DNA of 64,000 nt from Clavibacter michiganensis subsp. insidiosus (lineage in GTDB: Bacteria > Actinomycetota > Actinomycetes > Actinomycetales > Microbacteriaceae), in NCBI RefSeq assembly GCF_002240565.1, contig NZ_MZMO01000001.1, positions 2,728,001-2,792,000 of the forward strand, in the 5' to 3' direction. The translations under genes and the position numbers were made by a program. This document shows positions 1 to 64,000 of the stretch, piece after piece. The stretch's first letter is position 1. Each line of letters opens with the position of its first letter. The notes beneath the pieces are model-generated. The model saw nothing but the letters and a program-made list of their open reading frames with translations, had not been told where the DNA came from and ran no database searches.

Positions 1-901
1 TGCCCTTGAGCGACAGCGACGGGCCCATGTGGTTGCCCTCCGCGGTGTGGTTGTAGACCACGTCGAGGATCACCTCGAGGCCGGCGGCGTGCAGCGCTTT
101 CACCATCTCCTTGAACTCGGCGACCTGCTGCCCGCCGTCGCCCGCGGAACTGTAGTCGGAGTACGGCGCGAGGAAGCCGATGGAGTTGTAGCCCCAGTAG
201 TTGCGGAGGCCCTTCTCCTCGAGGTGCGAGTCCTGCATGAAGTGGTGCACGGGGAGGAGCTCGACGCTCGTGACGCCGAGGTCGGTGAGGTACTCGATGG
301 CGCTGGGGTGCGCGAGGCCGGCGTACGTGCCGCGGATCCCCTCGGGGACCGACTCGAGCTGCTGCGTGAAGCCCTTCACGTGCACCTCGTACACGACGGT
401 CTCGTCGAGCGGGGTGCGCGGGGCCTCGTCGTCCTCCCAGTCGAAGCGGCGGTCGGCCACGACGGAGCGGGGCATGGACGCGGCGGAGTCGGCCTCGTTG
501 ATGGCGTCCGGGTCGTCGAAGGTGTGCGCGAAGACGTCCTCGCCCCAGGTCGGGTGGCCCTCGATCGCGATGGCGTAGGGGTCGAGCAGGAGCTTGGCCG
601 GGTTGTGGCGGAGCCCGCGGGACGGGTCCCACTCGCCGTGGACGCGGAGGCCGTAGCGGGTGCCGATGCCGGCGCCCTCGACGAGGCCGTGGAACACGAG
701 GCCGGTGCGCTCGGAGAGGCGCGTGCGGGATTCGGTGCCGTCGTCGTCGAAGACGCACACCTCCACCGCCTCGGCGGTCTCGGAGTACACGGCGACGTTC
801 AGGCCGCTGGGCAGCCCTCCATCTCGCGCGACGACGGTCGCGCCGAGCGGGTACGGGCGGCTGATGTAGGAACGGCTGATGGGAGGGAGGTCGATGGTCA
901 C
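1..901 (-). CDS. glgX: Glycogen debranching enzyme GlgX, 5' part (runs off the left edge)
   Basis: N-terminal 300 codons of a GH13 isoamylase-type enzyme that removes alpha-1,6 branches from phosphorylase-trimmed glycogen in the cytoplasm. The first ~130 residues form a CBM48-like module (SRPYPLGATV, then a segment ending in NPAKLLLDPYA), followed by the start of the catalytic barrel (VYEVHVKGFT). Conserved region I (DVVYNHTAEG) lies about 15 residues from the window edge, so the nucleophile and acid/base residues are not in view. The GTG start at 901 has no Shine-Dalgarno sequence; a CATACT hexamer at 908-913 lies 6 nt upstream, which fits a leaderless start. The function call is firm; GlgX versus trehalose-cluster paralogues such as TreX cannot be separated from this fragment. 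Confidence 0.9.
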   Translation of the reverse strand, partial: MTIDLPPISRSYISRPYPLGATVVARDGGLPSGLNVAVYSETAEAVEVCVFDDDGTESRTRLSERTGLVFHGLVEGAGIGTRYGLRVHGEWDPSRGLRHNPAKLLLDPYAIAIEGHPTWGEDVFAHTFDDPDAINEADSAASMPRSVVADRRFDWEDDEAPRTPLDETVVYEVHVKGFTQQLESVPEGIRGTYAGLAHPSAIEYLTDLGVTSVELLPVHHFMQDSHLEEKGLRNYWGYNSIGFLAPYSDYSSAGDGGQQVAEFKEMVKALHAAGLEVILDVVYNHTAEGNHMGPSLSLKG

Positions 902-1005
902 CGGTTCAGTATGCTCGCGCCCGTCCGAGCCGTTCGTGCACGAAGGGCATCTGCACAGGCGGGAGCCGGATCCGTCGCCGAGCGGCTCCCGCCCGGGCGG
1001 CCGGC

Positions 1006-2022
1006 CTACCGGGCGGGAAGCGCCGCGAACGCCCGCTGCGCCTCGGCGCCCCAGTCGGCGAGCACGACGTCCGCGCGACCGCGCGCCGGGTCGGCCGGCG
1101 ATGCGACCACGGACCGCAGCTCGGGTCGGAGCTCGCCGCCCACCGGGACGCGCGCTCCACGGGTGTAGATCGGCGCGCCGCCTGCTCCCTCGCCGAGGGC
1201 GCAGGGCAGGGAGACCGTGTGGTGCGCGGAGCGCTGCGGGATGCCGGCGCACGCGACGAGCCGGTGTCCGGAGTACGGCGCCGCCTCCGGGTAGCCGAGG
1301 ACGGACAGGGCGCCGGCCGCGCCCTGCGCCGGGAGGAGCGGGCGGTCGAACACGGGACGGGCCGCGCTGACCACGTCCTCGAGGCGCCTGCCGTCGAGGG
1401 AGTGGACGCGGGCGAAGCCGGCGTCGTCGGCCGTGGCGTGGGTGCGCGTCCAGGATGCGGTGACGGAGCGGGCGCCGAGCGGCCAGAGGCCGTGGGGAGC
1501 CTGGGCGTCCTTCGTGCCGGGGACGAAGGTGGCGAGCCGCGTGGGGTCGCCGGTGCGGGCGTCGACGAGGCAGTGCGCGGCCGTGGCGATGGCGTCGCCC
1601 TCCGCGGTGTCCACCACGCTCGCCGTGCAGGTCCGGTTGCGGCCGTCGGCCACGTAGAAGAGGACGCCCACGTAGGTCAGGCCGGGGTGCTCGACGAGGC
1701 GCGACGGCGTGGACGCCGCGGGGGCGTCCGCGGCCTCCTCGGAGGCGAGCGCGTCGGCGCGCCGCTCGGCGGTCCAGTAGCCGGTCGCCTCCTGCGCCGC
1801 CGCCGTGGAGAGGGTCGTCGTCTCCGCGCCGGCCGCCGGATCCGCGGCGGTCGCGGCAGACGCCGGGCTCGGCACCGCGACCGCCAGGGAGGCGGCGACC
1901 GCGAGGACCCCGAAGCCCGCGAGGCCCGCGAGCGGACGGCGTCGGCCGCGCGCCTGCTGCGGACGGTCCTGCGGGTCGCGGATGTCGGGGGCGGTGGCTC
2001 CACGGGTCGGACGCGTGCGCAT
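1006..2022 (-). CDS. Secreted chymotrypsin-fold (S1-like) protein with the catalytic serine replaced
   Basis: 338-residue exported protein. RGRRR at 26-30 precedes a hydrophobic segment (31-56) with a signal-peptidase site after SPASA. The body resembles actinobacterial S1 peptidases: Cys132/Cys151 bracket the His region (ATAAHC, His150), an Asp region follows (ATADDAGF, Asp199/200), and Cys258/Cys274 would form the second disulfide. Where a GxSGGP serine box is expected the sequence reads GEGAGGAP, codon GCA, so the nucleophile is Ala280. Known of the family: Clavibacter carries many secreted serine proteases (Pat-1/Chp type) linked to plant interaction. Inference: this copy is a non-catalytic, possibly binding, homologue. 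It is followed by the MocR gene 97 bp upstream on the same strand, so it probably has its own promoter. Confidence 0.75.
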   Translation of the reverse strand: MRTRPTRGATAPDIRDPQDRPQQARGRRRPLAGLAGFGVLAVAASLAVAVPSPASAATAADPAAGAETTTLSTAAAQEATGYWTAERRADALASEEAADAPAASTPSRLVEHPGLTYVGVLFYVADGRNRTCTASVVDTAEGDAIATAAHCLVDARTGDPTRLATFVPGTKDAQAPHGLWPLGARSVTASWTRTHATADDAGFARVHSLDGRRLEDVVSAARPVFDRPLLPAQGAAGALSVLGYPEAAPYSGHRLVACAGIPQRSAHHTVSLPCALGEGAGGAPIYTRGARVPVGGELRPELRSVVASPADPARGRADVVLADWGAEAQRAFAALPAR

Positions 2023-2119
2023 GCGGGCTCCTTCGAGGCTCGGGGTGGGGACGGCATCGACGGTAGCCGCGCCGCGACGGCTGGCTCGGGATCCGTCCCC
2101 ACCCGCAGCCCGGTCCGGC

Positions 2120-3562
2120 CTAGACGAGGACCGACCGGTCGACGAGGTCGAGGCCGGGCGCCGGGGCGAGGCCCCGCCAGGCCTCCTCGAGGAGGTCCAG
2201 GGCGCGGTCGGTCTGCGCGGGAGGCGACGTGATCGGGATCCGCAGGAACCGCTCGAAGGCGCCGTCGTGCCCGAACCGGCCGCCGCCCGTGATCATCATC
2301 CCGCGGGCGCGCGCGGCGAGCGCGAGCTCGGTGCTGACGGGCGCGCCGATGCCGACCCAGACCGCGAGCCCGCCGTCGACGTGCGGGACCTCCCACCCGG
2401 GGAACCGGCGCGCGAGCTCGGCCTCGACGTGGTCCCGCGTCTCGCGCAGGCGCGCGCCGCGCTCGGCGAGGATCGCGTCCATCCCGCCCAGCACGTCGGC
2501 CACGACCAGCTGCTCGAGCACGGGCGTGCCGAGGTCGCGGGCCGAGCGCGCCCGGGCGAGCTCGCGGAGGAGCGGACGGCCGGCGCGGATCCACCCGACG
2601 CGGAGCCCGCCCCACACCGTCTTGCCCACCGACCCGACGAGCACGACCGCGCCCGGCGACCCGTGCACGGCGAGCGGCGGATGCGCGGTCGGCCGGTCGA
2701 TGTCGAGCTCGGCGGTCGTCTCGTCCGCGACCACGGTGACGCCGTGCGCCTCGGCGAGCGCCACGATCCGCGCCCGCTGGTCCTCGGGCATCGTGCGTCC
2801 CGTCGGGTTGTGGAAGTCCGGCATGAGGTAGGCGAGCGCGGGCCGCGTGCGGCGGATCGTCTGCTCGAGCACGTCCGCGTCCCAGCCGTCGGCGCCGACG
2901 CCCGCCCCCACGAGCCGCGCGCCGGCGTCGCGCAGGGCCTGGATCGCATGCGGGTAGCTCGGCTGCTCGACGAGCGCGCGGTCGCCGCGGTGCACCAGGA
3001 CGGAGGCGAGGAGGCCGATCGCGTGCTGCGCGCCGACCGTCACCATGACGTCGTCGGCCTCGGTCGGCAGGCCGCGCGCGCGGTAGCGGGCGGCGATCGC
3101 CTCGCGCAGCTCCGGGAGACCGTCCACGTCGTAGCCGTGCCCCTCGAGGTGCGCGGGCAGCCGGGCCGCGGCGCGCAGCGCGGCGTCGGCGAGCGCGGGC
3201 GCCGCGGGCACGGCGGCGCGGCTCATGTCCGCCACCTCGCGGCCGTCGCCCTCGGCGCGGGGCGCGCTCCGGGGGATCCGCGTCACGCTGCCCGAGCCGC
3301 GGCGGCTCGCGAGGTGGCCGGTCGCGCGCAGGGCCGCGTAGGCCGCCGCGACCGTGGTGCGGCTGAGGCCGAGCGCGGCCGCGAGCTCCCGCTCGGCGGG
3401 GAGCCGCGCGCCGACGGGCACGCGCCCGTCGAGCACGAGGTGCCGGATCCCGTCGGCGAGCGCCTGGTACGCCGGCGCCCCGGGTCGCGCCCACTCCCCC
3501 AGCAGCGTCGTGAGGGCGGTCGGTCCGAGCACGGCGGAGGGAGCGGATCCGGCGAGGGTCAT
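2120..3562 (-). CDS. MocR-family (GntR/aminotransferase) regulator, YczR-like
   Basis: 480 residues. An N-terminal winged HTH of GntR type (about 28-95; RLPAERELAAALGLSRTTV) is fused to a class-I aminotransferase-fold domain (about 130-470). The PLP-binding lysine is visible in SVGKTVWGG (Lys314), with HNPTGRTM and VADET as further aminotransferase landmarks. MocR proteins sense PLP or related amines rather than catalyse. The start at 3562 is chosen over the longer in-frame start because it precedes the HTH directly and leaves room for the divergent promoter. It is divergent from a YczE-type membrane protein with 63 bp between; this gene pairing is known for YczR/YczE in other bacteria. It probably controls yczE and itself through the inverted repeat at 3563-3588. 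Confidence 0.85.
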   Translation of the reverse strand: MTLAGSAPSAVLGPTALTTLLGEWARPGAPAYQALADGIRHLVLDGRVPVGARLPAERELAAALGLSRTTVAAAYAALRATGHLASRRGSGSVTRIPRSAPRAEGDGREVADMSRAAVPAAPALADAALRAAARLPAHLEGHGYDVDGLPELREAIAARYRARGLPTEADDVMVTVGAQHAIGLLASVLVHRGDRALVEQPSYPHAIQALRDAGARLVGAGVGADGWDADVLEQTIRRTRPALAYLMPDFHNPTGRTMPEDQRARIVALAEAHGVTVVADETTAELDIDRPTAHPPLAVHGSPGAVVLVGSVGKTVWGGLRVGWIRAGRPLLRELARARSARDLGTPVLEQLVVADVLGGMDAILAERGARLRETRDHVEAELARRFPGWEVPHVDGGLAVWVGIGAPVSTELALAARARGMMITGGGRFGHDGAFERFLRIPITSPPAQTDRALDLLEEAWRGLAPAPGLDLVDRSVLV

Positions 3563-3588
3563 GAGGCCACAGCCTGTCGATTGGCCTC
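3563..3588. promoter_or_regulatory. Inverted repeat GAGGCCA-N12-TGGCCTC, candidate MocR operator
   Basis: Perfect 7-bp arms (3563-3569 and 3582-3588) immediately upstream of the MocR start codon, within the 63-bp divergent spacer. Position and symmetry suggest autoregulation and control of the yczE-like gene. MocR sites in other species are often direct repeats, so binding is inference. Confidence 0.45.
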
Positions 3589-3625
3589 TTGTCCCACAAC
3601 CCCCGGGCGCGATTGGATCTCCCAC

Positions 3626-4291
3626 ATGCTCCGTCGCTCAGTCCAGTTCGCCCTCGGCATCTTCCTCTACGGCTTCGCCATCGGCATGATGCTGCAGGCC
3701 GCCGTCGGCGTCTCCCCCTGGGACGTGCTGAGCCAGGGCGTCGCCCTGCGGACCGGCCTGCCGTTCGGCGTCGTCACCAACATCATCGGCGCGCTCGTGC
3801 TGCTCCTCTGGATCCCCATCCGCCAGCGTCCCGGCTGGGGCACGGTGCTCAACGTGGTCTTCGTCGGCTACAGCGCGCAGGTCGCGCTCGCGGTCGTCCC
3901 GGCCTTCGACAGCCTCTGGATCCGCATCCCCCTCTTCGCCGCCGGCCTCCTGCTGCTCGGCCTCGCGACGGGCCTCTACATCGGCGCGCACTTCGGCCCG
4001 GGTCCGCGCGACGGCCTCATGACCGGGATCCACCGGCGCACGGGCTGGCCGGTGTGGCGCGTGCGCGTCGGGATCGAGCTGGTCGTGCTCGCGATCGGCT
4101 GGGCGCTCGGCGGGGACGTGGGGTTCGGCACGCTCGCGTTCGCGCTCCTCATCGGCCCCGTCGTCCAGCGCGCCCTCCCCCTGTTCGACCTGCCCGTGCC
4201 CGCCCGCGCGCCACGTCGCCGCACGCGCGGCGCCGCCCAAGACGACCCCGCGGGCACCCTCCCCACGGGCCCGGTCGCGACGGTCGGGTAG
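3626..4291 (+). CDS. YczE-type integral membrane protein (YitT-like fold)
   Basis: 221 residues with five or six hydrophobic segments (about 4-25, 45-65, 75-97, 105-125, 145-185) and the family features GVSPWDVL near residue 30 and FGPGPRDGLMTG near 130. The tail after ~195 is Arg/Pro-rich and cytoplasmic. Proteins of this family are membrane proteins of unsettled function, suggested to act as transporters. The divergent MocR gene is the expected partner. The ATG at 3626 follows GATCTCCCAC with no strong ribosome-binding site. Call by family; substrate unknown. Confidence 0.8.
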   Translation: MLRRSVQFALGIFLYGFAIGMMLQAAVGVSPWDVLSQGVALRTGLPFGVVTNIIGALVLLLWIPIRQRPGWGTVLNVVFVGYSAQVALAVVPAFDSLWIRIPLFAAGLLLLGLATGLYIGAHFGPGPRDGLMTGIHRRTGWPVWRVRVGIELVVLAIGWALGGDVGFGTLAFALLIGPVVQRALPLFDLPVPARAPRRRTRGAAQDDPAGTLPTGPVATVG

Positions 4292-4365
4292 TCCGCGGGG
4301 CGACGGGGATCCAGCGGCCTCACGGCCCGCTCCCGGCGCCGTCGCGGCCCGGGCGCGTCGCCATG

Positions 4366-4371
4366 TATCGT
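4366..4371 (+). promoter_or_regulatory. -10 hexamer TATCGT for a leaderless start
   Basis: TANNNT hexamer 8 nt upstream of GTG 4380; no Shine-Dalgarno sequence is present. This is the actinobacterial leaderless arrangement and supports the chosen start. Confidence 0.5.
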
Positions 4372-4379
4372 GGCCGCTC

Positions 4380-6440
4380 GTGACTCCGGACCCCCAGGCT
4401 CCCGAGAGCAGTCCCGCCAAGCGGCTGCTCATCGGCGAGAAGCTCGCCAGCGACAAGCTCGAGGGCCAGCTGCTTCCCAAGCACCTCGCGCTCCCCATCT
4501 TCGCGAGCGACCCGCTCAGCTCGGTCGCCTACGCGCCGCAGGAGCTGCTCCTCATCCTCACGCTCGGCGGCCTCGCGTTCCTGAGCTTCGCGCCGTGGGT
4601 CGCGGCCTGCGTCGTGATCCTGCTGGTCGTCGTGGTGCTCAGCTACCGCCAGCTCATCAAGGCCTACCCGTCGGGCGGCGGCGACTACGAGGTCGCCCAC
4701 AAGAACCTCGGCGAGAAGGCCGGCCTCGTCGTCGCGTCCGCGCTCCTCGTCGACTACATCCTCACGGTGGCGGTGTCGGTGGCCTCCGGCGTCGACAACA
4801 TCATCAGCGCGATCCCGGAGATCGCCCCGTTCCGCGTCGAGATCGCGGTCTTCTTCGTGGCGCTCCTCGCGGCCGTGAACCTCCGGGGCGTGCGCGAGTC
4901 GAGCAAGGCCTTCGCGGTGCCCACGTACCTCTTCATCGCCAGCGTCGGCCTGATGATCGTGGTCGGCCTCGTCCGCACGGCCCTCGGCGACCCGCCCGTC
5001 GCCGAGTCCGCCGCCTACACGGTCGAGACCCCGAGCCTGTCGCAGGTCGCCTTCATCCTCCTGCTGCTCCGCGCGTTCTCGAGCGGCTGCTCCGCGCTCA
5101 CGGGCGTCGAGGCCATCTCCAACGGCGTCCCCGCGTTCCGCACGCCCAAGGTCAAGAACGCGCAGGCGACCCTCGTGATCATGGGCGGCACCGCCATCGT
5201 GCTGTTCGTCGGACTCACGACCCTCGCGCTCATCGCGCAGGTCCACTACGGCGAGCACCCGTGCGACCTCATCGGCTGGACCGGATGCGCCACGGAGCCG
5301 CAGAAGAGCCTCATGGCGCAGGTGGCCGGGGCCACGTTCGGCAACGGCAGCGTGATGTTCTACCTGCTCCAGGCGACCACCGCCGCCGTCCTCCTGCTCG
5401 CGGCCAACACCGCGTTCAACGGCTTCCCGCTGCTCGGCTCCGTGCTCGCGAAGGACGCCTACGCCCCCAAGTCGCTGCTCACGCGCGGCGACCGCCTCGT
5501 CTACAGCAACGGCATGCTGCTGCTGGCGCTCGGCGCGACGCTGATCCTCGTCGTCTACCAGGCGAACCTCACGCAGCTCATCCAGCTCTACATCATCGGC
5601 GTCTTCGTGTCGTTCACCCTCGGGCAGACCGGCATGGTCGTGCACTGGACCCGCATGCTCCGCGAGGGCTGCGCGAACCGCGGCGAGGTGATCCGCGGCC
5701 TCGCCATCAACGCGTTCGGCGCGCTGCTCACGGCGCTCGTGCTCATCGTCGTCACCATCACCAAGTTCACGCACGGCGCCTGGCTCGTGTTCGCGATCAT
5801 GCCGGTGCTGTTCCTCCTCATGCTCGGCGTGAACCGCTACTACCGCGACGTGGAGAAGGAGATCGAGGTCGACCCCGTCACGGTCTTCGGCTCCACGGGC
5901 GACCACGCGGTCGTGCTCGTCGGCCGCATGCAGAAGCCGGTCCTCAAGGCCCTCGACTACGCGATCGCCGCGAACCACGACAGCATCGAGGCGGTGCACG
6001 TCTCCGTCGACGACGAGGCGACGAAGCTCCTCGAGCGCCAGTGGATCGAGATGGAGATCGAGATGCCGCTGCGCATCGTCGCCTCCCCGTACCGCGACAT
6101 TAGCTTCCCGCTCATCAAGTACCTCAAGTCCCGTCGGGCGGAGCACGGCAGCGAGATCATCACGGTCTACACGCCCGTCTACATCGTCGGCCACTGGTGG
6201 GAGACGCTGCTGCACAACCACAAGGCAAGACGGATCCGCCAGAAGCTGCTCCTCGTGCACGGCGTCACGCTGGCGCTCGTGCCGTGGCTGCTCGACTCGT
6301 CGGAGCTGATCTACGGCCGCCGGTCGCGGCCGGTGCCCGGGCAGGACCGCCGCGGCGAGCCCGTGCGCCCCGCCGTCCGCCGATCCGGCCCGCCGCCGAC
6401 GACGCCCGTGAAGCACACGAGCGGCCGCCGGACGCCGTGA
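4380..6440 (+). CDS. APC-superfamily potassium importer, KimA-like
   Basis: 686-residue membrane protein closely following the KimA (YdaO) pattern: DPLSSVAYAPQELL near 40, SYRQLIKAYPSGGGDYEV near 93, ENLGEK-like HKNLGEK, LVDYILTVAVSVASG, and FSSGCSALTGVEAISNG near 240. About twelve transmembrane segments fill 35-480; a cytoplasmic domain of about 170 residues follows, as in KimA, then a basic tail not present in the short homologues. Known: KimA is a high-affinity proton-coupled K+ symporter that is inhibited by c-di-AMP in Firmicutes. The upstream gap is only 88 bp and the start looks leaderless, so no ydaO-type riboswitch fits here. Potassium as substrate is family knowledge. Confidence 0.85.
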   Translation: MTPDPQAPESSPAKRLLIGEKLASDKLEGQLLPKHLALPIFASDPLSSVAYAPQELLLILTLGGLAFLSFAPWVAACVVILLVVVVLSYRQLIKAYPSGGGDYEVAHKNLGEKAGLVVASALLVDYILTVAVSVASGVDNIISAIPEIAPFRVEIAVFFVALLAAVNLRGVRESSKAFAVPTYLFIASVGLMIVVGLVRTALGDPPVAESAAYTVETPSLSQVAFILLLLRAFSSGCSALTGVEAISNGVPAFRTPKVKNAQATLVIMGGTAIVLFVGLTTLALIAQVHYGEHPCDLIGWTGCATEPQKSLMAQVAGATFGNGSVMFYLLQATTAAVLLLAANTAFNGFPLLGSVLAKDAYAPKSLLTRGDRLVYSNGMLLLALGATLILVVYQANLTQLIQLYIIGVFVSFTLGQTGMVVHWTRMLREGCANRGEVIRGLAINAFGALLTALVLIVVTITKFTHGAWLVFAIMPVLFLLMLGVNRYYRDVEKEIEVDPVTVFGSTGDHAVVLVGRMQKPVLKALDYAIAANHDSIEAVHVSVDDEATKLLERQWIEMEIEMPLRIVASPYRDISFPLIKYLKSRRAEHGSEIITVYTPVYIVGHWWETLLHNHKARRIRQKLLLVHGVTLALVPWLLDSSELIYGRRSRPVPGQDRRGEPVRPAVRRSGPPPTTPVKHTSGRRTP

Positions 6441-6478
6441 TCGGCGCGCGCCCCTAGCGCATCTACGCACGAATAGTT

Positions 6479-6494
6479 AGGGGGCCCCCTTTTT
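6479..6494 (+). terminator. Short GC hairpin followed by a T tract after the kimA-like gene
   Basis: AGGGGGCCCCCT is a 12-bp palindrome (6479-6490) followed by TTTT, 39 bp after the stop. It can fold as a 4-bp stem with a GGCC loop and extra pairing; the T tract is the best intrinsic-terminator feature in this GC-rich window, though the stem is short. Confidence 0.4.
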
Positions 6495-6541
6495 GGACGG
6501 GGGGCTATGCACTGCCCTCCACTCGGAGTTTCGTGTGGACT

Positions 6542-6561
6542 CCCAGGGCCCGAGCCCTGGG
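6542..6561 (+). other. Leader hairpin before the stress operon
   Basis: CCCAGGGC-CCGA-GCCCTGGG, perfect 8-bp arms, 27 bp before ATG 6589 and just upstream of the GAGAGGGA ribosome-binding site. It is preceded by a weaker GGAGT/ACTCC pair. It may affect translation or act as a transcript-stabilising 5' structure. Confidence 0.4.
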
Positions 6562-6588
6562 GGAACTCCAGCAGCGAGAGGGAATCAC

Positions 6589-7455
6589 ATGTCGAACGAC
6601 CTCACCCCGGCGTCGCCCGCGGGCGGCGGATCCATCGCCGACGACGCGTACGTCGCCGCCCCCGACCCCGCCTACCCCGGCACGACCGGCGGCAGCGCGA
6701 CCGACGGCGACGGCAGCAGCAGCAGCACGAAGGACACCGCGAAGGAGCAGGCCGCGTCCGTCGCCGGCGACGCGAAGGCCGGCACCCAGCACGTCGCCGG
6801 CGTCACGAAGGACGAGGCCGGCAAGGTCGCGTCCGAGGTGAAGTCGCAGGCGCAGGACCTCATCGCCCAGACCCGCGACCAGCTCCGCGAGCAGACCGGC
6901 GTCCAGCAGGAGCGCGCCGCGGGCAGCCTCCGCACGCTCAGCGACGAGCTCCGCGACATGGGCGACAAGTCGGAGAGCACGGGCCTCGCCGGCGAGCTCG
7001 TCTCCCAGGCCGCCCAGCGCGCCGGCAGCGCCGCGTCCTACCTCGAGGGTCGCGATCCGGGGACGCTCCTGCAGGACGTCACCGACTTCGCGCGCCGTCG
7101 CCCGGGCCTGTTCGTCGGCCTGGCCGTCATCGCGGGCGTCGCTGCGGGGCGCCTCACCCGCTCGCTGACGAGCGAGGCGCGCGACCAGAAGGAAGCCGAG
7201 CAGGCGACGCCGTCGACCGGCACCTCGACGACCGCGACGACCTCCGCCCCCGCGACCACAGACCGCGCAACGGGCTACGTCACCCCCGCGGTGCCGACCA
7301 TGACGTCGACCTCGCCCACCGCCCTCAGCACGGACGAGCCGGTCGGCGTCGGATCCGACGGCGCCTCCACGCCGCTCTACGACCAGACGCGCACCACCGA
7401 CCCGCTGACCGAGACCTTCGGCGCGGGCGGCACGTCCGACGGATCGCGCGCATGA
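6589..7455 (+). CDS. Low-complexity single-TM envelope protein, first gene of a stress-type operon
   Basis: 288 residues. A Ser/Gly/Asp-rich N terminus is followed by an Ala/Lys/Glu/Gln-rich amphipathic region (about 45-125, LEA-like: KDTAKEQAASVAGDAK), one hydrophobic segment (about 172-192, GLFVGLAVIAGVAAG) after an RRRPG anchor, and a Thr/Ser-rich tail. The start ATG 6589 is set by the ribosome-binding site GAGAGGGA; it overlaps the next gene by ATGA. Known: actinobacteria often carry this protein with a holin-3_6-family protein and a DUF3618 protein as a general-stress envelope module. The exact role is not known. Confidence 0.75.
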   Translation: MSNDLTPASPAGGGSIADDAYVAAPDPAYPGTTGGSATDGDGSSSSTKDTAKEQAASVAGDAKAGTQHVAGVTKDEAGKVASEVKSQAQDLIAQTRDQLREQTGVQQERAAGSLRTLSDELRDMGDKSESTGLAGELVSQAAQRAGSAASYLEGRDPGTLLQDVTDFARRRPGLFVGLAVIAGVAAGRLTRSLTSEARDQKEAEQATPSTGTSTTATTSAPATTDRATGYVTPAVPTMTSTSPTALSTDEPVGVGSDGASTPLYDQTRTTDPLTETFGAGGTSDGSRA

Positions 7456-7871
7456 CCGACGGACGCACCCCGTCCGAGGAGAAGGCCGCGACCACCAGCC
7501 TCGGCGACCTCCTCGGGAACGTCACGAAGGACGTCTCCACGCTCATGCGCCAGGAGATCGCCCTCGCCAAGGCGGAGATCAGCGACTCGGCGAAGAAGGC
7601 CGGGACGGGCGCCGGCCTCCTGGGCGGCGCCGGGTACGCGGGCCTCATGGCCGTGTTCTTCCTCTCCGTCGCCCTCATGGTCGGACTGGGCTACCTGTTC
7701 GACAACCAGGCCTGGGGCGCGGTCGTCGTGGCCGTCGTCTGGGCCGTCATCGGCCTCGTCATGTACCTGCAGGGCCGCAAGCAGCTGAAGACCGTGCAGG
7801 GCGCGCCCCGCACGGCCGAGAGCGTCAAGAAGATCCCCGAAGCGATGAAGAGGAACGAGGCAGACCGATGA
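7452..7871 (+). CDS. Actinobacterial putative holin-X / phage_holin_3_6 family membrane protein
   Basis: 139 residues: an N-terminal soluble helix (LGDLLGNVTKDVSTLMRQEIALAKAEI, the family signature region, about 17-43), two transmembrane segments (about 57-85 and 90-110) and a basic tail. The family name comes from similarity to phage holins, but in this chromosomal trio there are no phage genes and lysis is unlikely. ATGA overlaps at both ends couple it to its neighbours. It probably works as an envelope or cell-size/stress membrane protein; function is inferred from context only. Confidence 0.8.
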   Translation: MTDGRTPSEEKAATTSLGDLLGNVTKDVSTLMRQEIALAKAEISDSAKKAGTGAGLLGGAGYAGLMAVFFLSVALMVGLGYLFDNQAWGAVVVAVVWAVIGLVMYLQGRKQLKTVQGAPRTAESVKKIPEAMKRNEADR

Positions 7872-8431
7872 GCGACAACCCGGAGCAGATCCGTGCGGAG
7901 ATCGAGCGCACGCGGAACGAGCTGAGCATCGACGTGGACGCGGTGGCCGACAAGGTCACGCCCGCGAAGGTGGCCCAGCGCCAGACGGACAAGGTGCGCG
8001 GCGCCCTGTCGAACGTGAAGGACAGCGTCCTCGGCTCCGCGGGCGACGCCCGTTCGAGCGTGGGCGACGCCGTCTCCGGCACCGCGGGCGCCGCGAAGGG
8101 CAAGGGCCAGGGCAACCCGCTGGGCCTCGGTCTGGTGGCGTTCGGCGCTGGACTCCTCATCGCCTCGCTGATCCCGGCGAGCGACAAGGAGAAGGAGCTC
8201 GCCTCCACCGTCAAGGACAAGGCGCAGCCCCTCGTCGAGAAGGCGACCGACGCGGCCAAGGACGTCGCGTCCGAGCTCAAGGAGCCCGCGCAGCAGGCCG
8301 CCGCGGCCGTCAAGGACACCGCGACGGACTCCGCGGACACGGTGCGATCCGAGGCCCAGTCGACCGCGCAGGACGTCCAGGCGTCGGCGCAGGACGCGAA
8401 GCAGGCCGTGCAGGACGACGCGCGGAGCTGA
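7868..8431 (+). CDS. DUF3618 protein
   Basis: 187 residues. The N-terminal DUF3618 signature reads NPEQIRAEIERTRNELSIDV (5-24) followed by VDAVADKVTPAKV, then a single hydrophobic segment (about 80-98, LGLGLVAFGAGLLIASLI) and a long Ala/Asp/Lys-rich coiled tail with repeated AKD/VKD motifs. Last gene of the translationally coupled trio, closed by a strong hairpin at 8445-8480. The tail resembles desiccation/LEA-like sequences. Function unknown; a role in membrane stress is the usual inference for this gene set. Confidence 0.85.
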   Translation: MSDNPEQIRAEIERTRNELSIDVDAVADKVTPAKVAQRQTDKVRGALSNVKDSVLGSAGDARSSVGDAVSGTAGAAKGKGQGNPLGLGLVAFGAGLLIASLIPASDKEKELASTVKDKAQPLVEKATDAAKDVASELKEPAQQAAAAVKDTATDSADTVRSEAQSTAQDVQASAQDAKQAVQDDARS

Positions 8432-8444
8432 TCCTCGGGCTCCC

Positions 8445-8480
8445 GGAGGTGAGCCGCGCCTCGCGGCGCGGCTCACCTCC
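8445..8480 (+). terminator. Perfect 16-bp stem, 4-nt loop, after the DUF3618 operon
   Basis: Left arm starts GGAGGTGAGCCGCGC, right arm ends GCGCGGCTCACCTCC (8445-8460 / 8465-8480), 13 bp after the stop. No T tract, as usual for such GC-rich genomes. Confidence 0.8.
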
Positions 8481-8585
8481 GCCATGTCGACGCCCGACAG
8501 CCGTGTCCTCGAAAAGGAGGACACGACGGTAGACTCGTTGGTGCACGAACTCTTTCCCCGAGAGCTCGTGCAGGTCGACCAGGCC

Positions 8586-8615
8586 GCGGGGTGCGCCAAT
8601 GTCGGCGCACCCCGC
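8586..8615. terminator. 12-bp GC hairpin
   Basis: GCGGGGTGCGCC / GGCGCACCCCGC with loop AATGTC. Lies between convergent genes and could stop transcription from either side. Confidence 0.5.
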
Positions 8616-8660
8616 GCCGGTCGGGTCACGTCCGGACCGACCCGTGAGGTCCGGATGGAC

Positions 8661-8705
8661 GTGGGGGCCTCGCCGCGAGTACCCGCGGACGGCGCGGGCC
8701 CCCAC
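8661..8705 (-). terminator. Composite hairpin downstream of the flavin oxidoreductase gene
   Basis: Outer arms GTGGGGGCC (8661-8669) and GGCCCCCAC (8697-8705), inner arms CGCCG/CGGCG (8671-8675 / 8690-8694). It sits 34 bp past the stop of the minus-strand gene. Confidence 0.55.
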
Positions 8706-8738
8706 GCCCCCTCCCCCGTGGATCCCCGGCGCGACGCC

Positions 8739-9869
8739 TCAGCCGAGGGCCGCGATGACCTGCCGAGCGACGCGCCGCCCCGCGCGGTTCGCGCCGATCG
8801 TCGACGCCTGCGGTCCGTAGCCCGCGAGGAACAGGCGCGGATCCCGCGCCGAGACACCGGACTCGACGCGCACGCCGCCCTCCTTCTCCCGGAGGCCGAG
8901 CGGCGCGAGGTGCCGGATCTCCGGGCGGAAGCCGGTGGCCCAGATCACGGCGTCGACCTGGTCCCGCCCGCCGTCCGTCCAGACGACGCCGTCCTCCTCG
9001 AAGCGCGCGATGAGCCCCTGGCTGTCGAGCACCCCGCGTCGGATCCCGGCGACGATGCGCCGCGTGCGCGGCACGCCCGTCCCGCTCACGATGCTCGGCA
9101 GCGCCTCCCCCGCGCGCGCGGCCCGGTCCTGCAGGTCCACCGCGCGCACGGCGGCCTCGACGTCGAGCTCGCCCGCCTCGAGGAAGTCGACGGGACGCCT
9201 CGTCGACCACATGGTGCGCGCGGCCACCCCCTCCAGCTCGAGGAGGAAGCCGATGGCGGAGGTGCCGCCGCCCACGACGAGCACGCGGAGCCCCCGCAGG
9301 TCGGCCGCCGCGCGGTACCCGGACGTGTGCAGCTGCCGTCCGCGGAAGGCCCCGAGCCCGGGGTACGAGGGGATGAACGGCGCGCCCCACGTGCCGGTGG
9401 CGTTGACGACGAATCGGGCGACGCGGTCGCCGTCGGTGGCGCGCACGAGGAGGGGGCGGGCGGAGTCGGAGGGGTGCGCGGCCCGGCGGCGCGACGCGGT
9501 GGGCGGTGGCACGTCCGCGTCGAGCACCGCGCGCACCTCGACCGGGCGCGCGACCCGAAGGTCGAAGTGCTGCTCGTAGCGGGCGTAGTGGTCGCGCACG
9601 ACGTCGCGCGCCGGGAGGCGGCGATCGGCCATCGCGAACGAGATGCCGAGCTCGGACATGCCGGGGAGGTCGGCCACCCGGTGCGCGGATCCCAGGCGGA
9701 GCGCCGCCCACCGGTGCTGCCAGGCACCGCCCGTGGTCGGCCCGCGGTCGAGGACGACGGCGTCGGTGCCCATGCGGAGTCCGAGTCGCTGCAGGTGGTA
9801 CGCGACGGAGAGTCCGGCCTGTCCGGCACCGATGACCACGACCTGGGTCTCTGCCGGCTCGGAGGTCAT
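8739..9869 (-). CDS. Flavin-containing monooxygenase / NAD(P)-FAD oxidoreductase
   Basis: 376 residues with two dinucleotide-binding sites: GAGQAG at 14-19 (FAD) and VVGGGTSAIG near 200 (NAD(P)H), plus the late FMO/BVMO-type ATGFRPE motif near 315 and a final FAD strand (LFLAGYGP). Length and motifs match the group often annotated as putative flavoprotein involved in K+ transport or YUCCA-like FMO; it lacks the full Baeyer-Villiger fingerprint as far as I can see. Substrate unknown. A TAGCCT hexamer (9879-9884) lies 9 nt upstream of the ATG. It is convergent with the DUF3618 operon and stands alone. Confidence 0.8.
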   Translation of the reverse strand: MTSEPAETQVVVIGAGQAGLSVAYHLQRLGLRMGTDAVVLDRGPTTGGAWQHRWAALRLGSAHRVADLPGMSELGISFAMADRRLPARDVVRDHYARYEQHFDLRVARPVEVRAVLDADVPPPTASRRRAAHPSDSARPLLVRATDGDRVARFVVNATGTWGAPFIPSYPGLGAFRGRQLHTSGYRAAADLRGLRVLVVGGGTSAIGFLLELEGVAARTMWSTRRPVDFLEAGELDVEAAVRAVDLQDRAARAGEALPSIVSGTGVPRTRRIVAGIRRGVLDSQGLIARFEEDGVVWTDGGRDQVDAVIWATGFRPEIRHLAPLGLREKEGGVRVESGVSARDPRLFLAGYGPQASTIGANRAGRRVARQVIAALG

Positions 9870-10078
9870 GGGACGACCAGGCTAGCGCCCGCTCCCCGGC
9901 GCAGGGCGATCCCGGGACGAGGTCGTACGATGCCCGTGCACGCTCTCCGGACGGGGAGGACACGCCCGGGGCGACGAGGGCCGCATGTTAGGGTAGCCCC
10001 TAGGTTTTCTCCAATCCCTGTCCGCTGCATCCAGCGTTGTCACCGCCCGTCGGGGCCTGAGTCGTGAGGGGGTCTCGC

Positions 10079-10288
10079 ATGGGGCGCGGCCGTCAAAAAG
10101 CTAAGCACACCAAGATCGCGCGAGAGCTGAAGTCGTTCAGTCCCAATGTGGACTACACGCAGCTGGAGCGCGAGCTGACCACCCACGGGGCGGTCGACGA
10201 GCAGTACGCGGCGGAGGCCGCCAAATGGGACGAGTACGCGGACGAGCCGGACGCCTACGTCCCGGGTGACGAGCAGAAGCGCGCCTGA
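10079..10288 (+). CDS. DUF3073 protein
   Basis: 69 residues starting MGRGRQKAKHTKIARELK, the hallmark of DUF3073, a small actinobacterial family with a basic N terminus and an acidic C terminus (DEYADEPDAYVPGDEQ). The ATG at 10079 is preferred to an upstream in-frame start because the family begins with this motif and GAGGGGG lies at a fitting distance. In actinobacteria it is commonly found beside purM, as here (convergent, 136 bp apart). Function unknown; the charged basic head suggests nucleic-acid or ribosome contact, which is only a guess. Confidence 0.9.
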   Translation: MGRGRQKAKHTKIARELKSFSPNVDYTQLERELTTHGAVDEQYAAEAAKWDEYADEPDAYVPGDEQKRA

Positions 10289-10318
10289 GCCCGCGTCCGG
10301 CCCCGGCCGGATGAGCGT

Positions 10319-10347
10319 CGGACCCGCCTCCTGGTGAGGCGGGTCCG
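10319..10347 (+). terminator. 12-bp stem after the DUF3073 gene
   Basis: CGGACCCGCCTC / GAGGCGGGTCCG with loop CTGGT, 30 bp past the stop, followed by CTCATGT. Confidence 0.7.
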
Positions 10348-10363
10348 CTCATGTGCGCCGGGG

Positions 10364-10403
10364 CCGCCCCGCGGGCCGGCCCCGGCGCCGGCCCGCGGGG
10401 CGG
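10364..10403 (-). terminator. 17-bp all-GC stem downstream of purM
   Basis: Perfect arms 10364-10380 and 10387-10403 (CCGCCCCGCGGGCCGGC and its complement), 6-nt loop. The stem contains no A/T pair. Likely bidirectional together with the neighbouring hairpin. Confidence 0.65.
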
Positions 10404-10424
10404 ACCGGCCGGGCGCGACGCGGA

Positions 10425-11534
10425 TCAGTCGCGGTAGCGGCCGGTGAGGCGCACGGCCCCGCCGTCGACGCCCTTGGCGCCCTGCTCGAAGCCGGCGCCC
10501 GCCGGGGCGTCGCCGATCGTCACGCGGCCGGCCTCCCAGGCGGGGATGCCCGCGGCGGTGAGCGCGTGCGCGATGCCGTCGGCGGCCGCGGCGTCGACCA
10601 CGGCGATCATGCCGATGCCGAGGTTCCAGGTGCCCTCCGCGCTCTCGAGCGTCGAGCCCGCGATGCCGGAGAGGGCGCGGAAGACCGCGGGCGGCGACCA
10701 CGTGGAGCGCTCGAGCTCGCTGAAGGACCCGCGCGGGAGCACGCGCGCGAGGTTCGCCGCGATCCCGCCGCCCGTGACGTGGCTGATGGAGTGGACGCCG
10801 GCACCGAGCCCCGGCTGCGCGAGCACGTCGAGCAGGGGCGTCGTGTACAGGCGCGTCGGCTCGAGCAGCACCTCGCCGACCACGCCGCCGAGCTCGGCCG
10901 AGGTGTCGCCGAAGCCGATGCCGGCGACGCTGAGGATGCGGCGCACGAGCGAGAAGCCGTTGCTGTGCAGGCCGCTCGAGGCGAGCGCCAGCACGACGTC
11001 GCCGTCGCGCACCCGCTCGGATCCGAGCACCGAGTCGGCCTCGACCGCGCCGACCGCGGCACCGGCCACGTCGTAGTCGTCCGGCCCGAGGAGCCCCGGG
11101 TGCTCGGCCGTCTCCCCGCCGACGAGGGCGGTGCCGGTGTCGGAGCAGGCGCGCGCGATGCCGGCGACGATGTCGGCGATGCGCGCGGGCACGACCTTGC
11201 CGCAGGCGATGTAGTCGGTCATGAAGAGGGGGCGCGCGCCGACCACGACGATGTCGTCGACGACCATGCCCACGAGGTCCTGGCCGATGGTGTCGTGCTT
11301 GTCGATGGCCTGCGCGATGGCGACCTTGGTGCCGACGCCGTCCGTCGAGGTGGCGAGGAGCGGGTGGCGGAAGCGGGTGAGGGCGCTCGCGTCGAACAGC
11401 CCGGCGAAGCCGCCGAAGCCGCCGATGACCTCCGGGCCGTGCGTGCGGGAGACGGCCTCCTTCATCAGCTGGACCGCGAGATCGCCGGCCTCCGTGTCGA
11501 CGCCGGCCTCTGCATACGAGCTCTTGGTGGTCAC
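10425..11534 (-). CDS. purM: Phosphoribosylformylglycinamidine cyclo-ligase (AIR synthetase)
   Basis: 369 residues. Converts FGAM and ATP to AIR in de novo purine synthesis. Family motifs are clear: YAEAGVDTEAGD at the N terminus, GGFGGFAGLFD, the ATP/substrate loop ATSTDGVGTKV, and SHVTGGGIAANLARVLP in the C-terminal half. The start is GTG 11534 (VTTKSSYAEAG) because a TACTCT hexamer lies 7 nt upstream and no ribosome-binding site exists; longer in-frame starts would run through the divergent purF promoter. Divergent from purF with a 90-bp spacer. Confidence 0.95.
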   Translation of the reverse strand: MTTKSSYAEAGVDTEAGDLAVQLMKEAVSRTHGPEVIGGFGGFAGLFDASALTRFRHPLLATSTDGVGTKVAIAQAIDKHDTIGQDLVGMVVDDIVVVGARPLFMTDYIACGKVVPARIADIVAGIARACSDTGTALVGGETAEHPGLLGPDDYDVAGAAVGAVEADSVLGSERVRDGDVVLALASSGLHSNGFSLVRRILSVAGIGFGDTSAELGGVVGEVLLEPTRLYTTPLLDVLAQPGLGAGVHSISHVTGGGIAANLARVLPRGSFSELERSTWSPPAVFRALSGIAGSTLESAEGTWNLGIGMIAVVDAAAADGIAHALTAAGIPAWEAGRVTIGDAPAGAGFEQGAKGVDGGAVRLTGRYRD

Positions 11535-11541
11535 CTGAGAC

Positions 11542-11547
11542 AGAGTA
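11542..11547 (-). promoter_or_regulatory. -10 hexamer TACTCT of purM (leaderless)
   Basis: 7 nt upstream of GTG 11534 on the minus strand; supports a leaderless purM transcript. Confidence 0.5.
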
Positions 11548-11587
11548 GCGGCCGGGCGCGTCGCTCCCGTGTGGGAGACTGGCCGCT
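11547..11587. promoter_or_regulatory. Inverted repeat AGCGGCC-N27-GGCCGCT between purM and purF
   Basis: Arms at 11547-11553 and 11581-11587 sit between the two -10 hexamers of the divergent genes. A candidate site for joint purine control; no regulator gene is adjacent. Confidence 0.35.
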
Positions 11588-11600
11588 CCCCCACCTCTTC

Positions 11601-11606
11601 TACTCT
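11601..11606 (+). promoter_or_regulatory. -10 hexamer TACTCT of purF
   Basis: Same hexamer as the purM one; ATG 11625 lies 18 nt downstream with AGGAG at 11609-11613 in the short leader. Confidence 0.45.
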
Positions 11607-11624
11607 TCAGGAGTCAGCCGAAGC

Positions 11625-13085
11625 ATGTGCGGCATCGTCGGCGTCGTATCGTCCGAACCCGTCAACCAACTCGTCTACGACAGCCTCCTGCTCCTACAGC
11701 ACCGCGGTCAGGACTCCACCGGCATCGCCACCGCGGAGGGCAACACCTTCCACGTGAAGAAGCTCAGCGGCCAGGTCCGCGAGGCCTTCCGCACGCGCGA
11801 CATGCGGTCGCTGCTCGGCACCATGGGCCTCGGCCACGTGCGGTACGCCACCAAGGGCAGCGCCACGGACGAGGACGAGGCGCAGCCGTTCTACGTGAAC
11901 GCGCCCTACGGCATCGTCCTCGTGCACAACGGCAACCTCACGAACACGCGGGAGCTGGCGCAGGAGCTCTTCCACGTGGATCGCCGCCACACCAACACGA
12001 GCTCCGACACCGAGCTGCTGGTGAACGTGCTGGCCCACGAGCTGCAGTCGCAGGTGTCCGGCATGGCGCTGGATCCCGACCAGGTCTTCACCGCCGTCGA
12101 GCGCGTGCACGAGCGCGTGCAGGGCTCGTACGCGTCCATCGCGATGATCGCCGGGCACGGGCTGCTCGCGTTCCGCGACCCGTTCGGGATCCGCCCGCTC
12201 ACCCTGGGCCGCCGCGAGCTCGAGGGCGGCCGGATGGAGTGGGTCGTGGCGAGCGAGTCGCTCGTCATGGAGTCGCTCGGCTACGAGATCGTGCGCGACG
12301 TCGCGCCCGGCGAGGCCGTGTTCATCACGATGGACGGCGAGATGCACGCGCGCCAGTGCCACCCGACGCCGCGGCTCATCCCCTGCGCGTTCGAGTTCGT
12401 GTACCTCGCGCGGCCCGACTCGGTCATGTCCGGCATCGGCGTCTACGACGCGCGCCTGCGCATGGGCAACCGGCTCGCGGCGACGATCGCGGAGCACAGC
12501 CCCGCGGGCGACATCGACGTGGTCATGCCCATCCCCGACTCGTCCCGGCCGTCGGCCATGCAGGTCGCGCAGACGCTCGGCATCGAGTACCGCGAGGGCT
12601 TCTACAAGAACCGCTACGTGGGGCGGACGTTCATCATGCCGGGGCAGGCGCAGCGCAAGAAGTCGGTGCGGCAGAAGCTCAACGCGATGAGCTCGGAGTT
12701 CCAGGGCAAGAACATCCTCATCGTCGACGACTCCATCGTCCGCGGCACGACGAGCCGCGAGATCGTCACCATGGCCCGGCAGGCCGGCGCCAACAAGGTG
12801 ACGTTCACCTCGGCCGCTCCCCCGGTGCGCTACCCGCACGTGTACGGGATCAACATGCCGTCGCGGCAGGAGCTCATCGCGCACGGGCGCAAGATCCCCG
12901 AGATCGCGACCGAGCTCGGCGCCGACCACCTCATCTACCAGGAGGTCGCCGACATGCGCGACGCGATCCTCGAGGGATCGACCGGGGTGGAGGACCTCGA
13001 GATGAGCTGCTTCACGGGCGAGTACATCACCGGCAACGTGACGCCGGAGTACCTGTCCTGGCTGGAGCGCACGCAGCTCAGCTGA
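11625..13085 (+). CDS. purF: Amidophosphoribosyltransferase
   Basis: 486 residues. First committed step of purine synthesis: glutamine plus PRPP gives phosphoribosylamine. The protein starts directly MCGIVGVV, so the N-terminal Cys nucleophile follows the initiator Met and no propeptide is present. RYATKG and HNGNLTN mark the glutaminase domain; IVDDSIVRGTT near 365 is the PRPP-binding loop of the C-terminal phosphoribosyltransferase domain. SCFTGEYITG near the C terminus is the actinobacterial form. Divergent from purM; convergent with a small membrane-protein gene. Confidence 0.97.
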   Translation: MCGIVGVVSSEPVNQLVYDSLLLLQHRGQDSTGIATAEGNTFHVKKLSGQVREAFRTRDMRSLLGTMGLGHVRYATKGSATDEDEAQPFYVNAPYGIVLVHNGNLTNTRELAQELFHVDRRHTNTSSDTELLVNVLAHELQSQVSGMALDPDQVFTAVERVHERVQGSYASIAMIAGHGLLAFRDPFGIRPLTLGRRELEGGRMEWVVASESLVMESLGYEIVRDVAPGEAVFITMDGEMHARQCHPTPRLIPCAFEFVYLARPDSVMSGIGVYDARLRMGNRLAATIAEHSPAGDIDVVMPIPDSSRPSAMQVAQTLGIEYREGFYKNRYVGRTFIMPGQAQRKKSVRQKLNAMSSEFQGKNILIVDDSIVRGTTSREIVTMARQAGANKVTFTSAAPPVRYPHVYGINMPSRQELIAHGRKIPEIATELGADHLIYQEVADMRDAILEGSTGVEDLEMSCFTGEYITGNVTPEYLSWLERTQLS

Positions 13086-13113
13086 CCGGGCCCGCCGGGC
13101 GGCAGGCGGTCGG

Positions 13114-13132
13114 GGGCGCCGATCAGGCGCCC
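13114..13132. terminator. GGGCGCC-GATCA-GGCGCCC hairpin between convergent genes
   Basis: 7-bp stem in the 37-bp gap after purF; the loop contains the stop codon of the minus-strand gene. Confidence 0.45.
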
Positions 13133-13431
13133 GGCTCGCCCTGCTCGCGCTCGGCCGTGAGGACGCGCGACCGGCGCGATGCCGCGCGGTCGAGCGCCAG
13201 GGCGAGGAGCGCGGCCAGCCCGCCGAAGAGGACGACCGCGAACAGCGCGAGGAACGCCAGCACCTGCGCCTCGGAGAACTCCGGGTTCGGCGGGAACGTG
13301 AGGGTGAGGACCATCGCCACGATGATCCCGAGGACAGCTCCGACGCCCATGAAGCGGAAGTAGCGGGGGGACCGCCGCACGAGGACCTCGGTGCGGCGCT
13401 CGTCGTCGGGCTGGGGTCGGGCGTCGGTCAT
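13123..13431 (-). CDS. Small two-TM membrane protein of unknown function
   Basis: 102 residues with two hydrophobic segments (about 27-47, GVGAVLGIIVAMVLTLTF, and 57-82, VLAFLALFAVVLFGGLAALLALAL) and Arg/Glu-rich ends. I do not recognise a named family with certainty. The first segment is preceded by RRSPRYFRFMGVG, a basic membrane anchor. A GATGAT hexamer lies 6 nt upstream of the ATG, resembling the leaderless pattern weakly. It sits next to purF and may be read together with nothing else. Confidence 0.7.
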   Translation of the reverse strand: MTDARPQPDDERRTEVLVRRSPRYFRFMGVGAVLGIIVAMVLTLTFPPNPEFSEAQVLAFLALFAVVLFGGLAALLALALDRAASRRSRVLTAEREQGEPGA

Positions 13432-13489
13432 GGGTCCATCATCCCCCGCGCCGCGGGCACGGGACGAACCGCGGGGCGGAGGCCGTCGC

Positions 13490-13870
13490 TCAGCGGTCGG
13501 CCGGGAGCTCCCACGGCACGGGGAGGAGGCCGCGGAGGTCGGCGCGGAGCCCGGACGCGCGCACCGCGCCCGCCTCGACGCCCGCGTCCCAGCTGGTGCC
13601 GCCCGTGGCGAGCGCGATCCACGTGGCGGGGTCGGTCTCGATGACGTTCGGGGGCGTGCCGCGCGTGTGCCCCGGGCCCTCGATGCACTGGACGGCGCCG
13701 AACGGCGGGACGCGCACCTCGACGGTGCCGCCGGGCGCGAGGTCCGCCAGCGACTGCAGCAGGAAGCGCACCGCCGTGGCCCGCGTCTCTCGGTCGGCGT
13801 CGTCACCCGCGGCGAGCGCGGCCCGCACGGCGGGCTGTCCGACGGTGGGGTGGATGCGCGCCTTGGCCAT
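13490..13870 (-). CDS. SCP2-like sterol-carrier family protein
   Basis: 126 residues beginning MAKARIHPTVGQ. The central GGTVEVRVPPFGAVQCIEGPGHTRGTPPNVIE and the end TDPATWIALATGGTSWDAG (split here by description) follow the pattern of the small actinobacterial SCP-2 sterol transfer family, where the WIALATG segment lies in the lipid-binding fold. In actinobacteria this gene commonly neighbours purF/purM/purD. The ATG is preceded at 6 nt by CATCCT, a weak leaderless -10. A lipid or hydrophobic ligand is family-level inference; physiological role unknown. Confidence 0.75.
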   Translation of the reverse strand: MAKARIHPTVGQPAVRAALAAGDDADRETRATAVRFLLQSLADLAPGGTVEVRVPPFGAVQCIEGPGHTRGTPPNVIETDPATWIALATGGTSWDAGVEAGAVRASGLRADLRGLLPVPWELPADR

Positions 13871-14244
13871 CGCCCCAGGATGCCAGAGCGACGAGGCCGC
13901 GCAGCCCGTCCGGCCTCGCCGCGCCCCTCCTACTGGGGCGTCGCCCCGCGTCCGCGCTTTGGGGGACATCCATTACCGTGTATGGAAGTGCCCCGCGGTG
14001 ACACGACCCGCCCGGCACGGCAGGACGTCCTCCCTCCCGTCGCCTCCCCGGGCGCCGGGAGGGCCGGGACGACGTGCCCGCCGGCGGACCCGAAGAACGT
14101 CGGCGAGGCAGGGAGTCGACCCGACCCGTTCCCGCGGCGGGTCGGCTCCCGTCCTCCGCTCCCCCGCCCCGGGGGCGGATGCGGCGCGCTCGGCGAGGCC
14201 CCGGGGGCCCGGAGCGGCGGGGTCCGCGTCGCTAGGGTGGGGGC
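13871..14244. other. 374-bp region upstream of purD with strong secondary structure
   Basis: No convincing gene. It holds a possible promoter (TACCGT at about 13974-13979) and several stem-loops; the clearest has arms GGGAGTCGACCC (14111-14122) and GGGTCGGCTCCC (14139-14150) with one G-U type mismatch. An 88-codon ATG frame (13982-14248) ends at the purD GTGA, but its second-position GC is too high for a normal protein. The region could be a structured transcript leader or small RNA ahead of the proximal purD promoter. Confidence 0.35.
14233..14238 (+). promoter_or_regulatory. -10 hexamer TAGGGT of purD (leaderless)
   Basis: 6 nt upstream of GTG 14245, no Shine-Dalgarno sequence in between. 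Confidence 0.55.
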
Positions 14245-15495
14245 GTGAAGATCCTGGTACTCGGTTCCGGTGCGCGCGAGCACGCCATCGTCACGGCCCT
14301 GCTCCGGGAGGACGCGGGCCACGAGATCGTCGCGGCGCCCGGCAACGCCGGGGTCGCGCGCGTCGTGCCCGTCGTGAAGATGGACATCGACGACCCCGCG
14401 GTGGTCGCGGAGCACGCGCTCGCGGAGGGCTTCGAGCTCGTCGTCGTGGGCCCGGAGGCGCCGCTCGTCGCCGGGGTCGCGGACGCGCTGCGCACGCGCG
14501 GCATCCCGGTCTTCGGGCCGGGCCGGGCGGCCGCCGCGCTCGAGGGGTCCAAGACCTTCGCCAAGCGCATCATGGAGGAGGCGGGCGTGCCCACGGGCCG
14601 CGCCGCCCAGGCCGGCACCGTCGACGAGGTCGAGGCCGCGCTCGACGAGTACGGCGCCCCCTACGTCATCAAGGCCGACGGCCTCGCCGCGGGCAAGGGC
14701 GTGCTGGTCACCGCCGACCGCACGCTGGCCCTCGACCACGCCCGCCACTACCTCGGCCAGGGCACCGTGCTCGTCGAGGAGTTCCTCGCCGGGCAGGAGG
14801 TGTCGCTCTTCCTGCTCTCCGACGGGCACGACGTGGTCCCCCTCTCCCCCGCGCAGGACTACAAGCGCCTGGGCGACGGCGACGCGGGGCCCAACACGGG
14901 CGGCATGGGCGCGTATTCGCCGCTCCCGTGGCTGTCGGCGGGCTTCGTGGACGAGGTCATCGACACCATCGCGCTGCCCACCGTGCGGAAGCTCGCGGAG
15001 GAGCAGACGCCGTTCATCGGGCTGCTCTACTGCGGGCTGATCCTCACCGCGGACGGCATCCGGGTGATCGAGTTCAACGCGCGCTTCGGGGATCCGGAGA
15101 CGCAGGTCGTGCTGCCCCGCCTCGTCACGCCGCTCTCGCAGCTGCTGCTCGCGGCCGCCTCCGGCGAGCTCGGCGGCGTCGCGCGGCCGGAGTTCTCCGA
15201 CGACGTCGCGGTCACCGTCGTCGTCGCGAGCGAGGGCTACCCCGAGGCTCCGCGGACGGGACGCGTGATCCAGGGCGTCGAGGAGGCGGAGAGCGTCGCG
15301 GGCGTGAGCATCGCGCACGCCGCGACCGCCGAGTCGGAGGCCGGGCTCGTCGCCACCGGCGGCCGGGTGCTCAGCGTCGTCGCGACGGGTGCCTCGTTCG
15401 TCGAGGCGCGGTCGCGCGTCTACGAGGCCGTCGGGCGGTTGTCGCTCGACGGGTCGCAGCACCGCACCGACATCGCCGCGCAGGTGATCCGATGA
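14245..15495 (+). CDS. purD: Phosphoribosylamine-glycine ligase
   Basis: 416 residues, ATP-grasp enzyme joining phosphoribosylamine and glycine to GAR. N-terminal KILVLGSGAREHAI is diagnostic; GPEAPLVAGVAD, the ATP-grasp lysine region YVIKADGLAAGKGV, and the metal-binding end RFGDPETQ are all present. Length matches the family (about 420). The GTG start is fixed by the hexamer TAGGGT 6 nt upstream. It overlaps purC by ATGA, so the two are translationally coupled. Confidence 0.97.
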   Translation: MKILVLGSGAREHAIVTALLREDAGHEIVAAPGNAGVARVVPVVKMDIDDPAVVAEHALAEGFELVVVGPEAPLVAGVADALRTRGIPVFGPGRAAAALEGSKTFAKRIMEEAGVPTGRAAQAGTVDEVEAALDEYGAPYVIKADGLAAGKGVLVTADRTLALDHARHYLGQGTVLVEEFLAGQEVSLFLLSDGHDVVPLSPAQDYKRLGDGDAGPNTGGMGAYSPLPWLSAGFVDEVIDTIALPTVRKLAEEQTPFIGLLYCGLILTADGIRVIEFNARFGDPETQVVLPRLVTPLSQLLLAAASGELGGVARPEFSDDVAVTVVVASEGYPEAPRTGRVIQGVEEAESVAGVSIAHAATAESEAGLVATGGRVLSVVATGASFVEARSRVYEAVGRLSLDGSQHRTDIAAQVIR

Positions 15496-16412
15496 GCGCC
15501 GGGACCCCCGCGGGCCACGCCGCCGACTGGGACCTCCCGGGCTGGGAGCACGCGTACTCGGGCAAGGTCCGCGAGCTGTTCGGCCCCGCCCTCGACGACA
15601 CGGAGGACCGCGCGCTCGAGGGCGAGCCGCACGTGCTGGTCGTCGCGACCGACCGCGTGAGCGCCTACGACTTCGCGCTCGAGCCGGGGATCCCCGGCAA
15701 GGGCGAGCTCCTCACGCAGCTCAGCCTCTGGTGGTTCGACCGGCTCGACGTGCCGAACCACCTCGTCGACGGCGCCACCCTCGACCGCATCGGCATCCCG
15801 GAGCAGGTGCGCGGGCGCGCGATGCTCTGCCGCGTGCTCGAGATGCTGCCCATCGAGTGCGTCGTGCGCGGCTACCTCGCGGGATCCGGCTGGGAGGAGT
15901 ACCGCCAGCACGGCACGGTCTGCGGGATCCCGCTCCCCGCCGGGCTGCAGCAGGGCGACCGCCTGCCGGAGCCGATCTACACGCCCGCGTGGAAGGCGCC
16001 GCAGGGCGAGCACGACGAGAACATCACGTTCGCGCGCACCGAGGAGCTCGTGGGGCACGAGGAGGCGGCGCGTCTGCGCGACCTCTCGCTCGACGTGTAC
16101 CGCCGCGCGTCGGCAATCGCCGAGGAGCGCGGCGTGATCCTCGCGGACACCAAGTTCGAGTTCGGCATCGACCCGCGCACGGGCATCACCACGCTGGCGG
16201 ACGAGGTGCTCACGAGCGACTCGTCGCGCTACTGGGATGCGGAGGCGTACGCGACGGGCAACCGCACGGACAGCTTCGACAAGCAGATCGTGCGGGACTG
16301 GCTGGCGGCCAACTGGGATCGCACCGGCACGCCGCCCGTGCTGCCGCAGGAGATCGTGAAGCGGACGGCGGAGCGGTACCGGGAGCTCATCGCGCGGCTC
16401 ACCGGGCGCTAG
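15492..16412 (+). CDS. purC: SAICAR synthetase
   Basis: 306 residues. Adds aspartate to CAIR in purine synthesis. Motifs: SGKVRELF, ATDRVSAYDF, the long family segment IECVVRGYLAGSGWEEY, and ILADTKFEFG with TSDSSRYW downstream. Coupled to purD through ATGA. The stop codon TAG (16410-16412) lies inside the 6-bp target duplication of the IS481 element that follows; the coding frame is intact and the protein keeps a normal end (RELIARLTGR). Confidence 0.97.
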   Translation: MSAGTPAGHAADWDLPGWEHAYSGKVRELFGPALDDTEDRALEGEPHVLVVATDRVSAYDFALEPGIPGKGELLTQLSLWWFDRLDVPNHLVDGATLDRIGIPEQVRGRAMLCRVLEMLPIECVVRGYLAGSGWEEYRQHGTVCGIPLPAGLQQGDRLPEPIYTPAWKAPQGEHDENITFARTEELVGHEEAARLRDLSLDVYRRASAIAEERGVILADTKFEFGIDPRTGITTLADEVLTSDSSRYWDAEAYATGNRTDSFDKQIVRDWLAANWDRTGTPPVLPQEIVKRTAERYRELIARLTGR

Positions 16413-16413
16413 C
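16408..16413. repeat. Left target-site duplication GCTAGC
   Basis: Matches 17482-17487 on the other side of the element; it is itself a palindrome and contains the purC stop codon. Confidence 0.85.
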
Positions 16414-16441
16414 TGTACTGAGTCATGACGTTGGTGACACT
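16414..16441. repeat. Left terminal inverted repeat of the IS481 element
   Basis: 28 bp; differs from the right end at four positions within bases 6-10. Confidence 0.85.
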
Positions 16442-17385
16442 CGGGCCGCGGGCGTCAGCCCGTGGCTCGAGTGGATTCGTTCAGTGTTGTAGTGCTGGAT
16501 CCACGGATCAAGGGCGTCGGTTCTGGCTTGGTTGCTGGTGAAGGGTTGCCGGTAGGCCCACTCGGTCGCGAGGGTGCGGTTGAAGCGTTCGACCTTGCCG
16601 TTCTGCCAGGGGCAGTGCGGGCGGATGAACTTCTGCCTCGCACCGAGCTGCGTGACCGCGTTCTGGAACGCGGCCGAGTGCCGGTAGGCGAACGCGTTGT
16701 CCGTCAGGACCCGTTCGATGCGGGTGATGCCGTGCTCGGCGAAGTACGCCGCGGCCCGGGTCAGGAACCCTGCCGCGGTCACGCCCTTCTCGTCCGGGTG
16801 GATCTCCGCGTAGGCGAGGCGGGTGTGGTCATCGACCACGGCGTGGACGTAATCGAACCCGATCCCACGACCACGAACCTGTTCGCTGCGGCCATGCGCC
16901 CGCCAGCCGCCGCCGTCCGGGATCCGGCCGAGCTTCTTCACGTCGACGTGGATCAGGTCGCCGGGATGCTCATGCTCGTACCGGTTTGCCATCGACCGGG
17001 ATGCCCGGATCACGGCCCCGGTGACGGGGTCCAACCATGCCAACGGCGGTGCCCCGTGCCGCCGCAGGACGCGGGAGATCGTGCGGGCTGGAACACCGGT
17101 CACCGGCGCCAACCGGGCAGGACCTGATCGCAATCGGGTCCTCGCTTCCACGACGGCTCGTTCTCGTTCCGGGCTCGTCCTCGTCGGCACCCGTCTCGGC
17201 CTCGAGGACCGGTCCGACAAGCCTTCGAAACCCTCGGACCGGAACCGATTCACCCACCGATGCGCGCACTGACGCGACACACCGAGTTCGCGCGCGACAT
17301 GCGAGACCGGCCGACGATCCTCGACCACCCGCCGCACGAGGAGAACCCTCCCGTGAACCGTCAGACGAGCATTAGCGTGGGACAT
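16423..17385 (-). CDS. IS481-family DDE transposase
   Basis: 320 residues. N-terminal helix-turn-helix (VSHVARELGVSRQCAHRW, about 27-44) and a retroviral-integrase-type core: Asp148 (LIHVDVKKLG), Asp229 (RVLTDNAFAY) and Glu266 (QNGKVERFNR). C-terminal HYNTERIHSSHG is typical of IS481. The ATG at 17385 lies inside the right end; the frame is unbroken and fills almost the whole element. Confidence 0.95.
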   Translation of the reverse strand: MSHANARLTVHGRVLLVRRVVEDRRPVSHVARELGVSRQCAHRWVNRFRSEGFEGLSDRSSRPRRVPTRTSPERERAVVEARTRLRSGPARLAPVTGVPARTISRVLRRHGAPPLAWLDPVTGAVIRASRSMANRYEHEHPGDLIHVDVKKLGRIPDGGGWRAHGRSEQVRGRGIGFDYVHAVVDDHTRLAYAEIHPDEKGVTAAGFLTRAAAYFAEHGITRIERVLTDNAFAYRHSAAFQNAVTQLGARQKFIRPHCPWQNGKVERFNRTLATEWAYRQPFTSNQARTDALDPWIQHYNTERIHSSHGLTPAARVSPTS

Positions 17386-17453
17386 CGAGGCCTCCTGGCA
17401 GTGGCAGAACTAGACAGCTCCATCAAGCCAGGAGGCCTCCTCACACGCCCCGA

Positions 17454-17481
17454 AGTGTCACCAACGTCATGGCCGGGTACA
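17454..17481. repeat. Right terminal inverted repeat of the IS481 element
   Basis: Complement begins TGTACCCGGC and then matches the left end over CATGACGTTGGTGACACT. Confidence 0.85.
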
Positions 17482-17487
17482 GCTAGC
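17482..17487. repeat. Right target-site duplication GCTAGC
   Basis: Second copy of the 6-bp duplication. Confidence 0.85.
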
Positions 17488-17523
17488 CGCCGCCGGTCGG
17501 GCGGGCGCCCGGCGCGGATCCGG

Positions 17524-17742
17524 CTAGAGGTGGTCGTAGCCGCGGACGACGCGGTCGATGGCGACCTCCGCCACCTCGCGGGCATTCGCGTCGGGGAGCT
17601 CGTCGAGGGCTCCCTCGATGTCCTGGCCGCCCATGCGGAGGACGGCGAGGCGCTCGAACTCCTCGACCGCCTCGGGCGTGGGCTGGTCGGCCGGCCCCTC
17701 GGTCGTGGGCTGGGCGGCGTGCGGGTCGGTGTGCTGGTCCAT
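17524..17742 (-). CDS. Small acidic protein of unknown function
   Basis: 72 residues, Glu/Asp-rich. A Pro/Thr/Gln-rich N terminus (DQHTDPHAAQPTTEGPADQ) is followed by a predicted helical part (EAVEEFERLAVLRMGGQDIE, 30-49, then GALDELPDANAREVAEVAID). No TM segment. AGAGGGGA lies 7 nt before the ATG, supporting it as a real gene. I do not recognise the family. It is the first gene after the IS element, transcribed toward it. Confidence 0.6.
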   Translation of the reverse strand: MDQHTDPHAAQPTTEGPADQPTPEAVEEFERLAVLRMGGQDIEGALDELPDANAREVAEVAIDRVVRGYDHL

Positions 17743-17958
17743 GGTGGGTCCCCTCTGTCGTGTGTGGCCGGTGCGGATCGCGCCCCAGCCCTGCCGTCAG
17801 GGTCCCACACCCACGTGACCGGGGGATCCGAGGCCGCCAGGATGTCACACGCGCGCGGTGTCGCGCCGCCCGCGGGCAGCCGACCTCGGACGCTTGTAGG
17901 TTCGAAAGACGATCGGGCCCCGCCCGGACGACCCCTCGACGATTTGGCGCCCCTCCCC

Positions 17959-20574
17959 GTGACATCCGGTCCCCTGCCCGCATCCACCCCCGACGCGACC
18001 GCCCCGGCGCGCGTCCGCCTCGCCTCCGGCGCGGTGCCGCCGGGTGACGACGCCGCCGGGCCGGCCGTCTCCCGCGTGCGCGAGGCGCTCGCGGCGACGC
18101 CCCCGGGGGCGGGCTGGACGACCGAGCGGGCGCTGGCGCTCGCCGTCGCGCTCGGCGACGGCGGTGCCCGGCCGGGCGCGGGCGGCACGGCGGACCTCTG
18201 GGAGGCGCTCGCGACGCTCGCCGCCGCCGACCTGGGCCTCGCCCGCACGGTCGAGCCGCACCTGGACGCGCTCGCGATCCTCGACCAGGAGCGCGACGCC
18301 GCGGGCGGCACCGGCACCGGCACCGGCGGCACCGGCACCGCGCGCGAGGGCGACGCCGAGCCGCGCACGTGGGGCGTGTTCGCGGCCGAGGGCGGCGGGG
18401 ATCCGCTGACGGCCGTGGCGGACGCGCGCGCGTCCGACGCGGTGCGGCTGTCCGGGACCAAGCCGTGGTGCTCGCTCGCCGGGTCGCTGACGCACGCGCT
18501 CATCACCGCCACCGTCGATGACGGCTCGCGCGGCCTCTTCGCCGTCGACCTCCGCCAGCCCGGCGTCGAGGTCGTGCCCGGCGCGTGGGTCGCCCGCGGG
18601 CTCGTGGAGGTCCCGAGCGGGCCGCTGCGCATGCACGACGTGACGGCGCGGCGCGTGGGCGCGCCCGGCTGGTACCTCGAGCGGCCCGGGTTCCACTGGG
18701 GCGGCATCCAGGTCGCGGCCTGCTGGTACGGCGGCGCGGTCGGGCTGGCGCGCACGCTGATCCGCGCGGCGTCCCGCGAGGGCGCCGACCGCCTGCTGCT
18801 CATGCACCTGGGCGCGGTCGACGCGGCGCTCGACGGCGCGCGCGCGTCCCTCGCCGAGGCCGCCGGCCTGGTCGACCGCGGGCTCGCCTCGGGCGAGGAG
18901 GGGCGCCTGCTCGCGAAGCGCGTGCGCGCCGTCGTCGCGCGGGCCGTGGACGAGACGCTGACGCACGTCGCGCACGCGCTCGGGCCGGCCCCGCTCGCGC
19001 AGGACGCGGATCACGCCAAGCGCGTGGCCGACCTGGGGCTGTACGTGCGGCAGCACCACGCCGAGCGCGACGACGCCTCGCTGGGTGGCGCGCTCGCGGA
19101 GGCGGCCAGGCGGCGGGCGGCGGACCCGGACGCGGACGGCCGAGCGCGGTCGTCCGCGGCGCCGTCCGCGACCGATTCCGCCGCGACCGCCACGACGGGC
19201 GTCGCCTTCGACGCGCGCGAGTCCGGCACCGACGCGGGCGCCTGGGACGCGGATCCGCGCTGGGACGCGCTCGCCGCCCCCGACCTCTCCGGGATGGCCG
19301 CGCTCCTCGTGGTCTCCGCGCACGCCGACGACGAGTCGATCGGCGCCGCGGGGCTGATGGCCTCGGCGGCCGCGCGCGGCGTGCCGGTGACCCTCGTGAT
19401 CGTGACGGACGGCGCCGCCTCGCACCCCGGATCCCCTACCCACACGCCCGACGAGCTCGTCGCCCTCCGCCGCCAGGAGGCCCGCGCCGCCCTCGACGCG
19501 GTCGCGCCCGACGCCCGGCTCGTTCTCCTCGGCCACCCCGACGGCGGGATCCGCGAGCGCCGCGACGCCGTGCGCGACGACCTCGCCGCGCTCCTCGCCG
19601 ACGCCGCGCCGGGCACGTGGGTCGCCGCTCCCTGGCGCGGCGACGGGCACCGGGACCACCGCGTCACGGGCGAGGTGGTCGCCGAGCTCGTGGGCGCGCT
19701 GGCCGCCGAGCGCGGGATCCGGCTCGTCGAGTACCCGGTCTGGATGTGGCACTGGGCGACGCCCGACGACGCCCGCGTGCCGTGGGCCGCGATGCGCGCG
19801 CTGCCGCTCGACGCGCACCTGCGGGAGGCCAAGCGGGCGGCGATCCGTGCGCACGCCAGCCAGGTGGATCCCCTCTCCGACGCCCCCGAGGACGCGGCCG
19901 TGCTCCAGCCCGGCTTCCTCCGGCACGCCGACCGCGACCGGGAGGTCCTGATCGTGGGCGAGGACGCGCCCGCGACGCCCTCCGCCGCGGAGCGCTTCGA
20001 CGCCGCGTACGCCCGGGCCGAGGATCCCTGGCGCGTCACGACCCGCTGGTACGAGCGCCGCAAGCGCCTCGCCACCCTCGCGGCCCTGCCCGACGAGCGG
20101 TACGGCCGGGCGCTGGAGATCGGCTGCTCGATCGGCGTCACGACGGCCGGCCTCGCCGAGCGCGTGGACGAGCTGCTCGCGGTGGACGTCGCGCCGACCG
20201 CGGTCGAGCGGGCGCGCGTCCGCCTCGCCGACGCGCCGCACGTGCGCCTCGAGGTGCGCGACGTGGGCGACGACTGGCCGGACGGCGCCTTCGACCTCGT
20301 CGTGATGAGCGAGGTCGGCTACTACCTCGACGACGCCGCCTTCGACCGCGTGCTCGCCGCGCTGCCCGGCGCCCTCGGCGCCACGGGCACCCTGGTCGCC
20401 TGCCACTGGCGGCACCCGGAGGGCGACTTCCGGCGCACGGGCGACGAGGTGCACGCGCGCCTCGCGGCCGTCCCCGGCCTGCACGTGCTGATGCGGCACG
20501 AGGAGGACGACTTCCTGCTCGAGGTGCTGTCGGCGGATCCGCGCTCGGTCGCGACCCGCACGGGGCTGCGGTGA
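17959..20574 (+). CDS. Three-domain fusion: acyl-CoA dehydrogenase-like / PIG-L deacetylase / SAM methyltransferase
   Basis: 871 residues from GTG 17959. (1) About 1-385: acyl-CoA dehydrogenase fold (LSGTKPWCSLAG, then LYVRQHHAERD at the end, the usual ACAD C-terminal pattern). (2) A Pro/Ala/Ser/Thr-rich linker 385-440. (3) About 445-690: PIG-L/LmbE zinc deacetylase with AHADDE (His455, Asp457, Asp458) and the second metal site HRDH (His564, Asp566, His567). (4) About 700-865: class I methyltransferase, NodS-like (EIGCSIGVTTAG at 720). In related genomes the PIG-L/methyltransferase pair is a known fusion and the dehydrogenase is usually a separate gene, so the triple fusion stands out. GTGA overlap with a GT2 gene suggests a shared pathway for a modified amino-sugar. 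The start codon is uncertain, because the frame is open further upstream. Confidence 0.8.
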   Translation: MTSGPLPASTPDATAPARVRLASGAVPPGDDAAGPAVSRVREALAATPPGAGWTTERALALAVALGDGGARPGAGGTADLWEALATLAAADLGLARTVEPHLDALAILDQERDAAGGTGTGTGGTGTAREGDAEPRTWGVFAAEGGGDPLTAVADARASDAVRLSGTKPWCSLAGSLTHALITATVDDGSRGLFAVDLRQPGVEVVPGAWVARGLVEVPSGPLRMHDVTARRVGAPGWYLERPGFHWGGIQVAACWYGGAVGLARTLIRAASREGADRLLLMHLGAVDAALDGARASLAEAAGLVDRGLASGEEGRLLAKRVRAVVARAVDETLTHVAHALGPAPLAQDADHAKRVADLGLYVRQHHAERDDASLGGALAEAARRRAADPDADGRARSSAAPSATDSAATATTGVAFDARESGTDAGAWDADPRWDALAAPDLSGMAALLVVSAHADDESIGAAGLMASAAARGVPVTLVIVTDGAASHPGSPTHTPDELVALRRQEARAALDAVAPDARLVLLGHPDGGIRERRDAVRDDLAALLADAAPGTWVAAPWRGDGHRDHRVTGEVVAELVGALAAERGIRLVEYPVWMWHWATPDDARVPWAAMRALPLDAHLREAKRAAIRAHASQVDPLSDAPEDAAVLQPGFLRHADRDREVLIVGEDAPATPSAAERFDAAYARAEDPWRVTTRWYERRKRLATLAALPDERYGRALEIGCSIGVTTAGLAERVDELLAVDVAPTAVERARVRLADAPHVRLEVRDVGDDWPDGAFDLVVMSEVGYYLDDAAFDRVLAALPGALGATGTLVACHWRHPEGDFRRTGDEVHARLAAVPGLHVLMRHEEDDFLLEVLSADPRSVATRTGLR

Positions 20575-21368
20575 CGGGCGGGTCGGCCGCGGCGGTCGGG
20601 TCGGAGCCGGCCCCTCGGATCCGCGCGGTCACGGTCGTCATCCCCGCGCGCGACGAGGAGGAGCTGGTGGGCCGCTGCCTCGCGTCGGTCGAGGTCGCCG
20701 CGTCCCGGGCGCGCGCGGCAGGGGTGCGCGTGCGCGTGATCCTCGTGGCCGACGACTGCCGGGACCGCACCGCGGAGGTCGCGCGCGCCGCGGGCGTCGA
20801 GGTCATCGAGAGCGCGGCCGGGCGCGTGGGCGCCGCCCGCGCGCAGGGGGTCGACGCGGCCCGCGCGGGCTGGGACGGCGACGACGCCGAGCACTGGATC
20901 GCGTGCACCGACGCCGACTCCGCGGTGCCGCCCGCGTGGATCACCAGCCAGCTCGAGCTCGCGGATGCCGGGAGCGACGTGGTCGTCGGCACGGTCCGCC
21001 CCGAGCTGGAGGACCTCAGCCCGGATCAGGTCGCGGCTTGGCGCGCCACCCGCGTGCCCGGCCACGCCAACGGGCACGTGCACGGCGCGAACCTCGGCGT
21101 GCGCGCCGACGCCTACGTCGCGGCCGGCGGGTTCCCGGCCGTCGCGGAGCACGAGGACGTCGACCTCGTCGGCCGGCTCCGGGCGCTCGACGCGCGGATC
21201 ACGGCGTCGGCGGCCGGCGAGGTGCTCACCTCGAGCCGCCGCGAGGGGCGCACGCCGGGCGGCTACGCGGGGTACCTGCACGTGTCGCTGCTGGAGCGGG
21301 CGCGCGAGCGGGAGCTCGAGCGCCGGCGCGACGCGGGGTGCGACAGCCCCTGCGTGCCCGCGCGCTGA
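20571..21368 (+). CDS. Family 2 glycosyltransferase
   Basis: 265 residues, GT-A fold. VTVVIPARDEEELVGRCLAS opens the nucleotide-binding domain, DADS (about 115) is the metal-binding DXD-type motif, and EHEDVDLVGRL (about 195) is the acceptor/catalytic ED motif. No membrane segment, so it is a soluble transferase. It is coupled by GTGA to the three-domain fusion gene, which implies that deacetylation, oxidation, methylation and glycosyl transfer act on one product. Donor and acceptor are unknown. Stop at 21366-21368; the MarR gene is convergent 24 bp away. Confidence 0.85.
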   Translation: MTGGSAAAVGSEPAPRIRAVTVVIPARDEEELVGRCLASVEVAASRARAAGVRVRVILVADDCRDRTAEVARAAGVEVIESAAGRVGAARAQGVDAARAGWDGDDAEHWIACTDADSAVPPAWITSQLELADAGSDVVVGTVRPELEDLSPDQVAAWRATRVPGHANGHVHGANLGVRADAYVAAGGFPAVAEHEDVDLVGRLRALDARITASAAGEVLTSSRREGRTPGGYAGYLHVSLLERARERELERRRDAGCDSPCVPAR

Positions 21369-21392
21369 GCGCGCGCCGGTCCCCCGGCGGGC

Positions 21393-21887
21393 TCAGGATC
21401 CGGTCGCGCCGCCGCCCGCCATCCCGCGCGTCCCCGCGGCGGTGCCGTCCGTGATCGCCCGGATGACGGCCGCCGCCGTGCGGAGCTGCTCGGCGGTGAA
21501 CCCGTCGAGCGCCCGGTCGACCTCGACCTGCGCGCCCTGCAGCACGGCCATCACGCGCGCCCGGGACGCGGCCGTCGGCCGCAGCGTGACCACCCGCCGA
21601 TCGGCGACCTCCCGGCTCCGCCCGATGTGCCCGCCGCCCTCCAGCCGGTTGATGAGCGCGGTCGTGGCCCCCGACGTCAGGTGGAGGCGCTCCGACAGGC
21701 GTGCCGGCGACAGCGCGCGGTCGGCCGTCTCCGCCCAGATGATCTCGGCCAGCGCCGTCGTGTCCGTCGTGGGCAGCCCGACGGCCGCGGCCAGCTGCCG
21801 CACCGAGTCGTCGAACGCGGTCGTGTAGTCCCGCAGCTGCTCGAGCACCTCGGAGCGGTCCCCCGGGACGGCGATGGTGTGGGACAT
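21393..21887 (-). CDS. MarR-family transcriptional regulator
   Basis: 164 residues with a winged HTH: ALSPARLSERLHLTSGATTA as recognition region (about 70-90), then LINRLEGGGHIGRSREVADRR-type wing (described as 92-112). The ATG at 21887 is set by GGAGGATCACGAC upstream; a longer frame exists but runs through the operator region. Divergent from a FAD monooxygenase gene, the usual pairing for drug- or phenol-responsive MarR regulators. Twin operator-like repeats lie between the two genes. Confidence 0.85.
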   Translation of the reverse strand: MSHTIAVPGDRSEVLEQLRDYTTAFDDSVRQLAAAVGLPTTDTTALAEIIWAETADRALSPARLSERLHLTSGATTALINRLEGGGHIGRSREVADRRVVTLRPTAASRARVMAVLQGAQVEVDRALDGFTAEQLRTAAAVIRAITDGTAAGTRGMAGGGATGS

Positions 21888-21906
21888 GTCGTGATCCTCC
21901 GAGTCG

Positions 21907-21951
21907 TAGAGAATACTCCACCGTGAAGCATCTAGGCCATAGAGTCTACTC
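21907..21951. promoter_or_regulatory. Tandem operator-like repeats TAGAGNNTACTC
   Basis: TAGAGAATACTC (21907-21918) and TAGAGTCTACTC (21940-21951), 33 bp apart, about three helical turns; the second contains the palindrome GAGT-CT-ACTC. TAGAGT in the second repeat would also serve as a -10 hexamer for the monooxygenase gene, so MarR binding would block it. Confidence 0.55.
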
Positions 21952-21997
21952 GCGTTCGGCATCCCGGGGCAGCTCGACGACACGAGGAGATCACCGC

Positions 21998-23227
21998 ATG
22001 GCCGACACCACCCATCACCGCCCGAGGGTCCTCGTGACCGGAGCCAGCATCGCCGGACCGGCGCTCGCCTGGGGCCTGCACCGCGAGGGCTTCGACGTGA
22101 CCCTCCTCGAGCGCTCGGCCGAGCAGCGCCAGGCCGGGCAGAACATCGACGTGCGCAGCCTCGGCCGCGACGTCCTCCGGCGCATGGGCATCGAGGACGT
22201 CGTCATGGCGAACCTCACCGGCGAGGACGGCACGCGCTTCGTCGACGAGGAGGGCCGCGTCCTCGCGACCTTCCCGCGCGCGGAGGGCGAGGACGGGCCG
22301 ACGGCCGAGGTGGAGATCCTCCGCGGACGGTTCGCGGGGATCCTCGTCGACCTCGTGCGCGACGACGTCGAGCTCCGCTACGGCGACTTCGTGACCGGCG
22401 TGCAGCAGGACGCGACGGGGGTCGACGTCGAGCTCGCGAGCGGATCCCGCGAGCGCTACGACCTCCTGCTCGTGGCCGAGGGCCGCAGCTCCCGCACGCG
22501 TCGGCTGGCGTTCGCCGAGGAGACCACCCTCCGCGACCACGGCGTGAGCATCGCGTACGGGACGATCGACCGGATCCCGGCCGACACCGGCTACTGGGAC
22601 TTCCTCACGGGACGCGGCGCGCGCAACGCCACCATCCGGCCGGACGACGAGGGGACGATCCGCGCGAGCCTCTCGTTCGAGTCGGAGCCGTCCGGCTTCG
22701 AGCAGCTCCCGTTCGACGCGCAGATGACCGTGCTCCGCGCGCGCTTCCGCGGCGCGGGCTGGCAGGTCGAGCGGATCCTCGACGGCTTCCAGGCCCGTCC
22801 GGACGAGTCCTACACGCAGCGCATGGAGCAGGTGGTCGTCTCGACGTGGTCGAAGGGGCGCATCGCGCTCCTCGGCGACGCGGCGTGGGGATCCGGCCCC
22901 ACGGGCATGGGCACGACCCTCTCGCTGGTCGCCGCGCACGTGCTCGCGGGCGAGCTGGGACGCGCGCTCGCGGACACGGGCGACACCTTCGCCGCCGCGT
23001 TCGCGCGCTACGAGGGGCAGCTCCGCCGCTACGCCGACAGCGCGCAGGGCCTGCCGCCGGGTGGCGCGCGGCTCACGCACCCGTCGTCGGCGGTCGGGCA
23101 GCGGGTGCTGCGCGGCGCCGTGCGGGTAGCGGCGTCGCGGCCCGTGCGCGGGTTCGGCGACCGCTTCCTCCTCACGAGCGCGCGCCACGCTCCGACGCTG
23201 GCCGCCTACCCGCGGCTGCGCGGCTGA
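21998..23227 (+). CDS. FAD-dependent monooxygenase (class A, PHBH-like)
   Basis: 409 residues. GASIAG (15-20) in RVLVTGASIAGPALAWGL binds FAD; LLVAEGRSSRTRR is the DG-type middle motif (here EGRSSR), and GRIALLGDAAWGSGPTGMGTT (described; GDAAW near 295) is the second FAD motif. It resembles TetX/rifampicin-type and aromatic hydroxylase-like monooxygenases; the substrate cannot be told. GAGGAGA provides a ribosome-binding site. The divergent MarR regulator suggests induction by the substrate, possibly a plant phenolic or antibiotic. Confidence 0.85.
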   Translation: MADTTHHRPRVLVTGASIAGPALAWGLHREGFDVTLLERSAEQRQAGQNIDVRSLGRDVLRRMGIEDVVMANLTGEDGTRFVDEEGRVLATFPRAEGEDGPTAEVEILRGRFAGILVDLVRDDVELRYGDFVTGVQQDATGVDVELASGSRERYDLLLVAEGRSSRTRRLAFAEETTLRDHGVSIAYGTIDRIPADTGYWDFLTGRGARNATIRPDDEGTIRASLSFESEPSGFEQLPFDAQMTVLRARFRGAGWQVERILDGFQARPDESYTQRMEQVVVSTWSKGRIALLGDAAWGSGPTGMGTTLSLVAAHVLAGELGRALADTGDTFAAAFARYEGQLRRYADSAQGLPPGGARLTHPSSAVGQRVLRGAVRVAASRPVRGFGDRFLLTSARHAPTLAAYPRLRG

Positions 23228-23270
23228 CGGGCGCATCCGTCCGGGAGCGTGGCGGCGCACCTCGACGCCC

Positions 23271-23276
23271 TACGCT
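23271..23276 (+). promoter_or_regulatory. -10 hexamer TACGCT (leaderless)
   Basis: 6 nt upstream of ATG 23283, no ribosome-binding site. Confidence 0.5.
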
Positions 23277-23282
23277 CGCCGG

Positions 23283-23873
23283 ATGGACGCCAGCGAGCTC
23301 GCCCGGCACGTGGCCGCCCTCCGCACAGTCGCGGAGCGACCGCTCGTCGTCGGCGTCTCGGGCCACGGCGGGTCCGGCAAGTCCACGCTCGCCCGTCTCC
23401 TCACCACCGCGATCCCCGGGTCCGTCCGCCTGCGCGGCGACGACTTCCTCGACCCGTCCCGCTCGCACCGCCGATCCCCCGACTGGGACGGCGTCGGCCG
23501 GCTCCGGCTGGTGGACGAGGTGCTGGATCCGCTCCGCTCCGGCCGCGGCGGTGCGTTCCGCCGCTACGACTGGAGCCGGCGCGAGCTGGGCGACCCGGAG
23601 CCGCTGCCCGAGACGGATGTCCTGGTGGTCGACCTCATCGGCCTTCTGCACCCCGAGGCGCGACCGTGGATCGACCTGGCCGTCTGGTGCGACGTGGACC
23701 TCGCGACGGCATCGGCCCGCGGCATGTCGCGCGATGCGCGGCTCGGCCGCGACCACGATGCGCTGTGGCGCGACGTCTGGATCCCCGACGAGCGCGACTT
23801 CGACGCCGGCTTCGCGCCGCGCGCCTCCGCCGACGTGCTCATCTCGGACGCGCGGGGCTCGACGACCGGCTGA
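23283..23873 (+). CDS. Uridine kinase-like P-loop protein
   Basis: 196 residues. Walker A is GHGGSGKST (27-35) after VVGVSG; LRGDDFLDPSR corresponds to the substrate-binding region of uridine-kinase/phosphoribulokinase relatives, and VLVVDLIGLLHPEARPWIDL resembles the Walker B/E segment of the family. Soluble. Family members phosphorylate nucleosides or similar small molecules; specificity cannot be read here. It stands alone with a leaderless-type start. Confidence 0.75.
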   Translation: MDASELARHVAALRTVAERPLVVGVSGHGGSGKSTLARLLTTAIPGSVRLRGDDFLDPSRSHRRSPDWDGVGRLRLVDEVLDPLRSGRGGAFRRYDWSRRELGDPEPLPETDVLVVDLIGLLHPEARPWIDLAVWCDVDLATASARGMSRDARLGRDHDALWRDVWIPDERDFDAGFAPRASADVLISDARGSTTG

Positions 23874-23900
23874 GCGGTCGACCGCCAGGGCAGGGCCGGC

Positions 23901-24317
23901 TCAGACCTCGGGGCTCCGATCCCGTGCCGCCTGCAGCGCCGCCCAGCGCCGGCGCGCGAGGACGTGGAGGACGAGGAAGACCGCCGCGACGAGCGCGAGC
24001 GCGGCTGAGAAGACCCACACGCCCGACTCACCGCCGATCCCCGCCACCACCACGCCGACGACGGCCGCCGCCGCGAGCCCGATGCCCACCGCGAGGAGCC
24101 CGTTCGTCAGGCCCTCCGCCGGCGTCGTGTCGGGATGCTCGGGCACGCGCTCCCACGTCACGATGAAGAACGTCGCGATCGGCCCGAGGACGATCGAGAC
24201 GAGGAACCAGTTCCACCGGGATCGGCCCTTCTGCTCCGCGAGCCCCGCGTTCACGAGGGCGAGCGTGACCCACCCGGAGCTGCCGAGCCACGACCCGTCG
24301 AGCGCTGTGTGATCCAT
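23901..24317 (-). CDS. Three-TM membrane protein of unknown function
   Basis: 138 residues from ATG 24317. A short N-terminal segment with LGSSGWVTLALVNAGLAEQKGRS is followed by WNWFLVSIVLGPIATFFIVTW (a TM segment near 40-60), then two further TM segments (about 75-98 and 103-125) and an Arg-rich end. The start is fixed by TACGGT 6 nt upstream. No family recognised. It lies back to back with the CorC gene leader. Confidence 0.65.
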   Translation of the reverse strand: MDHTALDGSWLGSSGWVTLALVNAGLAEQKGRSRWNWFLVSIVLGPIATFFIVTWERVPEHPDTTPAEGLTNGLLAVGIGLAAAAVVGVVVAGIGGESGVWVFSAALALVAAVFLVLHVLARRRWAALQAARDRSPEV

Positions 24318-24323
24318 GCCCCG

Positions 24324-24329
24324 ACCGTA
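24324..24329 (-). promoter_or_regulatory. -10 hexamer TACGGT (leaderless)
   Basis: 6 nt upstream of ATG 24317 on the minus strand. Confidence 0.5.
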
Positions 24330-24381
24330 GGGCACGGCCGCCGCCCGACCACGACCCGGGCTATTTCCCCACCTGCTCCAC

Positions 24382-24387
24382 TACCCT
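24382..24387 (+). promoter_or_regulatory. -10 hexamer TACCCT ahead of the corC leader ORF
   Basis: 6 nt upstream of ATG 24394. It is the only good promoter-like hexamer seen for the CorC gene. Confidence 0.5.
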
Positions 24388-24393
24388 CGATCC

Positions 24394-24549
24394 ATGCACA
24401 GAACCGCGCGGGAGCCCGCTCCCGACAGCCACAGTCCCGGCGCCCGGACGACCCCGGGCACGCCCCGCACCCTCCGCGCCATCGCGCCCCTCAGCAGGAT
24501 CCGCGCCACCTCCTCGACCGGCGCCCGCCCGACCGGCCCCCGCTCGTGA
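24394..24549 (+). CDS. Possible 51-residue leader ORF coupled to the CorC gene
   Basis: A short frame starting ATG CAC AGA ACC directly where a leaderless transcript from TACCCT would begin, and ending TGA at 24547-24549, overlapping the GTG of the transporter gene as GTGA. The peptide is Arg/Pro/Thr-rich with no recognisable domain and its second codon position is unusually GC-rich, so it is not a normal protein. It may serve only to bring ribosomes to the CorC start, or may be chance. Confidence 0.35.
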   Translation: MHRTAREPAPDSHSPGARTTPGTPRTLRAIAPLSRIRATSSTGARPTGPRS

Positions 24550-25868
24550 ACGGCGACCTCCTCCTCAACATCGTCCTGGTCGTCGTGTTCGTCCTCGTCG
24601 GCGGCGTGTTCGCCGCCACCGAGATGGCGCTCGTCACCCTCCGCGAAGGTCAGCTCAACGCCCTCGCCGCCCGCGGACGCCGCGGCGAGAAGGTGGCCGC
24701 GCTCGCCCGGAACCCCAACACCTTCCTCGCGGCCGTGCAGATCGGCGTGACCGTCGCCGGCTTCGCGTCCGCCGCGTACGGCGCCTCGTCGATCGCGCCG
24801 TCCGTGGTCCCGGTGCTCGAGTCGTGGGGCCTGGAGTCCGGCCTCGCGTCCACGATCGCGACGCTCCTGCTCACGCTGGTGATCGCCTACCTGTCGCTCG
24901 TGCTCGGCGAGCTGGCGCCCAAGCGCCTCGCCATCCAGCGCAACGCCGGCTTCGCGTACGGCGTCGCGCCCGTGCTGAACGGCTTCGCGGTCCTGATGCG
25001 CCCGGTGATCTGGCTGCTCTCCGCCTCGACGAACGTGGTCGTGCGCCTCCTCGGCGGCGACCCGCACAAGACCGGCGAGGAGATGAGCGAGGAGGAGCTC
25101 CGCGACATCGTCTCCAGCCACGAGGGCCTCCCCGACGACGAGCGCCGGATCCTCGACGACGTGCTCTCGCTCCGCCACCGCCAGCTCAGCGAGGTGATGA
25201 AGCCGCGGCCCGAGATCGCCGCGCTCGACGGCACCGGCACGGTCCGCGAGGCGGGGATCGACGTGCAGGACCGGCCGTACTCGCGCTACCCGGTCGTCGA
25301 CAAGACCATCGACGACGTCATCGGCTTCGTGCACGTGCGCGACCTCTACCAGGCCATCGCGGCGGATCCGGAGCGGCCCGTCTCCGAGATCCTCCGCCCG
25401 ATCCCGTACCTCCCGGCGACCGCGCGCGTGCTGCCGACGCTCACGATGATGCGCGCCGAGGGCCACCAGATCGCCGTGATCGTGGACGAGTACGGCGGCA
25501 CCGACGGCATCGTCACGCTCGAGGACCTCGTGGAGGAGGTCGTGGGCGAGATCTTCGACGAGTACGACACGGACTCGGCCGCGCGGGACCTCGCCGAGGA
25601 CGGCGGCACGATCGACGGCCGCCTCAACGTCCAGGACTTCGAGGAGGCGACGGGCGTGAAGCTGCCCGACTCCGCGTCGGACACGGTCGCGGGCTTCGTC
25701 ATCGAGAACCTCGGCCGGCTCGCGCAGGTCGGCGACACGGTCGAGGTCGACGGCGTGACCCTGCAGGTCACGGCGCTCGACCGGCGGCGGATCTCCGAGA
25801 TCCTCGTCGTGCCGCGCGAGGAGCCGACGACGGGCGAGGACGCGGAGACCCTCGGGTCCTCCAGTTGA
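24546..25868 (+). CDS. CorC/HlyC-type transporter (CNNM/DUF21, CBS pair, CorC_HlyC domain)
   Basis: 440 residues. An N-terminal DUF21 membrane domain (about 1-190; [32 protein letters not shown]) is followed by two CBS motifs (about 205-335; [32 protein letters not shown]) and a C-terminal CorC_HlyC transporter-associated domain (about 350-425). Known: such proteins act in Mg2+/Co2+ efflux or resistance. [20 protein letters not shown] is the diagnostic stretch near 315. The GTG start is chosen because it precedes the first TM segment directly and overlaps the leader ORF stop. Confidence 0.88.
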
Positions 25869-25897
25869 TACTCGCTCACAATGTAGACAGTCTCTGT

Positions 25898-25949
25898 GCC
25901 TAGCTGTATGGGAGCGGGCGCACGTGCCTACGTGCCCATGCAGCTAGGC
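25898..25949. terminator. Large hairpin between convergent genes
   Basis: 15-bp arms GCCTAGCTGTATGGG (25898-25912) and CCCATGCAGCTAGGC (25935-25949), one T/G mismatch that can wobble-pair in RNA. The 22-nt loop contains a second stem CACGT/ACGTG. It lies 29 bp after the corC stop and 5 bp before the stop of the minus-strand HTH gene, so it could terminate both. Confidence 0.65.
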
Positions 25950-25954
25950 GGGCT

Positions 25955-26416
25955 TCACACGCGATCCGGTGACGGTGCCGCGTCGCCCATGGTGTGGAGG
26001 AGATACGACGCACGAATAGCAAGGGCGTACCTGGTGTCCGCTGCGACCTGCTGGGGATCGTGCAGGGAAGCTGCGACATCGGCGACATCGATTCCCGTCA
26101 GGGACGCTATGTTCGTCGGGGTCAACTGCAGCGTGTGCGTCAGCGTCTCGATGATTGATCGCAATCGGATGTCGTCGTCGATGTTCAGGCCCGCGGTCAG
26201 GCGTGCGACGAGTTGACTCACACGGGCCATCTCCTCGGCCGTGAGGAGCTTCGCACTCGAGGTGATGCCCGGCTCTTCTCCGGCCGAGGCACTCGTGAGT
26301 CGGAGGAGCAGAGCGTTCGAGATGCCGGTCACCGTCGATAACGAGCCGATGGAGATACGGCCCTCTGCAACGAGGCGACGCAATTCCGCCACTGTGTCCA
26401 ATGAATCAACGCTCAT
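25955..26416 (-). CDS. Protein with two helix-turn-helix-like segments
   Basis: 153 residues. Two HTH-like stretches are visible: ISIGSLSTVTGISNALLLRL (about 21-40) and LTPTNIASLTGIDVADVAAS (about 98-117), in an otherwise helical, neutral protein. AAGGAGAG gives a good ribosome-binding site for ATG 26416. It follows the exported-protein gene by 72 bp on the same strand and probably forms an operon with it. Base composition is clearly lower in GC than the flanks. A regulator for the pair is likely; no named family recognised. Confidence 0.7.
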   Translation of the reverse strand: MSVDSLDTVAELRRLVAEGRISIGSLSTVTGISNALLLRLTSASAGEEPGITSSAKLLTAEEMARVSQLVARLTAGLNIDDDIRLRSIIETLTHTLQLTPTNIASLTGIDVADVAASLHDPQQVAADTRYALAIRASYLLHTMGDAAPSPDRV

Positions 26417-26488
26417 GCGCTCTCCTTCCGAATTCGTCACACCAACAGAGTTTCGCAGGCGATCGCCGTGGTTCCGGTCGAGGCGCCG

Positions 26489-27073
26489 TCAGCAGCATGT
26501 GTACAAAGTGTTGTTGGGGCCAGTGGTCGCGACAGGGACCCCGGCAAAGAAGGCCTCGCCTGTGAGCGTGCCGGAGTACAGGTGGCCTGTCAATCGGCTC
26601 GTCGGCACGTCCCCCTCAAAGAAGAGGACGGGGGTCGAGCCCCCGCCGAATCCACTCGTGAGGTCAGTGACGCTGAACCTCCCGGCGAAGTTGGTGGCCG
26701 GGACAGACATGTCGACCGCGTAATGGTATACGCCTCTGTTCGCAGTGACAGTGATCGTCCCGGAATCCCCGGGATAGACGACATCTGACGAGATCGTGCC
26801 CGACGTGCCTGCGATGCTCGTCATCCTGTATGTGACGCTCTCTCCCTCGTGGAGAGTGGTTGTCGCGCTTCCGACGGTCACGTTGTACAGGTCGGAGGTA
26901 GGAGACTCTGCGGCCATTGCGGAGGGTGTCACCGCGCCGATGAATAGAAGCGACAAGATCATCGCGAGGACGACCGACCCCCTTCGTCTGGGCCGCCCTC
27001 GTTCGAAGGAGCGAGCATGGAGGCCGAGCTCTTCATCAGGGTGACCGCTGGCGTGTTCGGAGTTCTTTGACAT
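26489..27073 (-). CDS. Exported protein of unknown function, low-GC insert
   Basis: 194 residues. A long charged N region (RSFERGRPRRRG, about 22-33) precedes a hydrophobic signal segment SVVLAMILSLLFIGAVTPSA and a cleavage site AMA-AES (near 55). The mature part is a Thr/Ser/Gly-rich beta-type domain (TSDLYNVTVGSATTTLHEGE... in part) ending in Asn-Thr-Leu-Tyr-Thr-Cys-Cys; the two C-terminal Cys are the only ones in the mature chain apart from none elsewhere I can see. AAAAGG lies upstream of ATG 27073. No family recognised; secretion is supported by the signal sequence only. Confidence 0.7.
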   Translation of the reverse strand: MSKNSEHASGHPDEELGLHARSFERGRPRRRGSVVLAMILSLLFIGAVTPSAMAAESPTSDLYNVTVGSATTTLHEGESVTYRMTSIAGTSGTISSDVVYPGDSGTITVTANRGVYHYAVDMSVPATNFAGRFSVTDLTSGFGGGSTPVLFFEGDVPTSRLTGHLYSGTLTGEAFFAGVPVATTGPNNTLYTCC

Positions 27074-27333
27074 GATTGCCTTTTGTGGCAGCTGAGAACC
27101 GCAACGCCGCGGTTCGGCAGCGACGGTACGCCTCCGGGCAGGACCGCTCGCGGATCATGCACAAGATGACCTGGTGAACGCTTCACGGGCGTTGACAGGA
27201 ACCCCGCCCGTCGATGTGCTGGCCATGGCCTCTCACGCGCGCCATGTAAGCCCCTGATGTCGAGGCAGCAGCTCGCCGCCAGCCCCTGGTGGCGACGATC
27301 CTGATTCATCAAGATCTAGAGCGGACGCGACAG
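27074..27333. other. Intergenic region upstream of the exported-protein gene
   Basis: 260 bp of mixed composition between the low-GC insert and phzF-like. It should hold the promoter of the minus-strand pair, but I cannot pick a convincing -35/-10 pair. No gene or repeat seen. Confidence 0.3.
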
Positions 27334-28068
27334 TCAGGGCAGCGGCATCACGCGGTCGTGCACCGAGCGGCCGCCGACCTCGGCCCGGCCGTCGGCGAGC
27401 AGGCGCGTGACGAGCACGCTGCCGCGGCCCTGGGTGATGCGGAGGTCGCGGCCGAGGCGCGCCGTGAGCCGGAGCGCAGCGGATCCCGTCGCCTCGTCCT
27501 CGGGGACGCCGAGCGCGGGGGCGAACATGCGCGCCCGCACCTCGCCCGCGGCCTCGTCCGTCCAGGCCCAGGCGTAGAGGTGGTCGACCCAGGGGTCCAC
27601 GGCGTGGGCGACGAGGCCGCGGAGCGCGTCGGCTGTCGGGTGCTCCTGCCACGTGAACTCCGGGCCCCAGTCGGGATCGGCGGTGACGCGCACCTCGTCG
27701 CCGGCGCGGGCGACGCGCACGATCCCGGCGGGCACGCGCAGGTGGTCGGCCGGCACGCCGCGCGCCGCCAGCCACCAGGCGGTGCCGACGGTCGGGTGCC
27801 CGGCGAAGGCCAGCTCCCGCGCGGGCGTGAGGATGCGGATCGACGCGCCCCGCGGATCCGCGCCCGGCGCATCCACCGCGTCGACGAACACCGTCTCGCT
27901 GAAGCCGAGCGCCTGTGCGATCGCGAGCTCCCGACCGTCGGTGCGCGGCGAGGCGAGCACGATCCCGAGCTCGTTGCCGTGCCGCCCGTCCGCGTCCGCG
28001 AAGACCCGCACCACGTGCACCTCATCCGGCCGCACGCCGTCGATCGCGACGCCCGGACGCTCCGTCAC
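27334..28068 (-). CDS. PhzF-family isomerase/epimerase-like protein
   Basis: 244 residues with the two-lobed diaminopimelate-epimerase-like fold of PhzF: N-terminal VVRVFADADGRHGNELGIVL, the catalytic-Glu motif GFSETVFV (Glu58), AFAGHPTVGTAWWL in the first lobe, and DEATGSAALRLTARLG with GRGSVLVTR in the second. Family enzymes act as isomerases on chorismate-derived or other small acids; most chromosomal members have no known substrate. The GTG start overlaps the DUF1206 stop (GTGA), making it the last gene of a three-gene operon. Confidence 0.85.
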   Translation of the reverse strand: MTERPGVAIDGVRPDEVHVVRVFADADGRHGNELGIVLASPRTDGRELAIAQALGFSETVFVDAVDAPGADPRGASIRILTPARELAFAGHPTVGTAWWLAARGVPADHLRVPAGIVRVARAGDEVRVTADPDWGPEFTWQEHPTADALRGLVAHAVDPWVDHLYAWAWTDEAAGEVRARMFAPALGVPEDEATGSAALRLTARLGRDLRITQGRGSVLVTRLLADGRAEVGGRSVHDRVMPLP

Positions 28069-28862
28069 AGCTTCGCGTAGCGCGCGCGGGCGCCGCAGTA
28101 CAGGCCGTACGCGATGAGGCCGAGGCCCGTGATCGCGAGCACGGCGACGCCCGCGGGCAGCCCCGCGAGCGACTGGAGCGCGCCGTCGAGACCCGTGGCG
28201 CGGCTCGGGTCGGCCGTGACCGCGCCGACGACGAACAGCACGCCGACCGCGACGAGCGCGACGCCCTTGGCGACGTAGCCCGCGACGCCGAGCGCCGTGA
28301 TGCCGCGCCCGAGCGACCCCGCCGGCACGGCCAGGTCCTCGCGGAAGCGCTTCGTCGCGCCCTTGAACCCGAAGTAGACGCCGACCGCGACGACGGCGAG
28401 CCCGAGGACCACGAGCAGCACGACGCCGCCGGGAGCCTCGAGGAGCCGCGCGCTGATGGACTGCGTCTGCTCGGAGGAGTCGCTGGATCCGCCCGTCGCG
28501 AAGCGCAGCGCGGTGGCCGCGATCGCCAGGTACGCGACGGCCTTGCCGAGCTCCTTGGCGCGCGCCGCCCAGGTGCGCTTGGCGTCCTCGCCGCGCGCGA
28601 GCACGGTCTCGACGAGCTGCCAGAGGCCGAGCCCGAGGAGGCCGACCACGACGATCCAGAGGAGCACGCGTCCGCCGGGCGAACCCGCGATGGAGCCGAG
28701 CGCGCCGGACTGGTCGGCCTCGCCGCCGCCGCCCGTCGCGAGGCGGAACGCGACCACGCCGATCAGCAGGTGCAGCAGGCCGTTGACCGCGTGCCCGAGG
28801 CGCGCGGCCACGGCGAAGCCGGGCGAGCGCTGGAGGCTCGACGCGGCGCCGGTGGCGCTCAT
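28065..28862 (-). CDS. DUF1206 membrane protein
   Basis: 265 residues with six TM segments in three internal repeats of about 80 residues; each repeat starts with a hydrophobic HAVNGLLHLLIGVVAFRLA-like pair, as in DUF1206. GGGGEADQSGALGSIAGSPGG (in part) is the typical loop between the first two helices. Between AI-2E and PhzF genes, with ATGA and GTGA overlaps at its ends. Function unknown. Confidence 0.85.
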   Translation of the reverse strand: MSATGAASSLQRSPGFAVAARLGHAVNGLLHLLIGVVAFRLATGGGGEADQSGALGSIAGSPGGRVLLWIVVVGLLGLGLWQLVETVLARGEDAKRTWAARAKELGKAVAYLAIAATALRFATGGSSDSSEQTQSISARLLEAPGGVVLLVVLGLAVVAVGVYFGFKGATKRFREDLAVPAGSLGRGITALGVAGYVAKGVALVAVGVLFVVGAVTADPSRATGLDGALQSLAGLPAGVAVLAITGLGLIAYGLYCGARARYAKL

Positions 28863-30016
28863 CGCTCGGCGCGGGTGGTGGTGGCGGTGCGGCCCGTGAG
28901 CCTCGCGGTGAGGCCGCGCGCCGCCTTCCTCACGGGTTCGAGCGGCGCAGGTGCCGGCGGCTCTGGCTCCTCCTCGTCGGGCTCCATGATGATCTTCCAT
29001 GCCGTCCAGGCGACCGCGGTGAGCGGCACCGACAGGATCGCGCCGACGATCCCGCCGAGGATCGTGCCGGCGGTCAATGCCAGCAGCACCACGAGGCCGT
29101 GCAGCTTGAGGGCATTGCCGAGCACGACGGGCTGCAGGAAGTTCCCCTCGAGCTGGTTCACGATGATCACGATGGCGACGACGATGATCGCCGTCGTCAG
29201 GTCATTGGTCACGAGCGCGACGAGCGCCGCGAGGATGCCCGCGACGGTCGCGCCGACGATCGGCACGAACGCGCCGATGAAGACCACGAGCGACAGCGGC
29301 AGCGCCAGCGGCACGCCGAGGATGAACAGGCCCGCCCCGATGAACACCGTGTCGACCAGCGCAACCGTCGCCGTGCCGCGGATGTAGCCGCCGAGCACCT
29401 TCGAGCCCTCGTGGCCCACGCGCACGGCGCGCTTCCGGCCGCGGCCGCGGAACGGGCGGATGAAGAAGGCCCAGATCTGCGGCCCGTCCTTGACGAAGTA
29501 GAAGAAGACGACGAGCCCGAGGATCGCGCCGGTGACGACCTCGGCGGCGGCGGAGACGCCCGCGATGGCGCCGGAGCCGAACTGGCTGCTGGTGAGGAAG
29601 TCCACGGCCTGCTGGCGGAAGGAGTCGATCTGCGCCGAGTCGATCGGCAGCCCGCCCTCCTGGATGAACGCCTGCAGCTGGTCGACGCCCTCGCTCGTGG
29701 CCTTCACGAGCGTCGGCCACTGGCTCTGCACGCCGAAGACCACGGCCGTGATCGCCCCGCCGAAGAGCACGAGGCCCGTGAGGAGCGCGATGGCCGCGGC
29801 GAGCGCGTCGGGGACGCCACGGCGCTCCATCCACAGCACCATCGGCCGCACGGCGCAGGCGAGGATCAGCGCGATGATCACCGGGATCACGACGAGCTTG
29901 AGCGAGATGGCGGCGTACACGATCGCGATGGCGACCACGAGGACCGCCAGGATCTGCACGCAGCGGATGGAGAGGCGGCCGAGCTTGTCCTGCCAGACGG
30001 ACTGCGGGGTGGTCAT
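28859..30016 (-). CDS. AI-2E family transporter
   Basis: 385 residues from ATG 30016, with about eight TM segments: a pair at 16-55, then 70-92, a large soluble loop (95-150), 155-175, and a C-terminal block 225-350 with family stretches FVPIVGATVAGILAALVAL and LEGNFLQPVVLGNALKLH (about 300-318). The tail is acidic then basic. Known: the family includes TqsA-type autoinducer exporters and Na+/H+ antiporters, so substrate is open. The start is set by TAGGGT 7 nt upstream rather than a start three codons earlier. First gene of the AI-2E-DUF1206-PhzF operon. Confidence 0.85.
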   Translation of the reverse strand: MTTPQSVWQDKLGRLSIRCVQILAVLVVAIAIVYAAISLKLVVIPVIIALILACAVRPMVLWMERRGVPDALAAAIALLTGLVLFGGAITAVVFGVQSQWPTLVKATSEGVDQLQAFIQEGGLPIDSAQIDSFRQQAVDFLTSSQFGSGAIAGVSAAAEVVTGAILGLVVFFYFVKDGPQIWAFFIRPFRGRGRKRAVRVGHEGSKVLGGYIRGTATVALVDTVFIGAGLFILGVPLALPLSLVVFIGAFVPIVGATVAGILAALVALVTNDLTTAIIVVAIVIIVNQLEGNFLQPVVLGNALKLHGLVVLLALTAGTILGGIVGAILSVPLTAVAWTAWKIIMEPDEEEPEPPAPAPLEPVRKAARGLTARLTGRTATTTRAER

Positions 30017-30023
30017 GCGCTCC

Positions 30024-30029
30024 ACCCTA
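30024..30029 (-). promoter_or_regulatory. -10 hexamer TAGGGT (leaderless)
   Basis: 7 nt upstream of ATG 30016 on the minus strand; identical to the purD hexamer. Confidence 0.55.
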
Positions 30030-30090
30030 CGGGCGGGCGGGCCGCGCGACCGGGCCGCGGCCGGGCCCGGACACCCCCGTGACCGGCCGA

Positions 30091-30096
30091 TACCCT
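30091..30096 (+). promoter_or_regulatory. -10 hexamer TACCCT (leaderless)
   Basis: 6 nt upstream of ATG 30103; argues against the longer in-frame start at 30079. Confidence 0.55.
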
Positions 30097-30102
30097 CGAC
30101 CC

Positions 30103-30678
30103 ATGGGACCCCGCCTCTCCGTCGTCCGCGAGGGCGCGCTCGACGTCGCCGACCACGAGGGGATCGCGGCGCTCCTGGCCCGCGCCTTCCCCGACTTCGC
30201 CGCGGGCTACGCCGGTGCGCGCAGCTGGGCGGGCGCGCAGCCCGAGCTGCGGATCCTCGTGCACGACGGCGACGAGCTCGTGGCGCACGCGGGTCTCCGG
30301 CGCGTGTTCGTGGAGCTGGGTGACGGTGAGGGCGACCCGGCCGACGACCTGCTCATGGGATCCACCGGCATGGTCGCCGTGCACCCGGAGCGGCAGGGGC
30401 AGGGCCTCGGCACGCTGCTCGCCGACGGGATCCGCGGCGCGCTCGCCCGCCTCGCCGTCCCGTTCGGCCTCCTCGAGACGGGCGCGGACACCACCGGGTA
30501 CTACGCGCGCCACGGCTGGATCCCGCTCCCCGACCGCACCGGCCACTACAACGGCTTCACCCTGCTGGGCGCCGCCGAGGTCGTGCACCAGGACCACGGC
30601 TGGATGATCCTGCCCGTCACCTCCCCCGCCGACGCGTTCCCCGCGGGCGACCTGCACGTGAACGGACAGCTGGTGTGA
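30103..30678 (+). CDS. GNAT-family N-acetyltransferase
   Basis: 191 residues. The acetyl-CoA-binding P-loop is VHPERQGQGLGTLL (about 92-105), with GSTGMV before it and LETGADTTGYYARHGW (about 124-139) as the following GNAT strand-helix. The shape resembles aminoglycoside 2'-N- or NodA-like acetyltransferases, but the family is too wide to assign a substrate. GTGA overlap links it to a second GNAT gene, an arrangement suggesting co-expression from the leaderless promoter. Confidence 0.82.
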   Translation: MGPRLSVVREGALDVADHEGIAALLARAFPDFAAGYAGARSWAGAQPELRILVHDGDELVAHAGLRRVFVELGDGEGDPADDLLMGSTGMVAVHPERQGQGLGTLLADGIRGALARLAVPFGLLETGADTTGYYARHGWIPLPDRTGHYNGFTLLGAAEVVHQDHGWMILPVTSPADAFPAGDLHVNGQLV

Positions 30679-31196
30679 GCGCGCCCCGGGCCGTGATCCG
30701 ACGCGTGCGCGCCGAGGACTGGCGCGAGTACCGCACCCTTCGTCTCGTGATGCTCGAGGACACCCCGCTCGCCTACCTCGAGACGCTGGAGACGGCGCGG
30801 GCCCTGAAGGAGTCGGATTGGCGTGCCCGCACCGCGCGCTCCGAGCAGCCGGGGAGCACGGCCTACGTCGCCGTCGAGCGCGCGACCGGCCGCTGGCTCG
30901 GCGCGATGAACGCGTTCGTGGCGGCCGACCGCACGCGCGTGATGCTCGTGAGCGTCTACATCACCCCGGACGCCCGGGGTCGCGCCGCGGGCGTCACCGA
31001 CCTGCTCCTCGACGCCGTGATCGCCTGGGCTCGCGACCGCCCGGACGCGCAGGCGCTCCGCCTCGAGGTGCACGAGGACAACGCGCGCGCACGCGCATAC
31101 TACGAGCGCCGCGGCTTCGCGCTCACGGGCCGCAGCGTGCCGTACGCGCTGGACCGCACGCAGAAGGACCTGGAGATGGAGCTGCCGCTCGCCTGA
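30675..31196 (+). CDS. GNAT-family N-acetyltransferase
   Basis: 173 residues starting at GTG inside the stop of the preceding GNAT gene. Motif A is VSVYITPDARGRAAGVTDLL (about 95-114; R-G-R-A-A-G in place of the usual Q-x-x-G-x-G/A) and LRLEVHEDNARARAYYERRG (about 134-153) is the standard motif B/C of RimI-like enzymes. The N-terminal half (RVRAEDWREYRTLRLVMLED) is typical of small-molecule GNATs. Substrate unknown. Confidence 0.82.
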   Translation: MSAPRAVIRRVRAEDWREYRTLRLVMLEDTPLAYLETLETARALKESDWRARTARSEQPGSTAYVAVERATGRWLGAMNAFVAADRTRVMLVSVYITPDARGRAAGVTDLLLDAVIAWARDRPDAQALRLEVHEDNARARAYYERRGFALTGRSVPYALDRTQKDLEMELPLA

Positions 31197-31286
31197 CCGC
31201 GCCGAGCTGGCGAGAGACGAACGCATGCCCCTCGGACTGGGTGCGCGTTCGATTTCGAAATGGCTCCTGCGGGAAGAACTCGTCCC

Positions 31287-31292
31287 TAACCT
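31287..31292 (+). promoter_or_regulatory. -10 hexamer TAACCT (leaderless)
   Basis: 6 nt upstream of ATG 31299; no ribosome-binding site. Confidence 0.5.
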
Positions 31293-31298
31293 CAGGGC

Positions 31299-31883
31299 AT
31301 GGCTGACACGAAGCAGACCAAGACCATCGGCGAACACTACGTCGCAGCGGAGCTCGCTCGACGCGGCTGGGCACCTGCAATGACTCGGGACGGTATCGCC
31401 CGAACAGACATCCTGGCGGTGAAAGCAGATGATGCACGTCGCCAGATGATCGAGGTACAGGTGAAGGCTGCGAGAGGACCTCGATTCGAGCGCATCAGCT
31501 GGCCCCTGGGACTCAAGTCCCAAGAACCCGCCAAGCAGGATGGCGAGTTCTTCGTCCTCGTCGCGATTCCTGATGACGAGGCGCTGATGCCTCGTTACTT
31601 CGTGGTTCCCCGCGATCACATCGCAGCGGCCGCCTACATGGCACATCAAGATTGGCTTCTCGACCCGTTGGCCAAAGCAGGCAAACGCAACGCCACCGTT
31701 GCGCGGTCGCGTGTATCCGTACCGACGTTCGAGCGGTACGAGGGCCGCTGGGATCTCCTCGAATCCGGGCAGTCCTCCGCACCCGTACTCCTCGACGGAA
31801 GATTTCACGCGCTCGCGTCTGATCCGCGAGTCGGTCTCCCTCCGGCGCATCCATGGCACGACAAGTTGCCGACCTGGGACTGA
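31299..31883 (+). CDS. Orphan PD-(D/E)XK nuclease-like protein
   Basis: 194 residues. The N-terminal part has the restriction-endonuclease-like pattern: Glu12 in a first helix (GEHYVAAELARRGW), Asp37 (RTDILAVKAD) and Gln54-x-Lys56 in MIEVQVKAA, i.e. the QxK variant of the PD-(D/E)XK site. The rest (FFVLVAIPDD, RYFVVPRDH) resembles DUF4365-type or Hjc-like domains. No methyltransferase or helicase partner is adjacent. GC is lower than in neighbours, suggesting acquisition. DNA cleavage is inference from the fold; repair or defence roles are both open. Confidence 0.65.
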   Translation: MADTKQTKTIGEHYVAAELARRGWAPAMTRDGIARTDILAVKADDARRQMIEVQVKAARGPRFERISWPLGLKSQEPAKQDGEFFVLVAIPDDEALMPRYFVVPRDHIAAAAYMAHQDWLLDPLAKAGKRNATVARSRVSVPTFERYEGRWDLLESGQSSAPVLLDGRFHALASDPRVGLPPAHPWHDKLPTWD

Positions 31884-31908
31884 GGTCTTCCCGATCTCTG
31901 GTGACACG

Positions 31909-31945
31909 ACGACGCCCGCCCCCTCACCGAGGGGACGGGCGTCGT
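31909..31945. terminator. Long bidirectional hairpin between convergent genes
   Basis: ACGACGCCCG (31909-31918) pairs with CGGGCGTCGT (31936-31945); the inner CCCCTC/GAGGGG (31920-31925 / 31929-31934) closes on a 3-nt loop. Sixteen pairs with one internal mismatch. Confidence 0.75.
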
Positions 31946-31975
31946 GTCGTTCGATCAGCGGGTCACCGCCGCGGC

Positions 31976-33505
31976 TCAGTGAGCCGCGACACCGACCTCC
32001 TCGGCGTCGCGCGTCGGGCCGGGGGTGGCCTCGGCGACGGGCGCGTCGCCGGCGAGCGGCGGCAGGCCCGCGGCGACGGCCGCACCGAGCCAGCCGTCCA
32101 CGTTCGTCCAGTACTGGATGACGCGGGCGCGCAGCTCGGCCGTGGTGACCTTGCTCACGTGGCCTACGATGTTGCCGACGAGGCGCTCGCGCTGCGCGTC
32201 GTCCATCGACTCGTTGACGAGCATGCGGGCCTGGACGAAGTCGTCGTCCTCGGCGTGCAGCGTGGCGGCCGCGCGGACGAGCTCGCCGTCCTGCTCCCAG
32301 CCGGCGCTCTCGGCGGCGCGGGCGGGATCCGCGTGCGCGCCACCGTGCGAGTTGGGCGCGTAGACCGGCGTGCCGGCGTCCTGGAACGTGTAGCGCCCCT
32401 GGCCGTCCTTCGAGTAGCTGTGCACGGGCGACTTCGGCGCGTTCACCGGCAGCTGCGCGTGGTTGGTGCCCACGCGGTAGCGGTGCGCGTCGGCGTAGCT
32501 GAAGATGCGCGCGAGGAGCATCTTGTCGGGGCTGGTCTGGATCCCGGGCACGAAGTTCGACGGCGCGAACGCGGCCTGCTCGATCTGCGCGAAGTAGTTC
32601 TCCGGGTTGCGGTTCAGGGTCATGGTGCCGACCTCGATGCGCGGGTAGTCCTTCTGCGACCAGACCTTGGTGAGGTCGAACGGGTTGAACCGGTACGACT
32701 TCGCCTCCTCGTAGGGCATGATCTGCACCTCGAGCTTCCACTCCGGGTAGTCGCCGCGGTCGATGGCCTCGGTGAGGTCGCGGATGTGGAAGTCGGCGTC
32801 CTCTCCCGCGATCTGGTCGGCCTGCTCCTGCTTGAGGATCTCGATGCCCTGCTGGGTCTTGAAGTGGTACTTCACCCAGAAGCGCTCGCCGGCCGCGTTG
32901 ATCCACTGGTAGGTGTGCGAGCCGAAGCCGTCCATGTGGCGCCACGAACTCGGCAGGCCGCGGTCACCCATGAGCCACGTGACCTGGTGGGCGGACTCGG
33001 GCGAGAGCGTCCAGAAGTCCCACTGCATGTCGTGGTCGCGGAGGTGCGAGCCCGGCAGGCGCTTCTGCGAGCGGATGAAGTCGGGGAACTTGATCCCGTC
33101 GCGGATGAAGAAGACGGGCGTGTTGTTGCCGACGAGGTCGTAGTTGCCCTCGTCCGTGTAGAACTTCAGCGCGAAGCCGCGGGGGTCGCGCCACGTGTCG
33201 GGGCTGCCCTGCTCGCCGGCGACGGTGGAGAAGCGCGCGAGCATCTCGACCTCGGCGCCGGGCTGGAAGAGGGAGGCGCGGGTGTACGCGCTCACGTCGC
33301 CCGTGACGCGGAAGGTGCCGAACGCCCCGCCGCCCTTGGCGTGGACGACGCGCTCCGGGATGCGCTCGCGGTTGAACTGCGCGAGCTTCTCGACGAGGTA
33401 GTGGTCGTGAAGCGGGATGGCGCCGTCGGGCCCGACGGAGAGCGAGTGCTCGTCGCTGGCGACCGGGGCGCCGGAGTCGGTGGTCGTGTACTTCTGGTCG
33501 GTCAT
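31976..33505 (-). CDS. katA: Monofunctional heme catalase
   Basis: 509 residues, clade-3 small-subunit size. Distal His55 ([12 protein letters not shown]), distal Asn128 ([10 protein letters not shown]) and the heme-ligand Tyr338 in [14 protein letters not shown] are all present, as is FDLTKVW. Removes hydrogen peroxide in the cytoplasm. AGGAGA stands 7 nt before the ATG. A Fur-family regulator gene lies just upstream on the same strand (77 bp), a usual partner that represses catalase. Ends at a strong bidirectional hairpin. Confidence 0.95.
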
Positions 33506-33582
33506 GGTGTTTCTCCTGTCAGCGGTGGAACGGGGAGGTGCTGGCTCGGGTGATCGGCCGAGGGGCGGGCCGGTGACGACCG

Positions 33583-34068
33583 CTAGGTCGCGACGGTGGA
33601 ACCGGGATCCGCGGCTGCGGTCCGGCATTCGGGGCACAGGCCCCAGTACGTCACCTCGGCGCTGGCCACGAGGAATCCCGCCGAGTCGGACGGCGTGAGG
33701 CAGGGGGACTCCCCCACCGCGCAGTCCACGTCGACGATGGTCCTGCAACCTGTGCACACGAGGTGATGGTGATTGTCGCCCGTCCGGCGCTCGTACCGCG
33801 CGGATGATCCCGCGGGCTCGATGCGGCGCACGAGCCCGGCGGCCAGCAGCGCGCCGAGCACGCCGTAGACCGCCTGGATGCTCGTGCCGGGCAGCTCGCC
33901 CTTGACCGCCCGGAGCACCTCGTCGGCGTCCGAGTGCGGCTGCGCGTCGACCGCCGTAAGGACGGCCACGCGCGGCCGGGTCACGCGGAGTCCCGCCTCG
34001 CGGAGCGCGACGCGCAGGGCGTCGGCGTCGAGGGGCGGCGCGTGGTGGTGCGCATGGGCGGTGGGCAT
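33583..34068 (-). CDS. Fur-family regulator (FurA/PerR/CatR-like) upstream of catalase
   Basis: 161 residues. Winged HTH in the first half ([19 protein letters not shown]), metal-sensing HHH at 100-102 ([10 protein letters not shown]) and structural zinc cysteines Cys105/Cys108 and Cys145/Cys148 (CPEC). The N terminus carries a His-rich HAHHH tract. Context with katA indicates peroxide or iron control, as for mycobacterial/streptomycete FurA-CatR. The start is leaderless-like: TTGACT lies 7 nt upstream, and a Fur-type dyad covers the -35. Confidence 0.88.
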
Positions 34069-34075
34069 GCGCCCG

Positions 34076-34105
34076 AGTCAAGCACAGTTCCCTTGAGTGG
34101 TTCAA
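34076..34105 (-). promoter_or_regulatory. Fur-gene promoter with dyad TTGAACCACTCAA
   Basis: On the minus strand the -35-like TTGAAC is part of the dyad TTGA-N5-TCAA (34093-34105); 17 bp on follows TTGACT (34076-34081) as -10, then 7 nt to the ATG. The most A/T-rich spot nearby, consistent with an autoregulatory Fur box. Confidence 0.5.
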
Positions 34106-34193
34106 AACACGACGTGAACGCGGCGCGTCGCGGACAGGAGCGTGCCTAGGCTCGAAGTGCGGCCCATCCGGCCGCAGGAGAACGGAGCACCGC

Positions 34194-35183
<990 letters not shown>

Positions 35184-35314
35184 AAACCTCGATGCTGACG
35201 GATCCTCGCGGCCCGGATCCCGGGCGTCCAGGAGCCAGCGAGCGCGAACACTAACCAGGCGAGCACGTTTCCGCAATGGCGCGGGACGGGCTTGGCCTAG
35301 CGCTCACGCGCCAA

Positions 35315-35320
35315 TACGGT
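35315..35320 (+). promoter_or_regulatory. -10 hexamer TACGGT of cluster A (leaderless)
   Basis: 7 nt upstream of GTG 35328; the only promoter-like site seen for the six-gene operon. Confidence 0.55.
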
Positions 35321-35327
35321 GCTCCGC

Positions 35328-36875
35328 GTGACCAGTTCCTCGATCACCGCATCTTCGTCCACCGCCAACTCCTCGGCCCTCGAGCGCACCATCTCCGGGA
35401 CGGCCGCTCCCCACCTCCTCCTGTCCGCCCTCGACGCCGCCGCCCGGGACAACGGACTCATCCGGCACCGACCGGACGGACCCGCGGGGGCCGACGGCCC
35501 CGAGCTCTACGAGCGGACGTGGCACGACGGGCGGGGCGGCGCCGTGCACGTCACGGCCGCCTTCGGCCCGTCCGCCCCGCGGACCCTCCTGCCCGCGAAC
35601 CCGTCGAGCCGCCCCTTCCACGCCACCGTGCGCACGGACGTCCCGGAGGTCGCGGACCTCCTCCACGACGCGATCCGGTCCCATGACCGCTGCCTCTCCG
35701 AGGAGGAGCAGACGGTCATCTCCGACGCCATGCCGATGCTGGCCTGGGCGTCCTGCGCGCACGCCTTCCCGGCGGGCGGCTGGCGCGTCGTGTTCCGGGA
35801 CCACCTCGTGGAGAACTCCCTCGGGCTCGTCCGCGCGCTGCTCGCATCCGGGCTGCGGCCGGAGGACGTGCTCGTGCTGGACAAGGGGGATCAGACGCTC
35901 AACCGCGTGCGCATCGCCGCGACCCTGCGCGCGCTCGGCGTGGACGTGCGACGCCTCGACAACTCCGCGGTCGACGGCACTGCCCCGCCGGCCGAGGCCG
36001 CGCGGGCCGTCGCGTCCGCGCGCGCGGTCGACCGCTTCATCGTCGACGCCCACGGATCCGGTCAGCGCGTCGTGATGGTCGACGACGGCGGGCTCCTCGG
36101 GCTGACCGACCACCGCGGCGATCCCGTGCTGCGGGAGCGCCCCGACGCCGCCGTCGAGCTCACGGTCAGCGGCCTCAAGCGCCTGGCCCGCAGCCCGCTC
36201 GCCCGCGACCTCCCCGTCGCGAACATGGCGCGTTCGGAGGTCAAGCAGCGCATCGGCTACGACGAGATCGCGGACTCGTGCCTCCGTCGGCTCCGGGAGG
36301 CCCTGCGCGGCGAGAAGCTCATCGGCAAGCGCGTCGTCAGCGTGGGCTTCGGCACGCTCGGCGCGCGGATGGCCCGCGGGCTGCGTTCGCTCGGCTGTCG
36401 CGTCGTGGTGGTGGACACCGATCACCTCCAGCTCATCGCGGCCGCCGAGGAGGGCTTCGAGACGACGCCCTCGATCGACGAGGCGGTCGCCCTGCGTCCC
36501 ACGCTCCTCATCTCCAGCACCGGCGAGCCGATCGCGGACGCCGCCACGCTCGCGTCCCTGCCCGCCACCTCCTACGTGACCGCCTTCGCGACCGCCGACC
36601 TGTCGGCCCTCCGCGACCGCGAGGGCGCCGGCGGGCCGACCGTCCTCGGCGACGGCCGGTCGTTCAACCTCCACCGCTTCGAGGGGATCCCGAACGGCGG
36701 CTACGACCTGTACCGCGCGGCGACCTTCATCGTGCTCGGCAGGCTCGCGGAGCGCGTGGAGGGCGAGGCGGACGCGCGCGTCGAGCTGGCGGACGTGGAC
36801 GCGTGGGTCCGCGAGTCCGGCCTCTTCGCCCGGTACTACGAGCACCACTTCCGCGAGGGCCGGACGTGCGCGTGA
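35328..36875 (+). CDS. S-adenosylhomocysteine-hydrolase-like NAD-binding protein (cluster A, gene 1)
   Basis: 515 residues from the leaderless GTG. The C-terminal half follows SAH hydrolase: VANMARSEVKQRIGYDEIAD (about 300-319) aligns with the SAHH segment before the NAD fold, then RVVSVGFGTLGARMARGLRS carries GFGTLG, and LISSTGEPIAD matches the TTG region. Of the SAHH active-site residues only the Lys of the SxxK element seems kept; the following Asp/Asn are replaced (KQRIGY). The N-terminal ~170 residues (with HLVENSLGLVRALLASGL after them) are less clear. SAHH uses NAD to oxidise the 3'-hydroxyl of a nucleoside transiently; relatives have been recruited to nucleoside pathways. Inference: NAD-dependent redox chemistry on a nucleoside-like or homocysteine-derived substrate. 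Confidence 0.65.
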   Translation: MTSSSITASSSTANSSALERTISGTAAPHLLLSALDAAARDNGLIRHRPDGPAGADGPELYERTWHDGRGGAVHVTAAFGPSAPRTLLPANPSSRPFHATVRTDVPEVADLLHDAIRSHDRCLSEEEQTVISDAMPMLAWASCAHAFPAGGWRVVFRDHLVENSLGLVRALLASGLRPEDVLVLDKGDQTLNRVRIAATLRALGVDVRRLDNSAVDGTAPPAEAARAVASARAVDRFIVDAHGSGQRVVMVDDGGLLGLTDHRGDPVLRERPDAAVELTVSGLKRLARSPLARDLPVANMARSEVKQRIGYDEIADSCLRRLREALRGEKLIGKRVVSVGFGTLGARMARGLRSLGCRVVVVDTDHLQLIAAAEEGFETTPSIDEAVALRPTLLISSTGEPIADAATLASLPATSYVTAFATADLSALRDREGAGGPTVLGDGRSFNLHRFEGIPNGGYDLYRAATFIVLGRLAERVEGEADARVELADVDAWVRESGLFARYYEHHFREGRTCA

Positions 36876-37903
36876 CGGTGGTCGGCGGCGGCCGCATCGG
36901 ACGGCTGCGCGCCGTGCTCCTCGTGGGGATGGGGCACGACGTCGAGCTCGTCGATCCGGAGCTCGATCCCCGGGCCGAGTCCCTCCCCGTCCATCGGGAC
37001 GTGGCGAGCGCGCCCGACGGGCCAGCGATCTGGATCGTCGCGACGCCGACGGCGGCGCACCTGCGGACGATCCGGGACATCGTCGCCCGCGAGCCGTCCG
37101 CGGCGGTGCTCGTGGAGAAGCCGATCTGCTCCCCCGAGGATCTCCCCGCCCTGCGCGCCCTCCTGGCGGAGCACCCGTCCCTCGTCCTGGAGGTGGCGTC
37201 GCAGTACCACGACAGCATCGCGATCCGCGCGCTCGGGCACGAGGCGCGCATCCGCCCGTCCCACGCGCTCAGCGTCAGCTTCGTGAAGGACCGGAGGCCG
37301 GACGAGGCCCGCGGCCGCTTCACCGACCGCGTGGCCGGCGTGCTCGGATACGAGTGGCCCCACATCTACGCCATCGCGCGGTCCCTCGGGGTGACCGGCG
37401 ACGACCTGCGGGACACGTCGCCCTCCCGCTCCTCGCTCGACGTCCTCGCCCCCGACGGGCACCTCGTCGAGGCGCGCTACGCCACGACCTGCGCGAGCGG
37501 GCGCGCCGTCATGCTGCACAGCCGGATCACCGGCGCGTCGGGCCTCGTCCCCGCCGACGGATGGGGCGGGGACGGGTGCGACCCGGCGAACCACCGCGTG
37601 GTGCAGCTGGACGACGGGCGGGAGCGGATCACGCTGTGGCTCTCCCCGTCGTACGCGTCGGCGACGACGTTCCCGCGCGGGCGGACGGCCCTGCTCGTGC
37701 ACGAGGGCCCGGGCGGCGACCGGGTGCGGACCATCCCCGACGACCCGCTGCGGATCTCGATGCGCGACTCCCTCCTGCGGCTCGTCACCCGACGGCCGCG
37801 GCGCATCGACATCGACCTCGACATGATCGAGCACACCGACCTCCTCCTCGAGCTCGGGACGCCTGCCGCCCGGCAGCGCGGCCGATCCCATGCCCTCGCC
37901 TGA
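36866..37903 (+). CDS. Gfo/Idh/MocA-like oxidoreductase (cluster A, gene 2)
   Basis: 345 residues. VTVVGGGRIGRLRAV is the N-terminal NAD(P) fold and LVEKPICSPED (Glu84-Lys85-Pro86) the family EKP motif; the C-terminal substrate domain is divergent but keeps HIYAIARSLG. Family members oxidise or reduce sugars, inositols or biliverdin-type substrates. Two GTG starts are possible, 36866 (VRVTVVGGG) and 36872; the second overlaps the previous stop as GTGA. It is one of two family members side by side, a hint of sequential oxidation/reduction at a sugar. Confidence 0.75.
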   Translation: MRVTVVGGGRIGRLRAVLLVGMGHDVELVDPELDPRAESLPVHRDVASAPDGPAIWIVATPTAAHLRTIRDIVAREPSAAVLVEKPICSPEDLPALRALLAEHPSLVLEVASQYHDSIAIRALGHEARIRPSHALSVSFVKDRRPDEARGRFTDRVAGVLGYEWPHIYAIARSLGVTGDDLRDTSPSRSSLDVLAPDGHLVEARYATTCASGRAVMLHSRITGASGLVPADGWGGDGCDPANHRVVQLDDGRERITLWLSPSYASATTFPRGRTALLVHEGPGGDRVRTIPDDPLRISMRDSLLRLVTRRPRRIDIDLDMIEHTDLLLELGTPAARQRGRSHALA

Positions 37904-38903
37904 CGTCGCGCTCCTCGGCTACGGCGCGATGGGACGCGCCTACCACCGCCTGATCCGCACCCGGCCGGAGCTCGTGCCGCTCGTGGGCCGGCTGCACGTG
38001 GGGACGCGCGGGTCCGCGGCGCCGTGGACGCCGCTCCACGACCGCGACGTCGTCGGCTCCACGGACGACGCGCTCGCCCAGGGCCCGCCGTCCGCGGTGA
38101 TCATCGCGACCCCGCCCGACACCCACGAGGCGCTGGCCCACCGCGCGCTCGACGTCGGGGCGCACGTGCTCATCGAGAAGCCGGCGGCGCTCACCGCCGC
38201 CGGCGCCCGCGCGCTGAACCGGCACGCGGAGGAGGCGGGACGGAGCGTGCAGGTCGTCAGCCAGCTGCGCCACGTCGAGGCGTGGGGCCGGGCGCGCGAC
38301 CGGATCCGCGCGGGCGGGCTGGGATCGGTCCGCAGCGCGCTCGTGGACCTCCCGCTGTGGCGGTCGGACGCGTACTTCGCCGCGTCGCCCGCCCGCTCGG
38401 AGCACGAGCTGTGGAACCTCGCGTACCACGAGCTCGACCTCGCGGTCTGGTGCCTCGGGCCGGTCGACCGGATCACGGTCGCCCCGGCACCTGCGAGCGC
38501 CTCCCGGACGCGACCCGTCCCGCGGCTGGCTCCGTCCGCCGCGGTCCTCCACCACGCGTCCGGCTGCCTCACCACGCTGCGCTACACGACCCTCGCCTAC
38601 CCGGGGCGCGCGCCGCGCGTGTCGTTCGAGGGCACGGCCGGAGCGCTCGTGGTCGAGTCCGGGGCCGTCGTCGTCGATCTCGCGCCGCCGGCCGCCGACG
38701 TCCCCGACGCCGGCGTGTACGCGCGCCAGACCGCCGTGCCCGACGTCGCCGCGGACTGGCTCGCCCCGCACGTCGCGCAGCTGCGCGGCTTCCTCTCCGA
38801 CCCGGCCCGGACGTCCCCGCGACGGATCGACGAGACCTCGCTCCGCACCACCGACCTCATCCACCGAATCCAGCAGCGCCTTGAGAGAGAGGAACCGGTA
38901 TGA
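37890..38903 (+). CDS. Gfo/Idh/MocA-like oxidoreductase (cluster A, gene 3)
   Basis: 337 residues, overlapping gene 2 by 14 bp. LLGYGAMGRAYHRL binds NAD(P); VLIEKPAALTA (Glu96-Lys97-Pro98) is the EKP motif, and WNLAYHELDLAVWCLG (His-Glu-x-Asp) supplies the family histidine region. A beta-sheet C-terminal domain with FEGTAGALVVESGAV is standard for the family. Substrate unknown; context suggests a step next to gene 2. Confidence 0.82.
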   Translation: MPSPDVALLGYGAMGRAYHRLIRTRPELVPLVGRLHVGTRGSAAPWTPLHDRDVVGSTDDALAQGPPSAVIIATPPDTHEALAHRALDVGAHVLIEKPAALTAAGARALNRHAEEAGRSVQVVSQLRHVEAWGRARDRIRAGGLGSVRSALVDLPLWRSDAYFAASPARSEHELWNLAYHELDLAVWCLGPVDRITVAPAPASASRTRPVPRLAPSAAVLHHASGCLTTLRYTTLAYPGRAPRVSFEGTAGALVVESGAVVVDLAPPAADVPDAGVYARQTAVPDVAADWLAPHVAQLRGFLSDPARTSPRRIDETSLRTTDLIHRIQQRLEREEPV

Positions 38904-40162
38904 CGCACGTCATGTTCACCATCGTCGAGGACGAATTCGCCCGCGACTTCCTGCAGCACCCGCTCGATGCGCTGATCGCCGCATCCGTGCTCGCCCGCGA
39001 CGGACACGACGTCGCGATCTGGGACCAGCGCGTCGCGGACGCCCCGCCGACCGCGCCCGACCCGGCCTACGTCGTGGTGGTGACCGCCATCGCCGACCGG
39101 GCCCAGTGCTATCCGCTCGACCTCGGACCCGTCCGGCGGTCGGTGGAGGGGATCCGGGACCGGTGGCCGGGGGCGCGCGTCATCGCCGTCGGCCCGCACG
39201 GCACGCAGCTGCCGCAGCCCACGCTGGAGGACCTGGGCGTCGACTACGTCGCGCGCGGCGAGGCCGACGCGGCGGCCGTCGGAGCGGTGGGCCTGCTCGA
39301 GGAGGGCGGCATCCCCCTGTCCCGCGTGCTGCCCGCCTCGGGTCGCTTCGCCCCGCTGGAGCCCGAGCGCCTGCCCGTCCCCGACTACGACCTGATCGAC
39401 GCCGGCGCCTACACGGCGGAGACCTTCACGGACGGATCCCTGCACCGCAGCACCTGCGGCATCGTCCTGGGCGTGCGCGGCTGCACCTACGGCTGCTCCT
39501 TCTGCCATCTCCCCTTCGGCACGAGGATGCGCGCCGAGCCGGTCGAGACGACGCTGGCGACCATCGAGCAGCAGACCTCCCGCGGCGTGTCGGACATCTT
39601 CTTCCTCGACTACGTCTTCGGCCTGCACCGGTCGTTCTACACCGACCTGTGCCGGGAGCTGACGGGGCGCGGCGTGAGCTGGACCGGCCAGACCCGCACC
39701 GAGGTCGTGCTCCGCACCGACGTCGGCGACTGGGCGGAGGCCGGGTGCCGCGGCATGTGGCTGGGGGCCGAGTCGCCGGCGGTGAGCGAGACGGGGGTGG
39801 GCAAGCGGATCCCGGCCGAGAAGATCCAGCAGGCCATCGAGAAGCTCTCGCACGCGGGCATCACCCCCTTCGCGTTCGTGCTCCTGGGACTGCCCGACGA
39901 CCCCACCTGCCGGTCGGGCGAGATCGTCGACTGGGCGGCGACCATCCCCGGCTACTTCGGCCTGAACCAGCTGTTCCTGCGCCCGGGCACGCCGCTGTAC
40001 GACGAGATCGCGGCACGCTACTCGCCGGACGGCCCCCCTCGGGACTGGTACGGCGTCGACCGCATCACGCAGCGGTACCGGGAGGAGTACCCCGCGGACC
40101 TCGACGACCTGGAGCGCCGTCTCCAGGCTCTGCCGAACTACATCGGGAACGCGCTGTACTGA
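38900..40162 (+). CDS. Radical SAM enzyme with N-terminal cobalamin-binding-like domain (cluster A, gene 4)
   Basis: 420 residues. The 4Fe-4S motif CxxxCxxC is RGCTYGCSFC (Cys195, Cys199, Cys202). Residues 1-150 look like the Rossmann-type B12-binding domain of the BchE/HpnP/HpnJ group (LDALIAASVLARDGHDVAIW, VIAVGPHGTQLPQPTLED, GEADAAAV), but the DxHxxG cobalamin ligand motif is not seen. The order domain-CxxxCxxC with LFLRPGTPLYDE near the end is typical of this group. It could methylate, rearrange or cross-link an unactivated carbon. ATGA overlap with gene 3. Confidence 0.82.
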   Translation: MTHVMFTIVEDEFARDFLQHPLDALIAASVLARDGHDVAIWDQRVADAPPTAPDPAYVVVVTAIADRAQCYPLDLGPVRRSVEGIRDRWPGARVIAVGPHGTQLPQPTLEDLGVDYVARGEADAAAVGAVGLLEEGGIPLSRVLPASGRFAPLEPERLPVPDYDLIDAGAYTAETFTDGSLHRSTCGIVLGVRGCTYGCSFCHLPFGTRMRAEPVETTLATIEQQTSRGVSDIFFLDYVFGLHRSFYTDLCRELTGRGVSWTGQTRTEVVLRTDVGDWAEAGCRGMWLGAESPAVSETGVGKRIPAEKIQQAIEKLSHAGITPFAFVLLGLPDDPTCRSGEIVDWAATIPGYFGLNQLFLRPGTPLYDEIAARYSPDGPPRDWYGVDRITQRYREEYPADLDDLERRLQALPNYIGNALY

Positions 40163-41343
40163 TGCCCGGTCGCCTCGTCGTCACGGTGCCCCCGGCGTCC
40201 GCCCACTCCTACGACCACGTGGGGTACGCGGTCGACCTCGTGGTCGCGGGGGCGATCGCGTCCGCGCGCGCGGGCGGCGGCAACACGCGGGCGGGGGCGG
40301 TCGTCGTCGCGACGCGGGACGAGCACAGCATCCCGGCCGTCGCGGCCGGGCCGTCGCCCGACCTCTCGCACCTGGCGGGGATCGCGCGGCGCATCGCGGG
40401 ACCGCCCGTGGTCGTCGCGGGGACGGGCACGCCCGCCCTGCGGGACCTGGCCCGCGCGGCGTGGTCCGAGCTCGACGCCCGCGGCGCGCTCGAGAGCGGG
40501 ACCTACGAGCGGATGCAGTGCTCCGCGTGCAGGACGCTGGCCGACACGGCGGGATCGACCGCGAGCTGCCCGACCTGCGGCGGGACGGATCTCGTGCTCC
40601 GCTCGGAACGCAACTGGTTCCTGCGGACCGGCCCGTTCACGGAGGCGATCACGTCCTGGCGCGACGCCGTGGCGGTCCGCGGACCCGCGGCGGCGCTCGC
40701 CCGCGCCGCGCCCGCTCCGCCCGCCCGCCTCAGCGTCTCGCGCCCCGCCGAGCGCACCGGCGGAGCGGGGGTGCCCGTCCCGGGCGATGCCGAGCAGGTC
40801 GTCCACTCGGGCTTCGTCGCCGCGTGCAGCTACCTCCTCCCCCGGCCGGACGGCGACTGGGCGGCGTCCGGCGCGCGCGTCCAGGTCTGCGGGAAGGGCC
40901 TCGCCAACCTGCACCTGACCCTCGTCCCGCTGCTCTGCACCGCGCTCGGGCTGCCCGGCGCGGACGTCGTCCACGTGCACCACCACGTGACGGTCGACGG
41001 GCGGTCGCCGCAGTCCGCCGCGGCGGACGGCATCACCGCCTCCCGTCTCCTCGCGGAGCACGGGCCGGCCGCGCTCCGCTGGTGGATCCTGCGCCTCGGG
41101 CTGCCCCGGCGGGACGCGACGCTGCGCCTCCGCGACCTCGCCCTGCTCGCCGATCGCGAGCTGCCGCGCCTGGGGGCCGCGGGAGCGCCCGGCCGCCGCA
41201 GGGGGCTCGGCGCGCGGGACGCCCTCGACCTCGGCGGCCTCACGCGCGCCCTCGTCGCGCGGCCCCGGGACGCGGGCGGACAGGCAGCGACCGCGGATGC
41301 GCACGACGGCCTGGCGGGATTCGTCGGCTGGGTCATGGGATGA
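40162..41343 (+). CDS. Methionyl-tRNA-synthetase-like protein without a full anticodon domain (cluster A, gene 5)
   Basis: 393 residues. LVVTVPPASAHSYDHVGYA aligns with the MetRS opening, where HVGY stands for HIGH. A zinc knuckle follows (Cys120-x2-Cys123, Cys136-x2-Cys139) and then LRSERNWFLRTGPF, as in MetRS. VQVCGKGLANLHLTLVPLLC matches the MetRS FxGKDIxxFH region. The KMSKS loop is degenerate (DGRSPQS, 279-285). LRWWILRLGL marks the end of the catalytic part; only ~80 residues remain, so most of the helical anticodon domain is missing. Inference: amino-acid activation for biosynthesis, with or without tRNA, rather than translation. It could also be non-catalytic. Confidence 0.75.
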   Translation: MPGRLVVTVPPASAHSYDHVGYAVDLVVAGAIASARAGGGNTRAGAVVVATRDEHSIPAVAAGPSPDLSHLAGIARRIAGPPVVVAGTGTPALRDLARAAWSELDARGALESGTYERMQCSACRTLADTAGSTASCPTCGGTDLVLRSERNWFLRTGPFTEAITSWRDAVAVRGPAAALARAAPAPPARLSVSRPAERTGGAGVPVPGDAEQVVHSGFVAACSYLLPRPDGDWAASGARVQVCGKGLANLHLTLVPLLCTALGLPGADVVHVHHHVTVDGRSPQSAAADGITASRLLAEHGPAALRWWILRLGLPRRDATLRLRDLALLADRELPRLGAAGAPGRRRGLGARDALDLGGLTRALVARPRDAGGQAATADAHDGLAGFVGWVMG

Positions 41344-42512
41344 GCCCGGTCGCGACGCGGCTGTCCCGCCGCCTCCTGACCCTGCTGGTGCTCGTGCGCG
41401 CGGCGGGCTTCACGTCGATCGTCGCCGTGGTCTGGTTCCGCGAGGAGCGCACGACGGCCGAGATCGCGGTGATCCTCACGGCGTTCGGCGTCGGATCCGT
41501 CCTGCTCCCGGCCGCCGTCGGCCTGCTCGCCGGGGAGCGCCCGCTCCGACCCGTGCTCGTCGGCACGCTCGTGCTCAACGGGACCGCCCTGGTCCTCCTG
41601 CCGCTCACGGCGGGCGCGCCGCTCCCGCTTCCCTGCGCCGCCATGTGCGCGATCGGGGCGACGTCGAGCCTCGCGCGCTCGCTCATCGGCACGCTCCTCA
41701 CGGTCGCCGCCCCGGCGGACCGCCAGGCCCGCACCCAGTCGGTCATCTCCTGGACCGCGAACGTCGGCGGCGTCGTGGCGACCGGGATCGCCGGGGTCGT
41801 CGCCGCGTCCGGCGCGGACCTCGGGCCGCTCTTCGCCGTCGAGGGCGGGGTGCTGCTGGCGGCCGCGAGCCTCATCCCCCGCACGGAGGCGGTCGCCCGG
41901 ACCGCGCCCCCGGTCCCGCTCGGCGTCCGCGGCACGGTCGTGCGCCTGAGGGCGGCGCTCGTCGTCGCGACGGGGGCGACCGCGGTGATGCAGGGGCTCG
42001 GCATGCAGTTCGCGCTCACCACCGCGAGCCCCGACTCCTACGTGTACGCCGCGCTGACGAACGTGGTGCTCCTGATCGTCGCGCAGCCGCTGGTGCTGCG
42101 CGTCGTGCGCGACGGGTGGGCGTCCGCCTACCTCGTCGCGGGCTTCTGCGCGGCGGCGGCCACCGCGGTCGCGGTCGCCGCGACGGACAGCTGGCTGGTC
42201 TTCGGCGTCGGCTGGACCCTGTGCGAGCTGCTCCTCACGGCTGGCATGGTCCCCGTCGTCCTCGCCCGCACCCCCGCGTCGCTGCACGTGGCCGCGCTCG
42301 GCGTGGTCGGGTCGTCCTGGGGCTTGACGGCCGCCCTCATGCCGCCCGTGATCGGGACGGCCGTCGCCGCCGTGGGCGCGACGGGCAGCTGGGGCGTGCT
42401 CGTCGCCATCGGGGCGATCGGGGCGATCGCCTCCGGACTCGCGATGGGGCTCCGGGGCGTCCGCCCGACGGCGGGGTCCCGGGACGGCCGGGGGGAGCGG
42501 GTGCTCGACTGA
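41340..42512 (+). CDS. MFS transporter, probable exporter (cluster A, gene 6)
   Basis: 390 residues with about eleven or twelve TM segments and short loops; SVISWTANVGGVVATGIAG (about 138-156) is an MFS helix 5 region. No soluble domains. Last gene of the operon, ATGA-coupled to the MetRS-like gene; as the only transporter in the set it is the likely exporter and self-protection factor for the product. Stop only 6 bp from the convergent nitrilase stop, so there is no room for a separate terminator. Confidence 0.82.
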   Translation: MSPVATRLSRRLLTLLVLVRAAGFTSIVAVVWFREERTTAEIAVILTAFGVGSVLLPAAVGLLAGERPLRPVLVGTLVLNGTALVLLPLTAGAPLPLPCAAMCAIGATSSLARSLIGTLLTVAAPADRQARTQSVISWTANVGGVVATGIAGVVAASGADLGPLFAVEGGVLLAAASLIPRTEAVARTAPPVPLGVRGTVVRLRAALVVATGATAVMQGLGMQFALTTASPDSYVYAALTNVVLLIVAQPLVLRVVRDGWASAYLVAGFCAAAATAVAVAATDSWLVFGVGWTLCELLLTAGMVPVVLARTPASLHVAALGVVGSSWGLTAALMPPVIGTAVAAVGATGSWGVLVAIGAIGAIASGLAMGLRGVRPTAGSRDGRGERVLD

Positions 42513-42518
42513 CCCAGC

Positions 42519-43358
42519 TCAGGCGCCCCACTCGAGCCCCCGACGCCGGTTCGCGAGCACGGGCAGCGTGCCGCGCGCGGCCTCGACGGCCGACGGGTCG
42601 ATGTCGACGACGAGCAGGTCCTCCTCGCCGCCGAGGCGGTGCAGCACCTCGCCCAGCGGCGAGACCACCGCGCTGCGGCCGATGCCCGTGGGCGCGCCGC
42701 TCGCCGGGTCGTGGCCGCGGGATCCGGCCGGCAGCGTCGCGGGGTCGCCCTGGCCGACCGCGACCACGAAGGTCGTGGAGTCGAGCGCGCGGGCGCGGAG
42801 CAGGAGGTCCCACTGGTCGGCCTTGCCGGGGCCGGCGCCCCAGCTCGCGCAGACGATGCTGACGGCGGCGCCCTGGTCGGCGCCCGCGAGGAAGAGCGCG
42901 GGGAAGCGCACGTCGTAGCAGGTGGCGAGCGACGCGCGCGTGCCGCCGACCTCGATCACGGCGACGCTCTCGCCCGGGTCGACGGCGTCGGACTCGCGGA
43001 ACCCGAACGCGTCGAAGAGGTGGATCTTGTCGTACGAGCCGGCGCCCGCGGCCTCCTGGCAGGCCGGCCGGGCGACGAGGAGCGTGTTGCGCACGCGGCC
43101 GTCGGCGCCGGGCGTGAACATGCCCGCGACGATCACGACGCCGAGCCGGTCCGCCACCGCCCGCACGCCGGAGGCCCACGGCCCGTCGAGCGGCTCCGCG
43201 ATCTCGGGCAGCGGGTTCCCGAACGCGCGCTGCGCCGCCTCCGGGAACACCACGAGCTCGGCGCCCTGCCGCGCGGCGTCCTCCGCGAACGCGGTGATCC
43301 GTGCCAGGTTGTCCGCGGGATCCGGGGAGCTGATGATCTGGGCTAGCGCTACTCGCAT
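42519..43358 (-). CDS. Carbon-nitrogen hydrolase (nitrilase superfamily amidase)
   Basis: 279 residues. The Glu-Lys-Cys triad is clear: Glu40 (LVVFPEAAQ), Lys111 (YDKIHLFDAFG) and Cys147 (LATCYDVRFP). The protein fits omega-amidase/NIT-type or carbamoylase-like branches; the substrate is an amide or carbamyl compound. ATG 43358 has GAGGAGG upstream, which rules out the longer frame. Divergent from a GntR gene across a TGTATACA operator. Convergent with cluster A. Confidence 0.9.
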   Translation of the reverse strand: MRVALAQIISSPDPADNLARITAFAEDAARQGAELVVFPEAAQRAFGNPLPEIAEPLDGPWASGVRAVADRLGVVIVAGMFTPGADGRVRNTLLVARPACQEAAGAGSYDKIHLFDAFGFRESDAVDPGESVAVIEVGGTRASLATCYDVRFPALFLAGADQGAAVSIVCASWGAGPGKADQWDLLLRARALDSTTFVVAVGQGDPATLPAGSRGHDPASGAPTGIGRSAVVSPLGEVLHRLGGEEDLLVVDIDPSAVEAARGTLPVLANRRRGLEWGA

Positions 43359-43371
43359 GGTCCTCCTCGTG

Positions 43372-43381
43372 ATGTATACAT
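43372..43381. promoter_or_regulatory. Palindrome ATGTATACAT, GntR/FadR-type operator
   Basis: Perfect 10-bp palindrome between the nitrilase and GntR genes, overlapping the probable -10 (TATACA, 6 nt before ATG 43387) of the regulator gene. Nearly the same site, CTGTATACAG, occurs at 53546. Confidence 0.6.
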
Positions 43382-43386
43382 AGCGT

Positions 43387-44061
43387 ATGCGAGAACGGGC
43401 GGGCGATCCAGGCACCTCGGCGAGCGCCCTCTCCGGCCGCGAGAGGGCCTACGAGTTCCTCCACGCGCACGTCCTCACCGACCCCGACCAGCAGGGGGCG
43501 TTCCTCAACGAGCAGGAGCTCGCCGAGCACATCGGCGTCTCGCGCACGCCCGTCCGGGAGGCACTGCTGCTGCTCGCCGCCGACGACCTGGTGGAGATGA
43601 TCCCGAAGCGCGGCGCGCGGATCCCCGTCATCACCGGCCGCCAGATCGCCGAGCTGATGGAGCTGCGCGGCGTCCTCGAGCGGCACGCCGCCACGAGCGC
43701 CGTGGAGCACGACCGCACGCCGCTCGACGCGATGCGCGAGGTGCTCGAGCAGCAGCGCGCCATGGTCGCGACGCCGCCGCGCGAGAGCGGCCGGGAGTTC
43801 ATCGAGCACGACCGCCGCTTCCATCAGCTCCTCGTCGACGCGGCGGGCAGCGAGCTGATGAGCCGCACCTACGCGAAGCTCCGCGCCCGGCAGATCCTCG
43901 TCGGCGTCGAGGCGCTCTACCGCGCGACCGACCGGCAGGACCGGGTCTGCGAGGAGCACGCCGGCATCGTCGACGCGCTGGCCGCGGGCGATGCCGAGGC
44001 CGCGCGCGGGGCGATCGACCGGCACCTCGCCGTCACGCTCGACGTGCTGCTGCGCGCCTGA
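43387..44061 (+). CDS. GntR-family regulator, FCD subgroup
   Basis: 224 residues. N-terminal wHTH with QELAEHIGVSRTPVREALLL (about 40-59), followed by the all-helical FCD ligand-binding domain with HDRRFHQLLVDAAGSELM (metal/ligand His near 140) and HAGIVDALAAGDAEAA. FCD regulators sense organic acids and release TNGTNNNACNA-like or TGTATACA-type palindromes. It probably controls nitrilase and itself, and by operator match also the MHS transporter/DUF2848 pair 9.5 kb away. Confidence 0.88.
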   Translation: MRERAGDPGTSASALSGRERAYEFLHAHVLTDPDQQGAFLNEQELAEHIGVSRTPVREALLLLAADDLVEMIPKRGARIPVITGRQIAELMELRGVLERHAATSAVEHDRTPLDAMREVLEQQRAMVATPPRESGREFIEHDRRFHQLLVDAAGSELMSRTYAKLRARQILVGVEALYRATDRQDRVCEEHAGIVDALAAGDAEAARGAIDRHLAVTLDVLLRA

Positions 44062-44543
44062 GACCGGGCCGCGCCCACCAAGGCCGGCAGCGCGGCGAGA
44101 TGGGTCTCGTGGATCATGCAGGTGCCTGCCTTCGCGAGGTCCACGACCGCGCACCTCGGAGCCGCCCGCCGCCGACGGGCGACGCGCGTGGTCTCCGTCT
44201 CTCGATCATGCCGCGACGACGGTGTCCGTCGGTCGAGCGTGGGCGCGCAGGAGCTCGTGTCCTCGAGTTCGAACGACGATCGACGATCGACGATCGACGA
44301 TGTCGGAGGGACCGGGTCCGAGGGTCCGGCCCGCCGGATCGCCGCCGGCCGGAACATGACTCGCGCTGGCGCGTCCGCGTAGGCATGGCTCGGAAGGGCA
44401 TCAGAGTGGACGTCCTCGACGCGCACTCCCACCGCGCCTTCCGCCGGGGGGCGCCTCGGTGAGCACGACTCAGATCGTGGGAGCCGGCTGACTCGAGCAG
44501 CACGCCCAGCGGATTCGGCGGGGCGAGTCACTGAGCCCGTCGC
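44062..44543. other. Gene-free junction region with 7-bp tandem repeat
   Basis: 482 bp between GntR and cluster B. Contains the (CGACGAT)4 repeat and no convincing gene. On the minus strand around 44085-44160 a short stretch reads like protein (VVDLAKAGTCMIHETHLAAL) without a start or continuing domain, so it may be a gene remnant at the edge of the acquired cluster B. Confidence 0.4.
44274..44301. repeat. Tandem repeat (CGACGAT)x4
   Basis: Four perfect 7-bp copies, intergenic. Suitable as a length-variable locus. Confidence 0.85.
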
Positions 44544-45878
44544 TCAGCGGATCGCGGTCGACGTGGAGCGGCGATTGGGAGCGACCGGGAGTCCGAGGTG
44601 ACCGCGCAAGGTGTCCGCCTCGTAGTCCCGCCTGAACACGCCGTGGTCCTGCAGGATGGGGATCACCTCCGTGACGATGCGGTGGAAGTTATGGGGTCGA
44701 TCTGCTCCGATGATGAATCCGTCGCAATCGCCGGACGACCACCATTCTCGGAGGAGGTCGGCGACCCTCCCCGGGGAGCCGACGAACTCGCTCTGTTGCG
44801 CCTGTCGCTGACGCTCGACGGCTTGCCGGAGCGTCAGGCCCAGGGAAGCGGCATCTCGTGTCACCCGCTCGGCCCGTGAGCGGTACGCATGGGTGGAGGC
44901 GCGCACCGCGTCGAGGGGGAATGGCTCATCCAACCCATCCGGGTCGAACTCGTACCAGCCGAACCAACGACGCATCTCGTCGAACGACTCCTCGAACGGG
45001 TGATCGTGCTCCTGGTATTCGTGCGCGAGTTCGCGCGCCTCGGCATCCGTATCCCCGACCACGATCCTCACGCTCGGGAAGATGAGCACGTCCCTCGGGG
45101 AACGCCCGCGTGCCGCCGCGCGTCGACGGACGTCATCGCTGAATCTCTTCAGCTCCGGACGACGGGACGCGTTCGTGAAGATCGCATCTGCCGCTGCCGC
45201 GCCCAGGTCGCGTCCGGGTGCCGAGTCGCCCGCTTGGAACAGTGCGGGGCGCCCTTGCCTGCTGCGTTGGATGTTGAGCGGTCCCGCCACGTTGAAATGC
45301 TTCCCGTGGTGATCGAGGGCGTGCTGTTTGCCAGGATCGACGAACACCCCGCTCTCCTTCTCGTACAGGAAGGCGTCGTCCTCATAGGAATCCCAGAGCC
45401 CTGTCACCACCTCGACATGCTCGTGCGCCATGGCATAGCGCTCTTCCGGGGTGTAGTGAGAGGAGCGATTAAAGTTCCTCGCTGTCGCGGGGTCCCCTGT
45501 CGTCACGATGTTCCATCCCGCCCGGCCATCGCTGAGGAGGTCGACGGAAGCGATCCGACGAGCGAGGTCGAACGGGGAGCTGTAGCTCGTCGACCCGGTC
45601 GCGACCAGACCGATCCGACGAGTGTGCATCGCCAGTGCCGAGAGGAGCGTGAACGGCTCGAACCGGTTGAGCGAATGCGGGGAGCTCCTCGGGCCGACGT
45701 GCAGGCTGTCAGCCAGGAACATGAAGTCGAAGGCCGCCGCCTCGCTCATCCCGACCAGCTTCTTGTACCACTCGAGGTTGACGCTGGCGTCGGCGGGAAT
45801 GCTCGGGTCGCGCCACAACCGGTGCTGCCCGTACCCGCCCGAGCCCAGGGGGACAACTCCCAAGTGCATCTTCCTCAC
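44544..45878 (-). CDS. Luciferase-like FMN monooxygenase, NtaA/SnaA/DszA type (cluster B, gene 7)
   Basis: 444 residues. Family landmarks: MHLGVVPLGSGGYG at the start, FDFMFLADSLHVG, RIGLVATGSTSYSSPFDLAR, the FMN segment SDGRAGWNIVTTGDPATARN (about 137-156) and RYAMAHEHVEVVTGLWDS. These two-component enzymes oxidise with FMNH2 from a separate reductase; no reductase gene is adjacent. GTG 45878 overlaps the GT14 stop (GTGA); an ATG three codons on is the alternative. As the last gene of cluster B it could do N- or C-oxidation of the product. Confidence 0.85.
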   Translation of the reverse strand: MRKMHLGVVPLGSGGYGQHRLWRDPSIPADASVNLEWYKKLVGMSEAAAFDFMFLADSLHVGPRSSPHSLNRFEPFTLLSALAMHTRRIGLVATGSTSYSSPFDLARRIASVDLLSDGRAGWNIVTTGDPATARNFNRSSHYTPEERYAMAHEHVEVVTGLWDSYEDDAFLYEKESGVFVDPGKQHALDHHGKHFNVAGPLNIQRSRQGRPALFQAGDSAPGRDLGAAAADAIFTNASRRPELKRFSDDVRRRAAARGRSPRDVLIFPSVRIVVGDTDAEARELAHEYQEHDHPFEESFDEMRRWFGWYEFDPDGLDEPFPLDAVRASTHAYRSRAERVTRDAASLGLTLRQAVERQRQAQQSEFVGSPGRVADLLREWWSSGDCDGFIIGADRPHNFHRIVTEVIPILQDHGVFRRDYEADTLRGHLGLPVAPNRRSTSTAIR

Positions 45879-46780
45879 TGATCGCTCTCCTCTCCCATGA
45901 GCCCGGCATGGATGTCCCGCATCAGCACCGCCGTCAGCGAATCGCTCTCGGGCGAACGGAGCTTCCTGCAGAAGTAGCTGCCGGATGCCTTGATGTCGTC
46001 GTGATCAGACAGGTCGAGATATCGGCCTGAGCTGAGGAAGTGGAAGTTCGCGTAGCTGCGAGTCCGCCGCTCACCGCGGGGCACGATGGCGCCCTCCGGC
46101 GTGTGCGCGACCCAGGGCGAGTCGTATAGCAGCGTGTGCCAGACCAGCTCGTCCGGTCCGTAGGTGTTGCGGAACATCCGTCGAACACCCTGGCTTGATG
46201 CCCTGTCGAGGAGGTCAGCGACGCACTCCCGGGTGAGCGCGAACCACAGACTGCCCCCGACCGGTTCCATTCCGCGCCAGTGGGAAGCTCGTCGTCGCGG
46301 TGCCAGGATCGCGATGGTCTTGAGGAGGCGCCATCTCCAGGCCGTGATGCCCCCCACATCCGGCCGGCAGGGGATCGCATCGAACAGCCAGCGGCGTGTG
46401 ATCCTCGCCAGCGATTCAGGTCGAGAGTCGAGCATCCCACCTCCATTGCAGTACTGACGAGAGGGGACGGATGCCAGATGGGACTCGAACTCCGCCAGGG
46501 GCCGAGCGGGGAAGCACTCGCCGGATAGCATGACGATGTACTCACCGTCGCCAGCCAGCTCGAGGGCCACTCCCATCGACGCGTTGATGGCGTCCAAGGT
46601 CGAGTATCCCGCCCAGTTGACCGCCGTGCGGTCGGGAACCACGTGGATGTCGTCGCCCGAGTACGCACCCGCGTCTTCGCGGGCGTCGACATGGAGCACA
46701 ACGGTGCTCGGCGCGAGCACCCTGGCGAGTCGGCGGACCGCGGTCGGATCACGGTGGGCGAGCACGACGTAGACGGTCAT
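45875..46780 (-). CDS. Core-2/I-branching beta-1,6-GlcNAc-transferase family (GT14) glycosyltransferase (cluster B, gene 6)
   Basis: 301 residues. VYVVLAHRDPTAVRRLARVL, VVLHVDAREDAG, VNWAGYSTLDAINASM and YIVMLSGECFPARPL follow the GT14 pattern seen in bacterial homologues; the catalytic Glu is likely in YGPDELVWHTLL. Soluble GT-A-like enzyme, donor probably a UDP-sugar. ATGA overlap with the broken exporter gene upstream. It may add a second sugar to the product. Confidence 0.82.
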   Translation of the reverse strand: MTVYVVLAHRDPTAVRRLARVLAPSTVVLHVDAREDAGAYSGDDIHVVPDRTAVNWAGYSTLDAINASMGVALELAGDGEYIVMLSGECFPARPLAEFESHLASVPSRQYCNGGGMLDSRPESLARITRRWLFDAIPCRPDVGGITAWRWRLLKTIAILAPRRRASHWRGMEPVGGSLWFALTRECVADLLDRASSQGVRRMFRNTYGPDELVWHTLLYDSPWVAHTPEGAIVPRGERRTRSYANFHFLSSGRYLDLSDHDDIKASGSYFCRKLRSPESDSLTAVLMRDIHAGLMGEESDQ

Positions 46781-47961
46781 CCGGCGCTCACCTCCAGAGG
46801 CGCCTGTCTGATCAACGGGCTGGACGCCACTGCGCCTACGGCGACGAGCGCACCGAGGATCGAGATGACCACCGCGGGGTGCGCGACGGCGAGAGCAGCG
46901 AGCGTCGGGGCGAGGGCGTACGGCGTGAAGGACGCGAGCTGGAAGGTGGACATGTAGCTGCTCGCTTCCCCCGACGGCGCGATCCGCAGAGCCCACGCGG
47001 TGCCCGTGGGACGGGCGACCATCTCCCCCAGCGAGACAAGGCACCCGCCCAGGATCAGCAGCATCACCCAAGAGTCATGAGCGAGGACGAGGGTCAGCAG
47101 ATATGCGACGAGCGCGAGCAGGGAAGCGCCACTCGACACGGCGGTCTGTCACCAACGCGAGCGTCCGTGGACCGCATTCACGATGGGAACCTGCAATAGG
47201 AAGATCATCGCGTATCGCACCGCGACGACCAGCGCAGCGACCCCCGCAGGCAATCCCAGGTGCTCGACGATCAGGAGCGGGAGCAGGGTGGTCGGGGCGA
47301 GCCAGACGAAGGAGAGGCAGGCTTGGGAGATCAGCAAGGTCATGAATCGCGTGTCCGCCAACGTGCGCCACACCTGCAGTCTCCGCGATGGCCGCTCTCC
47401 TCCGTCTCGACCGCTCGGGACGGCGAGCGTCAGCAGGATCGAAGCCGCGGTCGTGACCATGTTCACGACGAACAGCAGCGTATACGCCCCCACCCCGAGC
47501 TGATACGCGGCGACTGCCGCGAGGGCTGCGCCGGTGCCCATCGTGGCGGACTTGATGGCCGTGAACTTGCCGAATACGACGGCGATGTCGCTGTCGGGGA
47601 ATCGCTGCGAGGCGAGGATCGGCCAGGCGGCGGAGTGCACCCTGTCCCCGACCGTGAGCACGAACGAAGCGGCGAGGATGCTCCAAAAGCCGACCGTCAG
47701 CCCACACAGGATCAGCCCAGCGGTGGACACCGCACTCGCCACGGCTACCGCATTCCGGGCGCCGATCGCGAGGACGACCCGTTCTGCCAGTGGGAGCGTG
47801 CTGAAGGACAGGATCGTCCCGACTGTCACAGCCAGCCCGACCTCCGAGACATCGACGCCTCGGACAGCGACGAAAAAGATCAGCGAGCTCGCAGCGAAGG
47901 CGCCGGTTCCGAAAGTGTCGACGATCAGACCGAGGATGAGCGCCTTGTCGTCACGCAGCAT
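46777..47961 (-). pseudogene. MFS exporter with one in-frame TGA (cluster B, gene 5)
   Basis: 394-codon MFS frame from ATG 47961 (ribosome-binding site GGGAGGGAG) to 46777. Codons up to VHGRSRW are open, then TGA at 47149-47151, then the same frame continues QTAVSSGASLLALVAYLL to the end with normal TM segments. So the gene is complete except for a single stop after residue 270, between helices of the C-terminal half. The context UGA-C is the one most prone to readthrough, so partial full-length product is possible. Otherwise the pathway has lost its exporter. The stop overlaps the next gene (ATGA), so coupling downstream would need readthrough or internal starts. Confidence 0.8.
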
Positions 47962-48065
47962 CGCACTCCCTCCCCGCCGGTGTAGGCATCGGCAGGCACA
48001 GACCGATGGGCCGCACACGCGTCCGACCGGCTCCTCATTGTCATTGGACCCGAGCTCCGCGCGGG

Positions 48066-48614
48066 TCACTCGTACGCGAGCGCAGCGACCTCGCTGAAGG
48101 GCGTGGCGGACGTGATCACGCGTAGCGGTTCCGGGAGATCCATCCAGGCGAACAGCTGCGTCTCGATGCGCTGGAGCTCGTCCACGCCCCCGGAGGCGGA
48201 CAGCATCGTCAGGATCTTCTGTTCGACCGATCCAGAAGGTGCGCGGTTCGCCCTCCCTTCGACTCGGCGCCAGCATTCCGCGGTCTCCTCCTTGAGCAAC
48301 ACGCGATGCACGTGTCCGCCACCCGCCACCACAGCCTCCTCGAAAGGGCGTGCCTCTTCCGGGACGAAGAACAGCTGAGGGAAGATGACGTTCCCACCTG
48401 CCGCGATCTGCTCGCGGAGCACCGCGAGCGCGAGCGGTTGGACTTCGGCACCTGCACTCAGGAAGTCCACGTGAAAGGTCCCCAGCAGACCGCGGATCAC
48501 ATCGACGTCGAGGTTCAACCACCCCCGCCTGGACTCGATGAAGCTCCGCGCGAACGTGGACTTCCCGGATCCGGGTAGACCGTTGAGGAAGATGCAGTGG
48601 GGGGCGTCAGTCAT
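48066..48614 (-). CDS. P-loop kinase, AAA_33/shikimate-kinase-like (cluster B, gene 4)
   Basis: 182 residues. Walker A GLPGSGKST (12-20); LNLDVDVIRGLLG gives the Asp of the substrate region; VIFPQLFFVPEEARPFE and HRVLLKEETAECWRRVEGRAN resemble the lid of zeta-toxin/chloramphenicol-phosphotransferase-like kinases. Soluble. In this context it could phosphorylate the nucleoside or protect the producer by phosphorylating the product. A 66-bp gap follows ThyX-like, and a 104-bp gap precedes the exporter gene. Confidence 0.75.
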   Translation of the reverse strand: MTDAPHCIFLNGLPGSGKSTFARSFIESRRGWLNLDVDVIRGLLGTFHVDFLSAGAEVQPLALAVLREQIAAGGNVIFPQLFFVPEEARPFEEAVVAGGGHVHRVLLKEETAECWRRVEGRANRAPSGSVEQKILTMLSASGGVDELQRIETQLFAWMDLPEPLRVITSATPFSEVAALAYE

Positions 48615-48680
48615 CGTGGTCGGATCCCCTGTTCGGGCGACGGCCCATGCGGCAAGTCGATCGCGGCGGCCTGGTCCCGG

Positions 48681-49577
48681 TCATGCGAAGGTCCTCGCGC
48701 CCTTGGACGCCTCGACCTCTGTCCGCAACGAACGCCACGCGAGCAGGTTCCCGACGCGGGGCAGATGCTCGAGCGGCAGGTCGTGCTGCCTCCCATTTCG
48801 ATCCGTGAAACGCAATTCGCCCTTGTTCCGGTTCTCGGGCCACGGCGTGGCGACGTGCTCGAGCGGCGACCAGTGCGGCGGGTCCGCGGACACCAGCTTG
48901 TCGAAGAGCTTGAGGTCCGCTTCGGGGTCGGCATTGCCATCGTGCGTCAGGTACGACGTCCGGGCGCAGCGGGCTGCGCTGATGCGGGCGAGCAGATCAC
49001 CTCGGGCACCGTCCTCCTCGACGTCGCGGTCGGTGACATAGGGCAGGTGCCACCCGCCTGCAGGCAACTGTCGAGGGACGGACCCCGAGCGCGCATCCGA
49101 CATCGCCTTCGCGAGGGCCCGGACCTCGGGTTGGGCCAGCTCAGAATCTCGCTGGAGGAAGAAGTTGTCCCAGGCGGTGGACGTCACGACGCTGGTATGC
49201 CACATGAAAGGCTCGAGCACACGATTGGTGACGGACTTGTGCAGGCCGGCGGCTTGCAGATCCGCAGCGCGGTCCATGGCGAATCGCCCGATGTCCCGCC
49301 AGATGCCCTTCACCGTCTCCGCGTCCTCCAAGGCGTCCCCGCCTTGCATGCCACGTCGTTCCGCAGGCCATGCGAGCGGCTCCGCCTGTCCCACGCTCAT
49401 GCTGGAGAGCTGTCGGGACACCGGTACTGCCCTGCTGCTCGACGAGTTCCGAGAGAAGACCCTGTGCGAGTTGAACTGAGGCAGCATGAACCGGTGGAAG
49501 CGCACTTCCAACGTCGTCAACCTCACGCCTGACTCGTAGGTGCTGTCGGCGATCACCGTCGCGCTGGGCTGGTTCAC
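48681..49577 (-). CDS. ThyX-like flavin-dependent C5-methylase (cluster B, gene 3)
   Basis: 298 residues. The ThyX signature RHRx7S is present as SHR-x7-S: Ser37-His38-Arg39 ... Ser47 in NSHRVFSRNSSSSRAV; FHRFMLPQFNSHR matches the preceding strand, and ARCARTSYLTHDG is the late conserved stretch of the longer ThyX-like proteins. Known: ThyX makes dTMP from dUMP with FAD and methylene-tetrahydrofolate, and pathway-specific relatives such as PolB of polyoxin methylate UMP at C5. In a cluster with kinase, glycosyltransferases and exporter, a role in making a 5-methylpyrimidine nucleoside is the simplest inference. GTGA-coupled to the GT4 gene. Confidence 0.8.
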   Translation of the reverse strand: MNQPSATVIADSTYESGVRLTTLEVRFHRFMLPQFNSHRVFSRNSSSSRAVPVSRQLSSMSVGQAEPLAWPAERRGMQGGDALEDAETVKGIWRDIGRFAMDRAADLQAAGLHKSVTNRVLEPFMWHTSVVTSTAWDNFFLQRDSELAQPEVRALAKAMSDARSGSVPRQLPAGGWHLPYVTDRDVEEDGARGDLLARISAARCARTSYLTHDGNADPEADLKLFDKLVSADPPHWSPLEHVATPWPENRNKGELRFTDRNGRQHDLPLEHLPRVGNLLAWRSLRTEVEASKGARTFA

Positions 49578-50908
49578 TCGGCGTCCGCCTTGTCGTCCTG
49601 TGACGTGCGCCCGTAGGCACCTGCCTCGATCGACACGAGCAGCTCGGAGAAGTTCGTCGCGGCATCGAACTTGGTGAGCACCTGCTCCCTCATCGCGGCT
49701 GACATCCTCCTGCGGTCTGACACGGGCGCGTCCATCGCGCGCTCGATGGCCCCGGTGAACGACTCGACATCGGTCACGTCGAACATGAAGCCCGTCTCGC
49801 CGTCTGCTAGCTGATCCTGGTACCCACCGTGCCTCGGTGCGACGATGACGGGCGCTGCGTCCCGTGACCAGCACGCGACTTCCTGCGGTATCTGCCCCAT
49901 CGGCTCGCCTTCGGCAGAGAGCAGGAACGCGACGGTCTCAGGGAGGCCGGCGAGAGCCCTCGGGAGCTCCCTCTCGAACCGGGTGATGTAGTCGTACGAC
50001 TCGATCTCCCGGCGCAGCTGCACAGCGTGGGGAGCCGCACCGTCGAGCTCATGGCTCCCCGGAATGGCTGCGATGAGCACCAGATGGCATGGCCTTCTGA
50101 CTCGGGAGACCGCTTCGATGGCGAAGGGGATCCTCTTCATGGGATGGTCTCGCCCGAAGTGCACGACAAGGGGAAGGGTCCGGTCAATTCCGAACCCCTC
50201 GACGACCGACGCGCACTCCGCGGCCGTGTACGGCGCCATCTCAGCGGCGCCCGAGGAGACCCCGTGGCCCAGGCGCATCCAGGCGTCCGACCGCGCTCCG
50301 TAGTCCCGCTCGATCTTCCCGTCGAAGAAGGGCGTCAATGTCGTTATGAACGTAGAAGCGTCTTCGTTGGCACGGCGCACGTACTCGCGTTCCAGGGCTT
50401 CCCTCCCAGGGATCCAACCCTGGCCGTCGACGACCGCGGACGAATGGAAGGCCAGAGCGAAGAGGATCTTGTCTAGCTTCCATCCGGGGAGGGTGTTCTC
50501 GCAGCACTCCCGCACGAGCGCATACGGGACGTCCACGCCGATGAACAGGACCTGGTCGTATTCTTCGGCGAGCTGGGAGAGGAGATCCGCCGCCGAGGAA
50601 CTCAACTCCGCCCACTTCGCGTACGCCCACAGGGGGTTCCGCGCATCATGCGGAAGGCGATGGATGCGGATCCCCGACGCATTCGCCCTCGCGAGGGAAC
50701 TCTCCAACATGTCGTCGTCGACCCGGTAGTCGGAGCTCGGGATCGTCCAGTCGTGCACAGCGACGTGAAGGTCCCAGCGTCCACAATCGGCGACCTGCAA
50801 CTTGGCCTCGACACAGGCCCAGGCATCCATGAGGATCCGCGTCTGGACTCCCGAGCCGTGGTACATGTTCGCTACACCATCCGTGTTCGCATACAGCAAC
50901 GCCCGCAT
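49574..50908 (-). CDS. Family 4 glycosyltransferase (cluster B, gene 2)
   Basis: 444 residues, GT-B fold. N-terminal acceptor domain starts RALLYANTDGVANMYHGSGV (glycine-rich loop), donor domain has VVHFGRDHPMKRIPFAIEAV (about 255-274) and the EX7E-like segment EPMGQIPQEVACWS with HGGYQDQLADGETGFMF following. Soluble. ATG 50908 overlaps the radical SAM stop as ATGA, which fixes the start against a longer frame. It is the first of two glycosyltransferases in the cluster. Confidence 0.85.
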   Translation of the reverse strand: MRALLYANTDGVANMYHGSGVQTRILMDAWACVEAKLQVADCGRWDLHVAVHDWTIPSSDYRVDDDMLESSLARANASGIRIHRLPHDARNPLWAYAKWAELSSSAADLLSQLAEEYDQVLFIGVDVPYALVRECCENTLPGWKLDKILFALAFHSSAVVDGQGWIPGREALEREYVRRANEDASTFITTLTPFFDGKIERDYGARSDAWMRLGHGVSSGAAEMAPYTAAECASVVEGFGIDRTLPLVVHFGRDHPMKRIPFAIEAVSRVRRPCHLVLIAAIPGSHELDGAAPHAVQLRREIESYDYITRFERELPRALAGLPETVAFLLSAEGEPMGQIPQEVACWSRDAAPVIVAPRHGGYQDQLADGETGFMFDVTDVESFTGAIERAMDAPVSDRRRMSAAMREQVLTKFDAATNFSELLVSIEAGAYGRTSQDDKADAE

Positions 50909-51762
50909 CAGAGCTTCTGCAGCCACTTCTTGTACGCGACCACCTCGGGAGCGAGCGGGTCCTGCCTCCAGAGGGAGTCGATGGAGTCGTGCCGCACATC
51001 GCCGAGGATCTCGTAGGTGTCTCCCCTCGGCAGGAGGATCTTCGCCTCCGGGGAGACGATGAAGCAGCTGGCTGTGTCGCTGTCGGAGGCAGCGACCTTC
51101 ACGTCACCGGCGATCTCCATGGCCTCCGCCGTGACCGACTGGAAGGTTGCGGTGGGCAGCGCATGGCGGTCGACCCCACGGTTGTACTCACCTCGAGAGC
51201 TGTACTGGTAGAGGCGCCAGACGCTGGGCCGGATCACGTCGTTCACGACACGGGCCATCTCGGCGATGTGGTGCTGGTTGACGCTGCTGACGACGGTGGC
51301 GATCTTCAGCTGGACGCCCGATTCCTGCACCAGGGACACCGCCCTCATGGCCTTCGCGAGAGTGGCTCGCTTGCCACGCATGTCCCGGTGGACGTCGGGA
51401 TCGCACGCATCCATGGATATGCCGATCACGTCGAAGTGGTCGACGAGCCTCCTTGCGGGGTCTCGGCTCAATGACGATTCCAGGAGCTCGCCGTTGGTGT
51501 TCAGGATCGTCTTCTTGCCCTGGCCGCGGAATGCACGCGAGTAGTGCCAGACGTCATCGCCGACTACCAGGGGTTCACCGCCGCAGAAGGTCACAGCGGG
51601 GGTCTGGGACGCGAGAATGGACTCTGCGATGATCGCGCGAAGGGAATTGTCATCCTTCGTGGGCACTGGACCCCAGCAATAGTCGCAGGTCAGGTTGCAC
51701 CGTGACGTCATCCACCAATCTACGGAGGGCGGCGTGATGGGAAGCGGCGGATTCTCAGTCAT
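50908..51762 (-). CDS. Radical SAM enzyme (cluster B, gene 1)
   Basis: 284 residues. SRCNLTCDYCWG gives CxxxCxxC (Cys22, Cys26, Cys29); VTFCGGEPLV is the SAM-binding GGE motif; ILNTNGELLESSL and VIGISMDACDPDVHRDMRG complete the MoaA/anSME-type barrel. The end ASCFIVSPEAKILLPRG...LGDVRHDSIDSLW has the look of a SPASM/twitch tail but lacks the second-cluster cysteines. AAGGA stands before ATG 51762. First gene of the operon, so the promoter should be just upstream; base composition is lower in GC than the flanks. Product chemistry unknown. Confidence 0.85.
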   Translation of the reverse strand: MTENPPLPITPPSVDWWMTSRCNLTCDYCWGPVPTKDDNSLRAIIAESILASQTPAVTFCGGEPLVVGDDVWHYSRAFRGQGKKTILNTNGELLESSLSRDPARRLVDHFDVIGISMDACDPDVHRDMRGKRATLAKAMRAVSLVQESGVQLKIATVVSSVNQHHIAEMARVVNDVIRPSVWRLYQYSSRGEYNRGVDRHALPTATFQSVTAEAMEIAGDVKVAASDSDTASCFIVSPEAKILLPRGDTYEILGDVRHDSIDSLWRQDPLAPEVVAYKKWLQKL

Positions 51763-52070
51763 GTCACATCCTTGTGCTTGGGACTCGATTAGCGCGACGC
51801 TACCAACCGTGGGGCGGCCCGCACGGGAGTTGCACACAGGAGCGTGACGCCTCCCGTGTTGCGGGCGCATGGCCCGAGGAAGACGGTGGGACACGTCGGC
51901 CGCACGCACGGCGAGGAGCGGCCCGTCGTCCTCGCCATCGCGCAAGAGCGGATCGCCAAGCTGGGTCCGACGGATCGGCGCGTCCCCGCCGATGACGAGG
52001 TCGCGTCCATCCCCCACGGCGCCGACGGCCAGGGACCGTCGACGCCGCCGGGTGGGCCGGATCCTCCGGG
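51763..52070. other. Gap between cluster B and the MHS transporter gene
   Basis: 308 bp. The first ~80 bp must contain the cluster B promoter; TAATCG near 51785 is a weak candidate. The rest (51844-52070) has an open frame on the plus strand reading LAIAQERIAKLGPTDRRV, which could be a remnant of a gene, but no start or known domain is visible. Confidence 0.3.
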
Positions 52071-53474
52071 TCAGCGCGGGGAGAGCGGCGCCGCCAGGCC
52101 CTCGGCGCCCGTGCGCACGTACTCCTCGTCCTCCTCCACGTTCGAGTCGCGGCCCATCGCGAGGCCCACGAGCGTGAGCACGACCGCGGCGGTGAGGTAC
52201 AGCGCGATGCCGACCCAGCTGCCGGTCTCCTCGTAGATGATCGTGAACATCAGCGGCGCGATGGCCCCGCCGATCACGCCGGCGATCGTGTACGCGAGCG
52301 AGGCGCCCGTGTAGCGCAGCCGCGGCGAGAACTGCTCGATGATGTACGCCGCCTGCGGCCCGTACATGAAGGAGTAGAAGAAGAGGCCGAGCACGATGCC
52401 CACGCCGAGCACGAAGGTCGACGACCCGTCGGTGATCGCGAAGAACACGTACGCCCACACCGCCGCGCCCACCGCGGCGGCCGCGTACAGCGCCCGGCGG
52501 TTGATGCGGTCGCTCACGGCGCCCGCGAACGGGATCGTGAACAGCTGCACGGCGGATCCGACGAGCACGGCCACGAGCACCTGGCTGCGATCGAAGCCGA
52601 GCGTGTTCACGCCGTAGGTGAGCGTGAAGACGGTGAAGAGCGCGTAGAGCACGTCGGGTCCGACGCGGCTGAGGATCGCGGCCACGAGCGGGCGCGCCTG
52701 CGTGCGGAAGATCTCCGAGATGGGCGCGCTCGGGCGGTCGCCGCGCTCCTGCAGCGCGCGGAACACGGGCGTGTCCTCGAGCTTCAGGCGGATCCAGAGG
52801 CCGAACGCCACGAGCAGCGCGGAGAGCAGGAAGGCCACGCGCCAGCCCCAGTCGAGGAAGTCCTCCTCGGTGAGCAGCACGGTGAGCAGCGCGAGGGCGC
52901 CGTTGGCGAGCAGGTTGCCGGCGGGCGGGCCGACCTGCGCGGCCGATGACCAGAAGCCCCTCTTCCGCGGATCGCCGAACTCGCTGGAGAGCAGCACCGC
53001 GCCGCCCCACTCGCCGCCGACGCCCACGCCCTGCGCGAAGCGGAGGAGCACGAGGATGATCGGCGCCGCGAGGCCGATGGTCGCGTAGCCCGGCAGCACG
53101 CCGATGAGGAACGTCGCGATGCCGATGAGCAGCAGCGTGAGCACGAGGACGGGCTTCCGGCCGATCTTGTCGCCGAGCCGCCCGAACACGAACCCGCCGA
53201 CGGGGCGCGACACGTAGCCGACCGCGTAGGTGGAGAACGCGAGGATCGTCGCCGTGTAGGGGTCCGACGCGGGGAAGAACACGATGGGGAACACGACGGC
53301 GCTGGCCGCCGAGTACACGGCGAAGTCATACCACTCGAGCGAGGTGCCGGTGAGGCTCGCGGTGAACGCCTTGACGAGCTCGCGGCGGGTGGGCTTCTCG
53401 GTCGCGGCGGGTGCCGCGTGCGCGCCGGATGCGGGCGCGGTCGCCGCCGGGGAGGCGGTGGGGTCGTCGACCAT
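52071..53474 (-). CDS. MHS-family MFS transporter
   Basis: 467 residues from ATG 53474. SLTGTSLEWYDFAVYSAASA is the MHS signature opening; GGFVFGRLGDKIGRKPVLVL (about 100-119) is the MFS loop 2-3 motif, and RFAQGVGVGGEWGGAVLLSSE the typical helix 5 motif. The family imports metabolites such as shikimate, alpha-ketoglutarate or proline with protons. Divergent from the DUF2848 gene with a CTGTATACAG operator between, so GntR control is likely. Probably brings in the compound handled by nitrilase and DUF2848. Confidence 0.9.
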   Translation of the reverse strand: MVDDPTASPAATAPASGAHAAPAATEKPTRRELVKAFTASLTGTSLEWYDFAVYSAASAVVFPIVFFPASDPYTATILAFSTYAVGYVSRPVGGFVFGRLGDKIGRKPVLVLTLLLIGIATFLIGVLPGYATIGLAAPIILVLLRFAQGVGVGGEWGGAVLLSSEFGDPRKRGFWSSAAQVGPPAGNLLANGALALLTVLLTEEDFLDWGWRVAFLLSALLVAFGLWIRLKLEDTPVFRALQERGDRPSAPISEIFRTQARPLVAAILSRVGPDVLYALFTVFTLTYGVNTLGFDRSQVLVAVLVGSAVQLFTIPFAGAVSDRINRRALYAAAAVGAAVWAYVFFAITDGSSTFVLGVGIVLGLFFYSFMYGPQAAYIIEQFSPRLRYTGASLAYTIAGVIGGAIAPLMFTIIYEETGSWVGIALYLTAAVVLTLVGLAMGRDSNVEEDEEYVRTGAEGLAAPLSPR

Positions 53475-53545
53475 GGGGCTCCTCGGTGAGGGAGCCGGGC
53501 TGGCGGATCCGGCGATCGGATCCCGCCCGGCGTCCGGTCGGTGTG

Positions 53546-53555
53546 CTGTATACAG
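53546..53555. promoter_or_regulatory. Palindrome CTGTATACAG, second GntR-type operator
   Basis: Perfect 10-bp palindrome 72 bp upstream of the MHS transporter ATG, overlapping a minus-strand TACTGT hexamer. Shares the TGTATACA core with 43372-43381. Confidence 0.6.
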
Positions 53556-53638
53556 TAGGCATACCGGAGCGCCGGCACCATGGTCGAGGCGCCCGGATCC
53601 GCATTTCTTCACACGCTCGAAACACCACAGGAGGACCG

Positions 53639-54317
53639 ATGACCACCCTGCGCTTCCAGCTGCCCGACGGATCCACCCCGAGCGTCGAGGTCGTGTCGCT
53701 CCTCAACGCCGGCTACGCGGGCCGCGACCAGGTCGAGGTGCAGGCGCACATCGACGAGCTGGCCGAGCTCGGCGTGCCCGGGCCCGAGACCACGCCCGCG
53801 CTCTACCCCGTCGCGCCGTATCTCGCGTCGCAGGCCGAGAGCGTCCCCGCGCAGCATGGCCGCACCTCGGGCGAGGCCGAGTGGGCCCTCGTGATCACCG
53901 ACGACGACGTGCTCCTCACCGTCGCGTGCGACCACACCGACCGCGCGCTCGAGGTGCACGGCGTCGCGTGGAGCAAGAACACCCGACGTGCTCGGCCGGA
54001 AGGCCTGGCGCCTCGCCGACGTGCGCGACCGACTCGACGCGATCCGCCTCCGCGGCTGGGTCGGCGAGGAGGGCGCCGAGGAGCTCATCCAGGACTCCAC
54101 GCTCGCCGCGCTCCTCACCCCGGACCACTGGCTCGAGGTGCTCGAGCGGCGTGGCCTCCGCGTCCCCGGCACCGTGCTGATCTCGGGCACGGTCGCGATG
54201 GCCCCGGGCGTCGACCAGTTCGCGCCGCGCTGGCGCGTGCAGCTCGAGGATCCCGCGACCGGCGAGACCATCGACGCCGCCTACCGCGTGGAGCTGCTGC
54301 CCGAGGCGATCGGCTGA
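53639..54317 (+). pseudogene. DUF2848 protein gene with a frameshift
   Basis: Total length 679 nt equals one DUF2848 protein of about 226 residues, but the frame breaks near 53980. The first frame (53639 on, RBS CAGGAGG) gives LRFQLPDGSTP to GVAWSKNT, including the family parts SGEAEWALV and CDHTDRALEV. The second frame, from about 53982, resumes PDVLGRKAWRLADVRDRLDA to the end. Two bases appear to be missing (or one extra) at the ACCCG run. DUF2848 relates to fumarylacetoacetate-hydrolase-like proteins. Either a true pseudogene or an assembly error. Confidence 0.8.
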
Positions 54318-54437
54318 TCCCGCCCCGCGCCCGCCCGGCGACCGCCCCGCGCCCGCCCCGCCGGCCCATCCCGGCGGGGCGCGGCCGTCCGGTACGCTGA
54401 GCGCATCCACCCGCCTGCAGGAAGCCGGAGATCCATC

Positions 54438-54829
54438 GTGCCCACGATCGTCGTCGAAGTGATGCCCAAGGCCGAGCTGCTCGACCCCCAGGGGAAGGCC
54501 GTGGCCGGCGCCCTGGCCCGCCTCGGCAAGGACCGCTTCACCGGCGTCCGCATCGGGAAGCGCTTCGAGCTCACCGTCGAGGGCGAGGTGGACGACGCGC
54601 TGCTCGCCGACGTCCAGACCCTCGCCGCCGACATGCTGTCCAACTCCGTCATCGAGGACGTCATCAGCGTCCACGTCGCCGGGCTCGACGGCTTCGGCAT
54701 CTCCGCCGAGGCCGACATGTCCACCGGCAACGTCACCGACGAGCGCACGGTGGCCGACGGCGGCACGGCCGACACCGACGTCGCCGCACACCCGCTCCCC
54801 CACGGTTCCGCCGCGGCGGAGCAGCGCTG

Positions 54830-54830
<1 letters not shown>
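54438..54830 (+). CDS. purS: FGAM synthase subunit PurS
   Basis: 130 residues. The first ~85 residues are PurS ([31 protein letters not shown]), which helps ammonia pass from PurQ to PurL. The remaining ~45 residues are a Asp/Thr/Ala-rich extension not needed in the minimal family. GTG 54438 has GGAG upstream. TGATG joins it to purQ. Confidence 0.93.
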
Positions 54831-55521
<691 letters not shown>

Positions 55522-55525
<4 letters not shown>

Positions 55526-57888
55526 GCGTCCACCCCGATCCCGCCTCCGTCCCCACCGACCCCGCGGGAGAGGGGCTGAGCGCACGTCGCCACGTCGCCG
55601 ACACCGTCGAGATGGCCGAGCGCACCCCCGAGAAGGAGCAGCCGTACGCGGCGCTCGGGCTCACCGAGGGCGAGTACCTGAGGATCCGCGAGATCCTCGG
55701 CCGCCGCCCCACGAGCGGCGAGCTCGCCATGTACTCGGTCATGTGGAGCGAGCACTGCTCCTACAAGTCCTCGAAGAAGTACCTGCGCCAGTTCGGGCAG
55801 AAGGTGTCCGAGTCCATGAAGAAGGACCTCATGGTCGGCATGGGCGAGAACGCCGGCGTCGTCGACGTGGGCGAGGGCTGGGCCGTCACCTTCAAGATCG
55901 AGAGCCACAACCACCCGTCCTACATCGAGCCGTTCCAGGGCGCGGCCACGGGCGTCGGCGGCATCGTCCGCGACATCATCTCGATGGGCGCGCGCCCCGT
56001 CGCCGTCATGGACGCGCTGCGCTTCGGCGACATCGACGACCCGGACACCGCGCGCGTCGTGCACGGCGTCGTCGCGGGCATCAGCTTCTACGGCAACTGC
56101 CTGGGGCTGCCGAACATCGGCGGCGAGACCTACTTCGACCGCGTGTACCAGGGCAACCCGCTCGTCAACGCGCTCGCGGTCGGCGTGCTCCGCCACGAGG
56201 ACCTCCACCTCGCCAACGCGCGCGGCGTCGGCAACAAGGTCGTGCTGTTCGGCGCCCGCACGGGCGGCGACGGCATCGGCGGCGCGTCCATCCTCGCGAG
56301 CGACACGTTCGCCGACGGCGGCCCGACCAAGCGCCCCGCGGTGCAGGTCGGCGACCCGTTCGCCGAGAAGGTGCTCATCGAGTGCTGCCTCGAGCTGTTC
56401 GCCAAGGACCTCGTCGAGGGGATCCAGGACCTCGGCGCCGCGGGCATCTCCTGCGCCACGAGCGAGCTCGCGTCCAACGGCGACGGCGGCATGCACATCC
56501 GGCTCGAGGAGGTGCTGCTGCGCGATCCGTCGCTCACGGCCGAGGAGATCCTCATGTCGGAGAGCCAGGAGCGCATGATGGCGGTCGTTCAGCCGGAGAA
56601 GCTCGAGGGCTTCCTCGAGGTCGTCCGCAAGTGGGACGTCGAGACGAGCGTGCTCGGCGAGGTCACCGACACCGGCCGCCTCGTCATCGACCACCACGGC
56701 GAGCGCATCGTCGACGTCGAGCCGCGCACGGTCGCGGTCGACGGCCCGGTCTACGACCGGCCCGTCTCCCACCCCACGTGGATCGACGCCCTCCAGGCCG
56801 ACTCCGCGTCGCGCCTCGCGCGCCCCACCGAGCCGGGCGACATCAAGGACCAGTTCCTGCAGCTGCTCGGCAGCCCGAACCTCGCCGACGCGTCGTGGAT
56901 CACCGACCAGTACGACCGCTACGTCATGGGCAACACGGCCCTGTCGTTCCCCGACGACGCCGGCATGGTCCGCGTCGACGAGGAGAGCGGCCTCGGCTTC
57001 TCGGTCGCGACCGACGCGAACGGCCGCTTCTGCCAGCTCGACCCGTACCGCGGCGCGCAGCTCGCCCTCGCGGAGGCGTACCGCAACGTCGCCGCGTCCG
57101 GCGCCACGCCCGTCGCCGTGAGCGACTGCCTCAACTTCGGCAGCCCCGAGGACCCCGAGGTCATGTGGCAGTTCAGCCGCACGGTCGAGGGCCTCGCGGA
57201 CGGCTGCCTGGAGCTCGAGATCCCCGTCACGGGCGGCAACGTCTCCCTCTACAACCAGACGGGCACGCAGGCCATCCACCCCACGCCCGTCGTGGGCGTG
57301 CTCGGCGTGATCGACGACGTCGCGCGCCGCATCCCCTCCGGCTGGCAGGACGAGGGCGACAACATCTACCTGCTCGGCGTCACGCGCGAGGAGCTCGACG
57401 GATCCGCCTGGGCCGGCACCGTGCACGACCACCTCGGCGGCGTCCCGCCCGTGGTCGACCTCGCGGCGGAGAAGGACCTCGCCTCGCTCATCGCGGCCGG
57501 CGCCACCCAGTCGCTCATCGCGAGCGCGCACGACCTCTCGGACGGCGGCCTCGGCCAGGCGCTCGCGGAGTCCGTCATGCGCTTCGGCGTCGGCGCCCGC
57601 GTCTGGCTCGACGGCATCGTCCAGCGCGACGGCGTCGACCAGGCGACCGCGCTCTTCTCCGAGTCCACCGGCCGCATGCTCGTCACGGTGCCGCGCGAGG
57701 ACGACGTCAAGTTCCAGGGTCTCTGCGAGGGGCGCGGCTACCCGGTGCTGCGCATCGGCGTCACGGACGCGCAGGCGCCCGGCCTCGAGCTGCAGGGTCT
57801 CTTCACCCTGTCCGTGGGCGAGCTGCGCGGGATCCACCGCGCCACGCTCCCCGCGCGCTTCGGCACCGCCGTGGAGGCATCGGCATGA
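55522..57888 (+). CDS. purL: FGAM synthase large subunit PurL (small form)
   Basis: 788 residues, the PurS/PurQ-dependent form. Motifs: [57 protein letters not shown] (each typical of the first AIR-synthetase-like half), and [16 protein letters not shown] [13 protein letters not shown] in the second half with [14 protein letters not shown]. Converts FGAR to FGAM with ATP. The N terminus has about 40 extra residues before [15 protein letters not shown], so a start further in is possible. Confidence 0.97.
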
Positions 57889-58682
57889 CCGACCCCGCAT
57901 CGACCCCCTTCTGGTCGCCGTCCCTCGCCGAGCTCACGGAGCGCGTGCCGCTGCCCGCGGGCGCCGACATCCAGATGGGCCCCGTGCTGTACGACCACGA
58001 GGGCACCGAGCTCGAGGGCCTCCTCGCGCGCGACGCCGGGCAGAGCGGCCTCCGCCCGGCCGTGCTCGTGATCCACGACTGGTCCGGCGTCGGCGGGCAC
58101 GTGGCCGCCCGGATCCAGATGCTCGCGCGCCTCGGCTACGTCGCGTTCGCCGCCGACGTCTACGGCCGCGACGTGCGCCCCGGCCCGGAGGAGGCCGGCC
58201 AGGTGGCGGGATCCTTCTACGCCGACCTCCCGCTCCTGCGCGCCCGCGTGCAGGCCGGCATCGACCGCCTCGCGGCCGAGCCCGACGTCGACCCGTCGCG
58301 CATCGCCGTCATGGGCTACTGCTTCGGCGGCAGCGCCTCGCTCGAGGTCGCCCGCGCGGGTGCCGACATCAAGGCCGCGATCTCGCTGCACGGCAGCCTC
58401 GTCGTGCACGAGCCCGCCGACGTCGCCGACGTGAAGGCCGCGATCCTCGTCCTCACGGGCGCGGACGACCCGATGGTGCCCGACGAGAAGGTCGCCGCGT
58501 TCCAGGACGAGATGCGCACGCGTCCCGCGATCGACTGGCGGGTCGGGACCTACAGCGGCGCCATGCACGCGTTCTCCGTGCCGGGCGTCGACTCCCCGGA
58601 TCACGGCGCGCAGTACCAGGACCGCACCGAGCGCCGCTCGTGGCGCGCGCTCACGGACTTCCTCGCGGAGCACCTGGGCTGA
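57885..58682 (+). CDS. Dienelactone hydrolase-family protein
   Basis: 265 residues, alpha/beta hydrolase. Nucleophile Cys in [13 protein letters not shown] (about 142-150), Asp in [13 protein letters not shown] and His in [12 protein letters not shown] form the DLH triad. [16 protein letters not shown] carries the oxyanion region. It is ATGA-coupled to purL but has no purine role known; its place in the operon may only give co-expression. Ends at a 14-bp GC terminator. Confidence 0.88.
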
Positions 58683-58700
58683 TCCTCCTCCGCGTCGACC

Positions 58701-58732
58701 CGCGCGCCGCCGGCACCCGCCGGCGGCGCGCG
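58701..58732 (+). terminator. 14-bp GC stem ending the purSQL operon
   Basis: CGCGCGCCGCCGGC / GCCGGCGGCGCGCG, loop ACCC, 19 bp past the stop. Confidence 0.75.
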
Positions 58733-58799
58733 CGTCTGTCCGCGGGCCATGCGCCGACTGGTGGAAACCTCCGCGACCCGCCGACACGCCGCCCTCGGG

Positions 58800-58828
58800 T
58801 TGCCATCCCCGCACCCCTCGCGTAGACC
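58800..58828 (+). promoter_or_regulatory. Sigma-70-like promoter TTGCCA-N17-TAGACC
   Basis: -35 at 58800-58805 and -10 at 58823-58828, about 100 bp before ATG 58930. Predicted transcript start near 58835. Confidence 0.45.
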
Positions 58829-58929
58829 TGTCCGTGCAGTTCACGCATCCGCCATGCGCCGTTGGTCCCCGCAGGGGTCCCGTCGCGCAGGCTGATCATG
58901 CGAGACACGTGCGACCCGAGGAGATCTCC

Positions 58930-59982
58930 ATGATGGCCAGCGGCGGATTCAGCCGACGCGACCTGTTCGACGGTGCCGGATCCTCCGATCCCGGCGTCGG
59001 GCGGCCCACCCGAGGTTCCGGCACGGCGCTCCTCGAGCGGCCGCGCGCGGACGAGACGACCACCACGACGGACGGCCCGGACGGCACCGCGGAGGCCGCC
59101 CCCCCTCCGTCTCGTCAGGCGGCAGCGACCTCCGTCGCTCCCGCCCCGCCCCAGCAGGCGACCATCGGCTCGGCCGAGGGCGACCTCGTGCACGTCATGA
59201 CCTGCAACATCCGCCTGGCCCGCCCCTCCACCGAGCCGGGCGATCCCGACCACTGGGCCGACCGCGAGCCCGTGCTCGCCCGCTTCCTCCAGCTCGAGCA
59301 GCCCACCGTCCTCGGCGTGCAGGAGGCCCTCTCGGCCCAGCTGCCCGCCATCGCCCGGGCGCTCCCCCACCACCGCATGCTCGGCTACGGCCGCGACGGC
59401 GGCTCCGGCGGCGAGTACAGCGCGATCTTCTACGACGAGCGCCGCCTCGACGTCGTGGCATGGGACCAGTTCTGGCTGTCCGACCTGCCGGAGCTCATCG
59501 GATCCCGCTCCTGGGGCTGCAGCACCACGCGCATCGCGACGTGGGCGCGCTTCCGCGACCGCCGCAGCGGCGCGGAGTTCGTGCACCTCAACACGCACCT
59601 CGACCACGAGTCCGAGCTCGCGCGCGTGAAGAGCGCCGACCTCATCACCGAGCGGCTGCAGGAGGTCGCGTCCGGCGCGCCCGTCGTCGTCACCGGCGAC
59701 TTCAACGCGCCGGCCGAGGAGTCGGCGGCGTACGACATCCTCACGCGCGACGCGGGCCTCGCCGACACCTGGACCACGGCCGCGCACCACGCGACCCCGG
59801 GCATCGGCACGTTCACGGCCTACGGCGACCCGGTGCCCGAGGGCGAGCGCATCGACTGGATCCTCGCGGGCGACGGCGTCGAGGTGGTCGACTCGGCCAT
59901 CAACCCGTACACGTTCGAGGGCCGCTCCCCCTCCGATCACGCCGCCGTCCAGGCGCTCGTGCGCCTCGCCCGCACCGCCTGA
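58930..59982 (+). CDS. Endonuclease/exonuclease/phosphatase-family protein
   Basis: 350 residues from ATG 58930, chosen because GAGGAGA lies just upstream; a longer frame to 58834 exists. Residues 1-80 are low-complexity (Thr/Pro/Ala-rich) with FSRRDLFDG near the start. The EEP domain follows: CNIRLA (metal Asn), GVQEAL (Glu), FVHLNTHLDHES, VTGDFNAP (Asp/Asn) and SPSDHAAV (Asp-His). Relatives cleave phosphodiesters or phosphate from nucleic acid, sphingolipid or inositol compounds. No hydrophobic signal segment is seen despite the twin-Arg motif, so location is uncertain. Confidence 0.85.
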   Translation: MMASGGFSRRDLFDGAGSSDPGVGRPTRGSGTALLERPRADETTTTTDGPDGTAEAAPPPSRQAAATSVAPAPPQQATIGSAEGDLVHVMTCNIRLARPSTEPGDPDHWADREPVLARFLQLEQPTVLGVQEALSAQLPAIARALPHHRMLGYGRDGGSGGEYSAIFYDERRLDVVAWDQFWLSDLPELIGSRSWGCSTTRIATWARFRDRRSGAEFVHLNTHLDHESELARVKSADLITERLQEVASGAPVVVTGDFNAPAEESAAYDILTRDAGLADTWTTAAHHATPGIGTFTAYGDPVPEGERIDWILAGDGVEVVDSAINPYTFEGRSPSDHAAVQALVRLARTA

Positions 59983-59994
59983 CCCGCGCTGCAC

Positions 59995-60025
59995 CGGGCC
60001 CCGGCCGCACGTCGGCCGGGGCCCG
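59995..60025 (+). terminator. 13-bp GC stem after the EEP gene
   Basis: CGGGCCCCGGCCG / CGGCCGGGGCCCG, 5-nt loop CACGT, 13 bp past the stop. Confidence 0.75.
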
Positions 60026-60182
60026 AGCACGCCCTCCGCGGATCGGCGGTCCGCCACGCCGCCGCCCGGGACGATGGAAACCGCATGCCACAATGGTTTC
60101 CGAGCGGCCCCGTGATCGCAGCGGCTGACGGGGTCACCGGCTCGCCGCCGCCGCGGACCCCTCCACGATCGGATGAACACCT

Positions 60183-60893
60183 ATGCCCGCACGTCGCATG
60201 GCCCGGGGCGCCCTCGGCGCCCTCGCCGCCGTCCTCCTGCTCGCCGGGTGCACCAGCGCGCCGCAGCCCGCCCCCACCGCCACCGAGGGCGAGCCCGCGC
60301 CCGGCGCGTCCGCCACGACGGCGCCCGAGGACATGGTCCGCATCGTCGTCATGGGCGACTCGAACACGAACGGCTTCGTCGGCACGCTGCCGCAGGGCAT
60401 CGACCAGGGCATGGCCTACGTCGACTACGTCGTGGGTGACCCGCTGACCTTCGCGGGCGGCTGGGGCACCGACGGCGCGACCAGCACCGTGATGGCCGCC
60501 AACACGCCCACCGTCGAGGACGTCGACGTCGCGCTCATCATGATCGGCACGAACAACCGCATCGCCGGCGTGCCGGACACGCAGCTCGACGCGGACATCC
60601 TCCAGACGGTCGAGAAGCTCGCGCCGAAGGAGACGGTGATCCTCGGGATCCCGCCGCAGAACGCCTCGCCCGAGACGCCGCCCGAGGTGAACGCGCACCT
60701 CGAGGAGTTCGCCGACGCGCAGGGGTACCACTTCTTCAACCCGTGGAAGAACCTCACGAACAAGGACATGAAGTGGCGGACCGAGTTCTTCCGCGACGGG
60801 ATCCACACCAACATGACGGGCTACAAGCTCATGGGCTCGGAGGTGCGCAAGTACGTGCGCACCGAGGTGCTCGCGGACGGCGCCCAGAAGTAG
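60183..60893 (+). CDS. SGNH/GDSL-type esterase lipoprotein
   Basis: 236 residues. A lipoprotein signal with lipobox LLAGC (Cys23) is followed by a Pro/Thr/Ala-rich spacer and an SGNH domain: VVMGDSNTNG (Ser60), MIGTNNRIAG (Asn block), and DGIHTN with the Asp/His pair near 212-215. Predicted to be anchored on the outer face of the membrane and to act as an esterase or deacetylase on an envelope substrate, or as a partner to the acyltransferase encoded next. Start taken at ATG 60183; no clear ribosome-binding site. Confidence 0.82.
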   Translation: MPARRMARGALGALAAVLLLAGCTSAPQPAPTATEGEPAPGASATTAPEDMVRIVVMGDSNTNGFVGTLPQGIDQGMAYVDYVVGDPLTFAGGWGTDGATSTVMAANTPTVEDVDVALIMIGTNNRIAGVPDTQLDADILQTVEKLAPKETVILGIPPQNASPETPPEVNAHLEEFADAQGYHFFNPWKNLTNKDMKWRTEFFRDGIHTNMTGYKLMGSEVRKYVRTEVLADGAQK

Positions 60894-60930
60894 GGCCAAT
60901 CCCCCGCCCTCCCGCCGGCGACCCGACGGT

Positions 60931-60936
60931 TAGGGT
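60931..60936 (+). promoter_or_regulatory. -10 hexamer TAGGGT for the acyltransferase gene
   Basis: 48 bp before GTG 60984; the transcript would begin near 60943 and include AGAGGAGA as ribosome-binding site. Confidence 0.4.
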
Positions 60937-60983
60937 CGAAGCGGTGCCTCCGAAGGTCGCGCCCGCACCAGAGGAGAGCCCGC

Positions 60984-62021
60984 GTGACCAGCACCGTGAC
61001 AGTGAAGAGCGAGACCGGTCGGAAGATCGAGTTCCTCGAGGCGGTCCGCGGCGTCGCGTCGTTCATCGTGGTGCTGCAGCACCTCATCGCGGCGGAGTAC
61101 CCGGCGTTCGAGGACTTCAGCCGGCAGTGGGTGGACGCCGGGCGCGTGGGCGTCGTCGCGTTCTTCCTGGTGAGCGGGTACGTCATCCCGCTGAGCCTCC
61201 AGCGGCAGGACACCCGCACCTTCCTGGTGCGCCGCCTCTACCGGCTCTTCCCGCTCTACTGGCTCGTGCTCGGCCTCATGATGCTGTGGGTCGCGACCAC
61301 GGGCGACGGCGAGCTCGGCGGCCCCCTCGTGATCATGGCGAACGTGCTCATGGTGCAGGGCGCCGTGGGCATCTTCACGATCGTGCCGACGGCCTGGACC
61401 CTCGGCATCGAGCTGATCTTCTACGGCCAGTCCCTCGTCGCGAAGCTCATCGGCCGCCTCGACCGCAGCGTCGTCATGGGGTACGTGTGGCTCGCGGGCT
61501 TCGTCGCCGCGGCGATCGCCGGCCGGGTGCTCGAGCGCGAGCTGCCCTGGACGCTGCCACTGCTGCTCTACACGGCCTCGCTCGGGCACGCGGTCCACCT
61601 GCGCGATCGCGACGGATCCACCGCCTGGCGCGGCCTCCTCGTCGCCGGCGTGGTGGGCGTGCCGCTGTTCACGTACCTCAACGGCGGGCAGGACGCGGCG
61701 TGGCCGCCGTTCGACTACGCCGTGTCGTTCCTGCTCGGCCTCGGCCTGTTCTTCGCCTTCTACGCGTCGCGCGGGGCGGCCCATTCACGCGTGCTCATCT
61801 GGCTCGGTGCGATCTCGTACGCCGCGTACCTCCTGCACCCGCTCGCCTACCGCGTGGTGCGCGCCGTGGACGTGCCCGAGGGGATCGTGCGGGTGATCGC
61901 CGCCATCGCGGTCACGCTCGTCGTCTCCTGGCTCGTGCACCGGTTCGTGGAGGTGCCGTTCATCGGCGTCGCCCGTCGCCTCACGAGCCGCTCGTCGGCC
62001 GCGAAGGCGCCGCGGGGCTAG
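60984..62021 (+). CDS. Acyltransferase 3-family membrane protein
   Basis: 345 residues with about ten TM segments. KIEFLEAVRGVASFIVVLQHL is the acyltransferase-3 opening with the catalytic His of the first helix; FFLVSGYVIPLSL and RRLYRLFPLYWLVL are the next family motifs, and SYAAYLLHPLAYRVV lies near the end. Such proteins transfer acetyl or other acyl groups to sugars of polysaccharides, peptidoglycan or lipids. It lies between an SGNH lipoprotein and an OatA-like gene, so envelope O-acylation is likely. Confidence 0.85.
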   Translation: MTSTVTVKSETGRKIEFLEAVRGVASFIVVLQHLIAAEYPAFEDFSRQWVDAGRVGVVAFFLVSGYVIPLSLQRQDTRTFLVRRLYRLFPLYWLVLGLMMLWVATTGDGELGGPLVIMANVLMVQGAVGIFTIVPTAWTLGIELIFYGQSLVAKLIGRLDRSVVMGYVWLAGFVAAAIAGRVLERELPWTLPLLLYTASLGHAVHLRDRDGSTAWRGLLVAGVVGVPLFTYLNGGQDAAWPPFDYAVSFLLGLGLFFAFYASRGAAHSRVLIWLGAISYAAYLLHPLAYRVVRAVDVPEGIVRVIAAIAVTLVVSWLVHRFVEVPFIGVARRLTSRSSAAKAPRG

Positions 62022-62173
62022 GTCCCGCACCGCGGACCCCGCACCGGGCCCCGAGGGGTTCGGGCACCCGCGCCGTCGTGCCGTCATCTCCCCGATCCGC
62101 GTTCCCTGCGGACGCGCGCCCGGGCTGCTCGCGGGTGGCGCACAGGGCCGCGTCCAGTGGCGAGGTGCGGCTC

Positions 62174-62229
62174 CGGCCCACGGCTCACGGCTCACGGCTC
62201 ACGGCTCACGGCTCACGGCTCACGGCTCA
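62174..62229. repeat. Tandem repeat (CGGCTCA)x8
   Basis: Seven perfect copies (62181-62229) preceded by one with a single mismatch (CGGCCCA). Intergenic. Confidence 0.9.
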
Positions 62230-62258
62230 CGCTTCGACTCGCGCTCCCGCTCCGGCAG

Positions 62259-62282
62259 CTCCGGCTCCGGCTCCGGCTCCGG
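62259..62282. repeat. Tandem repeat (CTCCGG)x4
   Basis: Four perfect 6-bp copies with degenerate copies before them. Confidence 0.85.
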
Positions 62283-62316
62283 CGCGCGATGACGCGATCA
62301 AGCCGCCGGACGCACG

Positions 62317-62355
62317 ACGATGGGCGCCCCTCCCATCAGGAGGAGCGCCCATCGT
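62317..62355. terminator. 16-pair hairpin between convergent genes
   Basis: ACGATGGGCGC (62317-62327) pairs with GCGCCCATCGT (62345-62355); inner CCTCC/GGAGG, loop CATCA, one internal mismatch. Confidence 0.75.
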
Positions 62356-62377
62356 GGCGTGCGGTGATGCGGGCGGG

Positions 62378-64000
62378 TCAGCCGGCGGCCGGAGCCGGGG
62401 CCGCGCCGATGCCGAGCAGGGCGAGGATGTCCGCCATGATCGGCGCGAGGTCCTGCGACTGGCGGGCCGTGAGGTGCGACGTGTCGCCGCGCACGGGGAT
62501 CCCGTTCACGAACGCCGGGCACGTGCCCTGGCTGCAGAACCAGCCCTGCGTGTTGATGAACTGGACCGGGGCCCCGACCTCCGTCGCCGCGGCCTCCATC
62601 GTGCGGGCGTGGCTGATGAACGACGGCGACACCGTCGACTGGCAGTCGTTCGGCGAGCTCGTCGGCGTCTTGCACTCCACGAGGGCGGTGGCTGCCGGCG
62701 GACGGGACAGGACGATCACGTTGGACGCCGCGGTCTTCAGCGAGCCCATGGTGGCGAGCGCACCGGCCTGCCACTCGCGGTCGGCGGCGCCGCCCGTCGC
62801 CCCGGTCGACAGGTACGAGTTGTCGACGGCCTCGCTCATGAGGATGAGCGCGGGCTTCGTCGCGTTCATCTCGCCGAGCGCCCAGTTGCGGAAGTCCGTG
62901 CACTCCGTGTACTCGGAGCCGTCGGTGTCCGTGCTCGTGACGGTGGACGCGGGGCAGCGGGCCATCGTGAGCACGCGCACCTTCCAGTCGTCGCCGAGGC
63001 TCGAGCGGAGCATGGGCGCGTAGCTGATCGCGAGCGAGTCGCCGAAGATGACCGCGGTCTTCTCCGGTCCCGCCGCCTGGTTGCCGTAGACGCAGTGCTC
63101 GGCGTTCTCGACGGCGTCCTTCTCCTTGGCGAGGTCGGCGCCGAGGCAGCCGTCCTTCGCCCACTCGGTCGCGATGACGTCGCGGCCGAAGTCGCCGAAC
63201 GACTCGACGGCGGGATCGAGGGCCGGCCATTCGTCCGCGGCGAGGGCGGCGGAGACCTGCTCGCCGCGGACCTCGAGCGCGTCGCCGGTGGCCGCAGGCG
63301 GGGTCGCGGTGCCACCGGTGCTCGGGCCGCTCCCGAGCTGGCTCTGCCCGCTCGGCTCGTCGCGCACGACGGCGGCAGCCACGACGCCCACCACGGCGAC
63401 CGCGACGACGGAGAGCGCCGCGACGGTCATCTTCAGCTGCGCACCGGATGACCGGCGGCCGGCCTTCTTCGGGTCGAGCCAGCTGGAGCGGCGGATCGGA
63501 TCCTCGACGAGGTGGAACGACGCGACGGCGAGCACGAGGGTCGCGGCGATCGCGGCACCGTAGTACTCGAGGGTGCCGGTGCCGAGCAGCGACGCCAGCA
63601 GGATGATCGCCGGGAAGTGCCAGAGGTACAGCGAGAACGACAGCCGGCCGATGTAGGTGGTGACCGGGTTCGTGATCGGCACCATGGCCTTCGACACCCC
63701 GCCGATGCCCGACGCGATCACGAGCGCGGTCGCGACGACCGGCAGCAGGCCGAAGGGCACCGGGAACGCGTTGTCACCGGACACGAGGAAGAAGGAGGCG
63801 ACGATGCCCGCGAGGCCGACGTAGCCGAGCACGGGGCGGATCGCGGCGGGGAGGGTGGCGATGCGCGCCGCGAAGATCGCGAGGAGCGCGCCGATGCCGA
63901 GCTCCCAGGCGCGGGAGCAGGTGGAGAAGTACGCGACCGTCGGGCGGGCCGAGGTCTCGTAGAAGCCCCACGCGAGCGACGCCACGATGAGGACGCCGAC
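62378..64000 (-). CDS. OatA-like acyltransferase 3 / SGNH fusion, 3' part (runs off the right edge)
   Basis: 541 codons in view, 5' end missing. The visible membrane part has helices with SFSLYLWHFPAIILLASLL and FHLVEDPIRRSSW (acyltransferase-3 end), then a last TM segment (MTVAALSVVAVAVVGVVAAA), a Thr/Gly/Pro linker and an extracytoplasmic SGNH domain: VIFGDSLAIS (nucleophile Ser) and GDTSHLTARQSQ (Asp/His). This is the layout of OatA-type and polysaccharide O-acetyltransferases: membrane domain brings the acyl group out, SGNH domain transfers it. Paired Cys in the SGNH part fit an exported domain. Confidence 0.85.
   Translation of the reverse strand, partial: VGVLIVASLAWGFYETSARPTVAYFSTCSRAWELGIGALLAIFAARIATLPAAIRPVLGYVGLAGIVASFFLVSGDNAFPVPFGLLPVVATALVIASGIGGVSKAMVPITNPVTTYIGRLSFSLYLWHFPAIILLASLLGTGTLEYYGAAIAATLVLAVASFHLVEDPIRRSSWLDPKKAGRRSSGAQLKMTVAALSVVAVAVVGVVAAAVVRDEPSGQSQLGSGPSTGGTATPPAATGDALEVRGEQVSAALAADEWPALDPAVESFGDFGRDVIATEWAKDGCLGADLAKEKDAVENAEHCVYGNQAAGPEKTAVIFGDSLAISYAPMLRSSLGDDWKVRVLTMARCPASTVTSTDTDGSEYTECTDFRNWALGEMNATKPALILMSEAVDNSYLSTGATGGAADREWQAGALATMGSLKTAASNVIVLSRPPAATALVECKTPTSSPNDCQSTVSPSFISHARTMEAAATEVGAPVQFINTQGWFCSQGTCPAFVNGIPVRGDTSHLTARQSQDLAPIMADILALLGIGAAPAPAAG

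What the first reader, a model, noticed from the sequence alone, without database searches (positions are those of the whole stretch)
44544..51762. Cluster B: acquired seven-gene pathway for a glycosylated, C5-methylated nucleoside-like product
Gene order radical SAM, GT4, ThyX-like, P-loop kinase, MFS, GT14, luciferase-like monooxygenase, on one strand, several with ATGA/GTGA overlaps. GC is visibly lower than in the flanks. ThyX relatives in secondary metabolism methylate UMP (PolB, polyoxin). With a kinase, two glycosyltransferases and an exporter, a nucleoside or sugar-nucleoside product is the simplest reading. I recognise no described cluster of this composition.
Basis: partly seen in the sequence, partly recalled or inferred. 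Interest (0 to 1): 0.88.

Follow-up and report, generated by a model that had tools for sequence, protein, structure and literature searches.

The report
Acquired viperin-like nucleoside pathway island
A likely Clavibacter bacterium and a distant soil actinomycete share the same rare six-gene block, which is predicted to build a sugar-decorated, methylated nucleoside with the help of a relative of the antiviral enzyme viperin, a combination for which our searches found no description.

The parts
50908..51762 (-). Viperin-like radical SAM enzyme, 284 aa; CX3CX2C at residues 22-29; Cys233 where viperins have the conserved Tyr
49574..50908 (-). GT4 glycosyltransferase, 444 aa, EX7E motif at residue 335; starts inside the radical SAM stop (TGATG)
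   Evidence: Pfam Glycos_transf_1; motif; 3 proteins, its own included, at E<=0.001 among 7,996 word-sharing candidates; relatives of 25-30% exist
48681..49577 (-). ThyX-like protein, 298 aa, phage-type class with segments in changed order; GTGA overlap with GT4
48066..48614 (-). P-loop kinase, 182 aa, Walker A GLPGSGKST at residue 12
   Evidence: Pfam AAA_33 1.6e-10, also just over the Zeta_toxin cut-off; motif; substrate unknown
46777..47961 (-). MFS transporter gene, interrupted; not in the Lentzea block
   Evidence: Pfam MFS_1 on the N-terminal part, weaker and under cut-off on the C-terminal part; absent from L004
47149..47151 (-). In-frame TGA inside the MFS gene
   Evidence: sequence; stop or sequencing error not distinguished
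45875..46780 (-). GT14 (Core-2/I-branching) glycosyltransferase, 301 aa; ATGA overlap with the MFS stop
   Evidence: Pfam Branch 3.9e-10; PDB beta-1,6-GlcNAc transferase 3otk E 5e-4
44544..45878 (-). Luciferase-like FMN monooxygenase of the NtaA/DmoA subfamily, 444 aa; GTGA overlap with GT14
   Evidence: NCBIfam TIGR03860 465.5 bits, cut-off 279.7; closest solved YtnJ/MoxC; in one frame with a HAD phosphatase in Lentzea
44062..44175 (.). Left edge of the acquired block
   Evidence: matches to genus mates end at 44061-44094 in 13 and at 44175 in four others
52016..52084 (.). Right edge of the acquired block
   Evidence: matches resume at 52080-52095 in 13 genus mates and at 52016 in four others

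Best explanation
This is an acquired, likely biosynthetic operon whose six-gene core is predicted to make a glycosylated, C5-methylated nucleoside by way of phosphorylated intermediates, with a viperin-like radical SAM enzyme that would modify the nucleotide's sugar and a ThyX-like enzyme that would methylate its pyrimidine. Shown: the block is absent from 17 of 17 genus mates and recurs with the same six genes in the same order in Lentzea; both host genomes have another thymidylate synthase; the monooxygenase runs on into a HAD phosphatase in Lentzea. Predicted by modelling: the viperin fold of the radical SAM protein. Inferred: (1) ThyX-like, with FAD, NADPH and methylene-tetrahydrofolate, methylates a uridine-type nucleotide other than plain dUMP; (2) the P-loop kinase phosphorylates the nucleoside or its sugar; (3) the radical SAM enzyme takes the 4'-hydrogen of the bound nucleotide, and Cys233, in place of viperin's tyrosine, ends the radical, giving a 3',4'-didehydro or a 4'-epimeric sugar; (4) GT4 and GT14 add two sugars; (5) the monooxygenase makes a late oxidation; (6) a phosphatase and an exporter (ABC in Lentzea, MFS in the window, the latter interrupted) release the product.
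Against: No product is known. The radical SAM protein fails the viperin model's cut-off (86.6 against 180) and has lost the conserved tyrosine, so nucleotide dehydration is not implied by family; one viperin entry, 6b4c (21.0), ranks no higher than SuiB. The order of steps is guessed; the substrates of kinase, GT4 and GT14 are not identified by any search, and the kinase also passes the Zeta_toxin cut-off. A GT14 and an NtaA-type monooxygenase are not typical nucleoside-cluster genes (recalled). The substrate-motif changes in ThyX-like would also fit a drug-resistant target copy. The MFS stop means that the window's own pathway may lack its exporter. The rotated ThyX-like protein scored no better with Pfam or NCBIfam than the native one. 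Of the three lineages only two have been seen with all six genes.
Confidence: 0.5

Rival explanations
1. ThyX-like is a self-resistance copy of the drug target: the operon makes a glycosylated nucleotide analogue that inhibits thymidylate synthase, and the divergent ThyX keeps the producer alive.
For: The class is the only thymidylate synthase found in G528; the window genome has only a canonical ThyX besides it and no ThyA match; cluster copies differ in the substrate motif, as resistant copies often do (recalled).
Against: Lentzea carries the same ThyX-like gene although it also has ThyA and another ThyX, so a ThyX-directed drug would threaten it less. The gene is translationally joined to GT4 in both hosts, which fits either role.
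Confidence: 0.2
2. The product is not a nucleoside: a glycolipid, glycosylated peptide or sugar-based metabolite built with enzymes recruited from nucleotide families.
For: Two glycosyltransferases and an NtaA/DmoA-type monooxygenase; next-best folds to the radical SAM model include the peptide-modifying enzymes SuiB (21.5) and SkfB (19.4).
Confidence: 0.2
3. It is an antiphage system: a prokaryotic viperin with a nucleotide kinase and accessory genes making chain-terminating nucleotides inside the cell.
For: PADLOC pVip hit, 94.6 bits; E. coli plasmid NZ_CP045714 has a related radical SAM gene beside a deoxynucleoside kinase and NudI.
Against: Below the NCBIfam viperin cut-off, Tyr to Cys; glycosyltransferases, monooxygenase-phosphatase fusion and exporters are not expected in an intracellular defence (inference); the kinase matches AAA_33, not dNK or thymidylate kinase.
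Confidence: 0.07

Closest known systems
Viperin / SAND (radical-SAM nucleotide dehydratase), prokaryotic pVip included
   Same: Predicted fold over residues 8-284, CX3CX2C, conserved Lys153 and Trp182
   Different: Below family cut-off; conserved Tyr is Cys233; lies in a glycosyltransferase operon
PolB, UMP/dUMP C5-methylase of polyoxin biosynthesis (PMC5003785)
   Different: Another ThyX class with altered segment order; Glu94 and Tyr99 equivalents are Ser45 and Ala50 (by motif register)
Phage-type ThyX (PHROG 85), also the only thymidylate synthase found in G528, likely a Nocardioides
   Same: PHROG 85 E 6e-54; up to 41% to Escherichia phages, 56-57% to G528, same motifs
   Different: Cluster copies have Gln34, Ser37 and Ser46, and their genomes have a second synthase
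BlsE, cytosylglucuronate decarboxylase of blasticidin S
   Different: Clearly less similar than most viperin entries
NtaA/DmoA-type monooxygenases (YtnJ/MoxC)
   Same: Over the subfamily cut-off, 465.5 against 279.7; YtnJ nearest solved
   Different: Substrate unknown; Lentzea copy runs on into a HAD phosphatase

Membership tests
Viperin / SAND | CX3CX2C iron-sulfur motif and radical SAM domain | tested here: met
   the three Cys in all 120 sequences aligned
Viperin / SAND | Viperin fold over the whole chain | tested here: met
Viperin / SAND | Score over the NCBIfam equivalog cut-off NF038283 | tested here: not met
   86.6 bits against 180
Viperin / SAND | Conserved active-site tyrosine (proton/electron donor, PMC9642334) | tested here: not met
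   Cys233 aligns with the Tyr of mouse, Nematostella and an archaeal protein; Cys in all 120. Numbering Tyr302 is recalled
Viperin / SAND | Converts an NTP to its ddh analogue | not testable with these tools
   needs enzyme assay
ThyX / Thy1 | Pfam gathering score PF02511 | tested here: met
   36.6 bits against 24.8
ThyX / Thy1 | NCBIfam equivalog cut-off TIGR02170 | tested here: not met
   43.7 against 87.9
ThyX / Thy1 | Segment order of canonical ThyX (AARxS...SPxEH block before the RHR motif) | tested here: not met
   the block follows the HR motif here; 6, 0 and 1 of 5000 shuffles reach the scores of the C-terminal, N-terminal and middle parts; scores are low, rotation gave no gain, and residues after 170 were barely tested by structure
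PolB-type UMP methylase | Glu94 and Tyr99 of the substrate recognition peptide | tested here: not met
   Ser45 and Ala50, in at least 118 of 120; register, no superposition
Nucleoside antibiotic gene cluster | Co-inherited pathway genes | tested here: met
   six genes in order in the window and in Lentzea
Nucleoside antibiotic gene cluster | Export gene in the cluster | tested here: inconclusive
   MFS in the window is interrupted; ABC ATPase and ABC-2 permease lie upstream on the other strand in Lentzea
Nucleoside antibiotic gene cluster | A nucleoside product | not testable with these tools
   no metabolite data
Prokaryotic viperin antiphage system | pVip with a nucleotide kinase, without export or glycosylation genes (recalled) | tested here: not met
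   kinase matches AAA_33; glycosyltransferases and a transporter gene in the operon

The most novel reading that the evidence does not exclude
Viperin chemistry turned from cell-internal defence into a secreted small molecule: a viperin-fold enzyme that quenches its C4' radical with a cysteine makes a new class of exported, doubly glycosylated 5-methyl-nucleosides with a 4'-inverted or 3',4'-didehydro sugar, methylated by a rearranged phage-type ThyX with altered substrate.
Probability: 0.25. Interest if true: 0.85.

Novelty: new variant of a known kind. Interest (0 to 1): 0.62.

Why it matters
If right, it links viperin chemistry, described in the papers seen here mainly as antiviral defence, to secreted natural products, and gives a compact, co-inherited set of enzymes, also present in a named Lentzea strain, for finding a new nucleoside scaffold. 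The ThyX-like class, apparently sufficient as the only thymidylate synthase of one actinobacterial genome, differs in segment order and substrate motif from the solved ThyX enzymes it was compared with.

Tried and rejected
Rotating the ThyX-like protein to restore canonical order did not raise Pfam or NCBIfam scores, so the change of segment order rests on low segment scores; the structural alignment suggests a moved inner segment (first strand kept) rather than a simple circular permutation, and it barely tests residues after 170. The GT4 has no match in the phage records and the kinase none, so a phage DNA-hypermodification reading was dropped. The one viral contig hit to the radical SAM alignment covers only residues 18-119 at 28%. 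By tblastn at E<=0.01 the Nocardia plasmid with a 25% GT4 relative has no other cluster gene, nor has the Embleya locus; the stretch fetched around the G528 gene has only ThyX-like. The Lentzea ThyX outside the block is too divergent from the window's canonical ThyX to serve as a yardstick of species distance. Promoter and terminator scans gave nothing above shuffles. No tRNA, and no Rfam match at gathering score, in the window. A TSCPD family search of the own genome gave nothing. A first version of the segment test picked a wrong ORF and was redone. Protein searches 12, 13 and 91 score only candidates sharing short words: the 30% GT4 relative was not among the hits, so '3 proteins' counts close copies only. 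Literature: searches of the held library showed no cluster of this make-up; subscription papers are mostly not held.

Full report
WHAT IS THERE. Four of the six borders overlap (TGATG, GTGA, ATGA, GTGA). The MFS frame is broken by TGA at 47149-47151; whether this is a real stop or a sequencing error cannot be told here.

IT WAS ACQUIRED. The radical SAM gene is in 1 of 18 genomes of the genus, the window's own, and the ThyX-like gene, at E<=1e-30, in 1 of 398 genomes sampled from the family, again its own. All 17 genus mates have the right-flank transporter gene. In 13 of the 17 the 4.4-kb stretch fetched also reached the left flank: the two flanks are 66-116 bp apart in 11 and 482-492 bp apart in 2. 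In the other 4 the same place holds 1.6-4.9 kb of other DNA: an endoribonuclease L-PSP (RidA) family gene, tested by Pfam in two of the four, and in the 4.9-kb version tested also ABC transporter and solute-binding protein genes (the rest read by eye). The insert is 66.1% GC, the chromosome sample 73.0%; the seven genes fall in the lowest 4-10% of 205 background genes by codon adaptation. The first 8 kb of a 75-kb contig of the same genome match 48 plasmid records, 45 of them Clavibacter, so the host is likely a Clavibacter.

IT IS A UNIT, BUT OF SIX GENES. Lentzea xinjiangensis contig NZ_FOFR01000039 (L004) carries radical SAM, GT4, ThyX-like, kinase, GT14 and monooxygenase in that order at 64-81% identity, without the MFS. 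It was one of two loci that encode a relative in the scan of 84,980 species genomes; the other has only a 47% radical SAM relative. dN is 0.14-0.29 and dS 1.0-1.6, which fits purifying selection on all six. Upstream in Lentzea, on the other strand, are an ABC ATPase and ABC-2 permease and an FAD/GMC oxidoreductase. The Lentzea monooxygenase runs on in one frame into a HAD phosphatase (730 aa). This fusion points to dephosphorylation as a step of the pathway. In word-based searches of 5.8 billion proteins the GT4 gave 3 proteins at E<=0.001 among 7,996 scored candidates, its own included; the radical SAM and ThyX-like genes each gave 3 close ones, own included, before identity falls to 48% and 60%. 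These searches miss distant relatives: a 30% GT4 relative exists. The radical SAM gene, at E<=1e-30, is in 1 of 390 genomes of Lentzea's family, Lentzea itself.

THE ThyX-LIKE PROTEIN. It passes Pfam's cut-off but not NCBIfam's. It belongs to a class found in 1,020 of 50,697 phage records (best 41%). There it sits beside a DHFR and near a DapA gene. That genome, listed as 100% complete, gave no ThyA and no other ThyX match, so the class probably makes dTMP. The window genome has a canonical ThyX besides it and no ThyA match. Lentzea has ThyA and another ThyX besides. The class has the canonical N-terminal block behind the HR motif; support is modest, and a rotated protein gained nothing. Compared with 117 other members, the three cluster copies share five unusual residues, three of them (34, 37, 46) within residues 34-50; there 117, 117 and 116 of 117 others agree (binomial 0.0017, with the stretch chosen afterwards). 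By motif register these stand at PolB positions 79, 82 and 95, and PolB's Phe79 and Arg82 contact the substrate phosphate (PMC5003785, passages). The register is mine, not a superposition. The cluster enzyme thus seems tuned to another substrate, or made insensitive to an inhibitor.

OTHER ENZYMES. The kinase is AAA_33 with an intact Walker A, and also passes the Zeta_toxin cut-off, so its substrate is open. The GT4 has an EX7E motif. Its nearest relative in the plasmid collection, 30% in Embleya, lies near QueC, PTPS, GTP cyclohydrolase I and nucleoside deoxyribosyltransferase genes, a weak hint of nucleoside context. The GT14 is Branch family. The monooxygenase is a clear NtaA/DmoA member.

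READING. A nucleoside-type pathway through phosphorylated intermediates explains the set best: C5-methylation, phosphorylation, radical change of the sugar, two glycosylations, an oxidation, dephosphorylation, export. Only the gene content, the fusion and the conservation are shown, and the folds are predicted; every chemical step is inferred. The strongest rival is that ThyX-like protects the producer; the ThyA of Lentzea weakens it without excluding it.

LITERATURE. Searches for viperin with nucleoside clusters (only the BlsE paper, seen as a listing), ThyX with nucleoside antibiotics (three papers, PolB paper read in passages), nucleoside antibiotic with radical SAM, thymidylate synthase, glycosyltransferase and gene cluster (none), viperin with natural products (nothing relevant by the listing) and ThyX self-resistance (none) found no such cluster in the held library.

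Noticed in passing
window 35183-42531: A second stretch, with a radical SAM/B12-binding-like gene at 38900-40162 and a methionyl-tRNA-synthetase-like gene within 40150-41343 and an MFS (read by eye), is missing at that place from 7 of the 8 genus mates looked at; in the eighth (G008) the region aligns through at 83%.
   Followed up: partly
window 47149-47151: In-frame TGA splits the MFS exporter gene of the cluster.
   Followed up: partly
L067 10000-10893 (G528, likely Nocardioides): The rearranged phage-type ThyX appears to be the only thymidylate synthase of this genome and lies beside a DHFR gene.
   Followed up: yes
L073 2501-4498 (E. coli plasmid NZ_CP045714): Viperin-like radical SAM gene followed by a deoxynucleoside kinase and NudI, with WRFYQ close to the window's WRLYQ and, by alignment, Asn at the tyrosine position.
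   Followed up: partly
L005 1715-3191 (Nocardiopsis MAG): A 47% relative of the radical SAM protein is followed by a PfkB-type kinase fragment.
   Followed up: partly
protein P0001 residue 43: The stored near-identical copy of the ThyX-like protein differs from the window's at one residue, Trp for Arg, within the substrate motif stretch.
   Followed up: no
L076 4583-14841 (Embleya sp. NBC_00888): A region without listed genes, with QueC, PTPS, a QueE-like radical SAM ORF (by eye), GTP cyclohydrolase I, a GT4 and nucleoside deoxyribosyltransferase, looks like a deazaguanine metabolite cluster.
   Followed up: partly
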